NCBI GenBank assembly: GCA_017626145.1
Contig: JAGAJK010000086.1
Coordinates: 1-57,429 of the forward strand
Source of the DNA: Clostridia bacterium
GTDB taxonomy: Bacteria > Bacillota > Clostridia > RGIG6154
DNA: 57,429 bases
Direction: 5' to 3'
In this document: positions 1-57,429 of the stretch, piece by piece
How the letters are laid out: each line of letters starts with the position of its first letter
Position numbering within the stretch: the first letter of the stretch is position 1
Notes under the pieces: generated by a model
What the model saw: only the letters and a program-made list of their open reading frames with translations
Told to the model about the DNA's origin: nothing
Databases searched by the model: none
Position numbers and translations under genes: made by a program

Positions 1-162
1 AGTGCTTATAATTTTATAGCCTCGGCTTTTTGCAAGTTCTTTAAGTTCATATATAAGCTTTCTGCGTTCTTCTTTTTGAACATTCTTCAAGGCTTCGTAT
101 GCCGTAGAATCGTTATAGCCACTATCGTTATATCGCATATCAGGTTGTTTAGTGTTTGGCAT
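1..162 (-). CDS. Hypothetical protein, 3' end outside window
   Basis: A minus-strand reading frame begins at an ATG at 162 behind a good GAGGTGAT ribosome binding site and stays open for 54 codons to the window edge. The visible part begins MPNTKQPDMRYNDSGYND and is then a charged Lys/Glu-rich helix. It is the last visible gene of the minus-strand run that starts at the replication-initiator-like gene, only 4 bases after the preceding stop. I do not recognise the family. The operon position suggests a mobile-element accessory protein. Confidence 0.6.
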   Translation of the reverse strand, partial: MPNTKQPDMRYNDSGYNDSTAYEALKNVQKEERRKLIYELKELAKSRGYKIIST

Positions 163-164
163 AT

Positions 165-713
165 CATCACCTCTCAGGCTCACTTTTTTTATGTTTGTTT
201 TGCTTATCAACCTCAGAACCCCATATAGTTACATCTTTTGCGGGGATTTCACCCTCGTTGAGTAGCTTCATCAAAGTTTTTAATGTTCCGTGCTTTTTAG
301 AATAATCTCTTATCTCATTGCGATATGGAGTTGATAAATCTCTACACAAAGAACATTCGTTACTTTTACCAACACATCCGTCAACATCTCTGTATGTAGA
401 TGCCATATACATCAGGTAATCGCATCCACATCCCGAACAATGAAAACATCTGTCCTCAACAATTCTACTTGTGATTTCTTTGCATTTTTCGGGAAAGAGT
501 TCAATATTTTTTCTTATGGATTGTTTTGCAACAATAACATATTGAATCTTATTAAAACTCTCATAGTATAACGGCTTAATTTTATCTCTGTGCTTTTTTA
601 CCACATCAAAAAATTCCTCAAAACCGTACACATCTTCTCGGTTTTCATTTTTTGCATAGAACAAAGTAACATTCTTTTCTTTTCTTGAAAACATAACATC
701 ACCTCTCAGGCTC
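165..713 (-). repeat. Duplicated 17-bp gene-junction motif
   Basis: The same 17 bases (catcacctctcaggctc on the plus strand) occur at 165-181 and 697-713. Each encodes the end of one gene (Glu-Pro-Glu-Arg-stop) and at the same time carries the AGGTGA ribosome binding site of the next gene. The coordinates here span both copies. The arrangement couples termination to initiation and suggests the small genes were assembled by duplication or cassette exchange. Confidence 0.6.
167..694 (-). CDS. Cysteine-rich hypothetical protein of mobile element
   Basis: This encodes 175 residues. A central Cys cluster (CFHCSGCGCDYL, then C..C..C in GCVGKSNECSLCRD) looks like a structural zinc or metal site, flanked by charged helical stretches. 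No catalytic family is recognised. Start is ATG 694, and the upstream gene's stop codon lies within the shared ribosome-binding segment, which implies translational coupling. The C-terminal EPER tail is encoded by the ribosome binding site of the next gene and is probably not functional sequence. It belongs to the ParAB operon of the mobile element. Confidence 0.65.
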   Translation of the reverse strand: MFSRKEKNVTLFYAKNENREDVYGFEEFFDVVKKHRDKIKPLYYESFNKIQYVIVAKQSIRKNIELFPEKCKEITSRIVEDRCFHCSGCGCDYLMYMASTYRDVDGCVGKSNECSLCRDLSTPYRNEIRDYSKKHGTLKTLMKLLNEGEIPAKDVTIWGSEVDKQNKHKKSEPER

Positions 714-959
714 CGGTGGTTTTTTCTTTTTCAGGTGTTCATAAAACTTGACCTTTTCAAGTCCTCGTTCAAGGAAATCTTTTTGAGCAGAAAGTAAGCT
801 CGATGTGTAATGACCGCAATTATAATTATCTTTACTTCCGTAACATTCCCAAGTTACAAACTCATTAGGTCTTGTTTCGTGTACGCCAAGTACGATTTCT
901 GATTCGCCGATTGTTATTGCGTTTGTGATAATATATCCCGCATTTTTTCGCCATTCCAT
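699..959 (-). CDS. Small conserved mobile-element protein, unknown function
   Basis: This encodes about 86 residues from the ATG at 959, which has GGAGGT at 967-972 with 7-base spacing. A longer upstream start at 989 would place that ribosome binding site inside the gene, so I rejected it. The sequence has a beta-rich core (TWECYGSKDNYNCGHY) and ends in a Lys-rich tail. It resembles small accessory proteins of Firmicutes integrative elements in general character, but I cannot name a family. It ends in EPER because its last codons overlap the next gene's ribosome binding site. Confidence 0.65.
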   Translation of the reverse strand: MEWRKNAGYIITNAITIGESEIVLGVHETRPNEFVTWECYGSKDNYNCGHYTSSLLSAQKDFLERGLEKVKFYEHLKKKKPPEPER

Positions 960-974
960 AATTTTTACCTCCAT

Positions 975-1009
975 AAAAAAAGCCGACACTCTTTTTATTC
1001 GTGTTCGGC
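975..1009 (-). terminator. Rho-independent terminator after small DUF3789-like gene
   Basis: On the minus strand a GCCGAACAC...GTGTCGGC hairpin (about 982-1008) is followed by a run of seven T. It overlaps the last codons of the 45-residue membrane peptide gene and lies just upstream of the next ribosome binding site, so it may attenuate expression of the distal small genes. Confidence 0.65.
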
Positions 1010-1132
1010 ATTGTCCGTATCAAGTTTTTCAAGTCTTTCATCCTCCTGACTTGCTACTATAAAGCAACACATTGTTACTACACCAAAAATACCTCCGCCA
1101 ATAAAGGCTAAAACAATCCATAACCAAGTCAT
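995..1132 (-). CDS. 45-aa membrane peptide, DUF3789-like
   Basis: This short gene starts at ATG 1132 and stops at 995-997. The peptide begins MTWLWIVLAFIGGGIFGVVT, a single glycine-rich transmembrane helix over roughly residues 3-28, followed by a short acidic tail ending NAEHE. From memory it matches the small DUF3789-type membrane proteins common in Firmicutes conjugative elements; a domain search would confirm this. It sits 3 bases after parB, in the same operon, and a terminator hairpin overlaps its 3' end. Function is unknown. Confidence 0.7.
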   Translation of the reverse strand: MTWLWIVLAFIGGGIFGVVTMCCFIVASQEDERLEKLDTDNAEHE

Positions 1133-1135
1133 ATT

Positions 1136-2056
1136 TTATCTCTCCATTTCTAACTTGCGATGCCATTTTTCAAGAAGTTTTATAATCGTATCTTCCATTT
1201 GTTGTTTTGAATAACCTTTAGGAAAGTATTTCTTTAATTTGTCATCGCCAAGTGTTATTTTAATTTTTTCTTCTTTTTGTTCTTGCATAATTGAAAGAAT
1301 TACATCAGGATTTAATCGTCCTTCATCAAAGAAACGGTGCATTTTTTTTGCTTGTTCAATAGAAGGGCAAGTTTCTTCGCTTTTAATTGCTTCTAAAACT
1401 GCTGCTTGTTCTTTAGTTTTTAAGTAAGATAATTCAACACCTGCATTAAGTGCCATATCTTTACTGTCAACCATTGCAAGCAACGGATCAATCAGTTCTG
1501 TCAAGCGAATATATCGTGAAATCTGATTTTTACTTTCGCCAACTTGCTCGGCTAAAATCTCTCTTGATTCCATTCCCGAAAAATTACTCCCAATTTGGGC
1601 GGAATTTTCTTGAGCAGGTCTGCCGGCTTTTCTTTTCATAGCTTCAAGTCGCATCTGATATGCAAAAGCTTTCTCACTCGGTAAAATATGTTCTCTTTGC
1701 AAATTGCTATCTACAAGCAATATTACCGCCGTATCATCATCAAGGTCCTTAACTACAACGGGAACTTCTGTTATACCTGCTTTTTCACAAGCTCTTGCAC
1801 GTCTGTGTCCTGAAAGTATTTCATAACCGCCTTCAGGATGTGGTCGCACAACTATCGGGGATAAAACACCATTTACTTTTATACTATCAACAAGTTCTTC
1901 CATATCTTCGTTATCAAGCACCTTAAATGGTTGCTCTGAAAACGGTTTTAGTTCAGACAGTTGCATTGGTATAATTTCTTCTGTTTTTCTCCCAACATCT
2001 GTTTTGAAAAGGTCATCGTATGATTTCAGACCTATGTTTCTTCCGTTGTTTGCCAT
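1136..2056 (-). CDS. parB: ParB-family partition protein
   Basis: This centromere-binding partner of ParA has about 306 residues. The N-terminal ParB/Srx-like nucleotide-binding domain carries the GHRRARACEKAG signature and the NLQREHILPSEKA box, followed by a helix-turn-helix region (ILAEQVGESKNQISRYIRLTEL) and a C-terminal helical dimerisation region. I chose ATG 2056, with AGGAGG nine bases upstream, over a TTG two codons earlier that lies too close to the site. The gene overlaps the end of parA by 44 bases, which implies coupled translation. The likely role is segregation or maintenance of an extrachromosomal or integrative element. No parS site was recognised in the window. Confidence 0.92.
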   Translation of the reverse strand: MANNGRNIGLKSYDDLFKTDVGRKTEEIIPMQLSELKPFSEQPFKVLDNEDMEELVDSIKVNGVLSPIVVRPHPEGGYEILSGHRRARACEKAGITEVPVVVKDLDDDTAVILLVDSNLQREHILPSEKAFAYQMRLEAMKRKAGRPAQENSAQIGSNFSGMESREILAEQVGESKNQISRYIRLTELIDPLLAMVDSKDMALNAGVELSYLKTKEQAAVLEAIKSEETCPSIEQAKKMHRFFDEGRLNPDVILSIMQEQKEEKIKITLGDDKLKKYFPKGYSKQQMEDTIIKLLEKWHRKLEMER

Positions 2057-2831
2057 TATCAAGCACCTCCTTTGTTAAGTCCTTGTATGCTTCTGCAGCT
2101 TTTCCATTTTTGTCATAAGCGAAAATACTTTTGCCAACCGCAGAAGTTTCAGCCGCTTTGATAGAGTGTGGTATTTCAGTTTTGTAAATAGTTAAGTTTT
2201 TTGAATAACTCATCCTGATTATTCTTGAAATATCCTTTGCATAATTGGTTCTTTTATCAACCATTGTCAGCAATATTCCGCCAATAGTTAGCTTGGGGTT
2301 AATCTGTCTTTTAACCTTACCGACAGTAGTTAATAACTGTTCCAATCCTTTCGCCGGAAGATAGTGTGCCTGAACGGGAATTATAACCTCATCTGCTGCA
2401 GCAAGGGAATTTATAGTGAGCATACCCAAAGAGGGAGTACAATCAATCAACACATAGTCGTAATTGTTTTTTACTTGGTCGATATAATTCTTTAATGCTC
2501 TTTCTCTGTTCATCACAGTTACAAGTGCAGTTTCCATACCCGACAGTTCTATATTTGCCGGAACTAAATCAACACCTTCATCGTGATGCAAAATTCCCTC
2601 GTCACTTTTTATGGGTTCTTCATTCATAGCTTTTCCCATAAGCGTTGACAATGTTATTTCCATTTCGTCAGGATTCTGAAATCCTAAGCTTTCTGTTAAA
2701 CTGCCCTGAGCATCACAATCTATAAGCAACACCTTTTTACCTTCGTTTGCAAGACCGACACCCAAGTTTACAGTTGTGGTGGTTTTCCCGACACCGCCTT
2801 TCTGATTTGCTATTGCAATAACTTTACTCAT
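2013..2831 (-). CDS. parA: ParA-family partition ATPase
   Basis: This Walker-type partition ATPase, about 272 residues, has a deviant Walker A box KGGVGKTTTTVNL near the N-terminus, a Walker A' (LLIDCDAQGS) and a Walker B (YVLIDCTPSLG). It would use ATP-dependent DNA binding to position the element with ParB. ATG 2831 is preferred over a TTG two codons upstream because AGGAGG is nine bases before it. It lies between the replication-initiator-like gene and parB, which is the typical replication/partition block of Firmicutes plasmids and integrative elements. Confidence 0.95.
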   Translation of the reverse strand: MSKVIAIANQKGGVGKTTTTVNLGVGLANEGKKVLLIDCDAQGSLTESLGFQNPDEMEITLSTLMGKAMNEEPIKSDEGILHHDEGVDLVPANIELSGMETALVTVMNRERALKNYIDQVKNNYDYVLIDCTPSLGMLTINSLAAADEVIIPVQAHYLPAKGLEQLLTTVGKVKRQINPKLTIGGILLTMVDKRTNYAKDISRIIRMSYSKNLTIYKTEIPHSIKAAETSAVGKSIFAYDKNGKAAEAYKDLTKEVLDNGKQRKKHRSEIIR

Positions 2832-2833
2832 TT

Positions 2834-3712
2834 TCAAAAACCTCCTTGTGCCATATCATTTTTAACCATATTTGTCAAAACCGTATCTGCGGTTGCAGGC
2901 ATATTAAAAAGGGAAGTAATTAAATATGCCTTTGGATTATAAATTTTTTCTGTGTGTCTGTTGAATTCCAAAAGAAATGATTGGAGATTTTCATTTGTAA
3001 CTTCCCTGAATCTCTGCTTAACCAACTCTGCCGGATATTGTTTACCTTCGATAGTGTAATAAGGTGTATTCATTGTCAAAACTTCAGCCATAATTTTAAC
3101 TATCTCGTCAATTAAGGGTTTATCTCTGTCAGAAAGAAAGCAATCATACTCAATATTTTCTTTTATTTCCTCAACTGCATCATTATATCTATCTATCCAT
3201 CTTTGATTATTTTGTTCTATGTCCTCACCGTATTGTTCCGGCTCTCTTTGATTGATAGATGGATTTTTTATATAATCAGTTTTTAATTCTTTTTTATTTG
3301 ATTTATTAGTATTTAATTGCGTTGGATTTTCCAATGCTGGTTCTTCCAACATAGGTTCTCCCAATTTTGGATTATCCAACATTGGATTTTCCAATATTGG
3401 TTTTTTCAATTTAGGTTCTACCGGGAACTCGTGTATCACATATTCAATACTTCCGAGTTGTCCTTTTTCGTTTCTGATTCTTTCTCTGACAACATAACCT
3501 TGTTGCTCAAGTTCAAGAACGGCTACTCTTATTGCATCAACTCCTTCTTTACTTATTAGCGACAATCCTTTTAGTGTATAATCCCATTCTTCAGGTAGAG
3601 AGAGCATCAATGACATAAGTCCTTTTGCTTTCAAAGTAAGATTTCGGTTTCGCAAATGATGATTTGACATAATTGTAAAATCCTTTGTTTTTTCAATTCT
3701 AAAAACAGACAT
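2834..3712 (-). CDS. Replication-initiator-like winged-helix protein (DUF6017/DnaD-like)
   Basis: About 292 residues from ATG 3712 (GGGAGGTG ribosome binding site). Residues 1-100 form a winged-helix-like N-terminus (LTLKAKGLMSLMLSLPEEWDY, then GYVVRERIRNEKGQLGSIEY). The middle is a pentapeptide-repeat linker of pattern x-Leu-x-x-Pro, and the C-terminal part resembles the DUF6017/DnaD-type helical domain of element replication proteins. It is the first gene of the ParAB operon, so it is probably the replication or replisome-loading factor of the element. The assignment rests on recall of architecture, not on an alignment. Confidence 0.75.
   Translation of the reverse strand: MSVFRIEKTKDFTIMSNHHLRNRNLTLKAKGLMSLMLSLPEEWDYTLKGLSLISKEGVDAIRVAVLELEQQGYVVRERIRNEKGQLGSIEYVIHEFPVEPKLKKPILENPMLDNPKLGEPMLEEPALENPTQLNTNKSNKKELKTDYIKNPSINQREPEQYGEDIEQNNQRWIDRYNDAVEEIKENIEYDCFLSDRDKPLIDEIVKIMAEVLTMNTPYYTIEGKQYPAELVKQRFREVTNENLQSFLLEFNRHTEKIYNPKAYLITSLFNMPATADTVLTNMVKNDMAQGGF
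3324..3413 (-). repeat. Six 15-bp tandem repeats inside the initiator-like gene
   Basis: Six degenerate copies of a 15-bp unit (for example GGATTTTCCAATATT on the plus strand) encode a run of pentapeptides KLKKP, ILENP, MLDNP, KLGEP, MLEEP, ALENP. The repeat forms a proline-spaced linker between the winged-helix domain and the C-terminal domain. Copy number may vary between strains by slippage. Confidence 0.8.
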
Positions 3713-3744
3713 TATTTCACCTCCCAAAACATAAATTTAGATAA

Positions 3745-3795
3745 CAAAAAAAGAAGGTTGCTACACTCCTGTATTGGGAGGTAACAACCTTCTTT
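3745..3795 (-). terminator. Strong rho-independent terminator before the initiator-like gene
   Basis: A stem of AAGAAGGTTG (3751-3760) pairs with CAACCTTCTT (3785-3794), extended by CTCC/GGGAG inside. On the minus strand it is followed by a T run. It separates the truncated upstream minus-strand gene (stop 3807) from the replication/partition operon. Confidence 0.8.
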
Positions 3796-3806
3796 CTAAA
3801 CATTTA

Positions 3807-3959
3807 TTATGCTGCTAATTTGATATTTAATATCATTTCAGGTTCTTCAGCTTTCTTTTTTCTTGTATAATCAGGGCTTGTTCCATACTTCAAACAACGC
3901 TCAAACACTTGTATTTCTGCGAGTTTTAGGGCATTTTCATTCAAAGGAGCATTAGGCAC
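3807..3959 (-). pseudogene. C-terminal remnant of unknown mobile-element gene
   Basis: A minus-strand frame ending at 3807-3809 encodes about 50 residues with a credible coding character (NENALKLAEIQVFERCLKYG, ending MILNIKLAA) and is followed by a strong terminator. Its upstream part is missing: sequence beyond about 3955 belongs to the oppositely oriented cotJC fragment. No start codon with a ribosome binding site is visible. It is therefore the 3' end of an element gene cut at the junction. I do not recognise the family. Confidence 0.55.
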
Positions 3960-4354
3960 ACGATGTAGGCACCGAAGAACTGGCACATATGGAAATTGTT
4001 GGTTCTATGGTGAGACAGCTTTTAAACAAACCCGAATACGAGGATATCGCAAAGGATTATGCACCGAATTATGTAGATCATGGTCTGGGTGTTTTCGCTC
4101 AATCAGCAGGTGGTCAAAGTTTTGATGCAATGGCAACACAATCAATGGGTGATCCTATTGCTGATATTGCAGAAGATATGGCAGCAGAACAAAAGGCACG
4201 TGCAACATATGAATATCTTATCGATATGGCAGATGACCCCGATGTTATTGCACCATTAAGATTCTTAAGAGAACGAGAAGTTGTTCATTTTCAGCGCTTT
4301 GGAGAGATAATGGATTATTTAAATGATTTAAAAGACGCAAAAAAATATCATTGA
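3956..4354 (+). pseudogene. cotJC: 5'-truncated CotJC / manganese-catalase-like spore coat protein
   Basis: Coding homology begins at codon GCA 3956, right after a stop codon, and runs through DVGTEELAHMEIV to a natural stop at 4354, giving about 132 residues. Family members are roughly 190 residues, so about one quarter is missing at the N-terminus. Two metal-ligand blocks of manganese catalases, EELAHME and the EREVVHFQRF helix, are retained, but the first helix of the four-helix bundle is lost. An in-frame ATG at 3989 has no ribosome binding site. The base composition is richer in G and C than the neighbours. It was probably inactivated by insertion of the adjacent element or by an assembly break. 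Confidence 0.8.
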
Positions 4355-4368
4355 TATAAAAATATACG

Positions 4369-4405
4369 AAGGGCGACTCACTTCACAATATGAGCGCCCT
4401 TTAAT
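4369..4405 (+). terminator. Terminator after cotJC fragment
   Basis: AAGGGCGACTC pairs with GAGCGCCCTT across a short AT-rich loop, followed by a T-rich stretch. It sits 15 bases after the cotJC stop and ahead of the convergent FliB-like gene. Confidence 0.7.
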
Positions 4406-4453
4406 TATTTATTTCAATGAATTATACACACCATTTTAATTGGATAATTAAGA

Positions 4454-5371
4454 TTATTTTAAAAATTCAATTATTACGTTAATGTTTTCTGTTGAATATT
4501 CTATTTCACAAGAATACATTCTTGCTATTTCAATAAACTCTTCTATGTTCAATTTGTTTTTAGATACAAAAAGATTAAAAATAATCTCACAACTGAGTAT
4601 ACTAAATTTAATTCGTTCTATAAAACAGTTATCGTACAAGCTTTCCGTCAAATGACGATACATAAAATACACCAAAAGCTGTTCATATACAATTTGCCAT
4701 TTGTCTTCACTAAGCAAAAATCTGTAATCAAAATCTGTTTTTTCATACATTGTTAATAAATCGTTCCATCCTTCATCGAAGCGTTCAAGTGAAGATAAAA
4801 GATTAATCAACTCATTTTTATCTATATCCATTTCCAAATCAAAAAAACTACAAATTTGCTCGATCCTTTTGGATATTGTTAAATCTCTGTCTTGAATTAT
4901 TTTGAAAATTTTTTCGCGTATATTAAAAAACACTTTCTCCTCATCCGTATCATTACCCTCCCCTTCCGTAAGAAGCAAAGTTTTATTTGTACGATTTAAT
5001 ATGAGAAAAGCTGCTGATTCACAGCATAGACCCACTCCTATTTCAATCCGGTCTGTATAATAGTTTTTGAATCTCGGGTGGTCTCTGCAAATCTGACAAA
5101 GATACCCCTCTCCTTTGGTAATAATAATCTCACATAAATTATTTTCATTTAAGAATGGACATCTTTCCGCTTCGTTTAATTTGAAATAACGATATTCATC
5201 CTCTTCAGCAATATGTTTTCTTAGCTTATCTCCAATATTACCAATGGTATTCTCATATAAATAATATGTATCATTGTCAATATCAATTTCCCAGCCAATA
5301 CAACAATTATGGTTGCACTCGTCTGCAACACATATGAATTTATCGTAATAATCAGGTACAACAATTTTCAT
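4454..5371 (-). CDS. FliB-like protein (putative lysine-N-methylase, Cys-rich)
   Basis: This encodes 305 residues. The N-terminal Cys pattern CNHNCCIGWEIDID (about residues 19-32), then CPFL..NLCEI and LCQICRDHPRF, is the hallmark of the FliB family. That family is named for flagellin lysine-N-methylase, but in Clostridia it is widespread in non-flagellar contexts. The cysteines probably bind a metal or Fe-S centre. No flagellar genes are in the window, so the flagellin substrate is not supported here. Start is ATG 5371. It lies 3 bases downstream of sfsA and is probably co-transcribed with it. Confidence 0.8.
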   Translation of the reverse strand: MKIVVPDYYDKFICVADECNHNCCIGWEIDIDNDTYYLYENTIGNIGDKLRKHIAEEDEYRYFKLNEAERCPFLNENNLCEIIITKGEGYLCQICRDHPRFKNYYTDRIEIGVGLCCESAAFLILNRTNKTLLLTEGEGNDTDEEKVFFNIREKIFKIIQDRDLTISKRIEQICSFFDLEMDIDKNELINLLSSLERFDEGWNDLLTMYEKTDFDYRFLLSEDKWQIVYEQLLVYFMYRHLTESLYDNCFIERIKFSILSCEIIFNLFVSKNKLNIEEFIEIARMYSCEIEYSTENINVIIEFLK

Positions 5372-5374
5372 TAT

Positions 5375-6058
5375 CTAATCAAGCCTCACTTCAACAAACC
5401 TATCGATACACATAGAATCAGGTGTTACTTCACAGCTGACACATCTGATTTCCACACCGTGTTTTGATGCGTAAAGTAACCAGTTTGCAAATTCATTATA
5501 CGTTTTTCTGTTAGGTTCAAAATGTTTAACATTCTCCATCTGAACTACAAAGAATATAAATGCTTCATAACCTTCTGAAGTACAGTCACATAAACCTTTT
5601 AAATGCTTTATGCCTCTTTCCGTAGGTGCATCAGGAAATTTAACAATACCGTTTTCTTCTAAAGTTACACCCTTCACTTCTACAAAAATTTTTCTTTCGG
5701 AAGTTTCAATATAAAAATCAAATCTTGATTCGTTATATTTACTTTCAGGTTTTATTAATTTAATATCTCCAAAATATCCGCTTTTTTCTATCCACTCAAA
5801 GAATACCTTATTAGGAGCCTGACTGTCGATATTTACAATTTTACCGTCTTTAACGACCGATATTAAATCATATTTTGTTTTTCTTTCAGATTTATCAGAT
5901 TCCTGAACAAATATTTCCGCACCTTCTGTAAGAAGTTCTTTACATCTTCCGGTATTTTTCACATGACATACTTCTATAATACCATTAATATCTACATTCG
6001 CTATAAACCTGTTAGGTCTTGAAATAAATTTACATTTTCTAATATTATTATACAGCAT
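5375..6058 (-). CDS. sfsA: DNA/RNA nuclease SfsA family protein
   Basis: About 227 residues, typical for SfsA. The N-terminal OB-like part has the HVKNTGR motif. The C-terminal nuclease-like domain shows ESRFDFYIE and FVEVKGVTLEENG, the PD-(D/E)xK-type metal-binding residues. SfsA was described as a sugar fermentation stimulation protein and later as a nuclease. I placed the start at ATG 6058 behind a GGAG site; an upstream ATG seven codons earlier has no ribosome binding site. The FliB-like gene follows directly. Confidence 0.92.
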   Translation of the reverse strand: MLYNNIRKCKFISRPNRFIANVDINGIIEVCHVKNTGRCKELLTEGAEIFVQESDKSERKTKYDLISVVKDGKIVNIDSQAPNKVFFEWIEKSGYFGDIKLIKPESKYNESRFDFYIETSERKIFVEVKGVTLEENGIVKFPDAPTERGIKHLKGLCDCTSEGYEAFIFFVVQMENVKHFEPNRKTYNEFANWLLYASKHGVEIRCVSCEVTPDSMCIDRFVEVRLD

Positions 6059-6152
6059 AATTATCTCCACTATAATCATTAAACTACTATAATTAAATCA
6101 ATTTATACGTACAATTATTATAACACTTTAATATAAATTCTTCAATAATAAA

Positions 6153-6905
6153 TTAAAAACCCTGAGACATACTTTTTATCTCAGGATCTTTACTATTAAA
6201 ATAATTTAAAATGCCAATACATAATGCGTTTGCAATTTTAAGTTGATACCGGGCAGTATTAAGTAAAACAGATTCTTCACGATTAGATAAAAAACCACAT
6301 TCAGCTATTACTCCGGGAATTTTCAGATTATCAAAAAGTAGTTTTGAAGTATCAAGTTTTTTGGCTCGCCTTGTATTCCCGCGATCAACGTTATCAATAA
6401 GTGATTTTTGCAAAGTCTCTGCAATTATTTTACTCTCATTATGATTAATTTCGTAAAACATCTGAGCTCCTTTGTATTTTGGAGAAGTAAAAAAATTCAA
6501 ATGAATACTAATTAAAAAGTCCGCACCTGAATTGTTAACAATTTCACGTCTGTTAATCAGATCTGAACGTTTTTTGTTTCTCACAGACTCATTGTCATCA
6601 TTATGTAAAGAAATATCTTCTTCCCGAGTCATTATTACTTTAGCACCTTTTGATTCAAGTAACCTCTTTAGACTTGATGCGATCGAAAGATTAATATTTT
6701 TTTCAGAAATCCCACTATCTGATACTGCACCACCATCTATGCCACCATGTCCCGCATCAATGATTATACATTTGCCGCAAAGAGGCATAGACGCAGTATA
6801 AACTTCATCACCTATAATTGCTGTTGAAATTAAAACCACTAAAAGTACCATAAACATTGCAAAACCATATACATAATGAGATTTTATAATCAATTTAATC
6901 ACCAT
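6153..6905 (-). CDS. cwlD: Germination/cortex amidase CwlD
   Basis: N-acetylmuramoyl-L-alanine amidase of the Amidase_3 family, about 250 residues, with an N-terminal membrane anchor (YGFAMFMVLLVVLISTAII). The zinc-binding residues are visible: His in IIDAGHGGIDGG, Glu in SEKNINLS and His in LISIHLNFF, and the catalytic Glu is in VIAECGFLSN. Length and layout match CwlD, which cleaves peptide side chains during formation of muramic-delta-lactam in the spore cortex. The start is uncertain: ATG 6905 has little ribosome binding site, and TTG 6893 has GGTGAT upstream. It supports a spore-forming host. Confidence 0.88.
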   Translation of the reverse strand: MVIKLIIKSHYVYGFAMFMVLLVVLISTAIIGDEVYTASMPLCGKCIIIDAGHGGIDGGAVSDSGISEKNINLSIASSLKRLLESKGAKVIMTREEDISLHNDDNESVRNKKRSDLINRREIVNNSGADFLISIHLNFFTSPKYKGAQMFYEINHNESKIIAETLQKSLIDNVDRGNTRRAKKLDTSKLLFDNLKIPGVIAECGFLSNREESVLLNTARYQLKIANALCIGILNYFNSKDPEIKSMSQGF

Positions 6906-6938
6906 TATATTATATAAATTCAAAGAATAAATATTACA

Positions 6939-7622
6939 CTAAACTATTTCTTTTTCTTTATTAATGGCATTATTTATTTCTTGCATTTTCAAGTCTGTCG
7001 ATGCAATAATGTCGGCACACTTTTTAAGCTCATCCACAACGTAATCTGTATCAATTATATCTTGTTTATACTTCATACTATGTTCAAGACTTGCCCAAAA
7101 ATCCATAGCAATAGTTCTTAACTGGACTTCAACTTTTATATTTTGCTTTTTTCGTGCAAAGAATACCGGCACTTCGATTATCATATGATAACTCCTGTAT
7201 CCGTTAGTTTTAGGATTTTTAATATAATCCTTTATCTGAAGAAGCTTAACATCATCCTGTGAAACAAGCATTTCTGCAACTTCATAAATATCATCAATGA
7301 ATGAGCAGATAACCCTGACACCTGCAACATCACTAATGTTATCAAGAATTGAGTCCATCGATAACTCAAGATTTTTTCTTTGAAGTTTCTCAAATATGCT
7401 TTGAGGAGATTTAACACGTGATTTTATCATTTCTATCGGGTTACGCTTGTAGGTTACCGAAAAGTCTGCATTTAAAACTTCAAATTTTGTTCTGACTTCT
7501 TTTATAGCACAGTTATACATCATCATATATTCACGAAAATTATTAAAATATTTTATAAATTCATCGTCAATTTTAGGTACCTCCTTGGAATGTAAAAACA
7601 TTCTGTCTAATTCGTTTTCCAT
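6939..7622 (-). CDS. Small alarmone synthetase (RelQ/YjbM-like GTP pyrophosphokinase)
   Basis: About 227 residues from ATG 7622 (AGGAGGCG site). Only the RelA/SpoT synthetase domain is present: there is no HD hydrolase, TGS or ACT region. Landmarks are YKRNPIEMIKSRVKSP, DNISDVAGVRVICSF, NPKTNGYRSYH and the VEVQLRTIAMDFWASLEH block. It would make (p)ppGpp from ATP and GDP or GTP under cell-wall or starvation stress. It lies upstream of cwlD on the same strand, and the short gap suggests co-transcription. Confidence 0.92.
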   Translation of the reverse strand: MENELDRMFLHSKEVPKIDDEFIKYFNNFREYMMMYNCAIKEVRTKFEVLNADFSVTYKRNPIEMIKSRVKSPQSIFEKLQRKNLELSMDSILDNISDVAGVRVICSFIDDIYEVAEMLVSQDDVKLLQIKDYIKNPKTNGYRSYHMIIEVPVFFARKKQNIKVEVQLRTIAMDFWASLEHSMKYKQDIIDTDYVVDELKKCADIIASTDLKMQEINNAINKEKEIV

Positions 7623-7689
7623 TTGTTCGCCTCCTAACAAAACAAGTATACAATAAACAGAACAATTTTGCAATGAAAAAAGAATGAAA

Positions 7690-7728
7690 AAAATTCAAAA
7701 GTCGCTTGCTTTCACAAGCGACTTTTTA
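7690..7728 (-). terminator. Terminator after secreted beta-helix gene
   Basis: A 12-bp perfect stem, AAAAGTCGCTTG (7697-7708) with CAAGCGACTTTT (7715-7726), has a 6-base loop and T runs on both sides. It ends three bases before the beta-helix stop codon and isolates that unit from the alarmone synthetase gene. Confidence 0.88.
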
Positions 7729-7730
7729 TA

Positions 7731-9659
7731 TTATTTGTACATTACAAGATTTCTTACTCTGTTACCGGTTTCTATGGTAGTTTTTGTTGCAAATGTGCCA
7801 AAAGAATTATTTGTCGTGTTTGTATAGATATTATTACGTATTATGTTATTCTTAGCTTTTGCAATTTCGTAATTTCCTTCCTCGTCAGTAGCATCTTTTT
7901 CAGCATCATATTTTTCAACAAACTCGGGATACTGTGATTTCCATGCATCGTACCAATTACCATTTGCATCTTTGGCAACATTTGTTATATGTGCATCAAA
8001 AAATGCCATAGACTCAGCATCTGTAACCTTTGAATAATTTGGAATACTAACAGGAGAATTACATTTTATGAATATATTGTTTTCAATAATATGGTCGCTT
8101 CCACCGTGAATAAATACTGCGGTTCCTACATTATAGAAAACATTATTCCTTACAGTGTGCTGACTCAAATTATCATCGAAATAAATACAATAAGCAGCAG
8201 AACCACCATAACCAAATATGTCATGGAAATAATTTCCTTCAAACACATTTCCTCTTACAGTAAGATTTCTTCCTGTGTAACAAGCACCGCTGTCGTTAGA
8301 CATTGAACAAACGTTATAAATTTCATTTCCTTTGAATACAATATCGTTACCTGTCCAACTAAATGCCTGATGACGTATATCGTGAAGCTTATTATTTTCA
8401 ACTGTTATCCCAACACCGGTTACATTAACACATGTTGCACTAACAGCATATGTATCGACATCGTGAATATCCATTTCGGAAATTTTTGAGTTGCATCCAA
8501 TGAGATTATTTCTGTCTCCGCCACTCATAAAAATGCCGGCACCTGTGTTATATATTTCACCGCCATAAATGCTTATGTTGTTCGCACCTGCGATTTTGGC
8601 AGCATTGCTACCCACATTATAAACGCTACAGTTTTTCATAAGAATATTCTTACAGCTTGTAAATTCATATCCAATGCCGCCTGACAATGTAAAGTTAATA
8701 TTTTCGAATGTAATATTTGAAACATTTGAAGCAGTAAGGAGTGGTTCTGTTAAATTTGTAATAGTCAATGTTGTTAATCCGTCTATTGGATAGTAATAAA
8801 GAATTCCTTTAGTTCTATCGATATAATATTCCCCCGGAGCGTCTAACTCTTCAAGAAGATTTTCAACATAATAAGGCTTACCTTTTTCAGAATTTTTATA
8901 AGCACCATCTGCAAATGTAACAGTTTTTGTCTCTGTATCAACTGCTGTTATTTTTCTTGATTCAAAAGCCCACAAATACTGGAGACCACCGTACATACGT
9001 GCTGTTGATGAATTAATCCATTTAGCTGTTCCTTCATAGGTATAACTCATTACTGTAGGTTTTGTGCTTAAAATATTACCAGACAATGCCCAATCATTAT
9101 TTGGCCATCTTGCAATTGTCTGTAATTCATCATTTGCATAAAGCAATAATGATTTTTCTGAATTGGAACCGCTATACCAATGAGAACCATATGATGAAAT
9201 CCCGCAAGAATTGAGTGCAACCATTTTTACTTTACTTTGTGCTTTTGCAGGTATTTTTGCAAGAATTTCCGAATCTGTAACAGAGACAAGACTTGAAACA
9301 GGAATATTATAGTAGCTTGAGATTTCTACTTTATCTGTTCCGTAAGCTTTATATGTTATTGGGTATGCAGCACTGCCGCTGTCACGTTCAGCAAGTGTAA
9401 ATGAGGAACCGATATTATATCTTCCCTCTGTAATTACTACTGTGAAGCTCTTGTTAGGATTAAGAACCTTTGATGTTCTGATTTTATTTCTTGCTGCAGT
9501 TAATGTTGCTAATGGGCTTTCAAGCGATGTACCTGCATTTGCATCGTTACCTTTTAAAGATACATAATAAGTAGTATTATCTGCAGCAGAAACAGTAATT
9601 CCAAATAAGGAAACTAACATAATCACTGCAGTTAAAAGTGAAAATATTTTTTTATTCAT
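7731..9659 (-). CDS. Secreted right-handed parallel beta-helix protein
   Basis: This encodes 642 residues. An N-terminal signal peptide (MNKKIFSLLTAVIMLVSLFG, cleavage probably after VSA) is followed by a YYVSLKGNDANAG..SPLATLTAARNKIR entry strand, typical of GH120/GH141-like and other carbohydrate-active beta-helix proteins. Many Asn-rich coils follow (FKGNEIYNV, VRGNVFEGNYFHDI, IIENNIFIKCN). Probably an extracellular glycoside hydrolase or polysaccharide lyase, though no catalytic residues can be assigned by eye. ATG 9659 has an AAGGAGG site. It follows another secreted protein gene by 17 bases, so the two form a unit. Confidence 0.85.
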   Translation of the reverse strand: MNKKIFSLLTAVIMLVSLFGITVSAADNTTYYVSLKGNDANAGTSLESPLATLTAARNKIRTSKVLNPNKSFTVVITEGRYNIGSSFTLAERDSGSAAYPITYKAYGTDKVEISSYYNIPVSSLVSVTDSEILAKIPAKAQSKVKMVALNSCGISSYGSHWYSGSNSEKSLLLYANDELQTIARWPNNDWALSGNILSTKPTVMSYTYEGTAKWINSSTARMYGGLQYLWAFESRKITAVDTETKTVTFADGAYKNSEKGKPYYVENLLEELDAPGEYYIDRTKGILYYYPIDGLTTLTITNLTEPLLTASNVSNITFENINFTLSGGIGYEFTSCKNILMKNCSVYNVGSNAAKIAGANNISIYGGEIYNTGAGIFMSGGDRNNLIGCNSKISEMDIHDVDTYAVSATCVNVTGVGITVENNKLHDIRHQAFSWTGNDIVFKGNEIYNVCSMSNDSGACYTGRNLTVRGNVFEGNYFHDIFGYGGSAAYCIYFDDNLSQHTVRNNVFYNVGTAVFIHGGSDHIIENNIFIKCNSPVSIPNYSKVTDAESMAFFDAHITNVAKDANGNWYDAWKSQYPEFVEKYDAEKDATDEEGNYEIAKAKNNIIRNNIYTNTTNNSFGTFATKTTIETGNRVRNLVMYK

Positions 9660-9676
9660 TGTTTATCCTCCTTTAC

Positions 9677-11302
9677 TTAAAACTTACCATTGTATACATA
9701 TACTTTGAATACTCCGTTTTTAACAGTCCTGTCAATTTTAATGTCAAGATCAAAATCCTGAGCATCTTCATAATGATACTGGTCGATGTAAAGGATATTA
9801 TCAAAAGGATCCACAACTTTTACTGTCATACATGTATTTTCCTCGGTTGATCCTGATAAGCTTAATGTTTCACCATCAAGCGAGTAATCATAAAGATTAG
9901 ATAAACTACCGTCAATTGCTGAATACAGAAGTACTGATGTTACCTCACCATAAGTTTTTGGAATAATGTACGGTGACAAAGTATCTCCATTCCAAAGGTA
10001 TGTACGAGCATAGTAACCCAAATTTGCGCAATCTGCAGGAAGTTCAATACTAATTACCAGACTATCCGACTTCCCCTTTGGAATTTCATAATTCTGAGAA
10101 ACAGTGCGGTATAAATTACCTTTGTTATCATAAACTGCTGTTATAAACATAAATCTTTCTGAATCAACGCCTGGATTTATAATATCAGTTTCTGATATAA
10201 GTGTATTATTTTCTTCATTGAAAGTTACTTCAACATCGCTGATGTCAACTTTTTCATTTGAATAAGAAGCGATATAATTATCACTTCTTATTCTGTCAAG
10301 AACACCGTCTTTAAATTCCTGCTTAATATTCATACCATCAAGCTCAGGAAAATCAATTTTATAATCTCCATCTACCTTAATGGTTGAGTTTACCATAGGT
10401 CTGAATGGCGTTGCGTTTTTAGAATTAAGATTAAGCGTTCCGTAAGTATAATCAGTGCCGAAAATATATGTTCCGTTCATAAGATAAATATGCTGTGAAC
10501 CGCTTTCCAAAGCTTTTTCGTATGTAGCAAACGGAGCTTCAAATGAACCGTCGTTGGAATCATCGCCAAACTCAGATGATACATAAACATCGTCACCGCC
10601 GTAACGATAAACCTTGAAGTATCCGAATGAAGCTACCGAAGGAGTTTCGGACTGATGTGTTGCGAACGAAAACATAATTTGTTCAATATTTGCAACATTC
10701 ATAGGAATATCAACAGAACCGTCAGCAAGCTGTTTCAAAATAAGCTCCTCACCTGCTTTTGCCTGATAAAATCTGTACGTCTTGTTATCAAGGTCACATA
10801 AAAGTCTTACTTCATATTCCTGACCTTTTATCCACTGTGTATCCTGAAAGCTGTATGCATTATTATTAATACCATACGATGAATAAGTTCTCCCGTTGGC
10901 ATTAGTTGTAGGTCTTAGCAGTCCACATGTTGTTCCGTCAGAATCTACAATAAGTGGAAGCCCTCTGAACGCATACAACTGACCCGATTCAAATGTAAAG
11001 CTATAGTCAATAGCAATTACGCCGCCTGTTACAGGTGTATCAAAATTTTTGTAAACCTGTAAAAATGACGCTGTACCTGCGGCCGTTCCAACACCATCGG
11101 ACTGCATAACATAACGGCCATCAATAATCTTCCCATAAATAACATCTTTTGGTCCGTAAGTATGAGTTGAAAAACCGTTAATTACCGAACCCTTTGAAAA
11201 ATCAAGCTGAACCGGTATGTCAGAATAAGCCACAACCCCTAACGCGGAGCTTAACATACTGATTACGATAATAAACATAATCAAACTTTTAATTTTTTTC
11301 AT
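9677..11302 (-). CDS. Secreted protein with laminin-G-like N-terminal and DUF1565-like segment
   Basis: About 541 residues from ATG 11302 (GGAGGAGAG site). A signal peptide (MKKIKSLIMFIIVISMLSSA) precedes a beta-sandwich-like region with repeated aromatic strands. Around the middle is a VSSEFGDDSNDGSFEAPFATYEKALE segment that resembles the start of beta-helix carbohydrate proteins (the DUF1565-type entry motif). The C-terminal third is beta-rich with no recognised catalytic motif. Probably extracellular carbohydrate binding together with the adjacent beta-helix protein. An upstream in-frame start at 11356 would lie before the signal peptide and was rejected. Confidence 0.7.
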   Translation of the reverse strand: MKKIKSLIMFIIVISMLSSALGVVAYSDIPVQLDFSKGSVINGFSTHTYGPKDVIYGKIIDGRYVMQSDGVGTAAGTASFLQVYKNFDTPVTGGVIAIDYSFTFESGQLYAFRGLPLIVDSDGTTCGLLRPTTNANGRTYSSYGINNNAYSFQDTQWIKGQEYEVRLLCDLDNKTYRFYQAKAGEELILKQLADGSVDIPMNVANIEQIMFSFATHQSETPSVASFGYFKVYRYGGDDVYVSSEFGDDSNDGSFEAPFATYEKALESGSQHIYLMNGTYIFGTDYTYGTLNLNSKNATPFRPMVNSTIKVDGDYKIDFPELDGMNIKQEFKDGVLDRIRSDNYIASYSNEKVDISDVEVTFNEENNTLISETDIINPGVDSERFMFITAVYDNKGNLYRTVSQNYEIPKGKSDSLVISIELPADCANLGYYARTYLWNGDTLSPYIIPKTYGEVTSVLLYSAIDGSLSNLYDYSLDGETLSLSGSTEENTCMTVKVVDPFDNILYIDQYHYEDAQDFDLDIKIDRTVKNGVFKVYVYNGKF

Positions 11303-11359
11303 ATTCTCTCCTCCAATATCTCTCCAAACCCTCAATTCAGTATAACATTTTATCAAAAA

Positions 11360-12172
11360 TCAGTCAATATTTTTCTTTCCCAAATCTTTGTTTCTTTGAT
11401 ACGCTGATGTTACAGCAGAATTAACCGCACCTCTGAAGCCTGCATTTTCCAGGGAAATAACACCTGCAATAGTACTTCCGCCCGGACTACAAACCTTATC
11501 TTTTAATTTTTCAGGATGCTCACCTTCCAAAGTTTTGGCAGCAGCTCCTTTCATCATCTGCGCCGAATAAGCAATAGCTTTTTCTCTTGGCAATCCACAA
11601 GCAACCACTCCATCAGCCATAGCTTCAATAAACATATACACAAATGCAGGTCCGCATCCTGTTACCGCACAAGCCGCATCTATTAAGTTTTCGTCAAGCT
11701 TATCAAGTAAACCGACGTTACTGAATATTTTCACAAACTCACTTTCAGTCGTATGCGAAACAAGTTCGTTTGAATCGTAAACCATCACACCTTCATTTGT
11801 ATCACAAGCCATATTAGGCATTATTCTTATTAAAGGTATTCTTTTACCGAACATTTCGCATATAGAATCCATACTGACACCTGCTGCCATTGATACGACC
11901 AAAAAATCATCTTCACGATTGCAAATTTTATCTTTAATACTGTCAATAAGAATCTGATAAACCTGTGGTTTAACACCCATTACGATAATTTGTGCCTCAA
12001 GAACTTCATCAAGTGAAGCAGATACAACGTCATAATTTTCCGAATAATAATTTGCTTTTTCGGCATCTTTATCAAAAACGCAAATATCTTTTGACATAGT
12101 TGTCTGAGTTGCCGCGGTAATCAGACAGCCTCCCATATTTCCTGCACCAATAAAACCAATCTTGTACGACAT
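11360..12172 (-). CDS. proC: Pyrroline-5-carboxylate reductase
   Basis: 270 residues, the usual family length. The Rossmann motif GFIGAGNMGG is at residues 6-15, and the conserved C-terminal block AVTGCGPAFVYMFIEAMADG, with SPGGSTIAGV, forms the substrate site. It catalyses the last step of proline synthesis with NAD(P)H in the cytosol. ATG 12172 follows AAGGAG. It is the third gene of a proB-proA-proC run, 11 bases after proA. Confidence 0.96.
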   Translation of the reverse strand: MSYKIGFIGAGNMGGCLITAATQTTMSKDICVFDKDAEKANYYSENYDVVSASLDEVLEAQIIVMGVKPQVYQILIDSIKDKICNREDDFLVVSMAAGVSMDSICEMFGKRIPLIRIMPNMACDTNEGVMVYDSNELVSHTTESEFVKIFSNVGLLDKLDENLIDAACAVTGCGPAFVYMFIEAMADGVVACGLPREKAIAYSAQMMKGAAAKTLEGEHPEKLKDKVCSPGGSTIAGVISLENAGFRGAVNSAVTSAYQRNKDLGKKNID

Positions 12173-12183
12173 ATCTTTTCTCC

Positions 12184-13428
12184 TTATCTTATTTGCCCAT
12201 TTCCTTTGATTACATATTTATATGTGTTGAGTTCAAAAAGCCCCATAGGGCCTCTTGCGTGAAGCTTTTGAGTTGATATCCCCATTTCACAGCCAAGACC
12301 AAATTCGCCGCCATCAGTAAAGCGTGTTGACGCATTTACGTAAACTGCAGCACTGTCAATAAGCTTTGTAAATTTGTCAGCATTATCAGAATTCTTGGTT
12401 ATAATTGATTCACTGTGTCCTGTTGAATGAGAATTTATATGTTTAATTGCTTCATCTGCGTTATCAACAATTTTAACTGCAAGAATATAGTCAAGAAATT
12501 CTGTGTTAAAATCTTCTTCTGTTGCTAAAGTTCCGTCAATAATTTTTGCAGCTCTTTCATCAAGTCTTAATTCAACCGGATTTGTTCTTCCTTCCTGCAA
12601 TCTTTGCTTTACCTTTGGCAAAAATTCATCAGCTACCGCTGAATTAACAAGCAACACTTCTTCTGCGTTGCAAACCGATGGTCTGCTCGTTTTAGCGTTA
12701 TCAATTATATCAACAGCTTTATCGATATCTGCAGTTTCATCAACATAAATATGACAAATTCCTGTGCCTGTTTCAATACATGGAACAGTAGCATTTTCTG
12801 TGCAAGCTTTGATTAACCCTTTGCCACCTCTTGGTATAAGTAAATCAACAATACCTTTGGCATTCATAATCTCGTATGAACTTTGTCTTGAACTGTCTTC
12901 AACGATGTTTATAATATCAGGATTAACCTTACATTTTTCTATTCCTTTTTTCATGGCACAAATGATTGCCTTTGATGTTTTAAATGAATTCTGACCGCAA
13001 CGAAGAACGCATGTATTACCACTTTTAACAGCCAGAGCTGCTGCATCAGATGTAACATTCGGTCTGCTTTCATAGATAATTGCAATTAAACCTACAGGAA
13101 CAGATACTTTACTGATTTCTAAACCATTAGGCTGAATATAACTACTAAGTACCTTTCCAACCGGGTCTTCAAGCTGTGTCACTTTAATAATTCCGTCGCA
13201 CATATCGGTAATTCGTTTTTTGTCAAGCTTCAGTCTGTCAATCATAACATCACTTATAATACCGGTCGAAGCTTTTACATCTTCTTCATTAGCTTTAAGA
13301 ATGTCATCTGTACAAGCTTTAATTTCATCCGACATAGCAATAAGGACTTTATTCTTTTCATCAGTATTAAGCATATTAATATCATTATATGCATCTTTTG
13401 TTTTCTTTAAAATATCTATAGTTGTCAT
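12184..13428 (-). CDS. proA: Glutamate-5-semialdehyde dehydrogenase (gamma-glutamyl phosphate reductase)
   Basis: About 414 residues from ATG 13428, matching the typical length near 415. Family landmarks are IYESRPNVTSDAAALA, the catalytic-cysteine region ARPSVCNAEEVLLV (written here as TSRPSVCNAEEVL), and the C-terminal FGLGCEMGISTQKLHARGPMG. It reduces gamma-glutamyl phosphate to the semialdehyde for proline synthesis. The 14 extra residues of the longest frame lie within the end of proB and were not used. It starts four bases after proB ends. Confidence 0.96.
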   Translation of the reverse strand: MTTIDILKKTKDAYNDINMLNTDEKNKVLIAMSDEIKACTDDILKANEEDVKASTGIISDVMIDRLKLDKKRITDMCDGIIKVTQLEDPVGKVLSSYIQPNGLEISKVSVPVGLIAIIYESRPNVTSDAAALAVKSGNTCVLRCGQNSFKTSKAIICAMKKGIEKCKVNPDIINIVEDSSRQSSYEIMNAKGIVDLLIPRGGKGLIKACTENATVPCIETGTGICHIYVDETADIDKAVDIIDNAKTSRPSVCNAEEVLLVNSAVADEFLPKVKQRLQEGRTNPVELRLDERAAKIIDGTLATEEDFNTEFLDYILAVKIVDNADEAIKHINSHSTGHSESIITKNSDNADKFTKLIDSAAVYVNASTRFTDGGEFGLGCEMGISTQKLHARGPMGLFELNTYKYVIKGNGQIR

Positions 13429-13432
13429 AAAT

Positions 13433-14200
13433 TTACCTGCTTTCAAACCTTGTACCAATAGTTTTACCATCTACAATATCGTATAGTATTTCCGGGTTGT
13501 TACCGTTTGTTATTATCATATCTGTTCCGGCTTTTGTTGCAATCTTGGCAGCATGAATTTTTGTCACCATACCACCGGTTCCCAACGAAGAACCTTTTCC
13601 ACCGCCGAGCTTTTCAATTTCAGGTGTAATTTCCTTGACAACCGAAATTATTTGGGCATTGGAATCTAAATGAGGGTCAGCTGTATATAGTCCATCAATA
13701 TCAGACAATAGCACTAACAAATCAGCTTTTACAGAAACCGCAACAATAGCAGAAAGTGTATCATTATCACCTATTTCGATTTCCTCAACTGAAACAGTAT
13801 CGTTTTCATTAATAATTGGAATTACATCCAATTCAAGCAGTCTGAACAATGTATTTTCAAAATTATGTCTTCTTTTTTCATCTTCTACATCAGGCGCAGT
13901 AATTAAAATCTGTCCGATATTATGGTTATACTCATTAAATAACTTATCGTATGTATACATCAGTTCGCACTGTCCGATAGCGGCGGCAGCTTGTTTTGTC
14001 TCAATATCAGTTGGTTTGCCTTTAAGCCCCAACTTACCTACGCCCATACCAATAGCTCCGGAAGATACAATTATAATCTCGTGACCTGCGTTCTTTAAAT
14101 CACTTATAACCTTGCACAAATGCTCAATATGACGTATATTAAGATGTCCTGACGGATGAGCTAATGTTGATGTTCCTATTTTTATGACAATTTTCGTAAT
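13433..14200 (-). CDS. proB: Glutamate 5-kinase, short form without PUA domain
   Basis: About 255 residues of amino-acid kinase domain (VIKIGTSTLAHPSG, IIVSSGAIGMG, INENDTVS, GGMVTKIHAA). It has no C-terminal PUA domain, as in many Firmicutes. It commits glutamate to proline. The start is unusual: an AAAGGA site at 14207-14212 points, with 6-base spacing, to an ATT codon at 14200, giving (M)TKIVIKIGTST, which is where the family normally begins. The only upstream standard start in frame without the site problem is TTG 14242, which has no ribosome binding site. Confidence 0.9.
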   Translation of the reverse strand: MTKIVIKIGTSTLAHPSGHLNIRHIEHLCKVISDLKNAGHEIIIVSSGAIGMGVGKLGLKGKPTDIETKQAAAAIGQCELMYTYDKLFNEYNHNIGQILITAPDVEDEKRRHNFENTLFRLLELDVIPIINENDTVSVEEIEIGDNDTLSAIVAVSVKADLLVLLSDIDGLYTADPHLDSNAQIISVVKEITPEIEKLGGGKGSSLGTGGMVTKIHAAKIATKAGTDMIITNGNNPEILYDIVDGKTIGTRFESR

Positions 14201-14292
14201 TATCAGTCCTTTCAAAAGTTGACAATCAATACCAAAATTCAACTATACGTATCTTTTAAATTTTAACATATAAACAAAATATTTGCAATGCT

Positions 14293-14805
14293 TTATTTTT
14301 CTATTCCAATTCTACATTTTATTCCTTTATCAAAATGATGTTTAACTTTTTTCATTTCTGTGATACATTCTGCTTTATCAAATATTTCTTTATCAAAGCT
14401 ATGACCCGTAATAACTATTTCAAGCGATGTGGGTTTATCAGACAGTAACTTCATAACTGTAGTGCGGTCTACACATCCAAGTTGAAGAGCATCTAAAAGC
14501 TCATCCAATATTATCATATCGTACTTAACACTTTGTTCAATCAGTTTATTTAAAACCTCAGCAGCACTTTTTTTAGCATAAATACGCTCATTTTCACTTA
14601 AAGTATTCCAAAAACCGTAGTTATATTCCGGCAGTAATATATCAAAAGGCAGTTCATTGAAAAACTCACCGCTATCTGTGTTTTTCAAAAATGCAGCATA
14701 AAGAACCTTATAACCTCTTCCTGCACATCTCAAAGCTTGTCCTAATGCTGCTGTGGTTTTACCTTTTCCGTCACCATAATATATTTGAATTATACCGTTA
14801 TCCAT
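14293..14805 (-). CDS. cobO: Cob(I)yrinic acid a,c-diamide adenosyltransferase
   Basis: 170 residues of the CobO/BtuR/CobA-type P-loop fold: Walker A is IYYGDGKGKTTAALGQALR at the N-terminus, with YDMIILDELLDALQLG as the Walker-B-like block and EIVITGH near the end. It transfers the adenosyl group from ATP to cobalt in corrinoids. No other cobalamin genes are nearby, so it may salvage corrinoid. ATG 14805 has a GGAGAAAA site. A good sigma-A promoter (TTGTAT-17-TATAAT) lies upstream. Confidence 0.92.
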   Translation of the reverse strand: MDNGIIQIYYGDGKGKTTAALGQALRCAGRGYKVLYAAFLKNTDSGEFFNELPFDILLPEYNYGFWNTLSENERIYAKKSAAEVLNKLIEQSVKYDMIILDELLDALQLGCVDRTTVMKLLSDKPTSLEIVITGHSFDKEIFDKAECITEMKKVKHHFDKGIKCRIGIEK

Positions 14806-14871
14806 AAATTTTCTCCATTCATATTTTGAATATATAACAAAATCGCTGTCAACTTGTATTTGTATGAAAAC

Positions 14872-14900
14872 ATTATAACATACTTCACCAAAATATACAA
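14872..14900 (-). promoter_or_regulatory. Sigma-A promoter for cobO (and possibly proBAC)
   Basis: On the minus strand, -35 TTGTAT (14895-14900) and -10 TATAAT (14872-14877) are separated by exactly 17 bases. It faces cobO. Confidence 0.75.
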
Positions 14901-14917
14901 TTTAATCTTATAATATA

Positions 14918-14946
14918 TTGATATAAAACATAGCTTATGATATAAT
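14918..14946 (+). promoter_or_regulatory. Sigma-A promoter for phosphoesterase gene
   Basis: -35 TTGATA (14918-14923) and -10 TATAAT (14941-14946) are separated by 17 bases, 24 bases before the ATG at 14971. It is divergent from the cobO promoter. Confidence 0.82.
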
Positions 14947-14970
14947 TTAAAAAATTAGTGAGGTGTTTTT

Positions 14971-16077
14971 ATGCGAATTTATACCGATAATGATTATTCA
15001 AAAGCTTACTCGTGGGCGGAAGCAAGCACAAATTTGGAATATCCTGATTACCTTAAAACAGAAACTAAACGCGCCTTAAATTCCTTGAAATCATTTCAAG
15101 GAGAAAATGTTTTTAACATAGCATTCATAACAGACATCCATTATACAATGAAAGATTTAAACCGGTTAAGAATGAAAAGAATACTGAACGTGTATTCTGA
15201 AATTGCGGAAAAAATAAAAATTGAAAGGCTTGTTTTGGGCGGAGACCATATTTGTGATGCATGCAAAGAATATAAAATCGATGCTTTCATTGATCTGAAA
15301 AATCAATTTGGCAATATAAAGTTTTATCCTATAAATGGTAATCACGATGATGGAACCATATGGGATATGAAATTAAAAAACGAAATTTCACTTCATCATT
15401 TGCTACCTGAAGAAAGGTATGAAATTTTCTATAAAGATGCAAATCCTGATAGTAATAATTTATACTATTACTCTGATGACAAACCAAACAAAGTACGTCA
15501 TATATTCCTCGACTCAAACGATATCGATTACATATTTGATAATGGTAAGCTGAGATATCGTGGTCAGGATATGTTTGCTTTTTCACAAAATCAAATTGAC
15601 TGGCTTTTGAATGATGCTTTAAAATTTGAAGAATTTGGTTGGAGCATTATGTTTTATCTGCATGGTATCCCACATGAAAATCAAAAGGAAAAAATGGAAA
15701 AAAATATGTGGAAAAATGTAACAGTGCTTTACAATGTTCTCGATGCTTATAAAAATGCTGCAGATGTAGATTATTCTTTTGGTGAAGGTGATTTCAAAAG
15801 ACAAATAATTGCTGATTTTTCATCTTATAAACGAGGTGAAATAATTGCATGCGTATCCGGGGATACCCATAAAAATATGGAATGTATCAGCAATTCAGGT
15901 TATGCTTGTATCACACAGCAGAATGCATTTCCGTTTTACTACGATCCACCTGAAACAGAAAGACGTGATGGTGATAAAACTGAAGTCGCTTTGGCAATTA
16001 TTACAGTTGACAAGAACAAGAGAAGCATTTACGTTACTCGTCTTGGAAAAGGTGAAGATGCAAAATTAAATTATTAA
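14971..16077 (+). CDS. Calcineurin-like metallophosphoesterase
   Basis: 368 residues. The metal-binding motifs are in order: D-x-H in IAFITDIHYT (about residue 54), GGDH in LVLGGDHICDA, GNHDDG in FYPINGNHDDG, and later His residues in YLHGIPH and GDTHKN. No signal peptide or membrane segment is evident, so the protein is probably cytosolic and acts on a phosphoester of unknown identity. A single gene between its own promoter and a terminator. ATG 14971 has GTGAGGTG upstream. Confidence 0.88.
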   Translation: MRIYTDNDYSKAYSWAEASTNLEYPDYLKTETKRALNSLKSFQGENVFNIAFITDIHYTMKDLNRLRMKRILNVYSEIAEKIKIERLVLGGDHICDACKEYKIDAFIDLKNQFGNIKFYPINGNHDDGTIWDMKLKNEISLHHLLPEERYEIFYKDANPDSNNLYYYSDDKPNKVRHIFLDSNDIDYIFDNGKLRYRGQDMFAFSQNQIDWLLNDALKFEEFGWSIMFYLHGIPHENQKEKMEKNMWKNVTVLYNVLDAYKNAADVDYSFGEGDFKRQIIADFSSYKRGEIIACVSGDTHKNMECISNSGYACITQQNAFPFYYDPPETERRDGDKTEVALAIITVDKNKRSIYVTRLGKGEDAKLNY

Positions 16078-16113
16078 TAAAATTGAGTAAGCTTTGTGCT
16101 TACTCAATTTTAA
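16077..16113. terminator. Bidirectional terminator between phosphoesterase and spoIVA
   Basis: A perfect 12-bp stem, AATTGAGTAAGC (16081-16092) with GCTTACTCAATT (16098-16109), has a 5-base loop and A/T tracts on both sides. It serves the convergent genes. Confidence 0.88.
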
Positions 16114-16133
16114 TATACAGTATCGTAATGTTT

Positions 16134-17612
16134 TTATAATATTATGCAAATGAGTCCGCCGCTACCCTCATTAACAATTTTCTGTAGTGTTTCCTGAAGC
16201 TTTAACTGGGCATCAGGCGACATTCTGTAAAGTTTATTATTTAAGCCTTCATTTACAAGTTCGCTCAATGTTTTTCCAAAAATATTCGAACTCCATATTT
16301 TCGATGGATCGTTCTCGAATTCCTCAAGCAAATAATGAACCAATTCTTCAGATTGCCTTTCAGTACCCACAATTGGGTTTACTTCTGTTTCAATATCTGC
16401 TTTTATCATATGAATTGATGGTGCTGATGCTTTAAGACGCACACCAAACTTTCCTCCCTGCTTCACAATTTCAGGCTCTTGCATAGATAACTGATCTATT
16501 GTAGGTGTAACAATCCCATATCCCCTTTGTTCAACCTCCTGAAGTGCATACGAAACTTTATCATATTCGCTTTTGATAGCAGATAATTTTTTAATAAGAG
16601 CAAGCAAATCCTGCTGACTGTTAATTTCGAAGCCTGACTGTTCACCAAGAATCTTATAATACAAACCATCAACAGCAACAAGTTTAACATCTACACTTCC
16701 AACACCCAAATCGATTTTTTGTACTGAATAGTTTTCTATACAGTCTGAATGCTGAAAATGATGCATTACCTTTTCAACATCACTTACTTTTTCAATATCT
16801 TGCAACGTTTTTACTATTAATTCTGTAACATTCTCATTTACCCAATGTGAATCCTCAAGAGAATCCATCCAATCAGGTAGGTGAATTTTAATTTCTTTAA
16901 GCGGAAATTCAAAAAGAACAGATTCTATTATTTCATTAACATTTTCTGCACTTAATGTGGCACAGTTACAAGAAACTACTTTAACATCATATTTATTCAT
17001 CAAAGCTTGTTTTCTTTCAGAAGCAAAGATAGAATCAGGCTCAGCACTGTTCAATAATACAATAAAAGGTTTACCGAGTTCCTTTAATTCACTGATAACA
17101 CGTTCTTCAGCTTCATAATAGCTTTCTGCCGGAATATCGGTAATTGTGCCGTCGGTAGTGACAACGATGCCTATATTAGAATGCTCCGCTATAACTTTTC
17201 TTGTCCCTATTTCCGCTGCCTGTGTAAAAGGCATCTGCTCATCGCTCCAAGGTGTTGAAACCATACGTGGTTGTTCATCTTCTAAATAGCCTACGGCGTC
17301 GTTAATAATGTACCCGACACAATCTATCATCCTTACATTTAAACCTGCGTTACCATTAATTTTAATATTAACGCCCTGTTCTGGTATAAATTTAGGTTCT
17401 GTAGTCATTATTGTCTTTCCTGCTGAACTTTGAGGCAATTCGTCAATCGTTCTTTCACGTCGATAATTATCGGAAATATTAGGAATTACAAGCTGTTCCA
17501 TAAACCTTTTAATAAAGGTTGACTTTCCCGTTCTGACAGGCCCTACAACGCCTATGTAAACATCACCGTCGGAACGTGTTGCTATATCCTGATAAATATT
17601 GTATTCACTCAT
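16134..17612 (-). CDS. spoIVA: Stage IV sporulation protein A (coat basement-layer ATPase)
   Basis: 492 residues, the normal SpoIVA length. The N-terminal TRAFAC-type P-loop is GVVGPVRTGKSTFIKRF with Walker B VRMIDCVGYI. The middle and C-terminal domains end in the hydrophobic GSGGLICIIL tail that docks on SpoVM at the forespore surface. It polymerises with ATP hydrolysis to form the platform for coat assembly. Start ATG 17612 has a GGAGGAG site. A sigma-E-like promoter lies just upstream, as expected for a mother-cell gene. Confidence 0.97.
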   Translation of the reverse strand: MSEYNIYQDIATRSDGDVYIGVVGPVRTGKSTFIKRFMEQLVIPNISDNYRRERTIDELPQSSAGKTIMTTEPKFIPEQGVNIKINGNAGLNVRMIDCVGYIINDAVGYLEDEQPRMVSTPWSDEQMPFTQAAEIGTRKVIAEHSNIGIVVTTDGTITDIPAESYYEAEERVISELKELGKPFIVLLNSAEPDSIFASERKQALMNKYDVKVVSCNCATLSAENVNEIIESVLFEFPLKEIKIHLPDWMDSLEDSHWVNENVTELIVKTLQDIEKVSDVEKVMHHFQHSDCIENYSVQKIDLGVGSVDVKLVAVDGLYYKILGEQSGFEINSQQDLLALIKKLSAIKSEYDKVSYALQEVEQRGYGIVTPTIDQLSMQEPEIVKQGGKFGVRLKASAPSIHMIKADIETEVNPIVGTERQSEELVHYLLEEFENDPSKIWSSNIFGKTLSELVNEGLNNKLYRMSPDAQLKLQETLQKIVNEGSGGLICIIL

Positions 17613-17642
17613 AAAACTCCTCCATATAATACTTTTTGGTAA

Positions 17643-17671
17643 AGTTTATGAATATTATTTATAAAATATGA
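17643..17671 (-). promoter_or_regulatory. Sigma-E-like sporulation promoter of spoIVA
   Basis: On the minus strand, TCATATT (-35 like) at 17665-17671 and CATAAACT (-10 like, against the consensus CATACAAT) at 17643-17650 are 14 bases apart, which fits sigma-E spacing. The predicted transcript would begin about 25 bases before the ATG. Confidence 0.6.
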
Positions 17672-17708
17672 ACAAAAATGAGACCGATTTGAATCGGTCT
17701 CAACTTTT
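17672..17708 (-). terminator. Terminator after copper-amine-oxidase-domain protein
   Basis: An 11-bp stem, TGAGACCGATT (17679-17689) with AATCGGTCTCA (17692-17702), is followed on the minus strand by a T tract. It directly abuts the spoIVA promoter and so separates the two transcripts. Confidence 0.85.
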
Positions 17709-17714
17709 AATAAA

Positions 17715-18758
17715 TTATTTTTTTATTGTTACCTGCTGTAAATCTTCGTCCCAATCAACAGATGCACCAAGATTTTCAGAAATAAATCTAAGTGGTAAAT
17801 AAGTTCTGTCATTCTGGATAAATGCAGGTGAATCAAGTTCTACTGTAGCACCGTTAACATAAGCCTTAGATGAATCAATATAAATCTCTATTTTCTTTTC
17901 ATCAGTTATAACTGTTACCTTCTGAGCTTTTTCATCCCAAATGATATTTTCGGGAGTTACCCCAAGCTCCTGAGCAATAATTCTTACAGGAAGCATAGTT
18001 CTGTCATTTACAATAATAGGAGCAACATCGTTGATTAAAGCGTTATTGTTTACTTTAATTTCTACTGAATCAATTGTAAGAATAATAGTGGTCTTATATT
18101 TCTTGATTTCAGAGTGACTAGGTCTATTTACAGGAACAGTTATGCCGGAAACAATCTCTTCGAAATCCTCTGCTTCGCCTTCATCAACAGGAGTATCAAC
18201 ATTCTCAGAATCGAAAATCTCGCCTTCGCCTTCAATAACAGGAAGAACTACACTTGATGCACCGTAAACCGGTACAAATTCCGTTGAATCTTCTCCGTAA
18301 AAACGGCCTGTAGGATTTTCAACTAATTTAATTTCTACACTCTGCTCACTATTTGAAGCTGAAGCATATTTAGTAAGCTTAAATGTAATTTTGTGAACTT
18401 CACCATCTTCATAGAAATTAACAGTATCAAAATGTGAAATCTTAAGAAAATCAGTTACACCCGGAACATATGTTTTTCTATTCCAAGTGGTAGATCCGGA
18501 AATAATATCTGTTTTCTTGACATTAACAGGCTGAATTAACATTTTATCAAATTCAACTGAATAACCAACAGTAGCAAGTCCGGGATTGTTCTCAATTGAT
18601 ACAAAAGCATCAAATACCTTTTCGCCTGTTCTCGCATCTTCGTACCACTCACCTACTCTTAAATTAACCTTGAACTCGCCTTCAGCAAAAGACACCGACG
18701 CCAAAGAAAGAATAAGAGTTAAAATAAGTACTACGCTTAAAACTATCTTTTTGTTCAT
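17715..18758 (-). CDS. Secreted cohesin-like / copper amine oxidase N-terminal domain protein
   Basis: 347 residues. A signal peptide (MNKKIVLSVVLILTLILSLA) precedes a cohesin-like beta-sandwich (about residues 30-165; VSIENNPGLATVGYSVEFD, YVPGVTDFLKISHFDT). An acidic linker (about 180-215) leads to a C-terminal Cu_amine_oxidN1 domain with INDVAPIIVNDRTMLPVRI and YLPLRFISENLGASVDWDE repeats. In Clostridia the last domain is a wall-associated non-enzymatic module. Role in wall or glycan attachment is inferred. The protein may scaffold a secreted enzyme, but no dockerin is seen in the window. Confidence 0.85.
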   Translation of the reverse strand: MNKKIVLSVVLILTLILSLASVSFAEGEFKVNLRVGEWYEDARTGEKVFDAFVSIENNPGLATVGYSVEFDKMLIQPVNVKKTDIISGSTTWNRKTYVPGVTDFLKISHFDTVNFYEDGEVHKITFKLTKYASASNSEQSVEIKLVENPTGRFYGEDSTEFVPVYGASSVVLPVIEGEGEIFDSENVDTPVDEGEAEDFEEIVSGITVPVNRPSHSEIKKYKTTIILTIDSVEIKVNNNALINDVAPIIVNDRTMLPVRIIAQELGVTPENIIWDEKAQKVTVITDEKKIEIYIDSSKAYVNGATVELDSPAFIQNDRTYLPLRFISENLGASVDWDEDLQQVTIKK

Positions 18759-18829
18759 ATGTAATTACCTACCTTTCTAAATCATTATAACACATTATTG
18801 TTGATATGTAAATACTAAATTATAAAATA

Positions 18830-19660
18830 TTAGTATCCTATACTTTTGAGATATTCCCGACTGATTTTTGCATTTTTCATCGGGTCATTTTCAGTAAAAT
18901 TATCTTGTTCAACGATTAAAATTTCAGATCCTGCTTTTTCGGCAGCTTCAATTATTGCAGGAATATCCTGTATACCTTCACCTAATGGTTTAAATTCAAA
19001 TCCATTGGCTTCTTTATCATTCTTAATTTCATTGCCGTTTTCATCAATCAAGGCGTAAACCGGTCCGTTTGCAAACTGCTTGCAGGTAAAATCTTTTAAG
19101 TGAACAACAGGTACTCTTCCTGAATATTTTTCAAGATATTCACACGGGTCATATCCTGCATATTTAACCCAACATGTATCTATCTGAGGATTAATATATT
19201 CTTCAGAAACTTCACTGTAAAGGCGATCAAAAATAAGTCCACCATCAAGATTAAAAAATTCAAAATCGTGATTATGATACAACAATTGAAATCCGTTATC
19301 ATTCATAAACGTTCCGCCTTTGATAACATCATTTTTAAAATCCTCAAACCCTTTGGTTGTCTGCAAAATTTCTTTTTTATTCCACGGAATTACACTATAT
19401 TTTGCGCCAACAGCTTTAAGGTACGATAAATATTTTTCCGGTTCATTGAAATATGAAGCAATATTCTGGTGAACAGAATAGCATTTTAATCCGTATTTTT
19501 CTAATAAAGACTCAATATATTCAGGACTTTTATCATAATATCCGGCAAATTCTACACAATCATACCCCATTTCAGCAACGGCCTTCAAAGTTGCTTCCAT
19601 ATCTTCTTCCATTTGCCATCTTACAGAATACAGCTGCAAACCAACTTTAAATTTTTTCAT
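18830..19660 (-). CDS. Sugar phosphate isomerase/epimerase-family TIM barrel
   Basis: About 276 residues. The xylose-isomerase-like TIM barrel shows GLQLYSVRWQMEEDMEATL, AEMGYDCVEFAGYY, LLYHNHDFEF, PQIDTCWVKYAG, VVHLKDF and ILIVEQD, which supply the usual Glu/His/Asp metal site. Related proteins include inosose dehydratase-like isomerases and enzymes acting on 3-keto-sugars. The substrate is unknown. ATG 19660 is spaced 7 bases after GGAG; ATG 19666 is too close to it. It directly follows, and is coupled to, an AraC-type regulator gene. Confidence 0.85.
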   Translation of the reverse strand: MKKFKVGLQLYSVRWQMEEDMEATLKAVAEMGYDCVEFAGYYDKSPEYIESLLEKYGLKCYSVHQNIASYFNEPEKYLSYLKAVGAKYSVIPWNKKEILQTTKGFEDFKNDVIKGGTFMNDNGFQLLYHNHDFEFFNLDGGLIFDRLYSEVSEEYINPQIDTCWVKYAGYDPCEYLEKYSGRVPVVHLKDFTCKQFANGPVYALIDENGNEIKNDKEANGFEFKPLGEGIQDIPAIIEAAEKAGSEILIVEQDNFTENDPMKNAKISREYLKSIGY

Positions 19661-19662
19661 AA

Positions 19663-20874
19663 TCATTCTCCTTTAAATTTTCTTTTTATTTTAGTTCTGT
19701 ATTCAGTTGGTGTATATCCGGTGTAATTTTTAAAAAGTTTACTGAAATACTTGCTTTTTTTATAGCCCACAAGCTCACTTATTTCATACGTCTTATATGA
19801 TGTCGTTTCAAGCATCCTTTTTGCATTTTCCATTCTTATTTTAATAAGGTAATCAATGAAGTTCTCTCCTGTCTCCTGCTTGAAAAGTCTACTAAAATAC
19901 GCTGAACTTAAAGATACATATTCAGCTACATCATCAAGACATATCTCCTGTGAAAATGCAGTAGTAATATATTTTTTTGCATCAGATATTGTTTTATATT
20001 TGTCAGTATTGTCTATATCATCTCCGTGAACCAGTCCTGTCTCGTGAGCAAGAATATCTATATTAGTTTTATCTATAATATCAAGAATGCTATTAAAATT
20101 CTTTAAAATTGAATATGATAAACTAATACCCATCAATTCAAAAATCTCATTCCTTACCGAATAAAGATATTTATCACTTGATGCACCGCGTCTCTTAATA
20201 CAAAAAACATAAACATCATTATTTTCTATGTTAAATGGTAATATACAAATATCCTTATCATTTTTCTTGATAAAATTATTTACAGCATTATACAAGGTAT
20301 CTTTACCGTATTTCCACACATCTCTTAAATATTCATTAAAATTCTCAATGGTAATTTTTATTATTGCACATTCAACATTTGTTATGTCAATATCAAAATT
20401 AAGCTTACTGTATTCACTTATAAGCTCATCCGCCACCTTGATATTACCTGAAAGTAAATTTAATACAAAGGCATCTCTGATTTCGTAAATATCCATATTA
20501 ACGGTATTGGGATTTTTCAGCAAAGATAAATTACTGTGTGCATTTAATATAGCTACGTTAAAGTCATTTTTGTCAATCGGAACAGGAATATATCCACATG
20601 CACCGTTATCTATAGCACATTTAATATGTTCGAAACTCTTTCTTCCATAAAAAATTCTGGCAACATAACCATTATTATTCAATTGTGATAATGCCGCGTT
20701 ATTTTGAAGTATAATTTTCACAGGACCAATTAAAAGGTCGAATTTATCAGTTTGGATTTCATTAATATCCTTAACTACTTCAACTAACGAGAAATCACTA
20801 TCATTCCATAAATCAATAGAATCAAAAGCATCTGTAATGCTTTTTGAATCGCAAACAACCACTGCTTTATACAT
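19663..20874 (-). CDS. AraC-family regulator with degenerate receiver domain
   Basis: 403 residues. The N-terminal 115 residues follow a receiver fold (FYGRKSFEHIKCAIDNGACGYIPVPID), but the phosphoacceptor Asp position reads FDLLIGP, and the conserved Lys before Pro is Val. Phosphorylation is therefore unlikely. The C-terminal 100 residues are two helix-turn-helix motifs of AraC type (ICLDDVAEYVSLSSAYFSRL, ETTSYKTYEISELVGY). No histidine kinase is adjacent. It probably controls the downstream sugar isomerase gene, whose start is coupled to its stop. Confidence 0.85.
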   Translation of the reverse strand: MYKAVVVCDSKSITDAFDSIDLWNDSDFSLVEVVKDINEIQTDKFDLLIGPVKIILQNNAALSQLNNNGYVARIFYGRKSFEHIKCAIDNGACGYIPVPIDKNDFNVAILNAHSNLSLLKNPNTVNMDIYEIRDAFVLNLLSGNIKVADELISEYSKLNFDIDITNVECAIIKITIENFNEYLRDVWKYGKDTLYNAVNNFIKKNDKDICILPFNIENNDVYVFCIKRRGASSDKYLYSVRNEIFELMGISLSYSILKNFNSILDIIDKTNIDILAHETGLVHGDDIDNTDKYKTISDAKKYITTAFSQEICLDDVAEYVSLSSAYFSRLFKQETGENFIDYLIKIRMENAKRMLETTSYKTYEISELVGYKKSKYFSKLFKNYTGYTPTEYRTKIKRKFKGE

Positions 20875-20887
20875 AGTATACTCCGAT

Positions 20888-21868
20888 TTATTCTGATTTT
20901 TTATCTCTCAGCATAAGTTCCGTTACTGCAGCTCTTGGATTCACGTTGTTAAACAAAACATCATATGCCGTTTTTATAATTGGCAAGTCAAGATTATATT
21001 TTTTTGAAAGTAAATATGCAGATTTACAGCTCTTTATCCCCTCGACAACCATTTTCACTTCATCTACAGCCTCTTTTGCAGACATTCCTTTTCCGATTAA
21101 AATTCCTGCTCGTCTGTTTCGACTGTGAACGCTTGTACATGTTACTATTAAATCGCCAACACCTGTAAGTCCCATAAAGGTTTCAAATCTACCGCCCATA
21201 GCTACTCCGAGCTTAGCTATTTCAGACAGACCACGAGTCATTAACGCAGCTTTGGTATTATCACCATATCCACAACCATCAGAAATACCTGCACACAACG
21301 CTATAACATTTTTAAGAGCACCGCTTACTTCAACGCCTACAACATCTGTATTAGTATAAACTCTGAAATTTTCGCTCATAAAAACATTTTGCACAAATTT
21401 TGCGTAAGCTTCAATCTCGGAAGCTGCAACTATAGCTGTAGGTATATCTCTCGATACCTCTTCAGCATGAGTTGGCCCTGATAAAATAACAATTTTTTCT
21501 GTTGATAAAATCTTTCCGATAACATCACCCATTAAATCTCCGTTGTCCTCATCAAACCCTTTTGAAACACAAACTATAACGGGTAATGGATTGTAAATGA
21601 GAAGTTTTTTACAGACATCCTTTACTGCGCTTGAAGGGACAGCAATCACCACAAGTTCTGTTCTATCCATAGCCAAATCCAGATCAGATGTTATGGTTAT
21701 TCCATCAGGAATCATTACTCCCTGCAACAATCTATTTTTATGTGTAGAGTTCAATTCCTCTACTTCTTTATCAAATGCTGACCATAAATACGTATCGTAT
21801 CCTTTTTCAAAAAGCTTCATAGCCAGAGCTGTTCCCCAGCCACCTGCACCAAGTACAGTTACTTTCAT
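20888..21868 (-). CDS. gpsA: NAD(P)-dependent glycerol-3-phosphate dehydrogenase
   Basis: About 326 residues. The N-terminal Rossmann motif VLGAGGWGTALA, VSKGFDEDNG, the ILSGPTHAEEV block, GALKNVIALCAGISDG and the GLTGVGDLIVTCTS loop are all canonical. It reduces dihydroxyacetone phosphate to sn-glycerol 3-phosphate for phospholipid synthesis. ATG 21868 overlaps the plsY stop region, so the order plsY-gpsA is translationally coupled and supplies substrate and acyltransferase together. Confidence 0.96.
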   Translation of the reverse strand: MKVTVLGAGGWGTALAMKLFEKGYDTYLWSAFDKEVEELNSTHKNRLLQGVMIPDGITITSDLDLAMDRTELVVIAVPSSAVKDVCKKLLIYNPLPVIVCVSKGFDEDNGDLMGDVIGKILSTEKIVILSGPTHAEEVSRDIPTAIVAASEIEAYAKFVQNVFMSENFRVYTNTDVVGVEVSGALKNVIALCAGISDGCGYGDNTKAALMTRGLSEIAKLGVAMGGRFETFMGLTGVGDLIVTCTSVHSRNRRAGILIGKGMSAKEAVDEVKMVVEGIKSCKSAYLLSKKYNLDLPIIKTAYDVLFNNVNPRAAVTELMLRDKKSE

Positions 21869-21870
21869 TG

Positions 21871-22464
21871 TCATTCTCCTTTATTCTTTTTACCAAATTT
21901 ATTTTCTGTGCCGTTAATTAATCTTATTATATTGGTTCTATGTGTAAAAAATATCATAATACAAAGAATGACAGATGTAATGAACAAATAGTCAATCTTA
22001 AAACCATTAAATAAATATACAACAACCGGTAACAATACAAAGCTGATAAGCGTTGCAAGAGATACAATTTTTGTTGTTAAAATTAGTATCAATTCAAGAA
22101 TACCTAAAATCGCCGCAACCCTTATATCGCATACAGCCAAAGCTCCGTATGACGTAGATACGCCCTTTCCGCCTTTAAATCCAAAATAAACCGGAAACAC
22201 ATGTCCTACAATTGAAGCAACGGCACAAAAATGCTCAACACCAAAAATAAATCCTATACCTGCAGAAACAGCACCTTTGAAAAAGTCAAGTAAAAATACA
22301 GCAATACCATATTTTTTACCAAGTGCACGAACTGTATTAGTTGCACCGGCATTGCCGCTTCCCACAGATTTAATATCTACATTTTTAAATTTACATATTA
22401 TAATTGCATTGTTTAAACTTCCGATAAGATACGAAATTATTACTGCTAAAATTTTCCACAACAT
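21871..22464 (-). CDS. plsY: Glycerol-3-phosphate acyltransferase PlsY
   Basis: 197 residues of a polytopic membrane protein with about five hydrophobic helices. The conserved PlsY motifs are SYLIGSLNNAIIICK, GSGNAGATNTVRALGKK (the acyl-phosphate loop) and VFPVYFGFKGGKGVSTSYG. It acylates glycerol 3-phosphate using acyl-phosphate. Its ribosome binding site (GATGTGAT) is modest. It lies between der and gpsA, the common Firmicutes order. Confidence 0.95.
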   Translation of the reverse strand: MLWKILAVIISYLIGSLNNAIIICKFKNVDIKSVGSGNAGATNTVRALGKKYGIAVFLLDFFKGAVSAGIGFIFGVEHFCAVASIVGHVFPVYFGFKGGKGVSTSYGALAVCDIRVAAILGILELILILTTKIVSLATLISFVLLPVVVYLFNGFKIDYLFITSVILCIMIFFTHRTNIIRLINGTENKFGKKNKGE

Positions 22465-22473
22465 AAAATCACA

Positions 22474-23796
22474 TCATTTCTTTTCATTTTTTTCACGTAC
22501 GATAAACTTAAGTGGTGTTGCATTCAATCCGAACGCTTCACGTACCTGATTTTCAAGATATCTTATATATGAAAAATGAGCAAGCTCTTTATCATTTACA
22601 AATACAACAAAAGTAGGTGGCTGAACTGCAACCTGAGTCATATAAAATATCTTAAGTCTTTTACCTTTATCTGTAGGTGGTTGAACTCTTAAAATCGCAT
22701 CGTTCAACACATCGTTAAGTACGCCGGTAGGAACTCTCATATTGTTTTGAGCATGTACAAGCTCAACCAACTCAAAAATTTTATCAATTCTTGCACCAGT
22801 TTTTGCTGAAATGAAATCAACTGGGGCGTAAAGCATAAATCCAAAACCTTCTTTTACATTATCCCTGAAGTTTTTCATTGTATTGGTTTCTTTTTCAACA
22901 AGATCCCATTTATTTACAAGTACAACAATAGCTTTTCCCTGATCGTGTGCATAACCTGCTATTTTTGTATCCTGTTCCGTTACACCTTCAACAGGGTCAA
23001 GAAGAATCAAAACAACATCTGACCTATCAATCGCAAGTAAGGTTCTTACTGCACTGTAATGCTCGATATTTTCTTCAATTTTACCTCTTTTACGAAGTCC
23101 TGCTGTATCAGTAAAAATATAATTTCTGCCATCTTTTTCAAACGATACGTCTATAGCATCTCTTGTGGTTCCCGGAATGTCACTTACAATAACACGGTTA
23201 TCACCTAATATTTTATTAACAAGAGAAGATTTTCCTGCATTAGGTCTTCCTGCTACCGCAATTCTGATAATTTTATCATCATCAGCTATATTGCTCTCTT
23301 CAGGGAAGAATTTTACAACTTCATCAAGCATATCACCAAGACCCAGACCGTTAATTGCCGAAACCGGATACGGGTCTCCTATTCCCAAATTGTAAAATTC
23401 ATATAATTCCATCGGCATCTGCCCCGGATTATCAACTTTATTGCAAACAAGAACAATAGGTTTACTACTTTTTCTGAGCATAGCACACACATCGTTGTCA
23501 GCTGCAGTCATCCCTGTTTTTATATCCGTAACAAAAATTATAACATCTGCAGTTTCAATTGCGATTTCTGCCTGTCTCTTCATTTGCGATAAAATGATAT
23601 CATCAGTTTTAGGCTCGATACCACCCGTATCTATCAATGTAAATTTATAATTAAGCCATTCGCAATCGGCATATATTCTGTCTCTTGTAACGCCGGGAGT
23701 ATCCTCAACTATCGATATTCTCTCTCCAACAAGCTTATTGAAAAGCAAAGACTTGCCAACATTTGGTCTTCCCACTATAGCAACTATAGGTTTCAC
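22474..23796 (-). CDS. der: Ribosome biogenesis GTPase Der (EngA)
   Basis: About 440 residues with two tandem GTPase domains: GRPNVGKSLLFNKL / DTPGVT / NKVDN in the first and GRPNAGKSSLVNKI / DIPGTT / NKWDLV in the second, followed by a KH-like C-terminal domain (YLENQVREAFGLNATPLKFIVREK). It is essential for 50S maturation. The start is a GTG at 23796, eight bases after AGGAG; the earlier GTG at 23805 overlaps the ribosome binding site. Confidence 0.97.
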   Translation of the reverse strand: MKPIVAIVGRPNVGKSLLFNKLVGERISIVEDTPGVTRDRIYADCEWLNYKFTLIDTGGIEPKTDDIILSQMKRQAEIAIETADVIIFVTDIKTGMTAADNDVCAMLRKSSKPIVLVCNKVDNPGQMPMELYEFYNLGIGDPYPVSAINGLGLGDMLDEVVKFFPEESNIADDDKIIRIAVAGRPNAGKSSLVNKILGDNRVIVSDIPGTTRDAIDVSFEKDGRNYIFTDTAGLRKRGKIEENIEHYSAVRTLLAIDRSDVVLILLDPVEGVTEQDTKIAGYAHDQGKAIVVLVNKWDLVEKETNTMKNFRDNVKEGFGFMLYAPVDFISAKTGARIDKIFELVELVHAQNNMRVPTGVLNDVLNDAILRVQPPTDKGKRLKIFYMTQVAVQPPTFVVFVNDKELAHFSYIRYLENQVREAFGLNATPLKFIVREKNEKK

Positions 23797-23801
23797 AAAC
23801 T

Positions 23802-25094
23802 TCACTCCTGTCCTGTCAAAATTTCAACTAATCTATATGCATCCGTAGACACATACACCTTAACACCCAGCTCTTTCTCCACATCTTTTATTGTAATATC
23901 ATCTAAAAACACATCAGTTTCTGCACGGAGCATATTATCGGGAATTACCAAAAATTCTCCAATATCAACATCTTTAAGCTGAGCTATTAAATCCTGTCCC
24001 GTAACGAGACCGGCCACAGTAATGGTTTCACCGAAAAACTTGTTTTTTACAGCAATAACCTGTATTTCATCACCAAGCTTTGAAACAAGCTCTTTCAAAA
24101 TATCGGCAAAAATCACACCTGTTGCCAAAGTACATTTATTATAGCACTTTTTTTCGGTTTGTTCAACCGCTAAATTAAAATCATACTTAAAAACGGATAC
24201 CATTCCAACTCCGTTTTCCAATTGAGGAAAATCTTCATATGCATCGTAACCCGGAAATTCTTTCTGAGCTGTTATATAAAATTCATCTGATGCATAAACT
24301 GTCCTGCTTCCTGATATTTCCATAAACCTTTTCTGCCATTTTTCAATTTGATTGATTAATTTTAACGCACTTTCCTTAGTAAACATATCAAGTTTATACA
24401 AATTGTCACGAAAGCTTGTTATTCCCACAGGTACAACCGAGATACTGCATAAATCAGGAGAAAATTTAATTAAGTCTTCTAATGTTCTTTCGAGCTCTTC
24501 TCCATCATTTATTCCCGGACAGGCAACAATCTGACAATTCACCATAATTCCTGCGTCAACAAGTTTTTTAATCTGTTCTGTTATTCTTCCAGCCCTTTTA
24601 TTACCTAACATAAATACACGTTTTTCAGGATTTGTACAATGTACGGAAATATTAATCGGCGATAAATGCATTTCTATAATTTTATCAAGTTCTTTATCTG
24701 ACATATTTGTTAAGGTTACATAGTTGCCCTGCAGAAACGAAAGTCTTGAATCATCATCCTTAAAATAAAGAGTTTCACGCATATCAGGAGGCATCTGGTC
24801 TATAAAACAGAATATACATTTATTGGCACATGAGCGTGCACCTGTAATGAGCGCTTTTTCAAAATCAACGCCCAGTTCTTCGTTATATTCATTTACAACT
24901 TCGATTATTTCCACACTACCGTCTTTTTTCTCTACGGTAAGTTCATACTCTTCATCTGCAGTAATAAAACGGAATTCTAAAATATCCTCTACTTTTTTAC
25001 CGTTTACAGCAAGTATGGAATCACCTATTTCTATACCTGCTTCCTCTGCGATAGAATCAGGGTATACAAATTTAATTCTGTTTCCTTTATTCAT
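23802..25094 (-). CDS. DUF512 radical-SAM-like protein with PDZ domain
   Basis: About 430 residues. A short PDZ-like N-terminus (FVYPDSIAEEAGIEIGDSILAVNGKKV) is followed by a radical-SAM core with CANKCIFCFIDQMP (C-x3-C-x2-C), the LHLSPINISVHC block and the DUF512 C-terminal domain with Cys in KKCYNKCTLATG. It is conserved next to der in Clostridia; the biochemical role is unknown. ATG 25094 with GGAGG is used rather than the longer frame. Its stop overlaps the der ribosome binding site. Confidence 0.87.
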   Translation of the reverse strand: MNKGNRIKFVYPDSIAEEAGIEIGDSILAVNGKKVEDILEFRFITADEEYELTVEKKDGSVEIIEVVNEYNEELGVDFEKALITGARSCANKCIFCFIDQMPPDMRETLYFKDDDSRLSFLQGNYVTLTNMSDKELDKIIEMHLSPINISVHCTNPEKRVFMLGNKRAGRITEQIKKLVDAGIMVNCQIVACPGINDGEELERTLEDLIKFSPDLCSISVVPVGITSFRDNLYKLDMFTKESALKLINQIEKWQKRFMEISGSRTVYASDEFYITAQKEFPGYDAYEDFPQLENGVGMVSVFKYDFNLAVEQTEKKCYNKCTLATGVIFADILKELVSKLGDEIQVIAVKNKFFGETITVAGLVTGQDLIAQLKDVDIGEFLVIPDNMLRAETDVFLDDITIKDVEKELGVKVYVSTDAYRLVEILTGQE

Positions 25095-25155
25095 ATTGCC
25101 TCCAAAATAATATATCCCCACGAAACCGTGAGGATATAAAATATTCAAGAATAAA

Positions 25156-25335
25156 TTAATCGCTGATTTTTACAACTTCTCTTCCTTTGTAGAAGCCACA
25201 TTCAGAACAAACTCTGTGAGATAAAATCAACGCACCGCACTGAGAACATTTAATCATACCGGGTACGGAAAGCTTCCAGTTTGCTCTTCTCTTATCTCTT
25301 CTTGCTTTAGATGTTTTTCTCTTTGGAACTGCCAT
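25156..25335 (-). CDS. rpmF: 50S ribosomal protein L32
   Basis: 59 residues from ATG 25335 (AGGAGGTG site): [18 protein letters not shown] at the N-terminus is the L32 signature. It is followed by a zinc ribbon, C-x2-C ([10 protein letters not shown]) and C-x2-C (RVCSECGFY). All four zinc ligands are present, so it is the zinc-containing C+ form. It is paired with the YceD-like gene upstream, as is usual. Confidence 0.97.
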
Positions 25336-25370
25336 GTTCACACCTCCTCTAAATTTGCATCAAAACGATG

Positions 25371-25868
25371 TCAGTCAAATATTAATCCTTTTAAACTTTC
25401 AAACTGCGGATTCCACTCGTCATCCTTACATTCGCACGGACTATTGTTAAGATTGGCACCGCATTTAAGACACAAACCTTTACAATCCTCACGGCAAAGG
25501 TTTTTGAGAGGGAGATTGGCAAAAGCTTCCCTTTCAGTTATGTCCCTTAAATCAATGGTATCCCCTTCCAAAACCACAGCATCCTGCAACGATTCATCTG
25601 CTTGCTTTACAAAGCTTTCAGTTAAATCAAACACAAGACTGCGGTCTGTCTGCTCTCCGCATCTGTCACAAGGTACAGAATAAGAAAACTTTCCGGTAGC
25701 TTCAAGCACTATAACACCACTGATATTTTTTACTTTTCCTTCAACTGTAATCTCGCTCACATTTACAATATGTTCATTTACGAACACATCATCCCCTAGA
25801 GATACGAGCCCGTTGAAATCCATACTGTCTCCGGGGCTTTTTAAAATTCTGCTTATATCAAGTATCAT
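25371..25868 (-). CDS. DUF177/YceD-family protein
   Basis: About 165 residues from ATG 25868 (AAGGAGGGG site). The C-terminal half has the YceD/DUF177 pattern: CDRCGEQTDRSLVFDLTESFV, then DLTEREAFANLPLKNLC (written here DITEREAFANLPLKNLC) and the CREDCKGLCLKCGANLN Cys cluster. The family is linked to rRNA or ribosome assembly and sits next to rpmF in many bacteria, as here. The precise activity is unknown. Confidence 0.9.
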   Translation of the reverse strand: MILDISRILKSPGDSMDFNGLVSLGDDVFVNEHIVNVSEITVEGKVKNISGVIVLEATGKFSYSVPCDRCGEQTDRSLVFDLTESFVKQADESLQDAVVLEGDTIDLRDITEREAFANLPLKNLCREDCKGLCLKCGANLNNSPCECKDDEWNPQFESLKGLIFD

Positions 25869-25942
25869 AAATACCCCTCCTTGAACACAGCACAAGTTAT
25901 TATACTAAAATTTAAAACGTTTGTCAAGTAAAATTATTAATT

Positions 25943-27130
25943 TTATAACAATTCTACTGTTTCTATTGCAATCATAAGCTCTTCATTTGTTGGAACAACC
26001 ATAGTTGTAACCGTTGCACCATCTGCTGAAATATCAACTTCCTTGCCTCTGCAGTTATTCTTTTCAGCATCGACCTTAATACCCATATACTCAAGGCCTT
26101 CACAGATTGCTTCTCTCATCCATATTGTATTTTCGCCTATACCTGCTGTGAATGTAAGAACATCGATTCCGCCCATTTCAGCTGCGTATGCACCGATATA
26201 CTTCTTAACCTGTTTGATAAATACCTTAAGAGCAATATCAGCACGTTCATTTCCGTCTTTCGCTGCAGCTTCAACGTCACGGCAGTCATTTGAAACGCCG
26301 GAAAGACCTAAGAAACCTGCTTTTTTATTAAGAATTGAATCTATTTCCTTTGTTGAAAGCTTTTCGTTATCCATAAGGAATGTAACAATTGCAGGATCAA
26401 TATCACCGCAACGTGTTCCCATTTCAAGACCTGCAAGAGGAGTGAATCCCATTGTTGTATCAACGCTCTTACCGCAGTCAATAGCACAAATTGAAGAACC
26501 GCTGCCTAAGTGACAGTTTACTATCTTCAAATCTTCAAGCTTTTTACCGAGAATTTCAGCAGCTCTCTGAGCTACATACTTATGGCTTGTTCCGTGGAAA
26601 CCGTATCTTCTGATTTTAAATTTTTCATAATATTCATAAGGAATAGCATACATATATGAATCAGCAGGCATTGTCTGATGGAATGCTGTATCAAAAACTG
26701 CCACCATAGGAACATTTGGCATTGCCTTTCTGCAAGCATCAATACCGATGATATTTGCAGGGTTATGAAGAGGAGCAAGTGGAACACATTCTTCAATAGT
26801 TGCCATAACTTCGTCGTTAATTAATACAGAGCCTGCGAACTTTTCGCCACCGTGAACAAGTCTGTGACCTACAGCGCTCACTTCGCTCATATCTTTAATT
26901 ACGCCGTGTTCGCTGTCAGTTAAAGCTGCGATAACCATTTCAACTGCTGCTGCATGGTCAGGCATATCCTTCTTTATAACAGTCTTAACCCCATTTACTG
27001 TATGTGTAAGCTCCGAATCGTTAATGGCAATTCTGTCGCAAAGACCTTTTGCCATAACATTATTTGTATCCATATCAATAAGCTGATACTTAAGTGATGA
27101 ACTACCACAGTTAATTACTAATACTTTCAT
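25943..27130 (-). CDS. ackA: Acetate kinase
   Basis: 395 residues. Landmarks are [13 protein letters not shown] at the start, [47 protein letters not shown] and [11 protein letters not shown]. It converts acetyl phosphate and ADP to acetate and ATP. The gene lies 190 bases downstream of pta on the same strand and ends near the YceD gene. It is the energy-yielding end of acetate fermentation in this organism. Confidence 0.97.
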
Positions 27131-27320
27131 TTACAAAATCTCCATTCTGCCGCCACGTGTCGGCACATATATTAATCAATTTTTCTTATCCTCAGACATC
27201 GAATGATAAGAGCTTTTTTGCCCATGTGCGTTTCTTTGCTTTTCAAAGAAAATTTCACACAGGCTGTTTATATCCGCCGGAGGCATAAGGTGAAATGAAA
27301 TTTCACGTTATAGCTCCTGA
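27131..27320. other. Intergenic region between pta and ackA with hairpins
   Basis: The 190 bases hold several self-complementary segments: GTGAAAT..ATTTCAC at 27290-27307, TGCCG..CGGCA around 27147-27165, and CTTATC..GATAAG around 27186-27212, plus a GC-richer patch with CCGCCGGAGGC. I saw no convincing ORF, tRNA or known riboswitch. It may be a structured leader, a processed spacer or a small repeated element. Confidence 0.4.
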
Positions 27321-28319
27321 TTATTTACCCTGTGCCTGAACACAAGTAATTGCAACTACACCTACAATATCATCCGCAGAGCAACCTCTCGAAAGGTCAT
27401 TGATAGGCATTGCGATACCCTGTGTTACAGGACCGTATGCTTCGGCTTTTGCAAGTCTCTGAACTAATTTATAACCGATATTACCTGCATCAAGGTCAGG
27501 GAAAACAAGAACGTTTGCCTTACCTGCAACAGGTGAATCGGGAGCTTTTGAAGAACCAACGGAAGGAACGATTGCAGCATCAAGCTGTAATTCACCGTCA
27601 ACCTTAAGACCGGGATTGTTTTCTTTACAGATTCTTGTAGCTTCAACTACCTTATCAACATCAGCGTGCTTTGCACTTCCCATTGTTGAATGAGAAAGCA
27701 TAGCAACCATAGCTTCTTCCTGAACTAAAAGTTCAAAAGATTCTGCAGAGCAAGCCGCAATTGCTGCAAGCTTTTCAGGATCGGGATTCTGTTCGAGACC
27801 GCTGTCGGCAAAAATAAATGTTCCGTTTGAACCGTATTCACAATTAGGAACTACCATAAGGAAAAATGCTGAAACAAGCTTAACGCCCGGTTTTGTTTTA
27901 ATAATCTGAAGACTTGGTCTTAATGTGTTTGCTGTTGAGTGACATGCACCTGAAACAACACCATCTGCATCTCCTGCTTTAACCATTAAGCAAGCATAAT
28001 ACATATAATCACCTAAAGCTGTCTTCTTCGCTTCTTCATAGGTAAGACCCTTTGACTTTCTTAATTCTACAAATAAATTAAGATATTCTTCTGTTTTTTC
28101 ATATGTATAAGGATTAATGATAGTTGCTTTTGAAATATCAAGACCCTTGCTGTTAGCTTCTACCTCTTCGGGAGTACCGATAATTATGATATTTGCAATA
28201 TCTTCTTTCAAAATTGTTTCTGCAGCTTCAAATGTTCTTCTGTCCATTGATTCGGGAAGAACAACAGTTTTCTTGTCCGCTTTGGCACGGGCTTTAATCT
28301 GCTCTAAAAATGTGCTCAT
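27321..28319 (-). CDS. pta: Phosphate acetyltransferase
   Basis: 332 residues, the single-domain short form. Landmarks are VVLPESMDRRTFEAAE, VSGACHSTANTLRPSLQIIKT and FADSGLEQNPDPEKL, with VLVFPDLDAGNIGYKLVQRLA in the C-terminal half. It interconverts acetyl-CoA and acetyl phosphate. A perfect promoter (TTGAAA-17-TATAAT) precedes it, and ackA follows, so the two probably form one transcript. Confidence 0.97.
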   Translation of the reverse strand: MSTFLEQIKARAKADKKTVVLPESMDRRTFEAAETILKEDIANIIIIGTPEEVEANSKGLDISKATIINPYTYEKTEEYLNLFVELRKSKGLTYEEAKKTALGDYMYYACLMVKAGDADGVVSGACHSTANTLRPSLQIIKTKPGVKLVSAFFLMVVPNCEYGSNGTFIFADSGLEQNPDPEKLAAIAACSAESFELLVQEEAMVAMLSHSTMGSAKHADVDKVVEATRICKENNPGLKVDGELQLDAAIVPSVGSSKAPDSPVAGKANVLVFPDLDAGNIGYKLVQRLAKAEAYGPVTQGIAMPINDLSRGCSADDIVGVVAITCVQAQGK

Positions 28320-28355
28320 TATAAACCAACCTCCAAATTTTATTTACTTCATAAT

Positions 28356-28384
28356 ATTATATAACATTTTTATTTATTTTTCAA
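28356..28384 (-). promoter_or_regulatory. Sigma-A promoter of pta-ackA
   Basis: On the minus strand, -35 TTGAAA (28379-28384) and -10 TATAAT (28356-28361) are exactly 17 bases apart. This is close to the ideal consensus and suggests strong expression. Confidence 0.82.
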
Positions 28385-28404
28385 TAGTATTTTTGGTAAA
28401 AATA

Positions 28405-28413
28405 TGTTATAAT
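28405..28413 (+). promoter_or_regulatory. Extended -10 promoter of tmcAL
   Basis: TGTTATAAT at 28405-28413 is a full extended -10 element 21 bases before the TTG start. No good -35 is seen at 16-18 bases, as is common for extended -10 promoters. Confidence 0.55.
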
Positions 28414-28434
28414 TAATTTTGTGAGGTGATTTTT

Positions 28435-29574
28435 TTGAAAATTGTGGGAATTACAGCCGAATATAATCCTTTTCACAATGGTCACAAATACCATATAAAA
28501 CAATCCAAAAAGGAAACAGATGCTGATATATGTGCTGTTGTAATGAGCGGTAATTTTGTTCAGAGAGGTGCTCCTGCTGTTTACGATAAGTGGGAACGTG
28601 CATCATTTGCTATAAAAAACGGTGCAGATATTGTTTTCGAACTACCTGTTGTTTATTCGCTTTCTACAGCAGAAAAATTTGCAGAAGGTGCGATAAGGCT
28701 TTTAGATGCAATCAATTGCAACTACATTTCATTCGGTTCCGAGTCACCCATTGAAGAAATTAATTCTGTTTACAATTTATATAAAGATAATATTGATAAT
28801 ACAGATTTTTGTTCTGAAACACCTTTTCATATTTCAAGAACCGACATGGACAAATCCTTTGATATTCTCAAAATGCCAAACAACATTCTCGCTTTTGAAT
28901 ATATTAAAGCTTTGGATAAAATCAATTCAAAAGCAATTCCTTTTGCAATAAAACGTACTGACAATGGATACAATTCAAAGGAAATAGCCGCATTCTCTTC
29001 CGCAACTGCAATAAGAAATGCAGTACTTTGCGGTAAATCATATAAAAGTACTGTTCCCGAAAACACAGCAAAATATATGGAAAACAATCCTATAGCCCGC
29101 GAAGACATGTTTATTGATTTAATAAAATATGCAATTCTTACAAACCGTTCTCAGCTTGGTAATATCGCAGAGGTACGTGAAGGAATAGAGAATAAAATAT
29201 ATGAATGTGTTAAGAACGGCAACTTTAACAGCTACGAAGAGCTTGTTAAGGAAATAAAATCAAAAAGATACACATATACCGCAGTATCAAGAATGCTGTT
29301 TCAGATTCTATTGGGAATTACCAAAAATGACGTTTCTGCTTCTCCTTGTTATCTTCGTGTTCTTGCTTTCAATAAAAAAGGGAGAGAATTACTTAAGCAT
29401 CTTAAAACACATTCTGCTCTTCCGGTTATAACGAAGCCTGCAGGATATAAGAATCTTGATGAAAAAGGTATTAATATGATAAGCAAGGATTTCCTTGCAA
29501 CAGATATTTATAACCTGATAACAAATAAAAAAGGAAAGGCCGATTTAACAACCTCTCCTGTAATTATTTCTTAA
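28435..29574 (+). CDS. tmcAL: tRNA(Met) cytidine acetate ligase TmcAL
   Basis: About 379 residues. The N-terminal HIGH-class nucleotidyltransferase motif is GITAEYNPFHNGHKYH, followed by MSGNFVQRGAPAVYDKW and SSATAIRNAV. It uses ATP and acetate to modify the wobble cytidine of elongator tRNA-Met to N4-acetylcytidine. The start is a TTG at 28435, with GAGGTGA six bases upstream; the GTG nine bases earlier lies within the ribosome binding site. It is divergent from pta and overlaps the end of rarA by 11 bases. Confidence 0.94.
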   Translation: MKIVGITAEYNPFHNGHKYHIKQSKKETDADICAVVMSGNFVQRGAPAVYDKWERASFAIKNGADIVFELPVVYSLSTAEKFAEGAIRLLDAINCNYISFGSESPIEEINSVYNLYKDNIDNTDFCSETPFHISRTDMDKSFDILKMPNNILAFEYIKALDKINSKAIPFAIKRTDNGYNSKEIAAFSSATAIRNAVLCGKSYKSTVPENTAKYMENNPIAREDMFIDLIKYAILTNRSQLGNIAEVREGIENKIYECVKNGNFNSYEELVKEIKSKRYTYTAVSRMLFQILLGITKNDVSASPCYLRVLAFNKKGRELLKHLKTHSALPVITKPAGYKNLDEKGINMISKDFLATDIYNLITNKKGKADLTTSPVIIS

Positions 29575-30829
29575 TTTCATCCCAGTATTTTTTAGCAAGC
29601 TGTTCCGTCTTGTTGTCACCGTAATTATAATAAATATGATCAGCTATTTTATCGGGCAGATACTGTTGTTTAACATAAGAATTTTCAAAAGCATGGGGAT
29701 ATTTATACTCAATTCCTCTTCCTAACTTTTCCGCTCCGCCGTAATGCGCATCTTTAAGGTGAGGTGGAATATCTCCTGTATCAATACTGTTAATATCATT
29801 TAAAGCATCATCAATTGCACAAATCGCAGAATTTGATTTTGGTGCTGTTGCAAGAAGAATGGTTGCTTGTGAAAGAGGTATTCTTGCTTCAGGTAAGCCA
29901 AGTTGCAAAGCCGAATCACAGCAGGATTTTACAATCGATGCCGCCATTGGATACGCAAGACCTATATCTTCCGATGCAATTACCAGCAATCTTCTGCAAA
30001 TAATCTTGATATCTCCTGATGCAATCAACCGTGCAAGATAATGAACCGCAGCATCAGGATCACTTCCTCTGACAGACTTTTGAAAAGCAGATAAAACATC
30101 ATAATGATTGTCTCCGTCTTTATCATACTTCAATGCTGATTTTTGTGTAGCCTGAACTGCTAAACCGATATCAACCGTAATTTCTTCTTCCAATGTAACA
30201 GAGGCGGCTATCACTGCGATTTCAAGACTGTTTACCGCTTTCCTGACATCACCATTACACATATTTGAAAAATGCATATAAGCTTCATCGGAAACAACAA
30301 TATTTTTACCATATTCTTCGGTTAGTGTTTTGGAAGCACGTTTTAACGCAATAACAATTTCTTCCGGTTCTACAGGTTTAAATTCGAAAACACTGCAACG
30401 TGAAAGTAAAGCTCCGTATATGTAAAAATAAGGGTTTTCAGTAGTACTTGCAATTAAAGTAATCTGTCCGTTTTCAATTACCTCCAGCAACGACTGTTGC
30501 TGTTTTTTATTAAAATTCTGTATTTCATCCAAATACAGCATAACTCCGTCGTAAGAGGATATTCCATCTAACGTACTTATTATATCCTTAACATCCGAAA
30601 CTGAACAGGTTGTTGCGTTTAATTTATAAAGTTTTTTATTTGACTTTCTTGCAATAATATTTGCAACGGTCGTTTTTCCGGTTCCCGAGGGCCCATAAAA
30701 AATAAGATTTGGTACATATTCAGATTCAACAAGCCGGTTTAATATTTTACCCTCACTAAGTATATGCTTCTGACCCACTACATCACTTAATTCTGCAGGT
30801 CTGATTCTGTCTGCAAGCGGTGCACCCAT
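29564..30829 (-). CDS. rarA: Replication-associated recombination ATPase RarA/MgsA
   Basis: About 421 residues from ATG 30829 (AGAGGTGATG site). AAA+ features are LADRIRPAELSDVVGQKHIL, Walker A FYGPSGTGKTTVANI, Walker B VMLYLDEIQNFNKKQQ and sensor STTENPYF. The C-terminal MgsA-type tetramerisation domain includes GSDPDAAVHYLARLI and YKYPHAFENSYVKQQYLP. It acts at stalled replication forks. The promoter is TTGAAA-17-TATAAT. Confidence 0.95.
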   Translation of the reverse strand: MGAPLADRIRPAELSDVVGQKHILSEGKILNRLVESEYVPNLIFYGPSGTGKTTVANIIARKSNKKLYKLNATTCSVSDVKDIISTLDGISSYDGVMLYLDEIQNFNKKQQQSLLEVIENGQITLIASTTENPYFYIYGALLSRCSVFEFKPVEPEEIVIALKRASKTLTEEYGKNIVVSDEAYMHFSNMCNGDVRKAVNSLEIAVIAASVTLEEEITVDIGLAVQATQKSALKYDKDGDNHYDVLSAFQKSVRGSDPDAAVHYLARLIASGDIKIICRRLLVIASEDIGLAYPMAASIVKSCCDSALQLGLPEARIPLSQATILLATAPKSNSAICAIDDALNDINSIDTGDIPPHLKDAHYGGAEKLGRGIEYKYPHAFENSYVKQQYLPDKIADHIYYNYGDNKTEQLAKKYWDEIKK

Positions 30830-30847
30830 AACATCACCTCTTTGTAG

Positions 30848-30876
30848 ATTATACAATATTCTTTCTGATTTTTCAA
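30848..30876 (-). promoter_or_regulatory. Sigma-A promoter of rarA
   Basis: On the minus strand, -35 TTGAAA (30871-30876) and -10 TATAAT (30848-30853) have 17-base spacing. It is back to back with the nth promoter. Confidence 0.8.
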
Positions 30877-30883
30877 GTAACTG

Positions 30884-30913
30884 TTGAAATTTATGCCACA
30901 TATGTTGTATAAT
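30884..30913 (+). promoter_or_regulatory. Sigma-A promoter of nth
   Basis: -35 TTGAAA (30884-30889) and -10 TATAAT (30908-30913) with 18-base spacing lie 25 bases before the ATG at 30939. Only seven bases separate it from the -35 of the divergent rarA promoter. Confidence 0.78.
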
Positions 30914-30938
30914 AATGTTACACTTTAAGGAGGTACTT

Positions 30939-31574
30939 ATGAAACTACGCGAATTTGCACAAGAAGTTTATGAAATTTTATGTAAGGAATATCCAAATGC
31001 AAAGTGTATGCTGAACTCCAAGAGTCCGCTTGAACTTTTGATAGCTACACAATTATCTGCTCAATGCAGAGATGAAAGAGTTAACAAGGTTACCAGAATA
31101 ATGTTTCCGAAATTCAGAGATGTATACGATTATGCTAATACAGAACCAAGAAAAATAGAAAAAATGATTAAATCATTAGGTTTATATAAAGTAAAAGCTA
31201 AAAATATAGTATCAAGCTGCAAAAGAATAGCAGAAGTATATAACGGTCAGGTACCTGACAATATGGAAGACTTACTTACACTTGACGGTGTTGGACGAAA
31301 AACCGCAAATTTAATTTTAGGTGAAGTTTACGGACAACCTGCGTACGTAGTCGACACACATGTAAAACGTGTGTGTAAACGTATTGGTATCACATACGGT
31401 ACCGCTCCTGATTATATTGAAAAAGAACTCCGCAGAGTATTAAAACCCGAAACAAGTAATCATTTCTGTCATCTGATAGTAAATCACGGCAGAAAATACT
31501 GTAAAGCCATTAATCCTTTGTGTATGACTTGCCCGCTGAATCAAAAATGCCTGATGCATTTTGAAGAGCGCTGA
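30939..31574 (+). CDS. nth: Endonuclease III
   Basis: About 211 residues from ATG 30939 (AAGGAGG site). The helix-hairpin-helix LDGVGRKTANLILGEVYG carries the catalytic Lys, and the catalytic Asp is in VVDTHVKRV. The C-terminal [4Fe-4S] cluster is C-x6-C-x2-C-x5-C in YCKAINPLCMTCPLNQKC. It removes oxidised pyrimidines from DNA. It is convergent with the subtilase gene, with no gap between stop codons and no obvious hairpin. Confidence 0.96.
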   Translation: MKLREFAQEVYEILCKEYPNAKCMLNSKSPLELLIATQLSAQCRDERVNKVTRIMFPKFRDVYDYANTEPRKIEKMIKSLGLYKVKAKNIVSSCKRIAEVYNGQVPDNMEDLLTLDGVGRKTANLILGEVYGQPAYVVDTHVKRVCKRIGITYGTAPDYIEKELRRVLKPETSNHFCHLIVNHGRKYCKAINPLCMTCPLNQKCLMHFEER

Positions 31575-32468
31575 TTATTTCTGAATTCTTCCGAACGAAA
31601 ATATACCGTAGCCATACCTTGAGCTTTTACCATACATTCCCGGATAATCAGCATACATAGCCACTAATGTATTAATCTCATCAGGATTCAGGTATCTGTT
31701 GAAACGCAGCATAGCTTTAGCCTGCAATATTGCAATTGCACCTGTTATAAGAGGGGTTGCCATAGATGTTCCGCTTAACACGGCATAAGAATTATTTTTA
31801 TAACAGGAAAGTATATTCTTACCGGCAGCTGCAACCTGTGCTTTTTCACCAACAGAACTGAAATCGGTTATATCACCTTTATAATCAACGGCAGTTACAG
31901 CAATTACATTTTCATACCGTGCCGGATATGAAATAGTATCCTGATTTCCATGCCCTCCGCTGTTTCCTGCTGCTGCCGAAAGTATGATTCCGTTTTTACT
32001 GCACTCTTCAAGGAGTGCTTTCTCTTTTTCATCAATCTTATTTGAGCTATATGACATATTTATAATATTCACACGGTTTTCAAGCATCCACTCAAGAGAT
32101 TTTATAATAGAAACATCATTACTTACACCTCTTTCATCAAATGCTTTTGCAATATATAAATCACATTTCGGTGCTACACCAACCACTCCTACTCCGTTTT
32201 TTTCAGCAGCTACTACTCCTGCAACATGAGTGCCGTGCCCGTTTAAGTCATTTACATCATCATCGATAAAACTCACAGATTTTTTTATTCTGTTTTTTAA
32301 ATCAACGTGGTTTAAATCTATTCCCGTATCAATTATCCCTACTTTTACTCCCTCTCCCTGTGTTTCCTGCCATTCATATTCAGCACCTATCATTTTAACC
32401 CCGTAATCTATAACCTCACGGGTTCTTATAATTTTAGACAGAACCTCATATTTTTCAATATAATGCAT
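31575..32468 (-). CDS. Subtilisin-like serine protease (S8), no signal peptide
   Basis: About 297 residues from ATG 32468 (GGGAGGCG site). The catalytic triad is visible: Asp in VGIIDTGIDLNH, His in LNGHGTHVAGV, Ser in LSGTSMATPLITG, with the oxyanion Asn in SAAAGNSGGHG. There is no signal peptide, and the N-terminal extension is only about 35 residues, so it is probably an intracellular subtilisin-type protease or one with a minimal propeptide. It is next to, but not coupled with, an AraC regulator of the same strand. Confidence 0.92.
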   Translation of the reverse strand: MHYIEKYEVLSKIIRTREVIDYGVKMIGAEYEWQETQGEGVKVGIIDTGIDLNHVDLKNRIKKSVSFIDDDVNDLNGHGTHVAGVVAAEKNGVGVVGVAPKCDLYIAKAFDERGVSNDVSIIKSLEWMLENRVNIINMSYSSNKIDEKEKALLEECSKNGIILSAAAGNSGGHGNQDTISYPARYENVIAVTAVDYKGDITDFSSVGEKAQVAAAGKNILSCYKNNSYAVLSGTSMATPLITGAIAILQAKAMLRFNRYLNPDEINTLVAMYADYPGMYGKSSRYGYGIFSFGRIQK

Positions 32469-32516
32469 AAAAACGCCTCCCATTCATTATATGAATGAAA
32501 GGCTTATATGAAACTT

Positions 32517-33317
32517 TTATCCTGTTTTATATTTTTTTCTGAATTCAGTAGGCGTCATATTAACATTTTTCCGAAAAGTCTGGGTAAAATTACTGTTATC
32601 CGTAAAACCACATCTTTCCACAATTTCTCCTACTGTGTGATTTGTTTTTGTAAGAAAATACTTTGCCGAAGCAATACGACATGCATTAAGATATTTAAAC
32701 ACTGAAAAGCCTGTTATCATTTTAAACTGATGAGAAAGAGTGGATTTGCTAACATGGTACTCCCTGGCAAGACTGTCGAGGGTATACTGTTTTCTGCACT
32801 CGGTTTCAAACCTTCGCTGTATTTCGAATATCATATTAAATTTGTTATCATCAACATATACGTGTTCTATGTTGCATTTACGGTAAAGCATAATCATAAG
32901 TAAACTTATCAGTGACTGCTGCATTTCCGGTGACATTACATTGTCATTCTCCAGTTCATCAACTATTCTTGAAAATACAAATCTGAAATCATCGGCACAG
33001 TCAGATACATCAAATATATTGCCGCTTCCCGATGGACGATTTAAAAAAAGAGAATAGGCTTTTATTGTATTTACATCCGAAAAAGGACTGATTCTCATAA
33101 CATAGCGTTCATACTCATCGGTTAAAACACTCACAGAGTGATTTTCATACCTGCTGAATATAACAACCTGTCCTGCGTGAGCAATTGTTTTTGCTTGATT
33201 TACACATATTTCAATACTGCCTTTTAATAAAAATATTATTTCGTGACAATCATGATAATGAAAATTTCGATTCATTTCCCCACTTGAATAATATGCCGAA
33301 TGGATTATTGACTGCAT
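32517..33317 (-). CDS. AraC-family regulator divergent from catabolic operon
   Basis: About 266 residues from ATG 33317 (GAGGTGAAACA site). The N-terminal cupin sensor has HYHDCHEIIFLLKGSIEI and the C-terminal AraC DNA-binding domain has YTLDSLAREYHVSKSTLSHQF and TVGEIVERCGFTDNSNFTQTF. It is divergent from the eight-gene operon at 33468, and its own -35 overlaps a direct repeat shared by both promoters, which suggests autoregulation plus activation. The ligand is probably a sugar or product of the pathway. Confidence 0.9.
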   Translation of the reverse strand: MQSIIHSAYYSSGEMNRNFHYHDCHEIIFLLKGSIEICVNQAKTIAHAGQVVIFSRYENHSVSVLTDEYERYVMRISPFSDVNTIKAYSLFLNRPSGSGNIFDVSDCADDFRFVFSRIVDELENDNVMSPEMQQSLISLLMIMLYRKCNIEHVYVDDNKFNMIFEIQRRFETECRKQYTLDSLAREYHVSKSTLSHQFKMITGFSVFKYLNACRIASAKYFLTKTNHTVGEIVERCGFTDNSNFTQTFRKNVNMTPTEFRKKYKTG

Positions 33318-33338
33318 TTGTTTCACCTCTGTTTTTAT

Positions 33339-33367
33339 ATCTTATCACAAATATTCTTACTTTACAA
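33339..33367 (-). promoter_or_regulatory. Promoter of the divergent araC-type gene
   Basis: On the minus strand, -35 TTGTAA (33362-33367) and -10 TAAGAT (33339-33344) have 17-base spacing. The -35 lies inside the first unit of the tandem repeat at 33361-33399, so a regulator bound there would block it. Confidence 0.65.
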
Positions 33368-33399
33368 TCATTTTGCAAGATTTACATATTTTTTTGCAA
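33361..33399. promoter_or_regulatory. Candidate AraC operator: two 20-bp direct repeats
   Basis: Two imperfect copies of TTTACA-n(4 or 5)-TTTTGCAA lie at 33361-33378 and 33381-33399. The TTTTGCAA cores are exactly 21 bases apart, two helical turns, the geometry expected for AraC-family operators. They lie about 70-105 bases before the first operon gene. Confidence 0.55.
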
Positions 33400-33467
33400 T
33401 ATAACTATATTAATATACCAACTTCTGTTGTATTATTATATTGTAATAATGTATTCAGGAGATTGTT

Positions 33468-34781
33468 ATGAACAGAAAAGTATATTTAACTATTGACGAT
33501 TTCAAAAAACAAAATAAGGAATTGGGAACAAATCTTCCATTTTCGGAAAACACAGATGTTCTCAAGAAGAGCTTAAGTATAGGTTCAAAAACTGCCCAAA
33601 ACCGACTTGCGTGTCAGGCTATGGAGGGATGCGACGGAACCTTTGACGGAAAACCCGATGAGCTTACTAAAAGACGTTATGAACGTTTTTCAAAAGGCGG
33701 AGCTTCAGTTATATGGTTTGAAGCAACTGCTGTTATGGAAGAAGGCAGAGCCAATCCAAGACAATTATTTATTAATGAAAATAATATTGATGCTTTTAAA
33801 AAGCAGGTCGAAGATATAAAAGAAACTGCATTGAAGACAAACGGTTTTGAACCAGTTGTTATTATGCAGGCAACTCATTCGGGAAGATACAGTAAACCTC
33901 AAGGTAAGCCCGCTCCGTTAATTGCATACAACAACCCGATTTTTGAAAAGAACTCCCCTGTTTCTCCAGACAGAATTGTAACCGATAAATACCTTGACAA
34001 GGTTAAAGAAGCTTTAATTTCAGGTTCACTTCTTGCACAAAAAGCAGGATTTGACGGTGTTGACATTAAATGCTGTCACCGTTACCTCAACTCTGAACTG
34101 CTTTCTGCATACAACAGAGATGGGCGTTATGGTGGAAGTCTTGAAAATAGAACAAGACTTTTGAGAGAAAGTGTTAAAGGTGCAATTGAGGTTAGTAACA
34201 AAGACTTTTTGGTTTCTTCAAGACTTAACGTATATGACGGCTTTGTTTATCCTTATGGTTTCGGTGTTTCTCCCGATAAAGGAACAGATATGGACTTAAC
34301 AGAAGCTAAATGGCTTATTAACGAGCTTTATAAATACGGTGTACGTGTATTAAATATCACTATGGGTAATCCATATTTTAATCCACATGTCAACAGACCC
34401 TTTGCTCTTGGCGGCTACGTTGCCGATGAGCATCCTTTAGAGGGCGTTAAAAGAGTTTTAGATGGTACTGCTGAAATTAAAGATGCAGTACCTGATATGA
34501 AATTAATTTGCTCTGCTGTATCATATCTTGGAGTTGCAGCCCCCAATGTCGTTGCCTCTTATATAGAGAATAACAAATTTGATATTGCAGGCTTTGGAAG
34601 AACAGTATTTGCATATCCCGATTTTGCAAATGACATTATAAACACCGGTAAAATGAATAAAGACAAATGCTGTATCTGTTGCTCAAAATGCACCGAAATT
34701 ATGCGCTCCGGCTCAACTCCGGGATGTGTTATAAGAGACAAAGAAATTTATGGTGAGCTTTATAAAAAAATATTCAGTTAA
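33468..34781 (+). CDS. Old yellow enzyme with [4Fe-4S] motif (NADH:flavin oxidoreductase)
   Basis: 437 residues. The OYE TIM barrel shows MQATHSGRYSKPQG, AGFDGVDIKCCHRYLNSELLSAYNRDGRYGGSLENR (read in parts) and IAGFGRTVFAYPDFAN. The C-terminal CICCSKC...C motif (C-x2-C-x2-C-x11-C) matches the cluster site of trimethylamine dehydrogenase/2,4-dienoyl-CoA reductase-type members. The second FAD/NAD domain of those enzymes is absent, so electrons must come from a partner. The likely chemistry is reduction of an activated C=C bond. It is the first gene of the operon. ATG 33468 has a CAGGAG site. Confidence 0.88.
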   Translation: MNRKVYLTIDDFKKQNKELGTNLPFSENTDVLKKSLSIGSKTAQNRLACQAMEGCDGTFDGKPDELTKRRYERFSKGGASVIWFEATAVMEEGRANPRQLFINENNIDAFKKQVEDIKETALKTNGFEPVVIMQATHSGRYSKPQGKPAPLIAYNNPIFEKNSPVSPDRIVTDKYLDKVKEALISGSLLAQKAGFDGVDIKCCHRYLNSELLSAYNRDGRYGGSLENRTRLLRESVKGAIEVSNKDFLVSSRLNVYDGFVYPYGFGVSPDKGTDMDLTEAKWLINELYKYGVRVLNITMGNPYFNPHVNRPFALGGYVADEHPLEGVKRVLDGTAEIKDAVPDMKLICSAVSYLGVAAPNVVASYIENNKFDIAGFGRTVFAYPDFANDIINTGKMNKDKCCICCSKCTEIMRSGSTPGCVIRDKEIYGELYKKIFS

Positions 34782-34793
34782 GGAGCATTTACT

Positions 34794-36578
34794 ATGTTTT
34801 TAAAATGGATGAAAGAAAACAATTTCAGAGATGTTAATTTCGATACACCTTTAATGCCAAAAGCTTGTGACAGGGATTTCTGGGATAAACGTAATAACGC
34901 ACAGTTAATTGAACGTGCCGAAAAGTATATTGATTTCTCATGGCCTTCAATTCCTGTTTCAACATTTATCGCTTTTCAAAGAGAAGGAAACAGAATGAAA
35001 CACGAAATTCCGTATTTTGAAAGACGAAAGGCTTTAACTTCTCTGGTCATTGGTGAAATTTTAGAACATAAAGGAAGATTTATACCTCAAATCGTCAACG
35101 GAATTTATGTAATATGCGAAGAAACTTACTGGGGATTATCTGCACACATAAAATTCTGTGACCAAACACCGCTTATACCTTCACCGGAATTTCCCAATAT
35201 TGATTTATTTGCCGCAGAAACTGCAGCTACACTTGCTCTTACTTATCATCTTCTTTACGAAGAAATTAAAGACTACTGCTCACCTATTTTAGAAAGAATA
35301 GAATATGAATTAAATAATAAAACAATTAAACCATATCTTAATCTTAAAAAATTTTTCTGGATGGGATACCACGGAAGATCAGTTAATAACTGGAATCCCT
35401 GGATTATTTCAAATCTGCTTACTGTATTCCTTATAATTAAAAAGGAAGAAGACTTTTATGCAGGTCTTGAAAAAATGTTTACAGAGATTAATAACTATTA
35501 TGTATCTGCTCTTGATGACGGTGGCTGCGATGAAGGAGCATCTTATTGGGTAAAAGCCGGCGGTATGTTATTCAATTTCTGTGATAATCTTTACATAGCA
35601 ACCAACGGAAGAATAAACTTTTTCAACGATGAAAAAATCAAAAGAATTTCAGAATATATTCCAAACACTTATATTGGGAACGGTTACATAACAAATTTTG
35701 CAGACGGTTCAGTAAAAGTAACGAGAGGAATAGAAAGTCTTATTTACAGATTTGGAAAGAGAACATCCAACAAAAGACTATGTGCATTTGCAGGGTTAAT
35801 TAAACAGAATGAAACAATTGAATCATCGGATTTATATACGATGCTTTGTGATGTTATATATAAAAACGAAATCTCTGACACAGAGAAATACAATCCTCTC
35901 GATGAATATATTTATCCAAAGTTGCAGGTGTCATTTGCTAATACCGATAATTGGTTTTATGCTGCAAAAGGTGGTCATAACAGTGAATCACATAATCACA
36001 ACGATATAGGAAGTTTTATTGTATATTACAACAACTCCCCTGTTTTAATTGACCCGGGCTGCGGAACTTATACAAAGCAGACCTTTTCTGAAGAAAGATA
36101 CAAAATATGGACTATGCAGTCAGGCTGGCATAATCTTCCTGTTGTGAATAAATTGGAACAGTACAACGGTGAAGAATACAGAGCCACATCTTTCACACTT
36201 AAGAACAAAACAACAAATATAAGTTTTGCTGATGCTTACCCGAAAGAAGCAAAAATACTGAACTTAAACAGAAGCATTATCCAGAAAAACACCGGGATTG
36301 AAATCACCGATAAGTTTGAATTTGAAAATCTTAACAATACTGTTGAAGAGCATTTTATAACCGCACTTACCACCTTTGTAAAAGAAAACAGAGTTTACAT
36401 CGGTGACGAATATATTCTTGAAACAAATAAAGATGCTGAAATCGTTTTAGACAACGTAGATTTTGACGGAGATAAAAAGCTTATCAAGATGTGGGGTTCT
36501 GAAAAATTAAACAGAATTTCGTTTAACTTTAAAACAGAAAAAGAATCAGAAATTACATTTACATTAAGGAGATTATAA
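34794..36578 (+). CDS. Cytosolic heparinase II/III-like polysaccharide lyase
   Basis: 594 residues with no signal peptide. An alpha/alpha-toroid N-terminal region includes GYHGRSVNNWNPWIISN and DDGGCDEGASYWVKAGG. The C-terminal heparinase II/III-like beta-sandwich has GGHNSESHNHNDIGSF followed by VLIDPGCGTYT, the usual metal/active-site block. Family members cleave uronate-containing glycans by beta-elimination (PL12/PL15/PL17/PL21 types) or act on oligosaccharides. The cytosolic location suggests an oligosaccharide substrate. ATG 34794 follows AAGGAG. Confidence 0.85.
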   Translation: MFLKWMKENNFRDVNFDTPLMPKACDRDFWDKRNNAQLIERAEKYIDFSWPSIPVSTFIAFQREGNRMKHEIPYFERRKALTSLVIGEILEHKGRFIPQIVNGIYVICEETYWGLSAHIKFCDQTPLIPSPEFPNIDLFAAETAATLALTYHLLYEEIKDYCSPILERIEYELNNKTIKPYLNLKKFFWMGYHGRSVNNWNPWIISNLLTVFLIIKKEEDFYAGLEKMFTEINNYYVSALDDGGCDEGASYWVKAGGMLFNFCDNLYIATNGRINFFNDEKIKRISEYIPNTYIGNGYITNFADGSVKVTRGIESLIYRFGKRTSNKRLCAFAGLIKQNETIESSDLYTMLCDVIYKNEISDTEKYNPLDEYIYPKLQVSFANTDNWFYAAKGGHNSESHNHNDIGSFIVYYNNSPVLIDPGCGTYTKQTFSEERYKIWTMQSGWHNLPVVNKLEQYNGEEYRATSFTLKNKTTNISFADAYPKEAKILNLNRSIIQKNTGIEITDKFEFENLNNTVEEHFITALTTFVKENRVYIGDEYILETNKDAEIVLDNVDFDGDKKLIKMWGSEKLNRISFNFKTEKESEITFTLRRL

Positions 36579-36579
36579 G

Positions 36580-37311
36580 ATGACAAAAGTAGCATTGGTT
36601 ACGGGTGTTGCAGGCGGCATTGGCTTTGCAACGGCACAGAAATTAATAAATGAAGGTATGGCGGTAGTCGGAATGGATGTTTTAGATACCATACCCAAAG
36701 TATTGAACGGTGAATTTACATACGTTAAAGGAGATTTAGCAGACTCACAAAGCCGTATGAATTTTGTTAATACAGCCATTGAAAAATACGGACGAATTGA
36801 CGCACTTATAAATGTTGCAGGAGTTGCTCCGAAGGTGCGTAACGATATCCTGGATATGACAGAAGACAGCTATGACTTTGTTATGAACATAAACACAAAA
36901 GGAACATTATTTTTAACACAGCTTGTTGCAAACAAAATGATTGAATTAAAATGTGGAACAGCAATCGTTAATATTTCATCAATGTCAGGATATACAAGTT
37001 CAACAAGCCGTGGTGAATACTGCATTTCAAAAGCAGGCGTTACGATGATAACAAAATTATTTGCAGACAGGCTTGCAGAATACGGCATAACGGTAAATGA
37101 AATAAGACCGGGTATTATTGCAACGGGTATGACAGATAAGGTGAAGGAAAAATATGATAATTTAATTGAAAACGGACTTCTTCCTATTAAAAGGTGGGGA
37201 CAACCTGAAGATATAGCAAAAGCAGTATGGTCCCTTGCCTGCGGTGAATTATCATACGTTACGGGTCAGTCACTTGATGTTGACGGCGGATTCCACATAA
37301 GGAGATTGTAA
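36580..37311 (+). CDS. Short-chain dehydrogenase/reductase
   Basis: 243 residues of classical SDR fold: TGVAGGIGFATAQ is the cofactor glycine motif, NVAGVAPK corresponds to NAG, and the catalytic Ser-Tyr-Lys is in NISSMSG and YCISKAG. The C-terminal GQSLDVDGGFHI is typical. Related enzymes oxidise sugar acids or 2-keto-3-deoxy sugar acids, for example fuconate or rhamnonate derivatives, but the substrate cannot be read from the sequence. It starts one base after the lyase stop and overlaps the next gene by one base. Confidence 0.9.
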   Translation: MTKVALVTGVAGGIGFATAQKLINEGMAVVGMDVLDTIPKVLNGEFTYVKGDLADSQSRMNFVNTAIEKYGRIDALINVAGVAPKVRNDILDMTEDSYDFVMNINTKGTLFLTQLVANKMIELKCGTAIVNISSMSGYTSSTSRGEYCISKAGVTMITKLFADRLAEYGITVNEIRPGIIATGMTDKVKEKYDNLIENGLLPIKRWGQPEDIAKAVWSLACGELSYVTGQSLDVDGGFHIRRL

Positions 37312-39215
37312 TGAAAACTTATACATATGACGTTATTGTAGTAGGAACAGGTGCCGCAGGATACAATGCTGCGTGCCGTATTAAAGAATTCGGCAAAAAA
37401 AGCATAGCAATTGTAACAGAAGGTATTAACACAGGAACTTCAAGAAACACAGGCAGCGATAAACAGACTTACTACAAATTAGGTCTTGGCGGCGACAGTC
37501 CTGACAGTGTTTACAATATGGCGGAAAATTTATTTGCAGGTGGAAGTGTTGACGGTGATAATGCACTTTGTGAAGCTGCATTATCCGTTCGTTCTTTTAT
37601 GCATTTATGCGAACTTGGTGTTGAATTTCCCGTAAACAGATATGGTGAGTATGTAGGTTATAAAACAGACCACGACCCATATGCAAGAGCTACAAGTGCC
37701 GGACCTCTTACCTCAAAATTTATGACAGAAGCTTTAGAGAAAAAGGCGCAAAGGCTTAATATTGAAATATATTCCGAGTTACTTGCTATTGAAGTCTTAA
37801 AATATGACGACAGGGTTTGCGGACTTTTGTGCCTTGAACAGTTAAGCGGTGAATTAATTGCATTTAAATGCGCAGACATAATACTTGCAACCGGCGGACC
37901 TGCAGGAATTTATGCCGATAGCGTATATCCAACCTGTCACACAGGCACAACAAGTCTTGCTCTTTGTGCAGGTAGCAAAGCACAGAATCTTACAGAATGG
38001 CAATACGGTCTTGCATCTGTTAATCCAAGATGGAACGTTTCAGGTACATATATGCAGGTACTTCCCCGTTTCGTTTCAATAGACAAAGACGGTAAAGAAT
38101 ATGAATTTCTCGACGATTATTTTAAAGATAAATACGAAGCTCTTTCTGCAGTATTTTTAAAAGGTTATCAATGGCCATTTGACAGTAAAAAAGTACTCGA
38201 GGGGTCTTCAATTATTGATATACTTGTTTACCGTGAATGTGTGTTAAAAAACAGAAGGGTTTACCTTGATTTTACAAAGAATCCTTTTTGTATGGAAACT
38301 ATTGATTTTAAAAAGCTTTCGGATGAAGCGTTCGAATATTTAAATAAAGCTGAAGCTTGTTTCGGAACACCGATAGAAAGACTTTTGAAAATGAACACGC
38401 CTGCAGTTGAGCTTTACAAATCAAAAGGTGTTGACATAACAGAAGAATATCTCGAAATAGCACTTTGCGCACAGCATAATAATGGAGGAATTGCCGTTGA
38501 TATGTGGTGGCAGACATCGGTTAAAGGTCTTTTTGCCGTGGGTGAATGTGCCGGAACACACGGTGTGACAAGACCGGGTGGAAGTGCACTTAACGCAGGT
38601 CAGGTAGGCTCACTTCGTGCTTCTCAATATGTTTCTGAAAATGGCAATGCACAAATAAACGATAATGAGTTTAACTCTATAGTTGAAAAAGTTGAAAAAG
38701 CTTATAACGATACATTTGATATTTTATGCAAAAAAGAGTATAATGCAGATAAGCTTATTGAAAAAGCACAAAGAAGAATGAGTAATTTTGCTTCCGCTAT
38801 AAGAAACAAAGAAAAAATGGTTGGTGCCTTATCTGAAACCGTAAATGATTTAGAAAATCTGCTTTTAGTTGCAGGTGTGGGAAATAAAAGCAAATTATAT
38901 ATTTACTTTAAACTTAAAGATATTCTTATAACTCAGATTGCTTGTTTAAATGCTATGATAGATTATGCGGATACAGCAGGTGATACAAGAGGATCTTCAC
39001 TTTATTTTGACAAACGAGGTAGTTTAAGAGACGGTTTAGAAGAAATGTTCAGATTCTGTGAAGAAAATCTTAATAACAGAACAAAAGTTCAGGAAGTTCA
39101 GTTAATTGACGGTAGGTTCAAAACATCGTGGCGAGATGTCCGTCCCATTCCCGACAATGATGATTTCTTTGAAAACATCTGGAGAAGCTACAGAGAAAAT
39201 AAAAATATTTATTAA
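37311..39215 (+). CDS. Fumarate-reductase/aspartate-oxidase-type flavoprotein
   Basis: 634 residues. The FAD-binding motif VIVVGTGAAGYNAACRI is at the N-terminus, with IILATGGPAGIYADSV in the middle and GLFAVGECAGTHGVTRPGGSALNAGQVG as the family C-terminal flavin block. A helical C-terminal domain (about residues 450-634) resembles the succinate dehydrogenase/fumarate reductase and AprA type. No Fe-S partner subunit or membrane anchor gene is adjacent, so the redox partner is unclear. It may reduce or dehydrogenate a pathway acid. The start overlaps the SDR stop (TAATG). Confidence 0.88.
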   Translation: MKTYTYDVIVVGTGAAGYNAACRIKEFGKKSIAIVTEGINTGTSRNTGSDKQTYYKLGLGGDSPDSVYNMAENLFAGGSVDGDNALCEAALSVRSFMHLCELGVEFPVNRYGEYVGYKTDHDPYARATSAGPLTSKFMTEALEKKAQRLNIEIYSELLAIEVLKYDDRVCGLLCLEQLSGELIAFKCADIILATGGPAGIYADSVYPTCHTGTTSLALCAGSKAQNLTEWQYGLASVNPRWNVSGTYMQVLPRFVSIDKDGKEYEFLDDYFKDKYEALSAVFLKGYQWPFDSKKVLEGSSIIDILVYRECVLKNRRVYLDFTKNPFCMETIDFKKLSDEAFEYLNKAEACFGTPIERLLKMNTPAVELYKSKGVDITEEYLEIALCAQHNNGGIAVDMWWQTSVKGLFAVGECAGTHGVTRPGGSALNAGQVGSLRASQYVSENGNAQINDNEFNSIVEKVEKAYNDTFDILCKKEYNADKLIEKAQRRMSNFASAIRNKEKMVGALSETVNDLENLLLVAGVGNKSKLYIYFKLKDILITQIACLNAMIDYADTAGDTRGSSLYFDKRGSLRDGLEEMFRFCEENLNNRTKVQEVQLIDGRFKTSWRDVRPIPDNDDFFENIWRSYRENKNIY

Positions 39216-39225
39216 GGTGATATAA

Positions 39226-39972
39226 ATGAAAACTTATAAACAAGGTCTTGTTTCCATTTCTTTTAGAGATAAAACGCCTTTGGAAATCCTGATTGCTATG
39301 AAAAAATGTAACCTCAATTATATTGAATGGGGCAGCGATGTTCACGCTCCATGTAATGACAAAGAAAATCTTGAAAATATAAAAAAGCTTCAGGACGAAT
39401 TTAACATAATATGTTCTTCCTACGGCACTTACTTTCGTTTGGGAGTTAACGATACAAAAGAACTTCCCGACTACATAAATGCGGCAAAAAATTTAGGAAC
39501 AGATATTTTAAGGCTGTGGTGTGGAAATAAAGGCTCTGAAGAATATACAAACGACGAGAAAAACATTTTATTCGAGGAATGTAAAAAAGCATCAAGGATA
39601 GCTGAAAAGCATAATGTCAAGCTATGTATGGAATGCCACAACAATACGTATACGGACACAAAAGAGGGAGCGTTCGAACTTATGGAATATGTAAATTCTC
39701 CTGCATTTCGTATGTACTGGCAACCAAATCAGTTTAAAACATTTGATGAAAATATATCTTATGCAAAACTTCTCTCCCTTTATACAGAACATATACACGT
39801 GTTTAACTGGGATGGGAAAAATAAATATCCACTTAATAATGCAATTGATACATGGAAAACATATCTTTCATGTTTCGGTGAAGATAAAACTCTTCTTCTC
39901 GAATTTATGCCCGACGATAAAATCGAAAGCTTAAAAACAGAAGCAGACTCATTATTTAAAATTACAGAATAG
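39226..39972 (+). CDS. Sugar phosphate isomerase/epimerase-family TIM barrel (pathway copy)
   Basis: 248 residues, shorter than the copy at 18830. Metal-site-like residues are in YIEWGSDVHAPC, KLCMECHNN, YWQPNQF, HIHVFNW and LLLEFMPDD. Members include inosose dehydratases, hydroxypyruvate isomerases and, in recently described bacterial systems, partner subunits or lyases acting on 3-keto glycosides. It lies 11 bases before a Gfo/Idh oxidoreductase gene, a pairing seen in 3-keto-sugar and C-deglycosylation systems. That functional reading is inference. Confidence 0.83.
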   Translation: MKTYKQGLVSISFRDKTPLEILIAMKKCNLNYIEWGSDVHAPCNDKENLENIKKLQDEFNIICSSYGTYFRLGVNDTKELPDYINAAKNLGTDILRLWCGNKGSEEYTNDEKNILFEECKKASRIAEKHNVKLCMECHNNTYTDTKEGAFELMEYVNSPAFRMYWQPNQFKTFDENISYAKLLSLYTEHIHVFNWDGKNKYPLNNAIDTWKTYLSCFGEDKTLLLEFMPDDKIESLKTEADSLFKITE

Positions 39973-39983
39973 GGTTTTAGAAT

Positions 39984-40913
39984 ATGAAAATATGTTTTAT
40001 AGGAAGCTGTGGCCACACATATCGGACATTCGAGGAAATGAAGCTTTGTAATGAGGCTGAATTTGTCGGAATTGCACCGGGCAGTGAACACGAAAATACA
40101 GAAGATTTTAAAAAATATAATATCAAGGTATATAACAGCTATATTAAAATGCTTGAAATTGAAGCTCCGGATATTGCAGTTATCTCACCTGTTTTTGGAT
40201 ATACAGGAAAAATTATCAAAGAATGTGCGAAACGAAAAATTGATATTTTCTCTGAAAAACTGATAGCTTCAAATCCAAAAGAACTAAATGAAGTTAAAGA
40301 CTGCATAACTGCAAATAATATTCATTTTTCGGCAATGCATTTTCTACGGTTTACACCATCATTTTATCAAGCAAAAAAAGCTATTGAAAATGGCACCATT
40401 GGCGAAATCAAGCTTATTACAGCTCAAAAAAGCTACAAATACGGCAAAAGACCTGAATGGTATAACGATAGAAATTTATATCCGGGAACCATTCCCTGGG
40501 TTGGTATTCACGCAATTGACTGGATTTATTTCTTCACCAAAAAAGATTTCAAAAGTGTTACCGCATTGGATTTCGGAAATCCTGCCAAATACGCACTTTG
40601 TCAATTTGAACTTGAAGATGAAATAATAGCATCGGTTAACATTGACTTTTTAAGGCATATAAATGCCCCCTCTCACGGTGATGACCGTATAAGAATTGCA
40701 GGCACAGACGGAGTAATAGAGGTTTTTGAAGACAAATATGTTTTAATAAATAAAGACGGTATAAAAGAATGTTTTCAAGGGGAGTCACCAAAGCTTGCAC
40801 TTGATTTTCTTTACAATAAGGAAGAATTAACCAAAGAAGAAATTTTTATGCTGACAGAAATTGCTTTAAAAACACAGCTTTCAGCAGACAGAAAAGAAAG
40901 AATCTATTTATAA
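39984..40913 (+). CDS. Gfo/Idh/MocA-family oxidoreductase
   Basis: 309 residues, somewhat shorter than the usual 330-390. The N-terminal Rossmann domain has FIGSCGHTYR and DIFSEKLIAS, corresponding to the EKP motif with Leu replacing Pro. The C-terminal alpha/beta domain shows TIPWVGIHAIDWIYFF with the conserved His. NAD(P)-dependent oxidation or reduction of a sugar, probably at a ring carbon, is expected. It is coupled with the neighbouring isomerase-like gene, which supports a keto-sugar step. Confidence 0.87.
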   Translation: MKICFIGSCGHTYRTFEEMKLCNEAEFVGIAPGSEHENTEDFKKYNIKVYNSYIKMLEIEAPDIAVISPVFGYTGKIIKECAKRKIDIFSEKLIASNPKELNEVKDCITANNIHFSAMHFLRFTPSFYQAKKAIENGTIGEIKLITAQKSYKYGKRPEWYNDRNLYPGTIPWVGIHAIDWIYFFTKKDFKSVTALDFGNPAKYALCQFELEDEIIASVNIDFLRHINAPSHGDDRIRIAGTDGVIEVFEDKYVLINKDGIKECFQGESPKLALDFLYNKEELTKEEIFMLTEIALKTQLSADRKERIYL

Positions 40914-40923
40914 GGAGTAACTT

Positions 40924-41925
40924 ATGAAATCAATATTTATATGCAATAATGAGCCTGTTTTCCATACGGTTTATACATCTGAAATGATTGATACTTTAAA
41001 GGAAGAAGCAAATATCGACAGCAAGATTTACTCTTACAATGATATCATAACATCAAATGGAAAATTTAATGATACAGAATATTTATTTTCCACCTGGGGA
41101 ATGCCTGCATTTACAGAAGATGAGATAAAAAAACACTTCCCTTCTCTTAAATGCGTATTCTACGGAGCGGGAACCGTTCAGCAATTTGCAAGACCGTTTT
41201 TAAACTGCGGTGTTAAAGTGTTCAGCGCCTGGGCAGCAAATGCCGTTCCCGTTGCAGAATATACCGTAGCACAGATAATTCTTGCAAATAAAAGCTTTTT
41301 TGTTTCTTCAAGACTTTTTAAATCTGAAGGTCATAGAAATGCAAAAGTTAAATTCAAGGAGTTTCCCGGAAATTACTGCAACAAAATCGGTTTAATCGGT
41401 GCAGGAATGATAGGAAAGCTTGTAATTAAGCTTCTTAAAAATTATAAATTTGACGTTCTCGTTTTCGATCCGTTCCTACCCGATGAAACAGCTTTTGAGC
41501 TTGGTGTAACAAAAACAACTCTTAATGAAATATTTTCAAAATGCAGTGTTATTTCAAACCATCTTGCAAATAACGAGCAAACACAGGGAATGCTTAATTA
41601 CAGCCACTTTTCAAAGGTTGGTAAAAATGCCACCTTTATAAACACCGGAAGAGGTGCACAGGTTGTTGAAAAGGATTTAATAAGAGCATTAAAAGAAAGA
41701 CCTGATTTTACTGCTATTTTAGACGTTACAATGCCTGAGCCACCTGAATATGGCTGTGAATTTTATTCTCTTGACAACTGTATTTTAACACCTCATATAG
41801 CAGGCTCAAGCGGTGATGAATGTCACAGACTTGCAGAGTATATGTTAGAAGAATTTCGTCTTTATACAAAAAGCAAACCTACTAATTACGAGGTTACTAT
41901 GAAAATGCTTGAAACAATGGCATAA
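40924..41925 (+). CDS. D-2-hydroxyacid dehydrogenase-family protein
   Basis: 333 residues. The NAD-binding motif is IGLIGAGMIGKLV (about residues 157-169). The catalytic triad is Arg in INTGRGAQV, Glu in DVTMPEPPEYG and His in LTPHIAGSSG. It resembles phosphoglycerate/glyoxylate-reductase-type members. In the pathway it could interconvert a 2-keto and a 2-hydroxy acid. ATG 40924 follows AAGGAG. The propeller lyase gene follows after 16 bases. Confidence 0.9.
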   Translation: MKSIFICNNEPVFHTVYTSEMIDTLKEEANIDSKIYSYNDIITSNGKFNDTEYLFSTWGMPAFTEDEIKKHFPSLKCVFYGAGTVQQFARPFLNCGVKVFSAWAANAVPVAEYTVAQIILANKSFFVSSRLFKSEGHRNAKVKFKEFPGNYCNKIGLIGAGMIGKLVIKLLKNYKFDVLVFDPFLPDETAFELGVTKTTLNEIFSKCSVISNHLANNEQTQGMLNYSHFSKVGKNATFINTGRGAQVVEKDLIRALKERPDFTAILDVTMPEPPEYGCEFYSLDNCILTPHIAGSSGDECHRLAEYMLEEFRLYTKSKPTNYEVTMKMLETMA

Positions 41926-41941
41926 ACAGGAGATAAAAATT

Positions 41942-43240
41942 ATGATTAATATATCAAAATCAAAGGAAATAAGAATTAAACGAGGTAACACAGACTGGTG
42001 GATAAATGAAAAATCCATGGTGGGTATAAACGGAAAAACATATATTACATATGTAACTGATATGGGTGAAATTCACGTAAAGGAACTGGATGCAAAGTGT
42101 TCAAAAAGCATTAGTCGAGATGTTTGCCTGTGCCGTATAAACTGTGATTTTTCCGATGAACATAATGCACCGTCAATATGCGTAATGGATAGTGGGAAAA
42201 TTATTATAGCTTATACGGGACATAATGTTAAAGGTGTACGCTACAAAGTTACCAAAAATCCTTTTGATATTATGTCCTTCGGTCCGGAACAGATTTTAGA
42301 ATATGATGGGACTGTTACATATGCACAGCTTTCAGAAAACACTTACAAAAACGAATTGTGGTTATTTACACGCGTTAACAGTGTTACCTGGGAATTTCGC
42401 TATTCCTCCGATGAGGGAATCACCTGGAGCAAGCCGCATACATTTTTAAAATCCGATGCAGGTGGTTTGTTTTATCTTGATGTAAGAAAGCAATACAGAG
42501 TTCACAATCATCGTACACCTCAGGAACAATGGTTTTTCGCTCTTTACGGACATCCAAAAGTTTCAGCAGATCATACAATAAGAAGTGCTTATTTTAATAA
42601 CGACGGCCAGCTTTTGCTACCTGACGATACTCCTCTTTCGGTTAATCTTTATGACGAAAATACGTTAATGGATCTTGATACCCTTTCCGTTGTTTACGAA
42701 TCACCACAGGGAACTACTGTAAGATTATTGTCTGTATGTCCAACTATGCCTTACAGAGTAGGGCTTGCATCATTTGAACTGGATAAACCGGAAACAATTG
42801 TTTATTATTCGTCCACATTCAAAGACGGTAAGTGGGTGCTTTCACAACCTATTGCAAAGGCAGGAGCATTTTTGTCAGATGTTCAGACGGACGGTTCACA
42901 AACCTATGTACCCGGCATGAGTTATTACTACGGTGTGGGTGAAGCCGGAATACATGAAATGCACGGCGGTATTTCGGAAACAAACAGAATTTTCCTTGCC
43001 CGTAAAGGTGAAAATTCATGGCTACTTGAAAGCTATCTTTCTAAGGATTGTGGTAGCACGTATACCCGCGAACAGATTATAAAAGAAATTCCTTTATCGG
43101 AAAACAAAAAAATATGGAGACCAATTGTCCCCATTTATGCACAGGATAATCTTCCTGTTTACTGGCACGAAGGTACTTATACTGCCCATACCGGCGGATG
43201 GCACTGTGATACGGTTATGTATGTTGAATATGACGATTGA
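41942..43240 (+). CDS. BNR beta-propeller protein, probable PL24/PL25-like lyase
   Basis: About 432 residues from ATG 41942 (CAGGAGAT site), with no signal peptide. The BNR_4-type seven-bladed propeller includes FRYSSDEGITWSK as an Asp-box-like motif. His74 (DEHNAPSIC) and His94 (YTGHN) are 20 residues apart, the spacing I recall for the catalytic His pair of PL25 ulvan lyases. An Arg (WEFRYS) and a Tyr (ALYGHP) lie near the other expected positions. Ulvan and rhamnosyl-glucuronate lyases use this fold. Here the protein would be cytosolic, which is unusual. Assignment to a numbered PL family is tentative. Confidence 0.75.
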   Translation: MINISKSKEIRIKRGNTDWWINEKSMVGINGKTYITYVTDMGEIHVKELDAKCSKSISRDVCLCRINCDFSDEHNAPSICVMDSGKIIIAYTGHNVKGVRYKVTKNPFDIMSFGPEQILEYDGTVTYAQLSENTYKNELWLFTRVNSVTWEFRYSSDEGITWSKPHTFLKSDAGGLFYLDVRKQYRVHNHRTPQEQWFFALYGHPKVSADHTIRSAYFNNDGQLLLPDDTPLSVNLYDENTLMDLDTLSVVYESPQGTTVRLLSVCPTMPYRVGLASFELDKPETIVYYSSTFKDGKWVLSQPIAKAGAFLSDVQTDGSQTYVPGMSYYYGVGEAGIHEMHGGISETNRIFLARKGENSWLLESYLSKDCGSTYTREQIIKEIPLSENKKIWRPIVPIYAQDNLPVYWHEGTYTAHTGGWHCDTVMYVEYDD

Positions 43241-43276
43241 AACAACAGACGGTGTAAAGTTACACCGTCTGCTGTT
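43241..43276. terminator. Bidirectional terminator between the convergent operons
   Basis: CAGACGGTGTAA (43246-43257) pairs perfectly with TTACACCGTCTG (43260-43271) around a 2-base loop, with an A tract on one side and a T tract on the other. It overlaps the last codons of the activase gene. Confidence 0.88.
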
Positions 43277-44183
43277 TTATTATCCCGGTACACAATACTT
43301 CTTTAACACCCGATTCTTTAGCTATATCCAAGAGCTTATCTGCAATATCTGATGTAATTAAAGGAGTATCTTTCAGTTCCCAGGTTTTATTAAGTTTTTC
43401 GTATTTACTTATACAGGAATTATTAAATGCACATAATTCCCAACGTTCAACTTCATTTGCGATATTTTCCTTTATAAAATCCGAAATATCTCTGATTACA
43501 TTTTCATCTGCAGTAAACGTTGGTATAATGGGAGTTCTTATCCACAATCTTTTACCTTTTATATTTTTGACGTTTTCAAGTATTATGCCGTTATCTACGC
43601 CTGTCCACTTTTTATGTAATGCGCTATCAATAACCTTTAAATCATATAGCACAACATCGGTATATTCAAGTATTTCATTTACTACGACTTGGCTACAAAA
43701 CCCGCTTGTATCAAGAGCGGTGCTTACACCTTCTGTTTTCATAATTCTGAAAAATTCTTTTGTAAATTCGGCATGGTGTGTTGCCTCTCCTCCTGAAACA
43801 GTTACCCCACCACCTGAAATATCAAAATATTCCTTATCCTTCAGAATTTCTTTTGCTAAAGCTTCAGGTGTGAATTCTTCTGCTATTTTCGTTATAGCTT
43901 TCGCAGGACAGTATTCAACACATTCAAAACACCTCCTGCATAAAGAGTTTACGAAAACCCCATCAGAAGTCAGATTGATTGCACCGTTTTTACAGGCTTT
44001 TATACACTCACCGCAACCGATACACAGCTTTTTGTCATACCAGATACTATTGGAAAAATCAATACCTTCAGGGTTATGACACCATTTACATTCAAGGGGA
44101 CAACCCTTAAAAAAAACGGTATCTCTAGTTCCTGGTCCATCGTGAGTAGTACCTTTATAAATATCAAATATCAAAGCTTTCAT
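43260..44183 (-). CDS. Glycyl radical enzyme activating enzyme (radical SAM)
   Basis: 307 residues. The radical-SAM motif CPLECKWC (C-x3-C-x2-C) is at about residues 28-35. An inserted ferredoxin-type region carries two [4Fe-4S] sites (CIGCGECIKAC and CRRCFECVEYC), typical of activases of the non-PFL dehydratase/decarboxylase group. It abstracts hydrogen from the glycine of its partner. The partner glycyl radical enzyme is two genes upstream in the same operon, with an AraC gene between. The start ATG 44183 overlaps the AraC coding end. Confidence 0.94.
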   Translation of the reverse strand: MKALIFDIYKGTTHDGPGTRDTVFFKGCPLECKWCHNPEGIDFSNSIWYDKKLCIGCGECIKACKNGAINLTSDGVFVNSLCRRCFECVEYCPAKAITKIAEEFTPEALAKEILKDKEYFDISGGGVTVSGGEATHHAEFTKEFFRIMKTEGVSTALDTSGFCSQVVVNEILEYTDVVLYDLKVIDSALHKKWTGVDNGIILENVKNIKGKRLWIRTPIIPTFTADENVIRDISDFIKENIANEVERWELCAFNNSCISKYEKLNKTWELKDTPLITSDIADKLLDIAKESGVKEVLCTGIIKQQTV

Positions 44184-45012
44184 TATATTTTCCCTTTTTA
44201 CGCATTTCTTTGGGTGTCATTGCGTACTTTTCTAAAAAAATTTTATTAAACCAGGACAGACTGTAAAATCCTGCTTCGTTACACAGTTGGGTAATACTTT
44301 TATTACCGCTTACAAGCTGCGATGCTACAAATGCCAGTCTGATATCATTTATAAATCCGGTAACTGTTATATCAAGGTATTTTCTCATACACCTTGATAT
44401 ATATTCACGGCTCTTACCTGTTATTTCACACATTCGTTCCGTGCCGATGAAAAAATTCTCTTGCTCTTTCATTTGTTCGCACATATCGTCAAACCATTTC
44501 GGAATATCTTTTTCCAGCTTCTTTTCCTTTAAAAACTTTGTGAGCATTTCAAAAATAAGAATTCTTGTATACATCACATCATTTTTATCACCGTTACTAA
44601 TTCTCTTCATTTTACGAACCAGGCTGATTGTTTCCGCCTCCGTAAGCAAAATACAGTTATCCTTTATATTATCAACTGCGGCCTTTGATAAACACAGATA
44701 ATCTAAAAGATTTTCCATAATCTGCTTTGAAAAGCTGAGATTGATAATATCGTTATCCTTACATTTTTCGTACATAATGCCATGTATATCGCTTGGTTTT
44801 ATAAATACAAAGCTACCTCTGTCAAGTTCTTCAACTCTTCCGTTTATGTAATGAACTACAGGATTAAGAGTAAGAAAAAACTCGTAAAACTCGTGCTCGT
44901 GAAACCGGCTTTTTCTGTTTCTGCCGTTCACATACAAACAAAGATAACCTGTTGTTTCATCGATATTGCCATTTTCATATAAATGCTCTATTTCAAAATT
45001 AAAATTCTTCAT
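44164..45012 (-). CDS. AraC-family regulator inside the glycyl radical operon
   Basis: 282 residues. The N-terminal cupin-like sensor (FHEHEFYEFFLTLNPVVHYINGR) is followed by the C-terminal AraC DNA-binding domain (MCEITGKSREYISRCMRKYL and SITQLCNEAGFYSLSWFNKIF). It is encoded between the glycyl radical enzyme and its activase and overlaps the activase start by 20 bases. It probably regulates this operon or the convergent one in response to a sugar or acid. Start is ATG 45012. Confidence 0.9.
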   Translation of the reverse strand: MKNFNFEIEHLYENGNIDETTGYLCLYVNGRNRKSRFHEHEFYEFFLTLNPVVHYINGRVEELDRGSFVFIKPSDIHGIMYEKCKDNDIINLSFSKQIMENLLDYLCLSKAAVDNIKDNCILLTEAETISLVRKMKRISNGDKNDVMYTRILIFEMLTKFLKEKKLEKDIPKWFDDMCEQMKEQENFFIGTERMCEITGKSREYISRCMRKYLDITVTGFINDIRLAFVASQLVSGNKSITQLCNEAGFYSLSWFNKIFLEKYAMTPKEMRKKGKYNESFDI

Positions 45013-47269
45013 AATTGTTCCTGCTTACAAACTCCTCCTGAAAGCTTTTTGAAAGAGTTACAAATCTTGAAGTATACCCTGTTACTTTTACAATAATATT
45101 CTGATAATCAGGATTATCAGGGTGATTTATTGCATCCTTAAGCTTTTCAAGGTCCATAATGTTCAAATTAATCTGAACACCGTTTTTTCTGAAATATGCC
45201 TTGGAAAAGTCTTCAACATATTTATAAATGTCTTCTTTACCGTCAAAAAATTTTGGCTGAAGTTCAATTTGTAATGAGCCACCGAGGAATTTTTTATTAT
45301 CTACCTTGGCACAGGAATTTGCTGTTGCAAGTAACCCTTTCGTATTTCTTCCTGCTGTCGGATTACAGCCGTGAGCAAGGGGCTCGGAAGCATATCTTCC
45401 GTCAGGAGTTGCTCCTATTATTTGCGACGCTGTATGCCCCTGAAACTGGAAAAGACTTGCTCTGTACTGCTGACCACGGTTGTTGGTTGTATTATCCATA
45501 ACCTTTGCTATACTTTCTGTGATTCTTACATACATAGCATCAACATCATCGTAATCGTTTCCGTACTTATGTTCGTTCAAAAATCTTTGTCTCATTACTT
45601 CATTATTTGCCCAGTTTTTCTTTACTGCATCACGCACTGCTTCCAAAGTGTACATTTTCTTATCGTAAACAAGGTTCTTTATAGCAAAGAATGAATCGCA
45701 CACATTGGGAATTCCAAGAATATTTGTAGAGGTGAACTGATAATCAACACCACGGTGGTCGGTTATATCAAGACCTCTTTCTATAGTTGTATGACAGTTG
45801 AGAGATGTTACAATTTCAGGCCATATGTCAGCAATAACATCGTACTGTGCGTCCTTAAATACTCTTAAGGCTTCTGTTGTATTAACGATTTCTTTTTCAA
45901 AGTATTCATATAATTCTTCAAAGGATGAAATATCATCAAGGATTGCCGCATCAATAGCTCTGAACATACAATCGGTAAGAACTACGGCATTGGTATCCTG
46001 GTCACAGTATTCTTTGCCCGGAATACAGTACCACTGACAACCGCTGTAGCATACGTTTGCAGCATCCTCTTCAGTAACTCCCGAACGAAGCTCTGTTTTA
46101 TAAATAACATCATAATTCACAAGTGACGGTATACCTGCACCGTGTCTTGCCAGAACATCACAAACGTATGAATAGAATTCTTTATTCATATCCTCGTGCC
46201 ACATTACACCAAGGTTATTATAATCATCAATCATATCATAAGCTTCCATAACCACAAAGCTTACTTCGTTAGTTGCGTCGTTGCCATTTTTATCACGCCC
46301 ACCGAGACTGAAAAACTGACCTCTTAATTTTAAAAACATTTCAGCAAGATAATCACGGGCTTCACTTCTTGTAAGAGTGCCATCTTTTATATCCTTTTCA
46401 TAAAGCTTAATTAAATATTCGTCAATTTTTCCGTAGCCGTTTCCATGACCTACAATTCTGTCTGTCATTACGGCAAAATTAAGCCACTGAACGCCCTCAT
46501 AAAAGCTTGAGGGTGGATTCATACTTATATTTGCACAGGCTTTTGATATTTTCAGATATCTTTCCTTCTGCCCGCTATTAGTTTCACTCTCATATAATTC
46601 AAAAGCACGTTCACTGTATTTCTTTATATAAGAAATTATTGCTTCACAGGCGTATTTAGCTCCCTTTAAAAACGTAACTTTCTTTATATTTTCAAGTTCT
46701 TCGTATTTTTTTAAACTTTTGTTTATTCTGTCTAAAATACCTCCCCACCCTTGTGTTAAACCAATGTTATAGTCAGGACAGGTATGACCGTGGCTGTTAC
46801 CTCCGGCACCTAATTCACGTGCTTTTTTGCCAAGCATCTTTACGTGCTGACCGAAATCATAAGGCCTTACTTCGTTCATTTCCCAGTGAAATTCACCGAC
46901 TATTGTTTCATTTTCATAAATTTCAGCAGGACTGTTGTCCATTAAAAATTTAAAGTCCTTTCCCCAGCTTTCGGCATTAGCTTTATATCCTTCAAGTTTT
47001 GACGGCATTTTATCAAGATAAGGAAATGCCTTTCCGCAATCTACACGACAACCGTGATCACCAAGACTGAGACCTTCAAATTTATGCTCACCGCTTCTTG
47101 GTGCTATAGCGTTTCCTGCATCTGACCAATGATAAACAAGCTGTGTTTCGTTAGCAGTATATAAGTTTCTTTTACCGCTTATTGCAAGTTCTCTGCTTCT
47201 CTGACGTAGCTTTTCAATTCTTTCGCTGATTTCAAATTTTGACTCTGCTTTAAGTTTAATACTTTCCAT
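44999..47269 (-). CDS. Glycyl radical enzyme of unassigned class
   Basis: About 756 residues from ATG 47269 (AAGGAG site). The C-terminal radical site is VKVTGYTSRFVTL, with the glycine at about residue 731. The GHTCPDY block seen in dehydratase-type members is present (about residue 161). The active-site cysteine region reads NVCYSGCQWYC (Cys about 411): Trp replaces the Glu two residues after the Cys that marks glycerol, choline, hydroxyproline and similar lyases, and it is not the Cys-Cys of pyruvate formate-lyase. The reaction is therefore unknown. The activase is encoded downstream. Oxygen-sensitive chemistry fits a strict anaerobe. Confidence 0.92.
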   Translation of the reverse strand: MESIKLKAESKFEISERIEKLRQRSRELAISGKRNLYTANETQLVYHWSDAGNAIAPRSGEHKFEGLSLGDHGCRVDCGKAFPYLDKMPSKLEGYKANAESWGKDFKFLMDNSPAEIYENETIVGEFHWEMNEVRPYDFGQHVKMLGKKARELGAGGNSHGHTCPDYNIGLTQGWGGILDRINKSLKKYEELENIKKVTFLKGAKYACEAIISYIKKYSERAFELYESETNSGQKERYLKISKACANISMNPPSSFYEGVQWLNFAVMTDRIVGHGNGYGKIDEYLIKLYEKDIKDGTLTRSEARDYLAEMFLKLRGQFFSLGGRDKNGNDATNEVSFVVMEAYDMIDDYNNLGVMWHEDMNKEFYSYVCDVLARHGAGIPSLVNYDVIYKTELRSGVTEEDAANVCYSGCQWYCIPGKEYCDQDTNAVVLTDCMFRAIDAAILDDISSFEELYEYFEKEIVNTTEALRVFKDAQYDVIADIWPEIVTSLNCHTTIERGLDITDHRGVDYQFTSTNILGIPNVCDSFFAIKNLVYDKKMYTLEAVRDAVKKNWANNEVMRQRFLNEHKYGNDYDDVDAMYVRITESIAKVMDNTTNNRGQQYRASLFQFQGHTASQIIGATPDGRYASEPLAHGCNPTAGRNTKGLLATANSCAKVDNKKFLGGSLQIELQPKFFDGKEDIYKYVEDFSKAYFRKNGVQINLNIMDLEKLKDAINHPDNPDYQNIIVKVTGYTSRFVTLSKSFQEEFVSRNNYEEF

Positions 47270-47282
47270 AACTATTCTCTCC

Positions 47283-49355
47283 TTAGAATCTGTCAAAAAA
47301 TATCAATTCGGGGTCTATCTCACTTTTTATATAACATTCATCACAAAGCTTCTGCCACTTTTTCGTAATTGGAAGCTTATTTTTTTCTTTCATATCTTCT
47401 GCAAAATTATCCCCTACATATTCGAAAAATGAAATATACAAATCATCATACTTGAAGATTGAATAATTCCTTATATTGTACAAATGTCCGTTTTTAACTA
47501 TCTGATCCCATATTTCATTATGAAGCTTTATGTATTCTTCTTCCTTTTCAGGTTTTATTTTAGTTACAACACAATGAGGCTCGGTTTTATTTACAATGTA
47601 TTTATTTTTAATATCGTTTAATTTGCCGTTAAGCAAAACTCTGTCGTTTTCAAAATGGATTTGTGTATCTGTATATACTATACTTTTATGATTCCTTATA
47701 TCTTCCCTTTTTCTTTCCTCAAGCTTATAACAGGTTGCATATATAACATCTGCATTTATACAAGAAAAGATATCATTATCAAATTCCACAAAATCCTGCA
47801 TAACATACTCACCACGGTCGGAAAAATCAAAAATAACACTTACATTTTCCTTACTTTGGATTATATTATTCTGCCATTTTATAGAGTCTGATTCAGTAAA
47901 TTTCAATGAAATATCTTTTCCATTCATAAAAATATTGTTTTTGAAAAGTATATTTTGGGCAATATGTGTATGTATGGGCACCACTACGTCAACAGAAAGG
48001 TTTCCGTCTGCAATACAGTTATCACTTAATTCGTCAAAATAAATTGCATATGCTTTCTCAGTTTCGGGAACAGAAGTTATATAATTGCCCTCAACAACAG
48101 TTTTATCACCTCTTGAACAGTAAATTGCCGCACCGTCGCAAAGACGTGTCATACATCTTGTTATCTTATTAAATCTTATTATATGAGGACCGCCGTTACA
48201 GGTAATACCGCAATAAGGAATATTATCTATGGTATTATACTCAATTACAGTCTGTCCTTTTTCTTCTTTTTTACCATCAAGAACATAAACAAGTAATGAT
48301 TTACCGCCTGCGTGAATAGCAATAGCAGAAAAATCGAACATTCCTATATCTGAAATTTCGTTATGACTAATATTTTCATTTTCACACTCATTGGTTACTA
48401 TACCGCAAGATGCACACTTTGATATGATACAGTTCGTTATTTCAATGTTCTTTGACTTTAAGGCTTTAATTCCCTGACCACCCGAAAAAGAAACCTCAAG
48501 CATATCAAGTTTGATATGCTCCGAGTTTTCAATCTGAACTGCTCCGGAAGGATTTACGGCACGAAGTCCCGCTATAATTCCGCATTCGGAATTCGAAACA
48601 TAAACAGATAAATTCTCTACGCACACATCTGTTGAATTAATAATTCTGATTACTGAATGACTTACAGGTATAATAGCTTTTATATTACTTTCATCTTCTC
48701 CGTCTTCGGGCAAATAATAGATTTTACACTCTTTTCTGTTATAACACCATGTACCTTTTTCTTTTAATCCGTACATGGTATTTAAAAACTGATACTGATG
48801 TTTATCAAAAGCACCCGACGGGTGTGCCATGGGTGATGAAGTTGTAATAACGCCCGTAACATCATCATAATCTTTAACAGAAACAGTAGATTCGTCCCAA
48901 ACATGTATTGCACGTATATCGCAGTTTAATATATCAAGTTCCTTTGGAATATCTTCTTTATTTATCGTAATATGTGTAAGCTCATCATATTCAGGAGCTC
49001 TGTTCCAGCCGCCGTTTCTTGAATTCATCCATTTAAGCTCGGTTTTATCCAGACATTCAAAATATTCGTTGCAAGGATATGAAGAACGGGATTTTACTGC
49101 AGAATTCACAACAAAAACTCTCGGTTCAACATCAGTTTCAAAGGTAAGATATTCTCCTTCTCTTTTGAAATTGTCAGCCACAATTCCACCAATTATTTTT
49201 GCTCCGTTTTGTGACATAAGCTTAACATTTTTGCATCCGTCAATACAAATCGGTTCCGTTACGGTTATATCGTTTTCTATGTTAATTATAATATCATTTT
49301 TAAGCTGTTTTAATATGTCGTTAATCTCTTTTTGGGTTGTTACATTATAAATCAT
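47283..49355 (-). CDS. Right-handed beta-helix protein fused to L-rhamnose mutarotase domain
   Basis: 690 residues without a signal peptide. Residues 1 to about 570 are a parallel beta-helix resembling GH141-like proteins (SSYPCNEYFECLDKTELKW, then coils such as IEITNCIISKCASCGIVTN and TVVEGNYITSV). Residues about 592-690 align with the RhaM/DUF718 mutarotase: IKPEKEEEYIKLHNEIWDQI matches the RhaM active region, including the catalytic His (His612 here), and WQKLCDECY and the ELIFF end also correspond. The first gene of the glycyl radical operon. The fusion implies a rhamnose-like product released by the helix domain. Confidence 0.85.
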   Translation of the reverse strand: MIYNVTTQKEINDILKQLKNDIIINIENDITVTEPICIDGCKNVKLMSQNGAKIIGGIVADNFKREGEYLTFETDVEPRVFVVNSAVKSRSSYPCNEYFECLDKTELKWMNSRNGGWNRAPEYDELTHITINKEDIPKELDILNCDIRAIHVWDESTVSVKDYDDVTGVITTSSPMAHPSGAFDKHQYQFLNTMYGLKEKGTWCYNRKECKIYYLPEDGEDESNIKAIIPVSHSVIRIINSTDVCVENLSVYVSNSECGIIAGLRAVNPSGAVQIENSEHIKLDMLEVSFSGGQGIKALKSKNIEITNCIISKCASCGIVTNECENENISHNEISDIGMFDFSAIAIHAGGKSLLVYVLDGKKEEKGQTVIEYNTIDNIPYCGITCNGGPHIIRFNKITRCMTRLCDGAAIYCSRGDKTVVEGNYITSVPETEKAYAIYFDELSDNCIADGNLSVDVVVPIHTHIAQNILFKNNIFMNGKDISLKFTESDSIKWQNNIIQSKENVSVIFDFSDRGEYVMQDFVEFDNDIFSCINADVIYATCYKLEERKREDIRNHKSIVYTDTQIHFENDRVLLNGKLNDIKNKYIVNKTEPHCVVTKIKPEKEEEYIKLHNEIWDQIVKNGHLYNIRNYSIFKYDDLYISFFEYVGDNFAEDMKEKNKLPITKKWQKLCDECYIKSEIDPELIFFDRF

Positions 49356-49386
49356 TATCAGTACCCCCTGTTCATCGTATATTTAA

Positions 49387-49415
49387 ATTGTATCATATAA
49401 ATAATATAACGTCTA
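49387..49415 (-). promoter_or_regulatory. Promoter of the glycyl radical operon
   Basis: On the minus strand, -35 TAGACG (49410-49415) and -10 TACAAT (49387-49392) have 17-base spacing, 32 bases before ATG 49355. The weak -35 is consistent with dependence on an activator such as the AraC protein of the operon. Confidence 0.55.
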
Positions 49416-49451
49416 CATCTATATTGATTTTTTACGCTGTTTTGTGACATT

Positions 49452-49486
49452 TTCAAAAAAACAAGACCGATTCCGGTCTTGTTTAA
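49452..49486 (-). terminator. Terminator after amidase gene
   Basis: AACAAGACCG (49460-49469) pairs with CGGTCTTGTT (49474-49483) with a 4-base loop, followed on the minus strand by a T run. It overlaps the amidase stop and insulates the glycyl radical operon promoter. Confidence 0.85.
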
Positions 49487-50925
49487 TTTGTAGTTTTATT
49501 CAAAATTTGTATTGTAGATTCACAAAGTGCTGCCGCAAGCTTAACCTTGAATTCATCATCCATTAACAGTTCAAGGTCATCTGGATTTGACATAAATGCA
49601 TTTTCTACAATAATGGCAGGCATCTTGCTTTTATATATAACAATGTATTTGGGATTGTCAACCATTCCTGATTTTTTCAATCCAAGCTTTGCAATATTGT
49701 CATAATAAATTTTTGAAACTTCCCTATTTGTCATATTATCAAAAGTAGCCGCAGTTTCGGAATAGTAAACCTGCACTCCATTAACATCAGGATTTTCAGA
49801 GGCATTATTGTGAACACACAAATAAAAATATCCGTCTTTTTCATTCGCTATTTCAGGACGTTTACTTATATTTATATAAGTATCATCATCTCGCAACATA
49901 TAAGTGGAAACTCCACATTTCTTCAACATCGCTTCAAGTGCAATACAAATATCAATATTTACATCCTTTTCATATATTTCTTTGCCATTATACATCCCGA
50001 TAGTTCCTACTTCAGAACCGCCATGCCCCGGATCAATAATAACAAGTTTATTTTTTGCATATGACGAAAGCTTGGTAAAATCACCTGAAATAAATTTATC
50101 CGCCATCTCTCCGATTGATTCATCATTATCAGGAACAGAAGGCTTTACTGCCGGAGGTGTAAGTTCATCAAATACTATATATACATCATCACCGTCAACT
50201 ACATAATCATAGAAATAATACTTCTGTAAATCTACCACTACACGGCATGTAGTTTCATTATACTGAGACCAACGTACAGATTTCACATAAGTACCGCTAC
50301 ACACAAGTGATCCCAAATCACCTGTATTGAGCATACAGCTTTTAAAGTCATACACATACCGTTTAGGGTCATCAAGCTTAAGCATAGAATGTTCAAGCTT
50401 TCCTGCTCCGGAAATTTTGATTTTCACATAAGTTTCACCTTCGGAAACTGATATCTTATTGATACTTCCTTTAAAAATTGACTGTTCTTTTTCGGGTTCG
50501 TGAGCTTTGGAATAAATATTTACGGTTCTGTTCACCTGATCCCATTCTACTTCCATATTAAGGTTTTCAGAAACAAAACGTACCGGAATCATTGTTCTTC
50601 CATTTATTATTTTGGCAGGAACATCAAGCTCAACAATCTGACCATTCACTACAGCTACGTTATTATCTATAATAAGATGAATTGTATCGTTCTTTCTAAT
50701 TATTGAAGCAATCTTTGCCATATCATTCCATTTGACTTCGCTTCCCATATATTCAAAAATACTCCTTGCAGGCACCAATACTCTGTCATCAACTATAACC
50801 GGAGAAACATCACTTTTTACTATGTCACCATCTATTTTAACCGTTATATTCTTCTGTGCACAACAAGTAATACACCAAAATACAGATATAATAAAAATTA
50901 AAATAAAAATAAATCTGTTTTTCAT
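49483..50925 (-). CDS. Secreted N-acetylmuramoyl-L-alanine amidase with copper-amine-oxidase and AMIN domains
   Basis: 480 residues. The signal peptide (FIFILIFIISVFWCITCCAQ) is followed by a Cu_amine_oxidN1 domain (about 25-140; VIVDDRVLVPARSIFEYMG, MIPVRFVSENLNMEVEWDQ), an AMIN-like domain (about 150-265) and a C-terminal Amidase_3 domain (about 290-480) with VIIDPGHGGSEVG, the zinc His in YFYLCVHNNAS and the Glu in AIIVENAFMSN. It hydrolyses the muramyl-alanine bond. AMIN localises such enzymes to wall sites. Start ATG 50925 has an AAAGGA site. Confidence 0.92.
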   Translation of the reverse strand: MKNRFIFILIFIISVFWCITCCAQKNITVKIDGDIVKSDVSPVIVDDRVLVPARSIFEYMGSEVKWNDMAKIASIIRKNDTIHLIIDNNVAVVNGQIVELDVPAKIINGRTMIPVRFVSENLNMEVEWDQVNRTVNIYSKAHEPEKEQSIFKGSINKISVSEGETYVKIKISGAGKLEHSMLKLDDPKRYVYDFKSCMLNTGDLGSLVCSGTYVKSVRWSQYNETTCRVVVDLQKYYFYDYVVDGDDVYIVFDELTPPAVKPSVPDNDESIGEMADKFISGDFTKLSSYAKNKLVIIDPGHGGSEVGTIGMYNGKEIYEKDVNIDICIALEAMLKKCGVSTYMLRDDDTYINISKRPEIANEKDGYFYLCVHNNASENPDVNGVQVYYSETAATFDNMTNREVSKIYYDNIAKLGLKKSGMVDNPKYIVIYKSKMPAIIVENAFMSNPDDLELLMDDEFKVKLAAALCESTIQILNKTTN

Positions 50926-51007
50926 TTAAATATCCTTTCGATAAAATAAGCAAGATAATTATAACAAAAAAACAGACAATTAACAACATAAAACACAAAA
51001 ATTTCAC

Positions 51008-51038
51008 AAAAAAAATAAGCTACTCGAGCTTATTTTTT
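51008..51038 (-). terminator. Terminator after VanZ-like gene
   Basis: AATAAGCT (51014-51021) pairs with AGCTTATT (51027-51034) with a 5-base loop and a T run on the minus strand. It overlaps the end of the vanZ-like gene. Confidence 0.75.
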
Positions 51039-51487
51039 CTGCAAATAATCCAAAACACCAGTAATATTCCAACAAATGCACCAGCAGAATCAATAATTAC
51101 ATCAAACAAATTCCCGTTTCTGCCCGGGATAAGCATTTGATGAACCTCGTCTGAAATTGCATATATAATACTTAAAAACTGACTTATAAAAATATTTCTT
51201 TTAATCCTTAAAGATAAAAAATTATAATAAAAGCTAATAAGTAAGCTACCACCAAGAAAAGCATAAATTGAAAAGTGAGCAAGTTTTCTTACTACGGTTC
51301 TTAAGCTTGCTGTCAATGAGCTTACGTCAATAAAATCAATGGAAAACAATTCACAAAATCCCGAAACAAAATTATAAATTAAACCGTCACTCAAATTAAG
51401 TGATGTTTTTCCGTTTTGTGAAGAAAACATAAATATCAAAATCATTATTGCAACAGGAAGTATAAACAAAAGTCTTTTTATCTTCAT
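51020..51487 (-). CDS. VanZ-like membrane protein
   Basis: 155 residues with about four transmembrane helices. The VanZ-like motifs are MFSSQNG after the first helix, VRKLAHFSIYAFLGGSLL and AISDEVHQMLIPGRNGNLFDVIIDS, with an Asp/Glu/His cluster. The family is linked to teicoplanin resistance by reducing binding at the wall, but the biochemical role is unknown. It follows the FHA gene by 2 bases and shares its transcript. Confidence 0.88.
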   Translation of the reverse strand: MKIKRLLFILPVAIMILIFMFSSQNGKTSLNLSDGLIYNFVSGFCELFSIDFIDVSSLTASLRTVVRKLAHFSIYAFLGGSLLISFYYNFLSLRIKRNIFISQFLSIIYAISDEVHQMLIPGRNGNLFDVIIDSAGAFVGILLVFWIICRKNKLE

Positions 51488-51489
51488 AA

Positions 51490-51936
51490 TTACTCCTCGC
51501 CTGGCTGAACAAATATATAAGATAACTGCCCCATCTTGATTATATCACCTGTTTTAATTGCACACGGCTCTTCAGATAACTGCTCGTTGTTTACAAAGGT
51601 TCCGTTGGTACTCCCCAAATCCTCAATTAGCCATTCATCATTGGTTTCACATATGAAACGGGCTTGCTTCGCAGACATAAACTGATCCGAAATCATAATA
51701 TCAGCTCTTTTTCCTCGTCCTATTGTACATCCATCCTTAACAGTATACAACTCATCAATTTTAAAATCAACCTTTGAACGTATACACAGAGGCTTTATAA
51801 AAGGCTGATCATCGTTAATTGTACCCATCCTGCCATTTTTGATATCCTGAGCAATTAATCTTATTATACTGAACATAAAATAATAAATTATCGTTATAAA
51901 AATATAACGCATAATATCTGACAGAAATTCAAACAT
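51490..51936 (-). CDS. FHA-domain membrane protein
   Basis: 148 residues. An N-terminal transmembrane helix (IFITIIYYFMFSIIRLIA) precedes a cytosolic FHA domain with CTIGRGKRADIMISDQFMSAKQARF and WLIEDLGSTNGTFVNN, the phosphothreonine-binding signatures. It is likely to bind phosphorylated partners of a Hanks-type kinase or division proteins. No kinase gene is in the window. The start codon at 51936 is followed immediately by hydrophobic sequence. Confidence 0.9.
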   Translation of the reverse strand: MFEFLSDIMRYIFITIIYYFMFSIIRLIAQDIKNGRMGTINDDQPFIKPLCIRSKVDFKIDELYTVKDGCTIGRGKRADIMISDQFMSAKQARFICETNDEWLIEDLGSTNGTFVNNEQLSEEPCAIKTGDIIKMGQLSYIFVQPGEE

Positions 51937-52113
51937 ACACCTTACTCCATTTCTGCTATTAATCTATCAATAACTTATACTTATGCATATGAAATATATT
52001 TACATTCTATCATATAAGAATTTTTTTTGCAACTTAAAATAAAAAAAGGAATTTTAATCAACATATAGAATATAATATTTTTGTAACACTTTTGTAATAA
52101 TTAAGGAGAATTT

Positions 52114-53526
52114 ATGGCAGAAATTGAAAATACATCTTCATCAGATAAGCATTTACGTTTTTCAAAAACAAAAGATTTTCTTAACAAAATGCTGAATATT
52201 CGCAAATCTGATACTCAATACTTAAAATATTATATGATTGCTTTGTGTTCATTTATTATTATACTTATAATTGCAGGAAATTTTAAAATCGGATATGCAA
52301 TATCAATCAACAATGTAAATGTAGGTTTTGTTACTGAAAAAAATGAAACGTATGCAATGATAGAAGACTTAAAAAAAGAACTTAGTGAATATCAAGGGAA
52401 TAAAGAAAACATTATCCTCAATGCCTCTTACTCACCTGTTATAGCTTTAAATCATAACTTTTCAAAAAATCCCGATGAAATAATAAACAATGTAAAGGCT
52501 TCCGTTGATTTCTACTATGACGCATATGCAGTATACGTAGATAATACTTTTGCTTTTGGAATGGAAAGCAAAAATCTTGCCGATGAAACTATACAAGCTT
52601 TTACGGATATGTACACACCAGAAGGAGAAATCATTTCTATAGAAGTACAGAATTCCGTTGAAATCAAGCCCGAAAAAGTACTTTACACAAGAATTCTAAA
52701 TAAAGATGAAGGTATAAAAATTCTAAAGGGTTACGGTAACAACGATGAATTGTATACCGTACAAGAGGGTGATACCCTCTGGGGCATTGGTATTCATAAC
52801 GATATTACTTCGGATGATTTAATGCTCATTAATGAACTTGAAACCGAAACAATTGTTCCAGGGCAGAAGCTCAGAATTACTAACGTTGAGCCGTTAGTAA
52901 ATATAAAAGTTATAAGAAATATCACCTATACCGAATATCAACCTTATGAAACAGAATATATATATGATTCGTCACTTACCAAAGGTACTAACAAAGTAGT
53001 TCAAAATGGATCAAAAGGTGAAAAAAACATAAATGCAACGGTAACTACAATTAACAATCACGAAACAGACCGTGAAATTATATCTGAGACTATAGTTTCC
53101 GAACCGGTCAAAAACATTATAAAAGTAGGAACAAAGCCAAAGCCCAAAACTGCTGCAACCGGACGCTTTATGAGACCGATTAGCGGTGGATATGTTTCTT
53201 CAGCATTTGGAAGCAGAAGCAGAGGCTACCATACAGGTATTGATTATGCACTCTCATATGGCTCACCAATTTATGCTGCAGACGGCGGTACTGTTACTTC
53301 TGCCGGTTGGGGTGGCGGTTACGGTTATATGATAAAAATCAACCACGGCAATGGGTATGAAACCCTGTATGCACACTGCAGTAAGCTCGCTGTGAAATCT
53401 GGCACTAAAGTTGCTAAAGGTCAGGTTATTGCTTATGTAGGAAGTACAGGAAACAGCACCGGTCCTCACCTTCACTTTGAAATCAGAAAAAACGGTTCAT
53501 ATCTAAACCCGGCAAAATATGTATAA
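52114..53526 (+). CDS. Membrane-anchored LysM/G5/M23 peptidase
   Basis: 470 residues. A transmembrane helix near residues 42-60 (MIALCSFIIILIIAGNF) anchors an extracellular region with a LysM domain (about 210-256; LYTVQEGDTLWGIGI), a G5-like domain (about 260-345) and a C-terminal M23 peptidase. The peptidase shows SAFGSRSRGYHTGID with the metal His and Asp, and GPHLHFEIRKNG with the HxH motif. All expected zinc ligands are present, so it should be an active endopeptidase of peptidoglycan or spore cortex type. ATG 52114 has an AAGGAG site. Confidence 0.93.
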   Translation: MAEIENTSSSDKHLRFSKTKDFLNKMLNIRKSDTQYLKYYMIALCSFIIILIIAGNFKIGYAISINNVNVGFVTEKNETYAMIEDLKKELSEYQGNKENIILNASYSPVIALNHNFSKNPDEIINNVKASVDFYYDAYAVYVDNTFAFGMESKNLADETIQAFTDMYTPEGEIISIEVQNSVEIKPEKVLYTRILNKDEGIKILKGYGNNDELYTVQEGDTLWGIGIHNDITSDDLMLINELETETIVPGQKLRITNVEPLVNIKVIRNITYTEYQPYETEYIYDSSLTKGTNKVVQNGSKGEKNINATVTTINNHETDREIISETIVSEPVKNIIKVGTKPKPKTAATGRFMRPISGGYVSSAFGSRSRGYHTGIDYALSYGSPIYAADGGTVTSAGWGGGYGYMIKINHGNGYETLYAHCSKLAVKSGTKVAKGQVIAYVGSTGNSTGPHLHFEIRKNGSYLNPAKYV

Positions 53527-53530
53527 AAAT

Positions 53531-53573
53531 GAACGAGCCTGTAAAAAATCAGTGATTTTTTACAGGCTCGTTC
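53531..53573. terminator. 43-bp near-perfect palindrome terminator
   Basis: GAACGAGCCTGTAAAAAATCA (53531-53551) is the exact reverse complement of the sequence at 53553-53573, with one base between. It fills almost all the 48-base gap between convergent genes and would terminate both strands, although the T-rich tract lies inside the stem. Confidence 0.75.
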
Positions 53574-53574
53574 A

Positions 53575-54009
53575 TTACAAGTAACATTTTACATCCTTTG
53601 CAAGTTCTTCTTCCATTTTGATAAGCTTTTTAGTAATATCTTTAGCCTTCTCTTCTGCTGCTTTATATTTGTTTAAATATTTATTTAAGGACTTAACGCC
53701 CATATTGCATCCGTCTGTAATTAAATCAGCTATCGTTGCATCAGACTCGTTCATTATCAGCATGACATTAGTTTTCATCCAGGACATTCCCTTTGCTATA
53801 GGATTAGGTTCTTTTCCGTCATCGTTATACCTATCAAGTAAATTCTGAACCTCTTCCTTCATTTTATTATGCTCATCTTTGCTTGAAGTAAGAACAGCTT
53901 TCAATTCAGCATCATAAACATAATCAATAACTTCGTCAATTGCAGAAATGCCCATTGCTATACCAGCGTCTGTTTCCCTTAGTAATTTTATAGTATCTTG
54001 TTCAATCAT
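53575..54009 (-). CDS. Ferritin-like four-helix protein (DUF2383-like)
   Basis: 144 residues, almost entirely helical. Motifs such as ETDAGIAMGISAIDEVIDYV, SKDEHNKMKEEVQNLL and SDATIADLITDGCNMGVKSLNKY resemble the DUF2383/PA2169-type four-helix-bundle proteins, which are related to ferritin-like domains. Metal binding is possible through the Glu and His residues, but no full ferritin-like di-iron motif can be asserted. Function is unknown. ATG 54009 follows AGGAG. Confidence 0.72.
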   Translation of the reverse strand: MIEQDTIKLLRETDAGIAMGISAIDEVIDYVYDAELKAVLTSSKDEHNKMKEEVQNLLDRYNDDGKEPNPIAKGMSWMKTNVMLIMNESDATIADLITDGCNMGVKSLNKYLNKYKAAEEKAKDITKKLIKMEEELAKDVKCYL

Positions 54010-54066
54010 AATTATCTCCTTTTTGGTTTTTATATTATTATCCCCGCACTTTTAAAATTAATACAG

Positions 54067-54095
54067 TTGAAAATTAATAAAATATATGGTAAAAT
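54067..54095 (+). promoter_or_regulatory. Sigma-A promoter of comEC-like gene
   Basis: -35 TTGAAA (54067-54072) and -10 TAAAAT (54090-54095) have 17-base spacing, about 30 bases before the ATG at 54126. Confidence 0.7.
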
Positions 54096-54125
54096 TATGT
54101 CGAATGAATTATCAGGAAGTACTTT

Positions 54126-55580
54126 ATGATTAACCGATACTTTGTAATTTGTCTGCTATCATTTTGTGCAGGTGTTGCCTTTTATGTATGTGGTAACACC
54201 TTATTACTTGTATCAGAAATAATTTTTCTCGTTTTATTATTTGTTCTTAAAAGAAGAAATGTATTTTTGATTTCGATTATTTTAGTATTAATCGGAGCTA
54301 TCACATCAAGTATGATTCTTGATATTGATTCTACAGTTTTATACAGTTTCGTCGATGCTTCACCTGCAAACGGAACCTTTCAGGTTACTGATATTATATT
54401 TCGTTCAGACAAAGCGGTAACCTGCAAAGTAAAAGTTACCAGTGTTGAAAACACCGATTGTAACGAAAACCTCAAGCTTACTGTTTACACGGATGAAAAA
54501 ATTCACATAAACGGCATTTATAATTTTAAAGAAATTCAAATTAAGCTTTGTGAAGAGAATGAAATCCTAAGATACGGCTCAAGCAAAACATTTTTCAGTG
54601 CATCGACTTACAAAAGCAACATCGTTTTCAAGGGTATAGCACAAAAAGGTATTATTAATAAACTTAGAAATCTTCAGTCATCAACTAACGAATATATTTC
54701 TTCTCTGTTCGAAAAAGATGTAAGTGCGTTGATGTGTGCACTATATACAGGTGATACAGTAAATATATCTCCACACTATAAATCCGTTTTTTCAAAAATG
54801 GGTATCAGTCACATACTTTCCGTATCAGGATTCCACGTAGTTCTTATTATGGGAATTTTAGATATTTTTCTTAAGCGCTTCGGTAAATTACAATACATTA
54901 AATACCTGTTTCTTTTGATGTTTGTAATTTTCACAGGCGCGTCTCCCGCTATAGTGAGAGCTGCCGGAATGTACATATTTGTAGGATTAGCTCAAATTTT
55001 CAAGACGAACAGCGATTCAATTAACAGTCTTGCCTTGATAGCACTTCTTTCGCTGTTGATAAATCCTTTACTGATATTTGACAAAAGCTTTCAGCTATCA
55101 TATCTTGCTACCTATGGAGTTATGACCGTGTCACCTATTTTCTATTTGAAATCAGGCAATTCAGTTTTAGACTTTTTCTCCAAATCAGCAGCTACAACAA
55201 TTGCGGCTCAAATTATGACTCTTCCTGCAATACTTACTCTCAACACACAATTCAGCCTTGTATCAATTGCAGCAAATTGTCTGATTACAATTTTCACACC
55301 ATTTTTGTATGCTACAAGCTTTCTTGCTATGATATTGCCTAATAAAATTACCATATTGCTATGCAATACAATAACTAATTTTTCATTTAAAATAATAAAT
55401 ATTATTTCTACAAGCAATTTATTTGCTTTTCAATTTAGTAATATTACTGTTTCCGTTATCATCACTTCGATTATTACAACAGTAATTTTCCTGTTCAGTA
55501 TTGACAGAAAGAGCAGAATTAAAAGAAAGAAAATAAAAATGCTAACTGAAAAATCCCGTAAAAATCATCCTGCAATATAA
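54126..55580 (+). CDS. comEC: ComEC/Rec2-type DNA uptake channel, without metallo-beta-lactamase domain
   Basis: 484 residues. The N-terminal membrane and OB-like region is followed by the competence domain: DVSALMCALYTGDTVNISPHY, GISHILSVSGFHVVLIMG (the SGxH block) and TGASPAIVRAAGMY, then several transmembrane helices. The usual C-terminal metallo-beta-lactamase nuclease domain is absent, and the frame ends naturally with a Lys/Arg-rich tail. This short form is common in some Clostridia, though a separately encoded nuclease domain is not seen here. It overlaps the LysR stop by 16 bases. ATG 54126 has CAGGAAGT upstream. Confidence 0.88.
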   Translation: MINRYFVICLLSFCAGVAFYVCGNTLLLVSEIIFLVLLFVLKRRNVFLISIILVLIGAITSSMILDIDSTVLYSFVDASPANGTFQVTDIIFRSDKAVTCKVKVTSVENTDCNENLKLTVYTDEKIHINGIYNFKEIQIKLCEENEILRYGSSKTFFSASTYKSNIVFKGIAQKGIINKLRNLQSSTNEYISSLFEKDVSALMCALYTGDTVNISPHYKSVFSKMGISHILSVSGFHVVLIMGILDIFLKRFGKLQYIKYLFLLMFVIFTGASPAIVRAAGMYIFVGLAQIFKTNSDSINSLALIALLSLLINPLLIFDKSFQLSYLATYGVMTVSPIFYLKSGNSVLDFFSKSAATTIAAQIMTLPAILTLNTQFSLVSIAANCLITIFTPFLYATSFLAMILPNKITILLCNTITNFSFKIINIISTSNLFAFQFSNITVSVIITSIITTVIFLFSIDRKSRIKRKKIKMLTEKSRKNHPAI

Positions 55581-56458
55581 TTATTAAATGGATTGTTCTT
55601 TTTAATATATTGTGAAAAAGCAAGCATACTGTCAGATAAATATGAGCCTTTTTTCCACACAAGGCTTATATCTGCATATAGAGGAGATGTTATAGGAATA
55701 CAAATTAAATCTTCTCTCATATCAACAAGCTCGCGGAACATAAAGCCTACAGCCACTTTATTTGAAATAACACTTTGAACGGTTGAAAGCTGTTCTGTCT
55801 GAAGTAATATATCAGGCTTGATTCCTGAATGATTAAACCATTTTTTTATTTCGTCAGTTTGAAAAAAACTGTTCTTGAACAAGACAAGCGGCACATTTTC
55901 CAAATCCTTTGGAGAAATAGGTATATGGTTAAATTTAAATCCGTCTTTTGATACACAACATATAATTTCAAGACGTGCAATATTAAGTGACACCTTATCA
56001 GGTGGCAAAGAACCATTATGAGGTATGAAAATCATATCAAGAACCTCATCTGACAGCTTACTTTGTAATTCATGCTGTCCGCCTTCAGTTATATCAAGCT
56101 TAATGTCATTATGCCTTGGTAAAAATTCATTGTATATGTACGGAAGAATCAACGAACCTATCATAGGAGGGACTCCGAGACGAAGTATCTTTCTCTCCTT
56201 ACCGAGCTCTCTCATCGTGTGCTCTGTTTCTTCAATCTGAATTATAATTTCTTTTGTCATTTTATAAAAAGCTTCGCCTTCGGCAGTTAATACCATACCG
56301 CTGTGATGTCTCGAAAATAACGTTACCCCGAATTCACGCTCAAGCTCTTTTATAGCATTTGACAATGACGGCTGAGATACAAAAAGATGTTCTGCCGCAG
56401 CTGATACTGTTCTGCAGGAACAAATCGTATGAAAATATTTGAGTTGTGTTAAATTCAT
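55565..56458 (-). CDS. LysR-family regulator of the adjacent dehydrogenase
   Basis: About 297 residues from ATG 56458. The N-terminal winged helix has MNLTQLKYFHTICSCRTVSAAAEHLFVSQPSLSNAIKELE (read in parts) and the C-terminal periplasmic-binding-like domain contains RLGVPPMIGSLILPYI. An upstream frame to 56584 has no ribosome binding site. It is divergent from a tartrate/D-malate-type dehydrogenase, the arrangement seen for DmlR-type regulators, so it probably activates that gene in response to its substrate. Confidence 0.92.
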   Translation of the reverse strand: MNLTQLKYFHTICSCRTVSAAAEHLFVSQPSLSNAIKELEREFGVTLFSRHHSGMVLTAEGEAFYKMTKEIIIQIEETEHTMRELGKERKILRLGVPPMIGSLILPYIYNEFLPRHNDIKLDITEGGQHELQSKLSDEVLDMIFIPHNGSLPPDKVSLNIARLEIICCVSKDGFKFNHIPISPKDLENVPLVLFKNSFFQTDEIKKWFNHSGIKPDILLQTEQLSTVQSVISNKVAVGFMFRELVDMREDLICIPITSPLYADISLVWKKGSYLSDSMLAFSQYIKKNNPFNNYIAG

Positions 56459-56477
56459 ATTATCACCTAAGCAAATT

Positions 56478-56496
56478 ATATAGTTAAAAGTTATAT
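56478..56496. promoter_or_regulatory. Candidate LysR box (T-N11-A)
   Basis: ATATAGTTAAAAGTTATAT is an interrupted dyad of 5-bp arms with a T-N11-A core, the usual geometry of LysR-type sites. It lies between the LysR start and the divergent dehydrogenase promoter. The AT-rich sequence makes chance likely. Confidence 0.35.
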
Positions 56497-56515
56497 TTGT
56501 CAATGATATATTTAT

Positions 56516-56544
56516 TTTACAAATACGTGAAATGATGATAAAAT
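56516..56544 (+). promoter_or_regulatory. Promoter of the tartrate/D-malate-type dehydrogenase
   Basis: -35 TTTACA (56516-56521) and -10 TAAAAT (56539-56544) are exactly 17 bases apart, 28 bases before ATG 56573. The candidate LysR box is immediately upstream. Confidence 0.7.
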
Positions 56545-56572
56545 GTATACATAGATTTAAGGAGGTTTGTTT

Positions 56573-57429
56573 ATGACTACTCATAAGATTGCAGTAATTC
56601 CAGGTGACGGAATAGGAAAAGAAGTAATTGAAGAAGGAGTTAAGATATTAAAGGAAGTAGCAAAAGCTGATGGAAATTTTTCCTTCGAATTTACATACTT
56701 TCCCTGGGGCTGTGAATATTATAAAGAAACAGGCAAAATGATGTCGGATGACGGAATTGAACAGCTCAGTAAATTTGATGCTATATTTTTAGGTGCAGTA
56801 GGTGCTCCCGGAGTCCCTGACCACATTTCACTTTGGGACTTACTTTTAATTATCCGAAAAAGCTTTGATCAATATATCAATTTACGTCCTGTTAAGTTGA
56901 TAAAAGGTGCACCGACACCACTTAAAGATGTTAAATGTGAAGACGTAGATATGCTTTTTGTACGTGAAAACACCGAAGGCGAATATGCAGGAAGCGGAAG
57001 CTGGTTATTTAAAGGTCAGCCTAATGAAGTTGTTTTACAGAATGGTGTATTTTCACGTAAAGGATGCGAAAGAGTAATAAGATATGCCTATGAGCTTGCA
57101 AAAGCACAAAATAAAACTTTGACAAGTATAAGTAAAGGTAATGCTCTTAATTATTCAATGGTGTTCTGGGATCAGATTTTCGAAGAAGTGGGTCGTGACT
57201 ATCCGGAGGTTAAAACATATTCTTACCTCGTTGATGCCGCAAGTATGTTTATGATAAAAGATCCAAAACGTTTTGAAATTGTTGTAACATCTAATTTATT
57301 CGGTGATATTTTAACCGATTTAGGTGCAGCAATTGCCGGTGGAATGGGGCTTGCCGCAGGTGCTAACTTAAATCCAGAGCGTGCATTCCCATCTATGTTT
57401 GAACCCATACACGGTTCAGCACCCGATAT
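56573..57429 (+). CDS. Tartrate/D-malate (isopropylmalate-type) dehydrogenase, 3' end outside window
   Basis: 285 codons are visible from ATG 56573 (AAGGAGG site), and the frame is still open at the window edge. Motifs of the decarboxylating beta-hydroxyacid dehydrogenases are present: AVIPGDGIGKEVIEEG, LWDLLLIIRKSFDQYINLRPVKL, FVRENTEGEYAG, LVDAASMFMIKDP, SNLFGDILTDLGAA and FEPIHGSAPD. The LRPVKL block and the short loop before it fit tartrate dehydrogenase/D-malate dehydrogenase better than LeuB. It would oxidise and decarboxylate D-malate, tartrate or a related acid with NAD. A divergent LysR gene supports catabolic regulation. About one fifth of the protein is missing. Confidence 0.9.
   Translation, partial: MTTHKIAVIPGDGIGKEVIEEGVKILKEVAKADGNFSFEFTYFPWGCEYYKETGKMMSDDGIEQLSKFDAIFLGAVGAPGVPDHISLWDLLLIIRKSFDQYINLRPVKLIKGAPTPLKDVKCEDVDMLFVRENTEGEYAGSGSWLFKGQPNEVVLQNGVFSRKGCERVIRYAYELAKAQNKTLTSISKGNALNYSMVFWDQIFEEVGRDYPEVKTYSYLVDAASMFMIKDPKRFEIVVTSNLFGDILTDLGAAIAGGMGLAAGANLNPERAFPSMFEPIHGSAPD

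Follow-up and report, generated by a model that had tools for sequence, protein, structure and literature searches.

A putative cytosolic propeller lyase for glucuronides encoded in a Clostridia operon

What would a β-propeller protein with a histidine pair spaced as in ulvan lyase do inside a clostridial cell? The question is raised by the last of eight genes in an operon (33468 to 43240; Table 1) of a gut Clostridia bacterium, within a stretch of 57,429 nucleotides that we refer to as the window. An initial annotation had read the product as a PL25-like lyase without a signal peptide. Our analysis supports the lyase assignment and points to a lineage other than PL25.

Table 1. Features of the propeller operon and its last gene (window positions; empty cells, no entry)
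Feature	Position	Strand	Basis
AraC-family regulator, divergent from operon	32517-33326	-	
OYE-family flavin reductase, operon gene 1	33468-34781	+	Pfam
PL33-type lyase homologue, 594 aa, no signal peptide, operon gene 2	34794-36578	+	PDB 8r75, E = 1.2e-109
Short-chain dehydrogenase (SDR)	36580-37311	+	Pfam, NCBIfam
FAD_binding_2 flavoprotein (fumarate-reductase-like)	37311-39215	+	
Xylose-isomerase-like TIM barrel	39226-39972	+	Pfam
Gfo/Idh/MocA oxidoreductase	39984-40913	+	Pfam
D-2-hydroxyacid dehydrogenase family protein	40924-41925	+	Pfam
Cytosolic β-propeller, putative glucuronide β-elimination lyase, 432 aa	41942-43240	+	ORF, Pfam, profile, model, alignment
Asp72-His74 codons (FoRham1 Asp83/His85; His74 = PLSV_3936 His123)	42155-42163	+	Invariant, 23/23
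His94 codon (FoRham1 His105; PLSV_3936 His143)	42221-42223	+	Invariant, 23/23
Tyr127 codon (FoRham1 Tyr150; PLSV_3936 Tyr188)	42320-42322	+	Profile match, alignment
Arg144 codon, carboxylate neutraliser (FoRham1 Arg166; PLSV_3936 Arg204)	42371-42373	+	Profile match, alignment
Asp box SSDEGITW, residues 155-162	42404-42427	+	Read from sequence

An ATG at 41942 opens a frame of 432 codons free of internal stops, and the start position is identical in all five orthologues; an alternative TTG start, at 41909, would lengthen the protein by 11 residues and make its frame overlap with the gene upstream. The product matches PF15892 (BNR_4) at E = 1.2e-11, with 44.9 bits against a gathering score of 27.3. 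A degenerate second Asp box (SKDCGSTY, residues 367-374) accompanies the good one, in agreement with the BNR or Asp-box-like blades described earlier. An NCBIfam search assigned no family to the protein.

The lack of a signal peptide is borne out. The maximum Kyte-Doolittle hydrophobicity over residues 1-60, in a 15-residue window, is 0.37, compared with 0.39-1.46 in the five orthologues and 2.6-3.6 in five secreted relatives. The same measure finds no hydrophobic N-terminus in the haloarchaeal relatives, and a signal-less version is not special to Clostridia.

The translation places His74 in DEHNAP (residues 72-77) and His94 in TGHN (92-95), 20 residues apart. This spacing is a pointer and not proof, since at least one such pair arises in 5949 of 20000 composition-preserving shuffles. 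Nor does it single out PL25, since all 23 BNR_4-type proteins that we aligned share it. The 23-row alignment takes in PL25-type and PL42-type sequences, which were collected from plasmids for the alignment and trees, and its only invariant columns are Asp72, His74, His94, Tyr127, Arg144 and Trp298.

In the profile match to the PL25 ulvan lyase PLSV_3936 (5UAM), His123, His143, Tyr188 and Arg204 (numbered by hand count as chain index plus 24) align with His74, His94, Tyr127 and Arg144. The suggestion of a PL25-like pair therefore holds by alignment, while the spacing by itself is no more than chance would give. Chain 5UAS carries Asn where His123 aligns, in the His74 column. An alignment with a PL42-type sequence (L051) shows that Asp72, His74, His94, Tyr127 and Arg144 match the catalytic set of the PL42 enzyme FoRham1 in identity and order. 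Neutron work on FoRham1 is reported to assign roles to Asp83, His85, His105, Tyr150 and Arg166, mutation and neutron work to mark these five as important, and the His-His-Asp motif to be common to PL24, PL25 and PL42 (PMC8377490; PMC10951650).

An arginine near 153 and a tyrosine near 202 had been put forward for comparison with the PL25 active site. As neutraliser and base they are rejected by the 23-row alignment, in which neither is invariant outside the window clade: position 153 varies, with Gln, Val, Asn, His or Met in a number of rows, and the tyrosine near 202 is confined to the window clade. The corresponding catalytic residues are Arg144 and Tyr127. The possibility that the protein belongs to a PF15892 subfamily devoid of lyase residues is not borne out; it is a PF15892 member, but the lyase residues are kept.

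A single-sequence phmmer search of the PDB gave no meaningful match, and we therefore used a profile. This profile, A1, comprises 11 sequences, six from the window clade and five from secreted clostridial proteins that are 23-30% identical. Its best PDB match is 5UAM (E = 3.8e-7), and the PL42 structure 7ESK is reached at E = 0.39 only. A profile that also included haloarchaeal rows, but no PL25, improved the match to 5UAM to E = 2.6e-13; a sialidase came next, at 0.037. An hhalign comparison with five PL25-type sequences gave 97.2% and E = 3.6e-11 over 146 columns.

An AlphaFold2 model built on A1 has a pLDDT of 83.5 and a pTM of 0.86, with a poor stretch at residues 334-344. In VIA-align the solved structure nearest to the predicted propeller is 5UAM (Z = 31.6), followed by GH145/PL42 proteins (31.0-30.1), lectins (25-26, with one value of 25.9) and the PL24-type Uly1 (21.2). 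PL25 and PL42 are tied in Z, and the fold therefore assigns the group and not the family.

Trees were used to place the protein further; they contain no PL24 sequence. The six window-clade rows group together (100/100) and, with secreted clostridial proteins, haloarchaeal BNR-4 proteins and a Persicobacter protein, form a third branch (99/97). Separate clades are formed by the PL25-type rows (100/100 and 100/99 in two trees) and by the three PL42-type rows (100/99), and the window clade lies outside both. The deep joins are unsure because L052, a PL42-type row, and L053 are long branches. L051 is the one PL42-type row that was checked against the PDB, where it matches 4IRT at E = 2.8e-280.

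The resemblance to PL25 thus has two sides. The window protein shares with PLSV_3936 the propeller fold and the Asp-His-His-Tyr-Arg set, and a GH88 gene adjoins PL25-type genes in two annotated plasmid examples, from Alteromonas and Catenovulum. It differs in being cytosolic, in coming from Clostridia, in belonging to another clade and in having only 17-19% identity to PL25-type proteins. The PL25 zinc ligands His208, His264 and Cys266 are replaced by a gap, Phe198 and Ala200, with the placement of His278 uncertain, and the substrate contacts Asn122 and Lys125 by Glu73 and Ala76. A PL25-type catalytic apparatus is present, then, but membership of PL25 does not follow.

The PL42, formerly GH145, L-rhamnose-α-1,4-D-glucuronate lyases (FoRham1, BT3686) have the same five catalytic residues, and the exo mode in which they cleave Rha-GlcA could plausibly serve as a model for an enzyme in the cytosol; the window protein nevertheless falls outside the PL42-type clade and matches 7ESK weakly. 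Its closest company is the secreted clostridial BNR_4 proteins (L009-L014) and the haloarchaeal and Persicobacter BNR-4 proteins (L047-L049, L053), which lie in the same branch and, in the aligned rows, keep the five residues. These differ in being 20-30% identical where compared and, in the aligned clostridial ones, in having hydrophobic N-termini. Our literature search found no characterised member among them. A putative PL42 gene is reported in natronoarchaea (PMC12343721), and the haloarchaeal relatives may for this reason already carry a PL42 label. The branch that contains the window clade may deserve a PL family of its own.

The operon itself holds a second lyase homologue. The product of its second gene matches PL33 lyases such as BtPL33HA over nearly the full length and, by hand count on the alignment, keeps the equivalents of N238, Y291 and H444, the catalytic residues named for PL33 in PMC11848413. 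The match and the conserved residues thus point to two lyases of different folds in one operon. The known PL33 substrates are hyaluronan, chondroitin, heparosan or gellan; the window protein differs in lacking a signal peptide. None of the operon genes was seen to encode a transporter; this and the replacement of the PL25 substrate contacts count against the reading preferred below.

Enzymes of the Glyco_hydro_88 class remove unsaturated uronic acids. A GH88 gene (PF07470) lies within 10 kb of the propeller gene in three of the six intact orthologous loci (L016, L017 and L018), adjoining it in L016 and L018 and separated from it by one trehalase-like gene in L017. A crude random-placement estimate puts the chance of this at 1.8e-4, and in genome G361 the single GH88 gene in 2.9 Mb is the neighbour of the propeller gene. 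Genes for ABC importer binding proteins or permeases are present in the same three loci, an arrangement in keeping with uptake before cleavage in the cytosol. Further afield, the Persicobacter gene (L053) adjoins GH88, and in B. plebeius a GH105 partner is reported to cleave the product of the GH145 lyase (PMC8406133). Near the propeller of loci L015 and L003 there is no GH88 gene, and the window genome has none above the cut-off, its one weak match lying in a protein that reads as GH127-like. The absence of a GH88 partner from half of the loci (three of six) counts against a two-step scheme. GH88 near orthologues and a PL33-type lyase in the operon support lyase activity and uronide breakdown as the context.

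The GH88-family proteins in question (L016:6799-8826, L017:11358-13406 and L018:6815-8869, all on the minus strand) have about 680 residues, including an N-terminal extension of some 350-420 residues without a Pfam match. On two haloarchaeal plasmids (L048, L049) BNR-4 propeller genes lie amid genes for heparinase II/III, Gfo/Idh/MocA, sugar isomerase/epimerase and sulfatase proteins, a set that closely resembles the window operon.

The propeller gene is sporadic. At E = 1e-10 or better it is matched in eight of 391 genomes of the class, five of which, the window genome included, carry window-clade copies. The order of the window genome contributes one genome in six, and the families of G361 and G176 two of 38 and two of 16, these being the same four genomes again. 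Two further copies were found on other contigs, both of caecal Clostridia (goat and roe-deer caecum). One of the two, at L004:9001-9266, is a remnant of the gene, covering residues 1-70 and 412-432 only and directly preceding a Gfo/Idh/MocA gene 47% identical to that of the window; this is either a deletion or an assembly error.

We also considered the reductive genes of the operon. The module (33468-39972, plus strand) is conserved in clostridia and often includes the TIM barrel and the 2-hydroxyacid dehydrogenase. In a survey of 20 loci around FAD homologues, from 20 genomes, 18 have the OYE, SDR and FAD homologues together and all have the SDR and FAD pair. This co-occurrence, and the presence of the FAD protein in 53 of the 391 genomes of the class against eight for the propeller, indicate that the redox set is not specific to the propeller. 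As a general partner of lyases the module is weakened as a candidate: BNR propellers lie near it in only two genomes (G306, G342), and a heparinase-like gene was found at one of the 20 loci. BLAST with GH88 queries matched none of the 20, and Pfam detected a GH88-like gene below the cut-off at one. At L066:907-5419, upstream of a redox module, RpiB-like isomerase, SDR-like, RraA-like and GH88-like genes stand together, a set that we take to resemble the streptococcal unsaturated-uronate pathway.

One genome, G306, brings together a related propeller, the redox module, a KDPG aldolase and a KDG-type kinase, a hint that the module ends in 2-keto-3-deoxygluconate. This grouping supports a joint reading, in which the propeller lyases have a third, family-level branch and the product in the window passes to 2-keto-3-deoxygluconate through the module (OYE, SDR, FAD flavoprotein, TIM barrel and 2-hydroxyacid dehydrogenase) and not through GH88. 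The far wider occurrence of the module and the failure of GH88 queries to match module loci by BLAST oppose it, and we regard the combination as rather unlikely. If true, the route would be a new cytosolic path for unsaturated uronides.

Other genes lie close to the operon. A glycyl radical enzyme (44999-47296), with an activase and an AraC regulator (43260-44183 and 44164-45012; all on the minus strand), is convergent to the operon, 20 bases from its end. Dehydratase-type glycyl radical enzymes carry Glu in the active-site stretch; here the stretch reads SGCQW, without Glu, and NCBIfam gave no equivalog above the cut-off. In L004 and L015, too, the propeller has other glycyl radical enzymes nearby. 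The gene at 47283-49355 (minus strand) encodes a β-helix protein of 690 residues with no evident signal peptide, to which an L-rhamnose-mutarotase-like domain is fused at residues 594-675 (Pfam). This protein may be linked to rhamnose release.

Taken together, the full catalytic set of ulvan and gum-arabic lyases is kept, which makes cleavage at glucuronic acid very likely; from this we infer the activity and the class of substrate. The protein is very likely a glucuronide lyase of the cytosol, similar in kind to PL24, PL25 and PL42 and in a lineage of its own. Probably it acts on imported glucuronides, with a GH88 partner in several relatives and the PL33-type lyase beside it in the window. 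In the order of steps that we envisage, the propeller protein would bind an imported oligosaccharide containing 4-O-substituted glucuronic acid, the carboxylate of which would be held and neutralised by Arg144, His94 and Tyr127. His74, positioned by Asp72, would take the C5 proton and pass it to the leaving sugar, giving the released sugar and a 4,5-unsaturated uronide. In several relatives the unsaturated uronic acid would then be split off by the co-encoded GH88-family hydrolase; in the window, the PL33-type lyase may act beside the propeller on the same or a linked substrate.

The same residues might instead serve another uronide reaction in the cytosol, for example C5 epimerisation or a dehydration at terminal glucuronic acid. 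An oligosaccharide dehydratase is reported in ulvan breakdown (PMC8511951), the PL25 substrate contacts are lost, and an enzyme in the cytosol may have mono- or disaccharides as its substrates. We nevertheless judge this quite unlikely, as the characterised PL24, PL25 and PL42 relatives with this residue set are described as lyases (PMC8377490; PMC8406133; PMC10951650). The tie in structural similarity between GH145 and PL25 would also suit a carbohydrate hydrolase that works, like BT3686 from what was GH145, through its other, posterior face. Against this stand the anterior lyase residues, invariant in all 23 rows, and the report that lyase activity is the feature conserved in GH145 (PMC8406133); a posterior-face hydrolase is very unlikely.

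If the protein were a BNR protein of sialidase or lectin type, lacking lyase chemistry, this would account for a weak BNR_2 match below the Pfam cut-off and for the sialidases and lectins in the profile and structure comparisons. Such a protein is scarcely to be expected when all five catalytic residues are kept and PL25, though left out of the profile, leads the sialidases by eleven orders of magnitude. Least probable of all is that the gene came from marine bacteria and encodes a true PL25 ulvan lyase. That PL25 is the top match in sequence and structure is outweighed by the low identity, the missing zinc ligands, the missing signal peptide and the separate clade, and the tree disfavours this reading.

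Our preferred assignment thus remains a cytosolic propeller lyase for imported glucuronides. A literature search by titles and the starts of abstracts found no description of a cytosolic clostridial propeller lyase, and a new substrate, as first proposed, would be plausible. Further substrates of GH145-type lyases are said to be still to be found (PMC8406133), and the window operon is a concrete place to look for them. If the protein is active, the propeller lyases, secreted enzymes of marine organisms, fungi and Bacteroides, would gain a clostridial branch that works in the cytosol, with five residues to mutate, and the operon would point to an unnoticed glucuronide as food for these bacteria.

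Follow-up and report, generated by a model that had tools for sequence, protein, structure and literature searches.

Positions 47283–49355 (minus strand) of the window, by which we mean the whole 57,429-nucleotide stretch of DNA from a gut-type Clostridia bacterium analysed here, encode a 690-aa protein that joins a beta-helix to a C-terminal PF05336 domain. Judged by sequence and predicted fold, the tail is of the L-fucose-mutarotase type rather than the L-rhamnose type, and the helix is a GH141-like glycosidase in which the positions of the two catalytic Asp residues are conserved. The gene opens an operon whose second gene encodes a glycyl radical enzyme (GRE), and the mutarotase clade to which the tail belongs tracks this GRE across genomes rather than the glycosidase. 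The reading that we favour, at a probability of roughly 0.6, is that a cytosolic glycosidase–mutarotase supplies one anomer of a fucose-like sugar to the GRE pathway. The features on which this account draws are as follows.

47739..49355, minus strand: GH141-like right-handed beta-helix glycosidase domain, residues 1–539, without signal peptide (PF13229, GH141 profile, fold)
48135..48137, minus strand: Asp407 in the motif CDGAAIY, aligned with BT_1002 catalytic Asp523 (HMMER alignment; invariant in five homologues)
48033..48035, minus strand: Asp441 in the motif YFDE, aligned with BT_1002 catalytic Asp564 (HMMER alignment; invariant in five homologues)
47583..47738, minus strand: linker, residues 540–591, homologous to the stretch preceding the RhaM domain in the SGNH–RhaM protein of locus L043
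47283..47582, minus strand: L-fucose-mutarotase-type PF05336 domain, residues 592–690 and the stop codon (Pfam, phmmer, fold, tree)
47520..47522, minus strand: His612, at the E. coli RhaM His22 position (alignment)
47352..47354, minus strand: Gln668, at the Trp77 position (alignment and tree)
44999..47269, minus strand: GRE (PF02901, E 1.8e-94; PF01228, E 8.1e-18)
44164..45012, minus strand: AraC-family regulator, overlapping the GRE gene by 14 nt (PF12833, E 2e-14)
43260..44183, minus strand: GRE-activating radical SAM enzyme, overlapping the AraC gene by 20 nt (TIGR02494, 280.7 bits against a cut-off of 174.35)

Two domains in one frame

The PF05336 (rhaM) match expected from a first-pass annotation of this DNA is significant, covering residues 594–675 with E 1.5e-16 and 60.9 bits (cut-off 23.4). 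In the same protein PF13229 (Beta_helix) is found with E 1.8e-16. Since both exceed their curated cut-offs, the two-domain observation stands far beyond chance. Residue 592 falls at window position 47582, so the interval marked in the first-pass annotation is exactly the RhaM domain. The last 100 residues do match RhaM, as had been claimed, but not over its whole length: the tail covers profile positions 2–82 of 105. The catalytic His placed in an LHNEIW context is there, as H612. In the full-length AlphaFold2 model (pLDDT 77.9) the pLDDT drops to about 30–37 across most of residues 531–591, which include the linker.

How unusual is such an arrangement? RhaM had been described as normally a stand-alone protein, and nearly all PF05336 matches in 391 Clostridia genomes indeed lie in open frames of about 104–190 aa. 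Four others lie in frames of 231–369 aa, and the window protein (a 699-aa frame) is the longest. A survey of the architecture, proposed in the first-pass annotation, gave a divided answer: no second beta-helix–mutarotase fusion was found in 99, 398 and 391 genomes, but the domain is fused to other hydrolases, as set out below. The fusion is thus seen in one genome only, a fragmented assembly. A literature search confined largely to non-subscription journals found no paper on a mutarotase–glycosidase fusion or a mutarotase-linked GRE. The pairing of a GH141-like domain with a fucose-type mutarotase is a variant on known families.

The tail is of the fucose type

If the tail is a sugar mutarotase, which sugar do its relatives point to? 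Against TIGR02625, the equivalog model for YiiL/RhaM (L-rhamnose mutarotase), it scores 24.8 bits with a cut-off of 99.6, and the stand-alone GRE-linked mutarotases likewise fall below this cut-off. The best of its PDB sequence matches (phmmer) is 7byu (E 7.6e-11), ahead of 2qlx (0.0045) and 1x8d (0.031). Of these structures 7byu is an L-fucose mutarotase, and 2qlx and 1x8d, like 2qlw, are L-rhamnose mutarotases. Modelled alone with AlphaFold2, the tail is predicted to be a confident domain fold (pLDDT 88.4). Its best match is again 7byu, both by Foldseek (E 4e-8, TM 0.80, 1.7 Å, 31% identity over 90 columns) and by VIA (Z 13.8, 2.0 Å over 99 residues); the next VIA matches are 1x8d (Z 11.6) and 2qlw (Z 11.4). 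The fold comparison with E. coli RhaM suggested earlier therefore held for the superfamily, but 1x8d came second to 7byu. The monomer model fits the subunit fold of the dimeric alpha/beta-barrel found in 7byu, 1x8d and 2qlw. The tail has a RhaM match and does not turn out to be an unrelated barrel of this kind.

A maximum-likelihood tree places the tail inside a clade with 7byu and with members linked to FucI or GH29 (99/96), and the classical RhaM branch separate from it (100/99). Stand-alone relatives of the tail directly adjoin L-fucose isomerase in loci L036, L037 and L038, and a GH29 alpha-L-fucosidase gene in L033. For this tail the family name of PF05336 is misleading.

What has become of the sugar pocket? 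In E. coli RhaM (1x8d) the His22, Tyr18, Tyr41 and Trp76 positions are catalytic and Trp77 contacts the substrate. By alignment, Y18/H22/W26/Y41/W76 are kept in the tail as Y608/H612/W616/Y631/W667. The Trp77 position, occupied by Trp in L-rhamnose- and L-fucose-type members, is Gln or Lys in every GRE-linked member. Since the Trp–Trp pair of the pocket is replaced by Trp–Gln, we call the tail ‘fucose-type’ and not FucM proper. Its C-terminal part is shorter than in stand-alone relatives, yet still ends in the ELIFFDRF strand. With this short C-terminus and Gln at the Trp77 position, its specificity may differ from L-fucose. The Acidovorax avenae L-fucose mutarotase (7byu/7byw, PF05336) has the same fold and catalytic positions, but it is a stand-alone protein with Trp–Trp at 76–77 and a longer C-terminus. 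E. coli RhaM/YiiL and Rhizobium RhaU (1x8d, 2qlw) have the superfamily fold, His22, Tyr18 and Trp76 in common with the tail, but show lower similarity and occupy the other branch of the tree; the tail scores far under their equivalog cut-off.

The beta-helix is GH141-like

To what family does the other domain belong? A profile of five homologues matched BT_1002 of family GH141 (5mqp) in the PDB with E 5.5e-28; the sole other match had E 2.5e-15. BT_1002 also provided the top four Foldseek matches of the full-length model (best 5mqp, E 3.9e-18), with 7byu further down for the tail. VIA aligned the model with 5mqp at Z 33.4 and 2.6 Å over 446 residues; the VIA ranking of the whole model was dominated by generic beta-helices and was left out of the family assignment. 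With the GH141 insertion domain PF21231 the protein scores 14.1 bits against 27, although its alignment with 5mqp spans those 446 residues. BT_1002, a fucosidase of rhamnogalacturonan-II degradation, has the aligned helix and both aspartates in common with the window protein, but at an identity of only 14–18%, and it lacks a mutarotase domain; the window protein also differs from it in having no signal peptide. Its catalytic aspartates are D523 and D564 (PMC10154630; PMC12786026). In our alignment the pair takes chain positions 528 and 569. Chain index and published numbers both space the two residues 41 apart, from which we infer an offset of five.

The GH141 enzymes characterised so far are a fucosidase of pectin degradation, endo-fucanases and a xylanase (PMC10154630, PMC12786026, PMC5593877); their substrates are fucosylated pectin, fucoidan or xylan, and transglycosylation has raised the suspicion of a retaining mechanism (PMC12786026). 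Because a xylanase is among them, membership of the family does not fix the sugar. No signal peptide was found in the fusion protein, whose N-terminus is not hydrophobic (maximum KD15 0.71); its expected substrates are therefore oligosaccharides that have been imported.

The operon and its glycyl radical enzyme

The operon runs from the fusion gene through the GRE and the AraC-family regulator to the GRE activase. The likely ATG of the GRE lies at 47269, 13 nt past the stop of the fusion gene and with a GGAGAG ribosome-binding site (the mechanical open frame begins at TTG 47296). The regulator scores 112 bits with the ChbR model, below its cut-off. No sugar transporter was seen in the operon, and promoter-like sites near it show no excess over shuffles.

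What kind of GRE is this? The PFL-like domain, the glycyl loop VTGYTSRF and the activase are all present. Like diol dehydratase (5i2a), CutC and HypD, the enzyme has the GRE domains, the active-site Cys, the glycyl loop and a cognate activase. However, its Cys loop reads GCQW(Y/F) where characterised dehydratases read GCVE, so that Trp replaces Glu, and it scores far below the cut-off with every NCBIfam functional-class (equivalog) model. By these sequence marks it belongs to an uncharacterised GCQW subfamily, with members in loci L042–L068 and a spread over Bacillota, Bacteroidota, Chloroflexota and Lentisphaerae-type genomes. Gut bacteria have many glycyl radical enzymes without known function (PMC11574389).

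Elsewhere the host genome carries FucI, RhaA, five GH29-like genes and another mutarotase. With fucose isomerase, rhamnose isomerase and a further mutarotase to hand, plain L-fucose would not need this operon, whose sugar may instead be a modified form of fucose or one related to it.

The end of the GRE operon is separated by 20 bp from that of a convergent gene cluster (33468–43240, plus strand), and a hairpin of 11 pairs lies at 43246–43271. The cluster encodes an FMN oxidoreductase, a heparinase II/III-like protein, an SDR, an FAD oxidoreductase, a xylose-isomerase-like protein, a Gfo/Idh/MocA protein, a 2-hydroxyacid dehydrogenase and a BNR_4 protein.

The mutarotase clade follows the GRE

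Does the mutarotase keep company with the glycosidase or with the GRE? A search of genome contigs with the fused protein returned no relatives, and the 27 named loci were therefore reached through the GRE. Seven of them (L042, L043, L044, L045, L051, L067 and L068) encode a GRE at least 59% identical to that of the window, and in five of the seven a mutarotase of the clade lies near it. It stands alone directly upstream of the GRE in L042 and L044, is fused to an SGNH/GDSL esterase within the GRE operon in L043, and in L051 and L068, where it was found by six-frame search, stands alone and divergent at 1–3 kb from the GRE. As for the remaining two, the L045 contig ends just past the neighbouring gene, and a clade mutarotase lies elsewhere in that genome, near the end of another contig (L120); a mutarotase in the L067 genome (L116) belongs to the ordinary fucose type. 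A rough chance estimate, from 32 mutarotase matches in about 57 Mb of GRE-bearing genomes and 0.41 Mb of loci, gives 0.2 expected against the five observed; L042 and L044 are close relatives, so these amount to no more than four independent cases. The GRE-linked mutarotases form a clade of their own (97/90) within the fucose-type clade. Mostly stand-alone proteins of about 105 residues, they all keep the Tyr18, His22 and Trp76 positions, with Tyr or Phe at 41. Neither the GRE as operon partner nor this association figured in the first-pass reading. We conclude that the GRE encoded by the next gene is the real partner of the mutarotase and probably uses the released sugar.

What might that sugar be? 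RbsD-family pyranase genes lie near the GRE in L042 and L051, and GalM in L042 and L044. L042 (2529–9988) groups RhaM-type, RbsD-type and GalM genes around the GRE and adds a split transketolase and an SftI-like isomerase; L044 shares GalM, the isomerase and the split transketolase, without RbsD. In three more distant Bacteroidota loci, whose GRE is about 47–48% identical (L056, L060, L061), GH29 lies near the GRE, joined by GH95 in L056. Mutarotase or pyranase neighbours and GH29 or GH95 neighbours together argue that the GRE pathway handles a sugar, for which a fucose-like configuration is the best-supported guess. TRAP transporter genes near the GRE in L045, L051 and L068, a ribokinase in L045 and L051, and the polar Gln or Lys in the mutarotase pocket also led us to consider a role for the GRE in uronic-acid decarboxylation, which is speculation.

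The SftI-like isomerase and split transketolase of L042 and L044 had brought the sulfoquinovose pathway into consideration. It was rejected because the isomerase, at 105, falls short of its cut-off of 700 and because the GRE does not belong to the sulfopropanediol type.

Origin of the fusion

How did the two domains come together? Locus L043, from the Lachnospiraceae isolate RGIG4233, has the linker, the tail and the type of GRE operon in common with the window, but there the tail is carried by an esterase and the beta-helix is a separate gene.

L043 13867–15345, plus strand: SGNH/GDSL esterase with a C-terminal GRE-linked mutarotase, 492 aa, in the GRE operon

Residues 3–539 of the window protein are 51% identical to the free-standing L043 beta-helix, and residues 543–690 are 64% identical to the last 148 residues of the L043 SGNH–RhaM protein; the two blocks of homology meet within four residues. 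This pattern implies that mutarotase and linker passed from one hydrolase to another within a single type of operon, and the window fusion is, on sequence homology, a domain swap. Fusion of fucose-type domains is recurrent. A 485-aa frame in L112, from a Bacteroidota genome that also carries the GRE, encodes a lipoprotein-like product in which a GHL6 glycosidase-type domain is joined to a C-terminal mutarotase of the fucose type that keeps Trp–Trp, and in L073 the domain is fused to an amidohydrolase. The kind of architecture thus recurs, and the particular pair in the window has been seen once.

Proposed mechanism and alternatives

A mutarotase-family tail that keeps its catalytic residues, attached to a glycosidase-type beta-helix, makes release followed by interconversion the best general reading of sequence and model. 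This much of the first-pass proposal survives; L-rhamnose as the sugar does not, given the equivalog score, the tree and 7byu, and the ‘similarly configured sugar’ offered there as an alternative came nearer the mark. In our scheme the GH141-like helix would cleave a fucose-configured residue from an imported oligosaccharide by means of Asp407 and Asp441. Candidate sugars are L-fucose itself and its close relatives, for example L-galactose or a substituted fucose. The sugar would leave the helix as one anomer, and the flexibly tethered mutarotase would interconvert the anomers, making available the form needed next. Trp667 and Gln668 would be part of the pocket in which His612 and Tyr608/Tyr631 work on the ring form. 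The mutarotase would serve the GRE pathway, with the next step performed by the GRE of the uncharacterised subfamily, and the GRE, or the enzyme after it, would take one anomer. The analysis itself establishes the family and fold of both domains, the conserved catalytic residues, the layout of the operon, the proximity of this mutarotase clade to this GRE subfamily and the junction of the domain swap; from these we infer both enzyme activities, which sugar and which anomer are involved, and the anomer specificity of the GRE or a later enzyme. More tentatively, the GCQW enzymes could make up a class not described before, whose radical chemistry takes place directly on one anomer of a free reducing sugar, fed by a dedicated PF05336 branch (Trp77 to Gln/Lys); in the window, release and anomer exchange would be fused and the radical step encoded in the same operon.

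Might the tail have ceased to be a general mutarotase? It could be a sugar-binding or dimerising module, or have another activity, and be passed among the enzymes of GRE operons to hold or orient the sugar. The change of Trp77 to Gln or Lys throughout the GRE-linked clade, the short C-terminus, and the presence of the same tail on two unrelated hydrolases (the L043 SGNH esterase and the window glycosidase) would suit such a module, and in the fold comparison dimeric alpha/beta-barrels of other function (NIPSNAP, monooxygenases, polyketide cyclases) come only a little behind. We nevertheless think it unlikely: the similarity in sequence is specifically to sugar mutarotases, every GRE-linked member keeps Tyr18, His22 and Trp76 (with Tyr or Phe at 41), and most are proteins of about 105 residues standing alone beside the GRE, an arrangement more in keeping with an enzyme than with a targeting tag.

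Two further accounts seem less probable still. The fusion could be an accident, an assembly error or a deletion joining two genes whose domains are functionally unlinked; its occurrence in one genome, its linker of predicted disorder and the close meeting of the homology blocks speak for this. But both parts belong to one operon type, and L043 encodes both around the same GRE; the frame is open throughout, with the GRE 13 nt later; and independent fusions join the domain to other hydrolases (SGNH in L043, the GHL6 glycosidase in L112, the amidohydrolase in L073). We regard an accident as very improbable. Least probable is the specific first-pass version, in which the beta-helix sets L-rhamnose free and the tail is an L-rhamnose mutarotase. 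PF05336 is named for that enzyme, RhaM structures are the next-best named enzymes by fold, and the host has RhaA. Yet the YiiL_rotase equivalog score is a quarter of its cut-off, the tree puts the tail outside the RhaM branch, the neighbours of its relatives are fucose genes, and the beta-helix has its best relative in a GH141 fucosidase rather than in a rhamnosidase.

Accounts of sugar catabolism often leave anomer specificity aside. On our favoured reading, a glycosidase equipped with a mutarotase would suggest that pathways can be limited by the spontaneous exchange between anomers. The mutarotase would also provide a testable handle on the uncharacterised GRE, suggesting that its substrate, or an intermediate of its pathway, is a free sugar. 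The mutarotase clade that follows the GRE is of more interest than the window fusion itself.

Three further observations concern these families. By eye, uroporphyrinogen-decarboxylase-like genes repeatedly adjoin the fucose-type mutarotase genes of L033 and L035–L038. In L071 (4391–5071, minus strand) a 226-aa protein has two weak RhaM-like stretches in tandem. The window itself encodes a second beta-helix protein (7731–9659, minus strand), with a signal-peptide-like N-terminus and a weak match to the GH141 insertion domain (E 0.00067).
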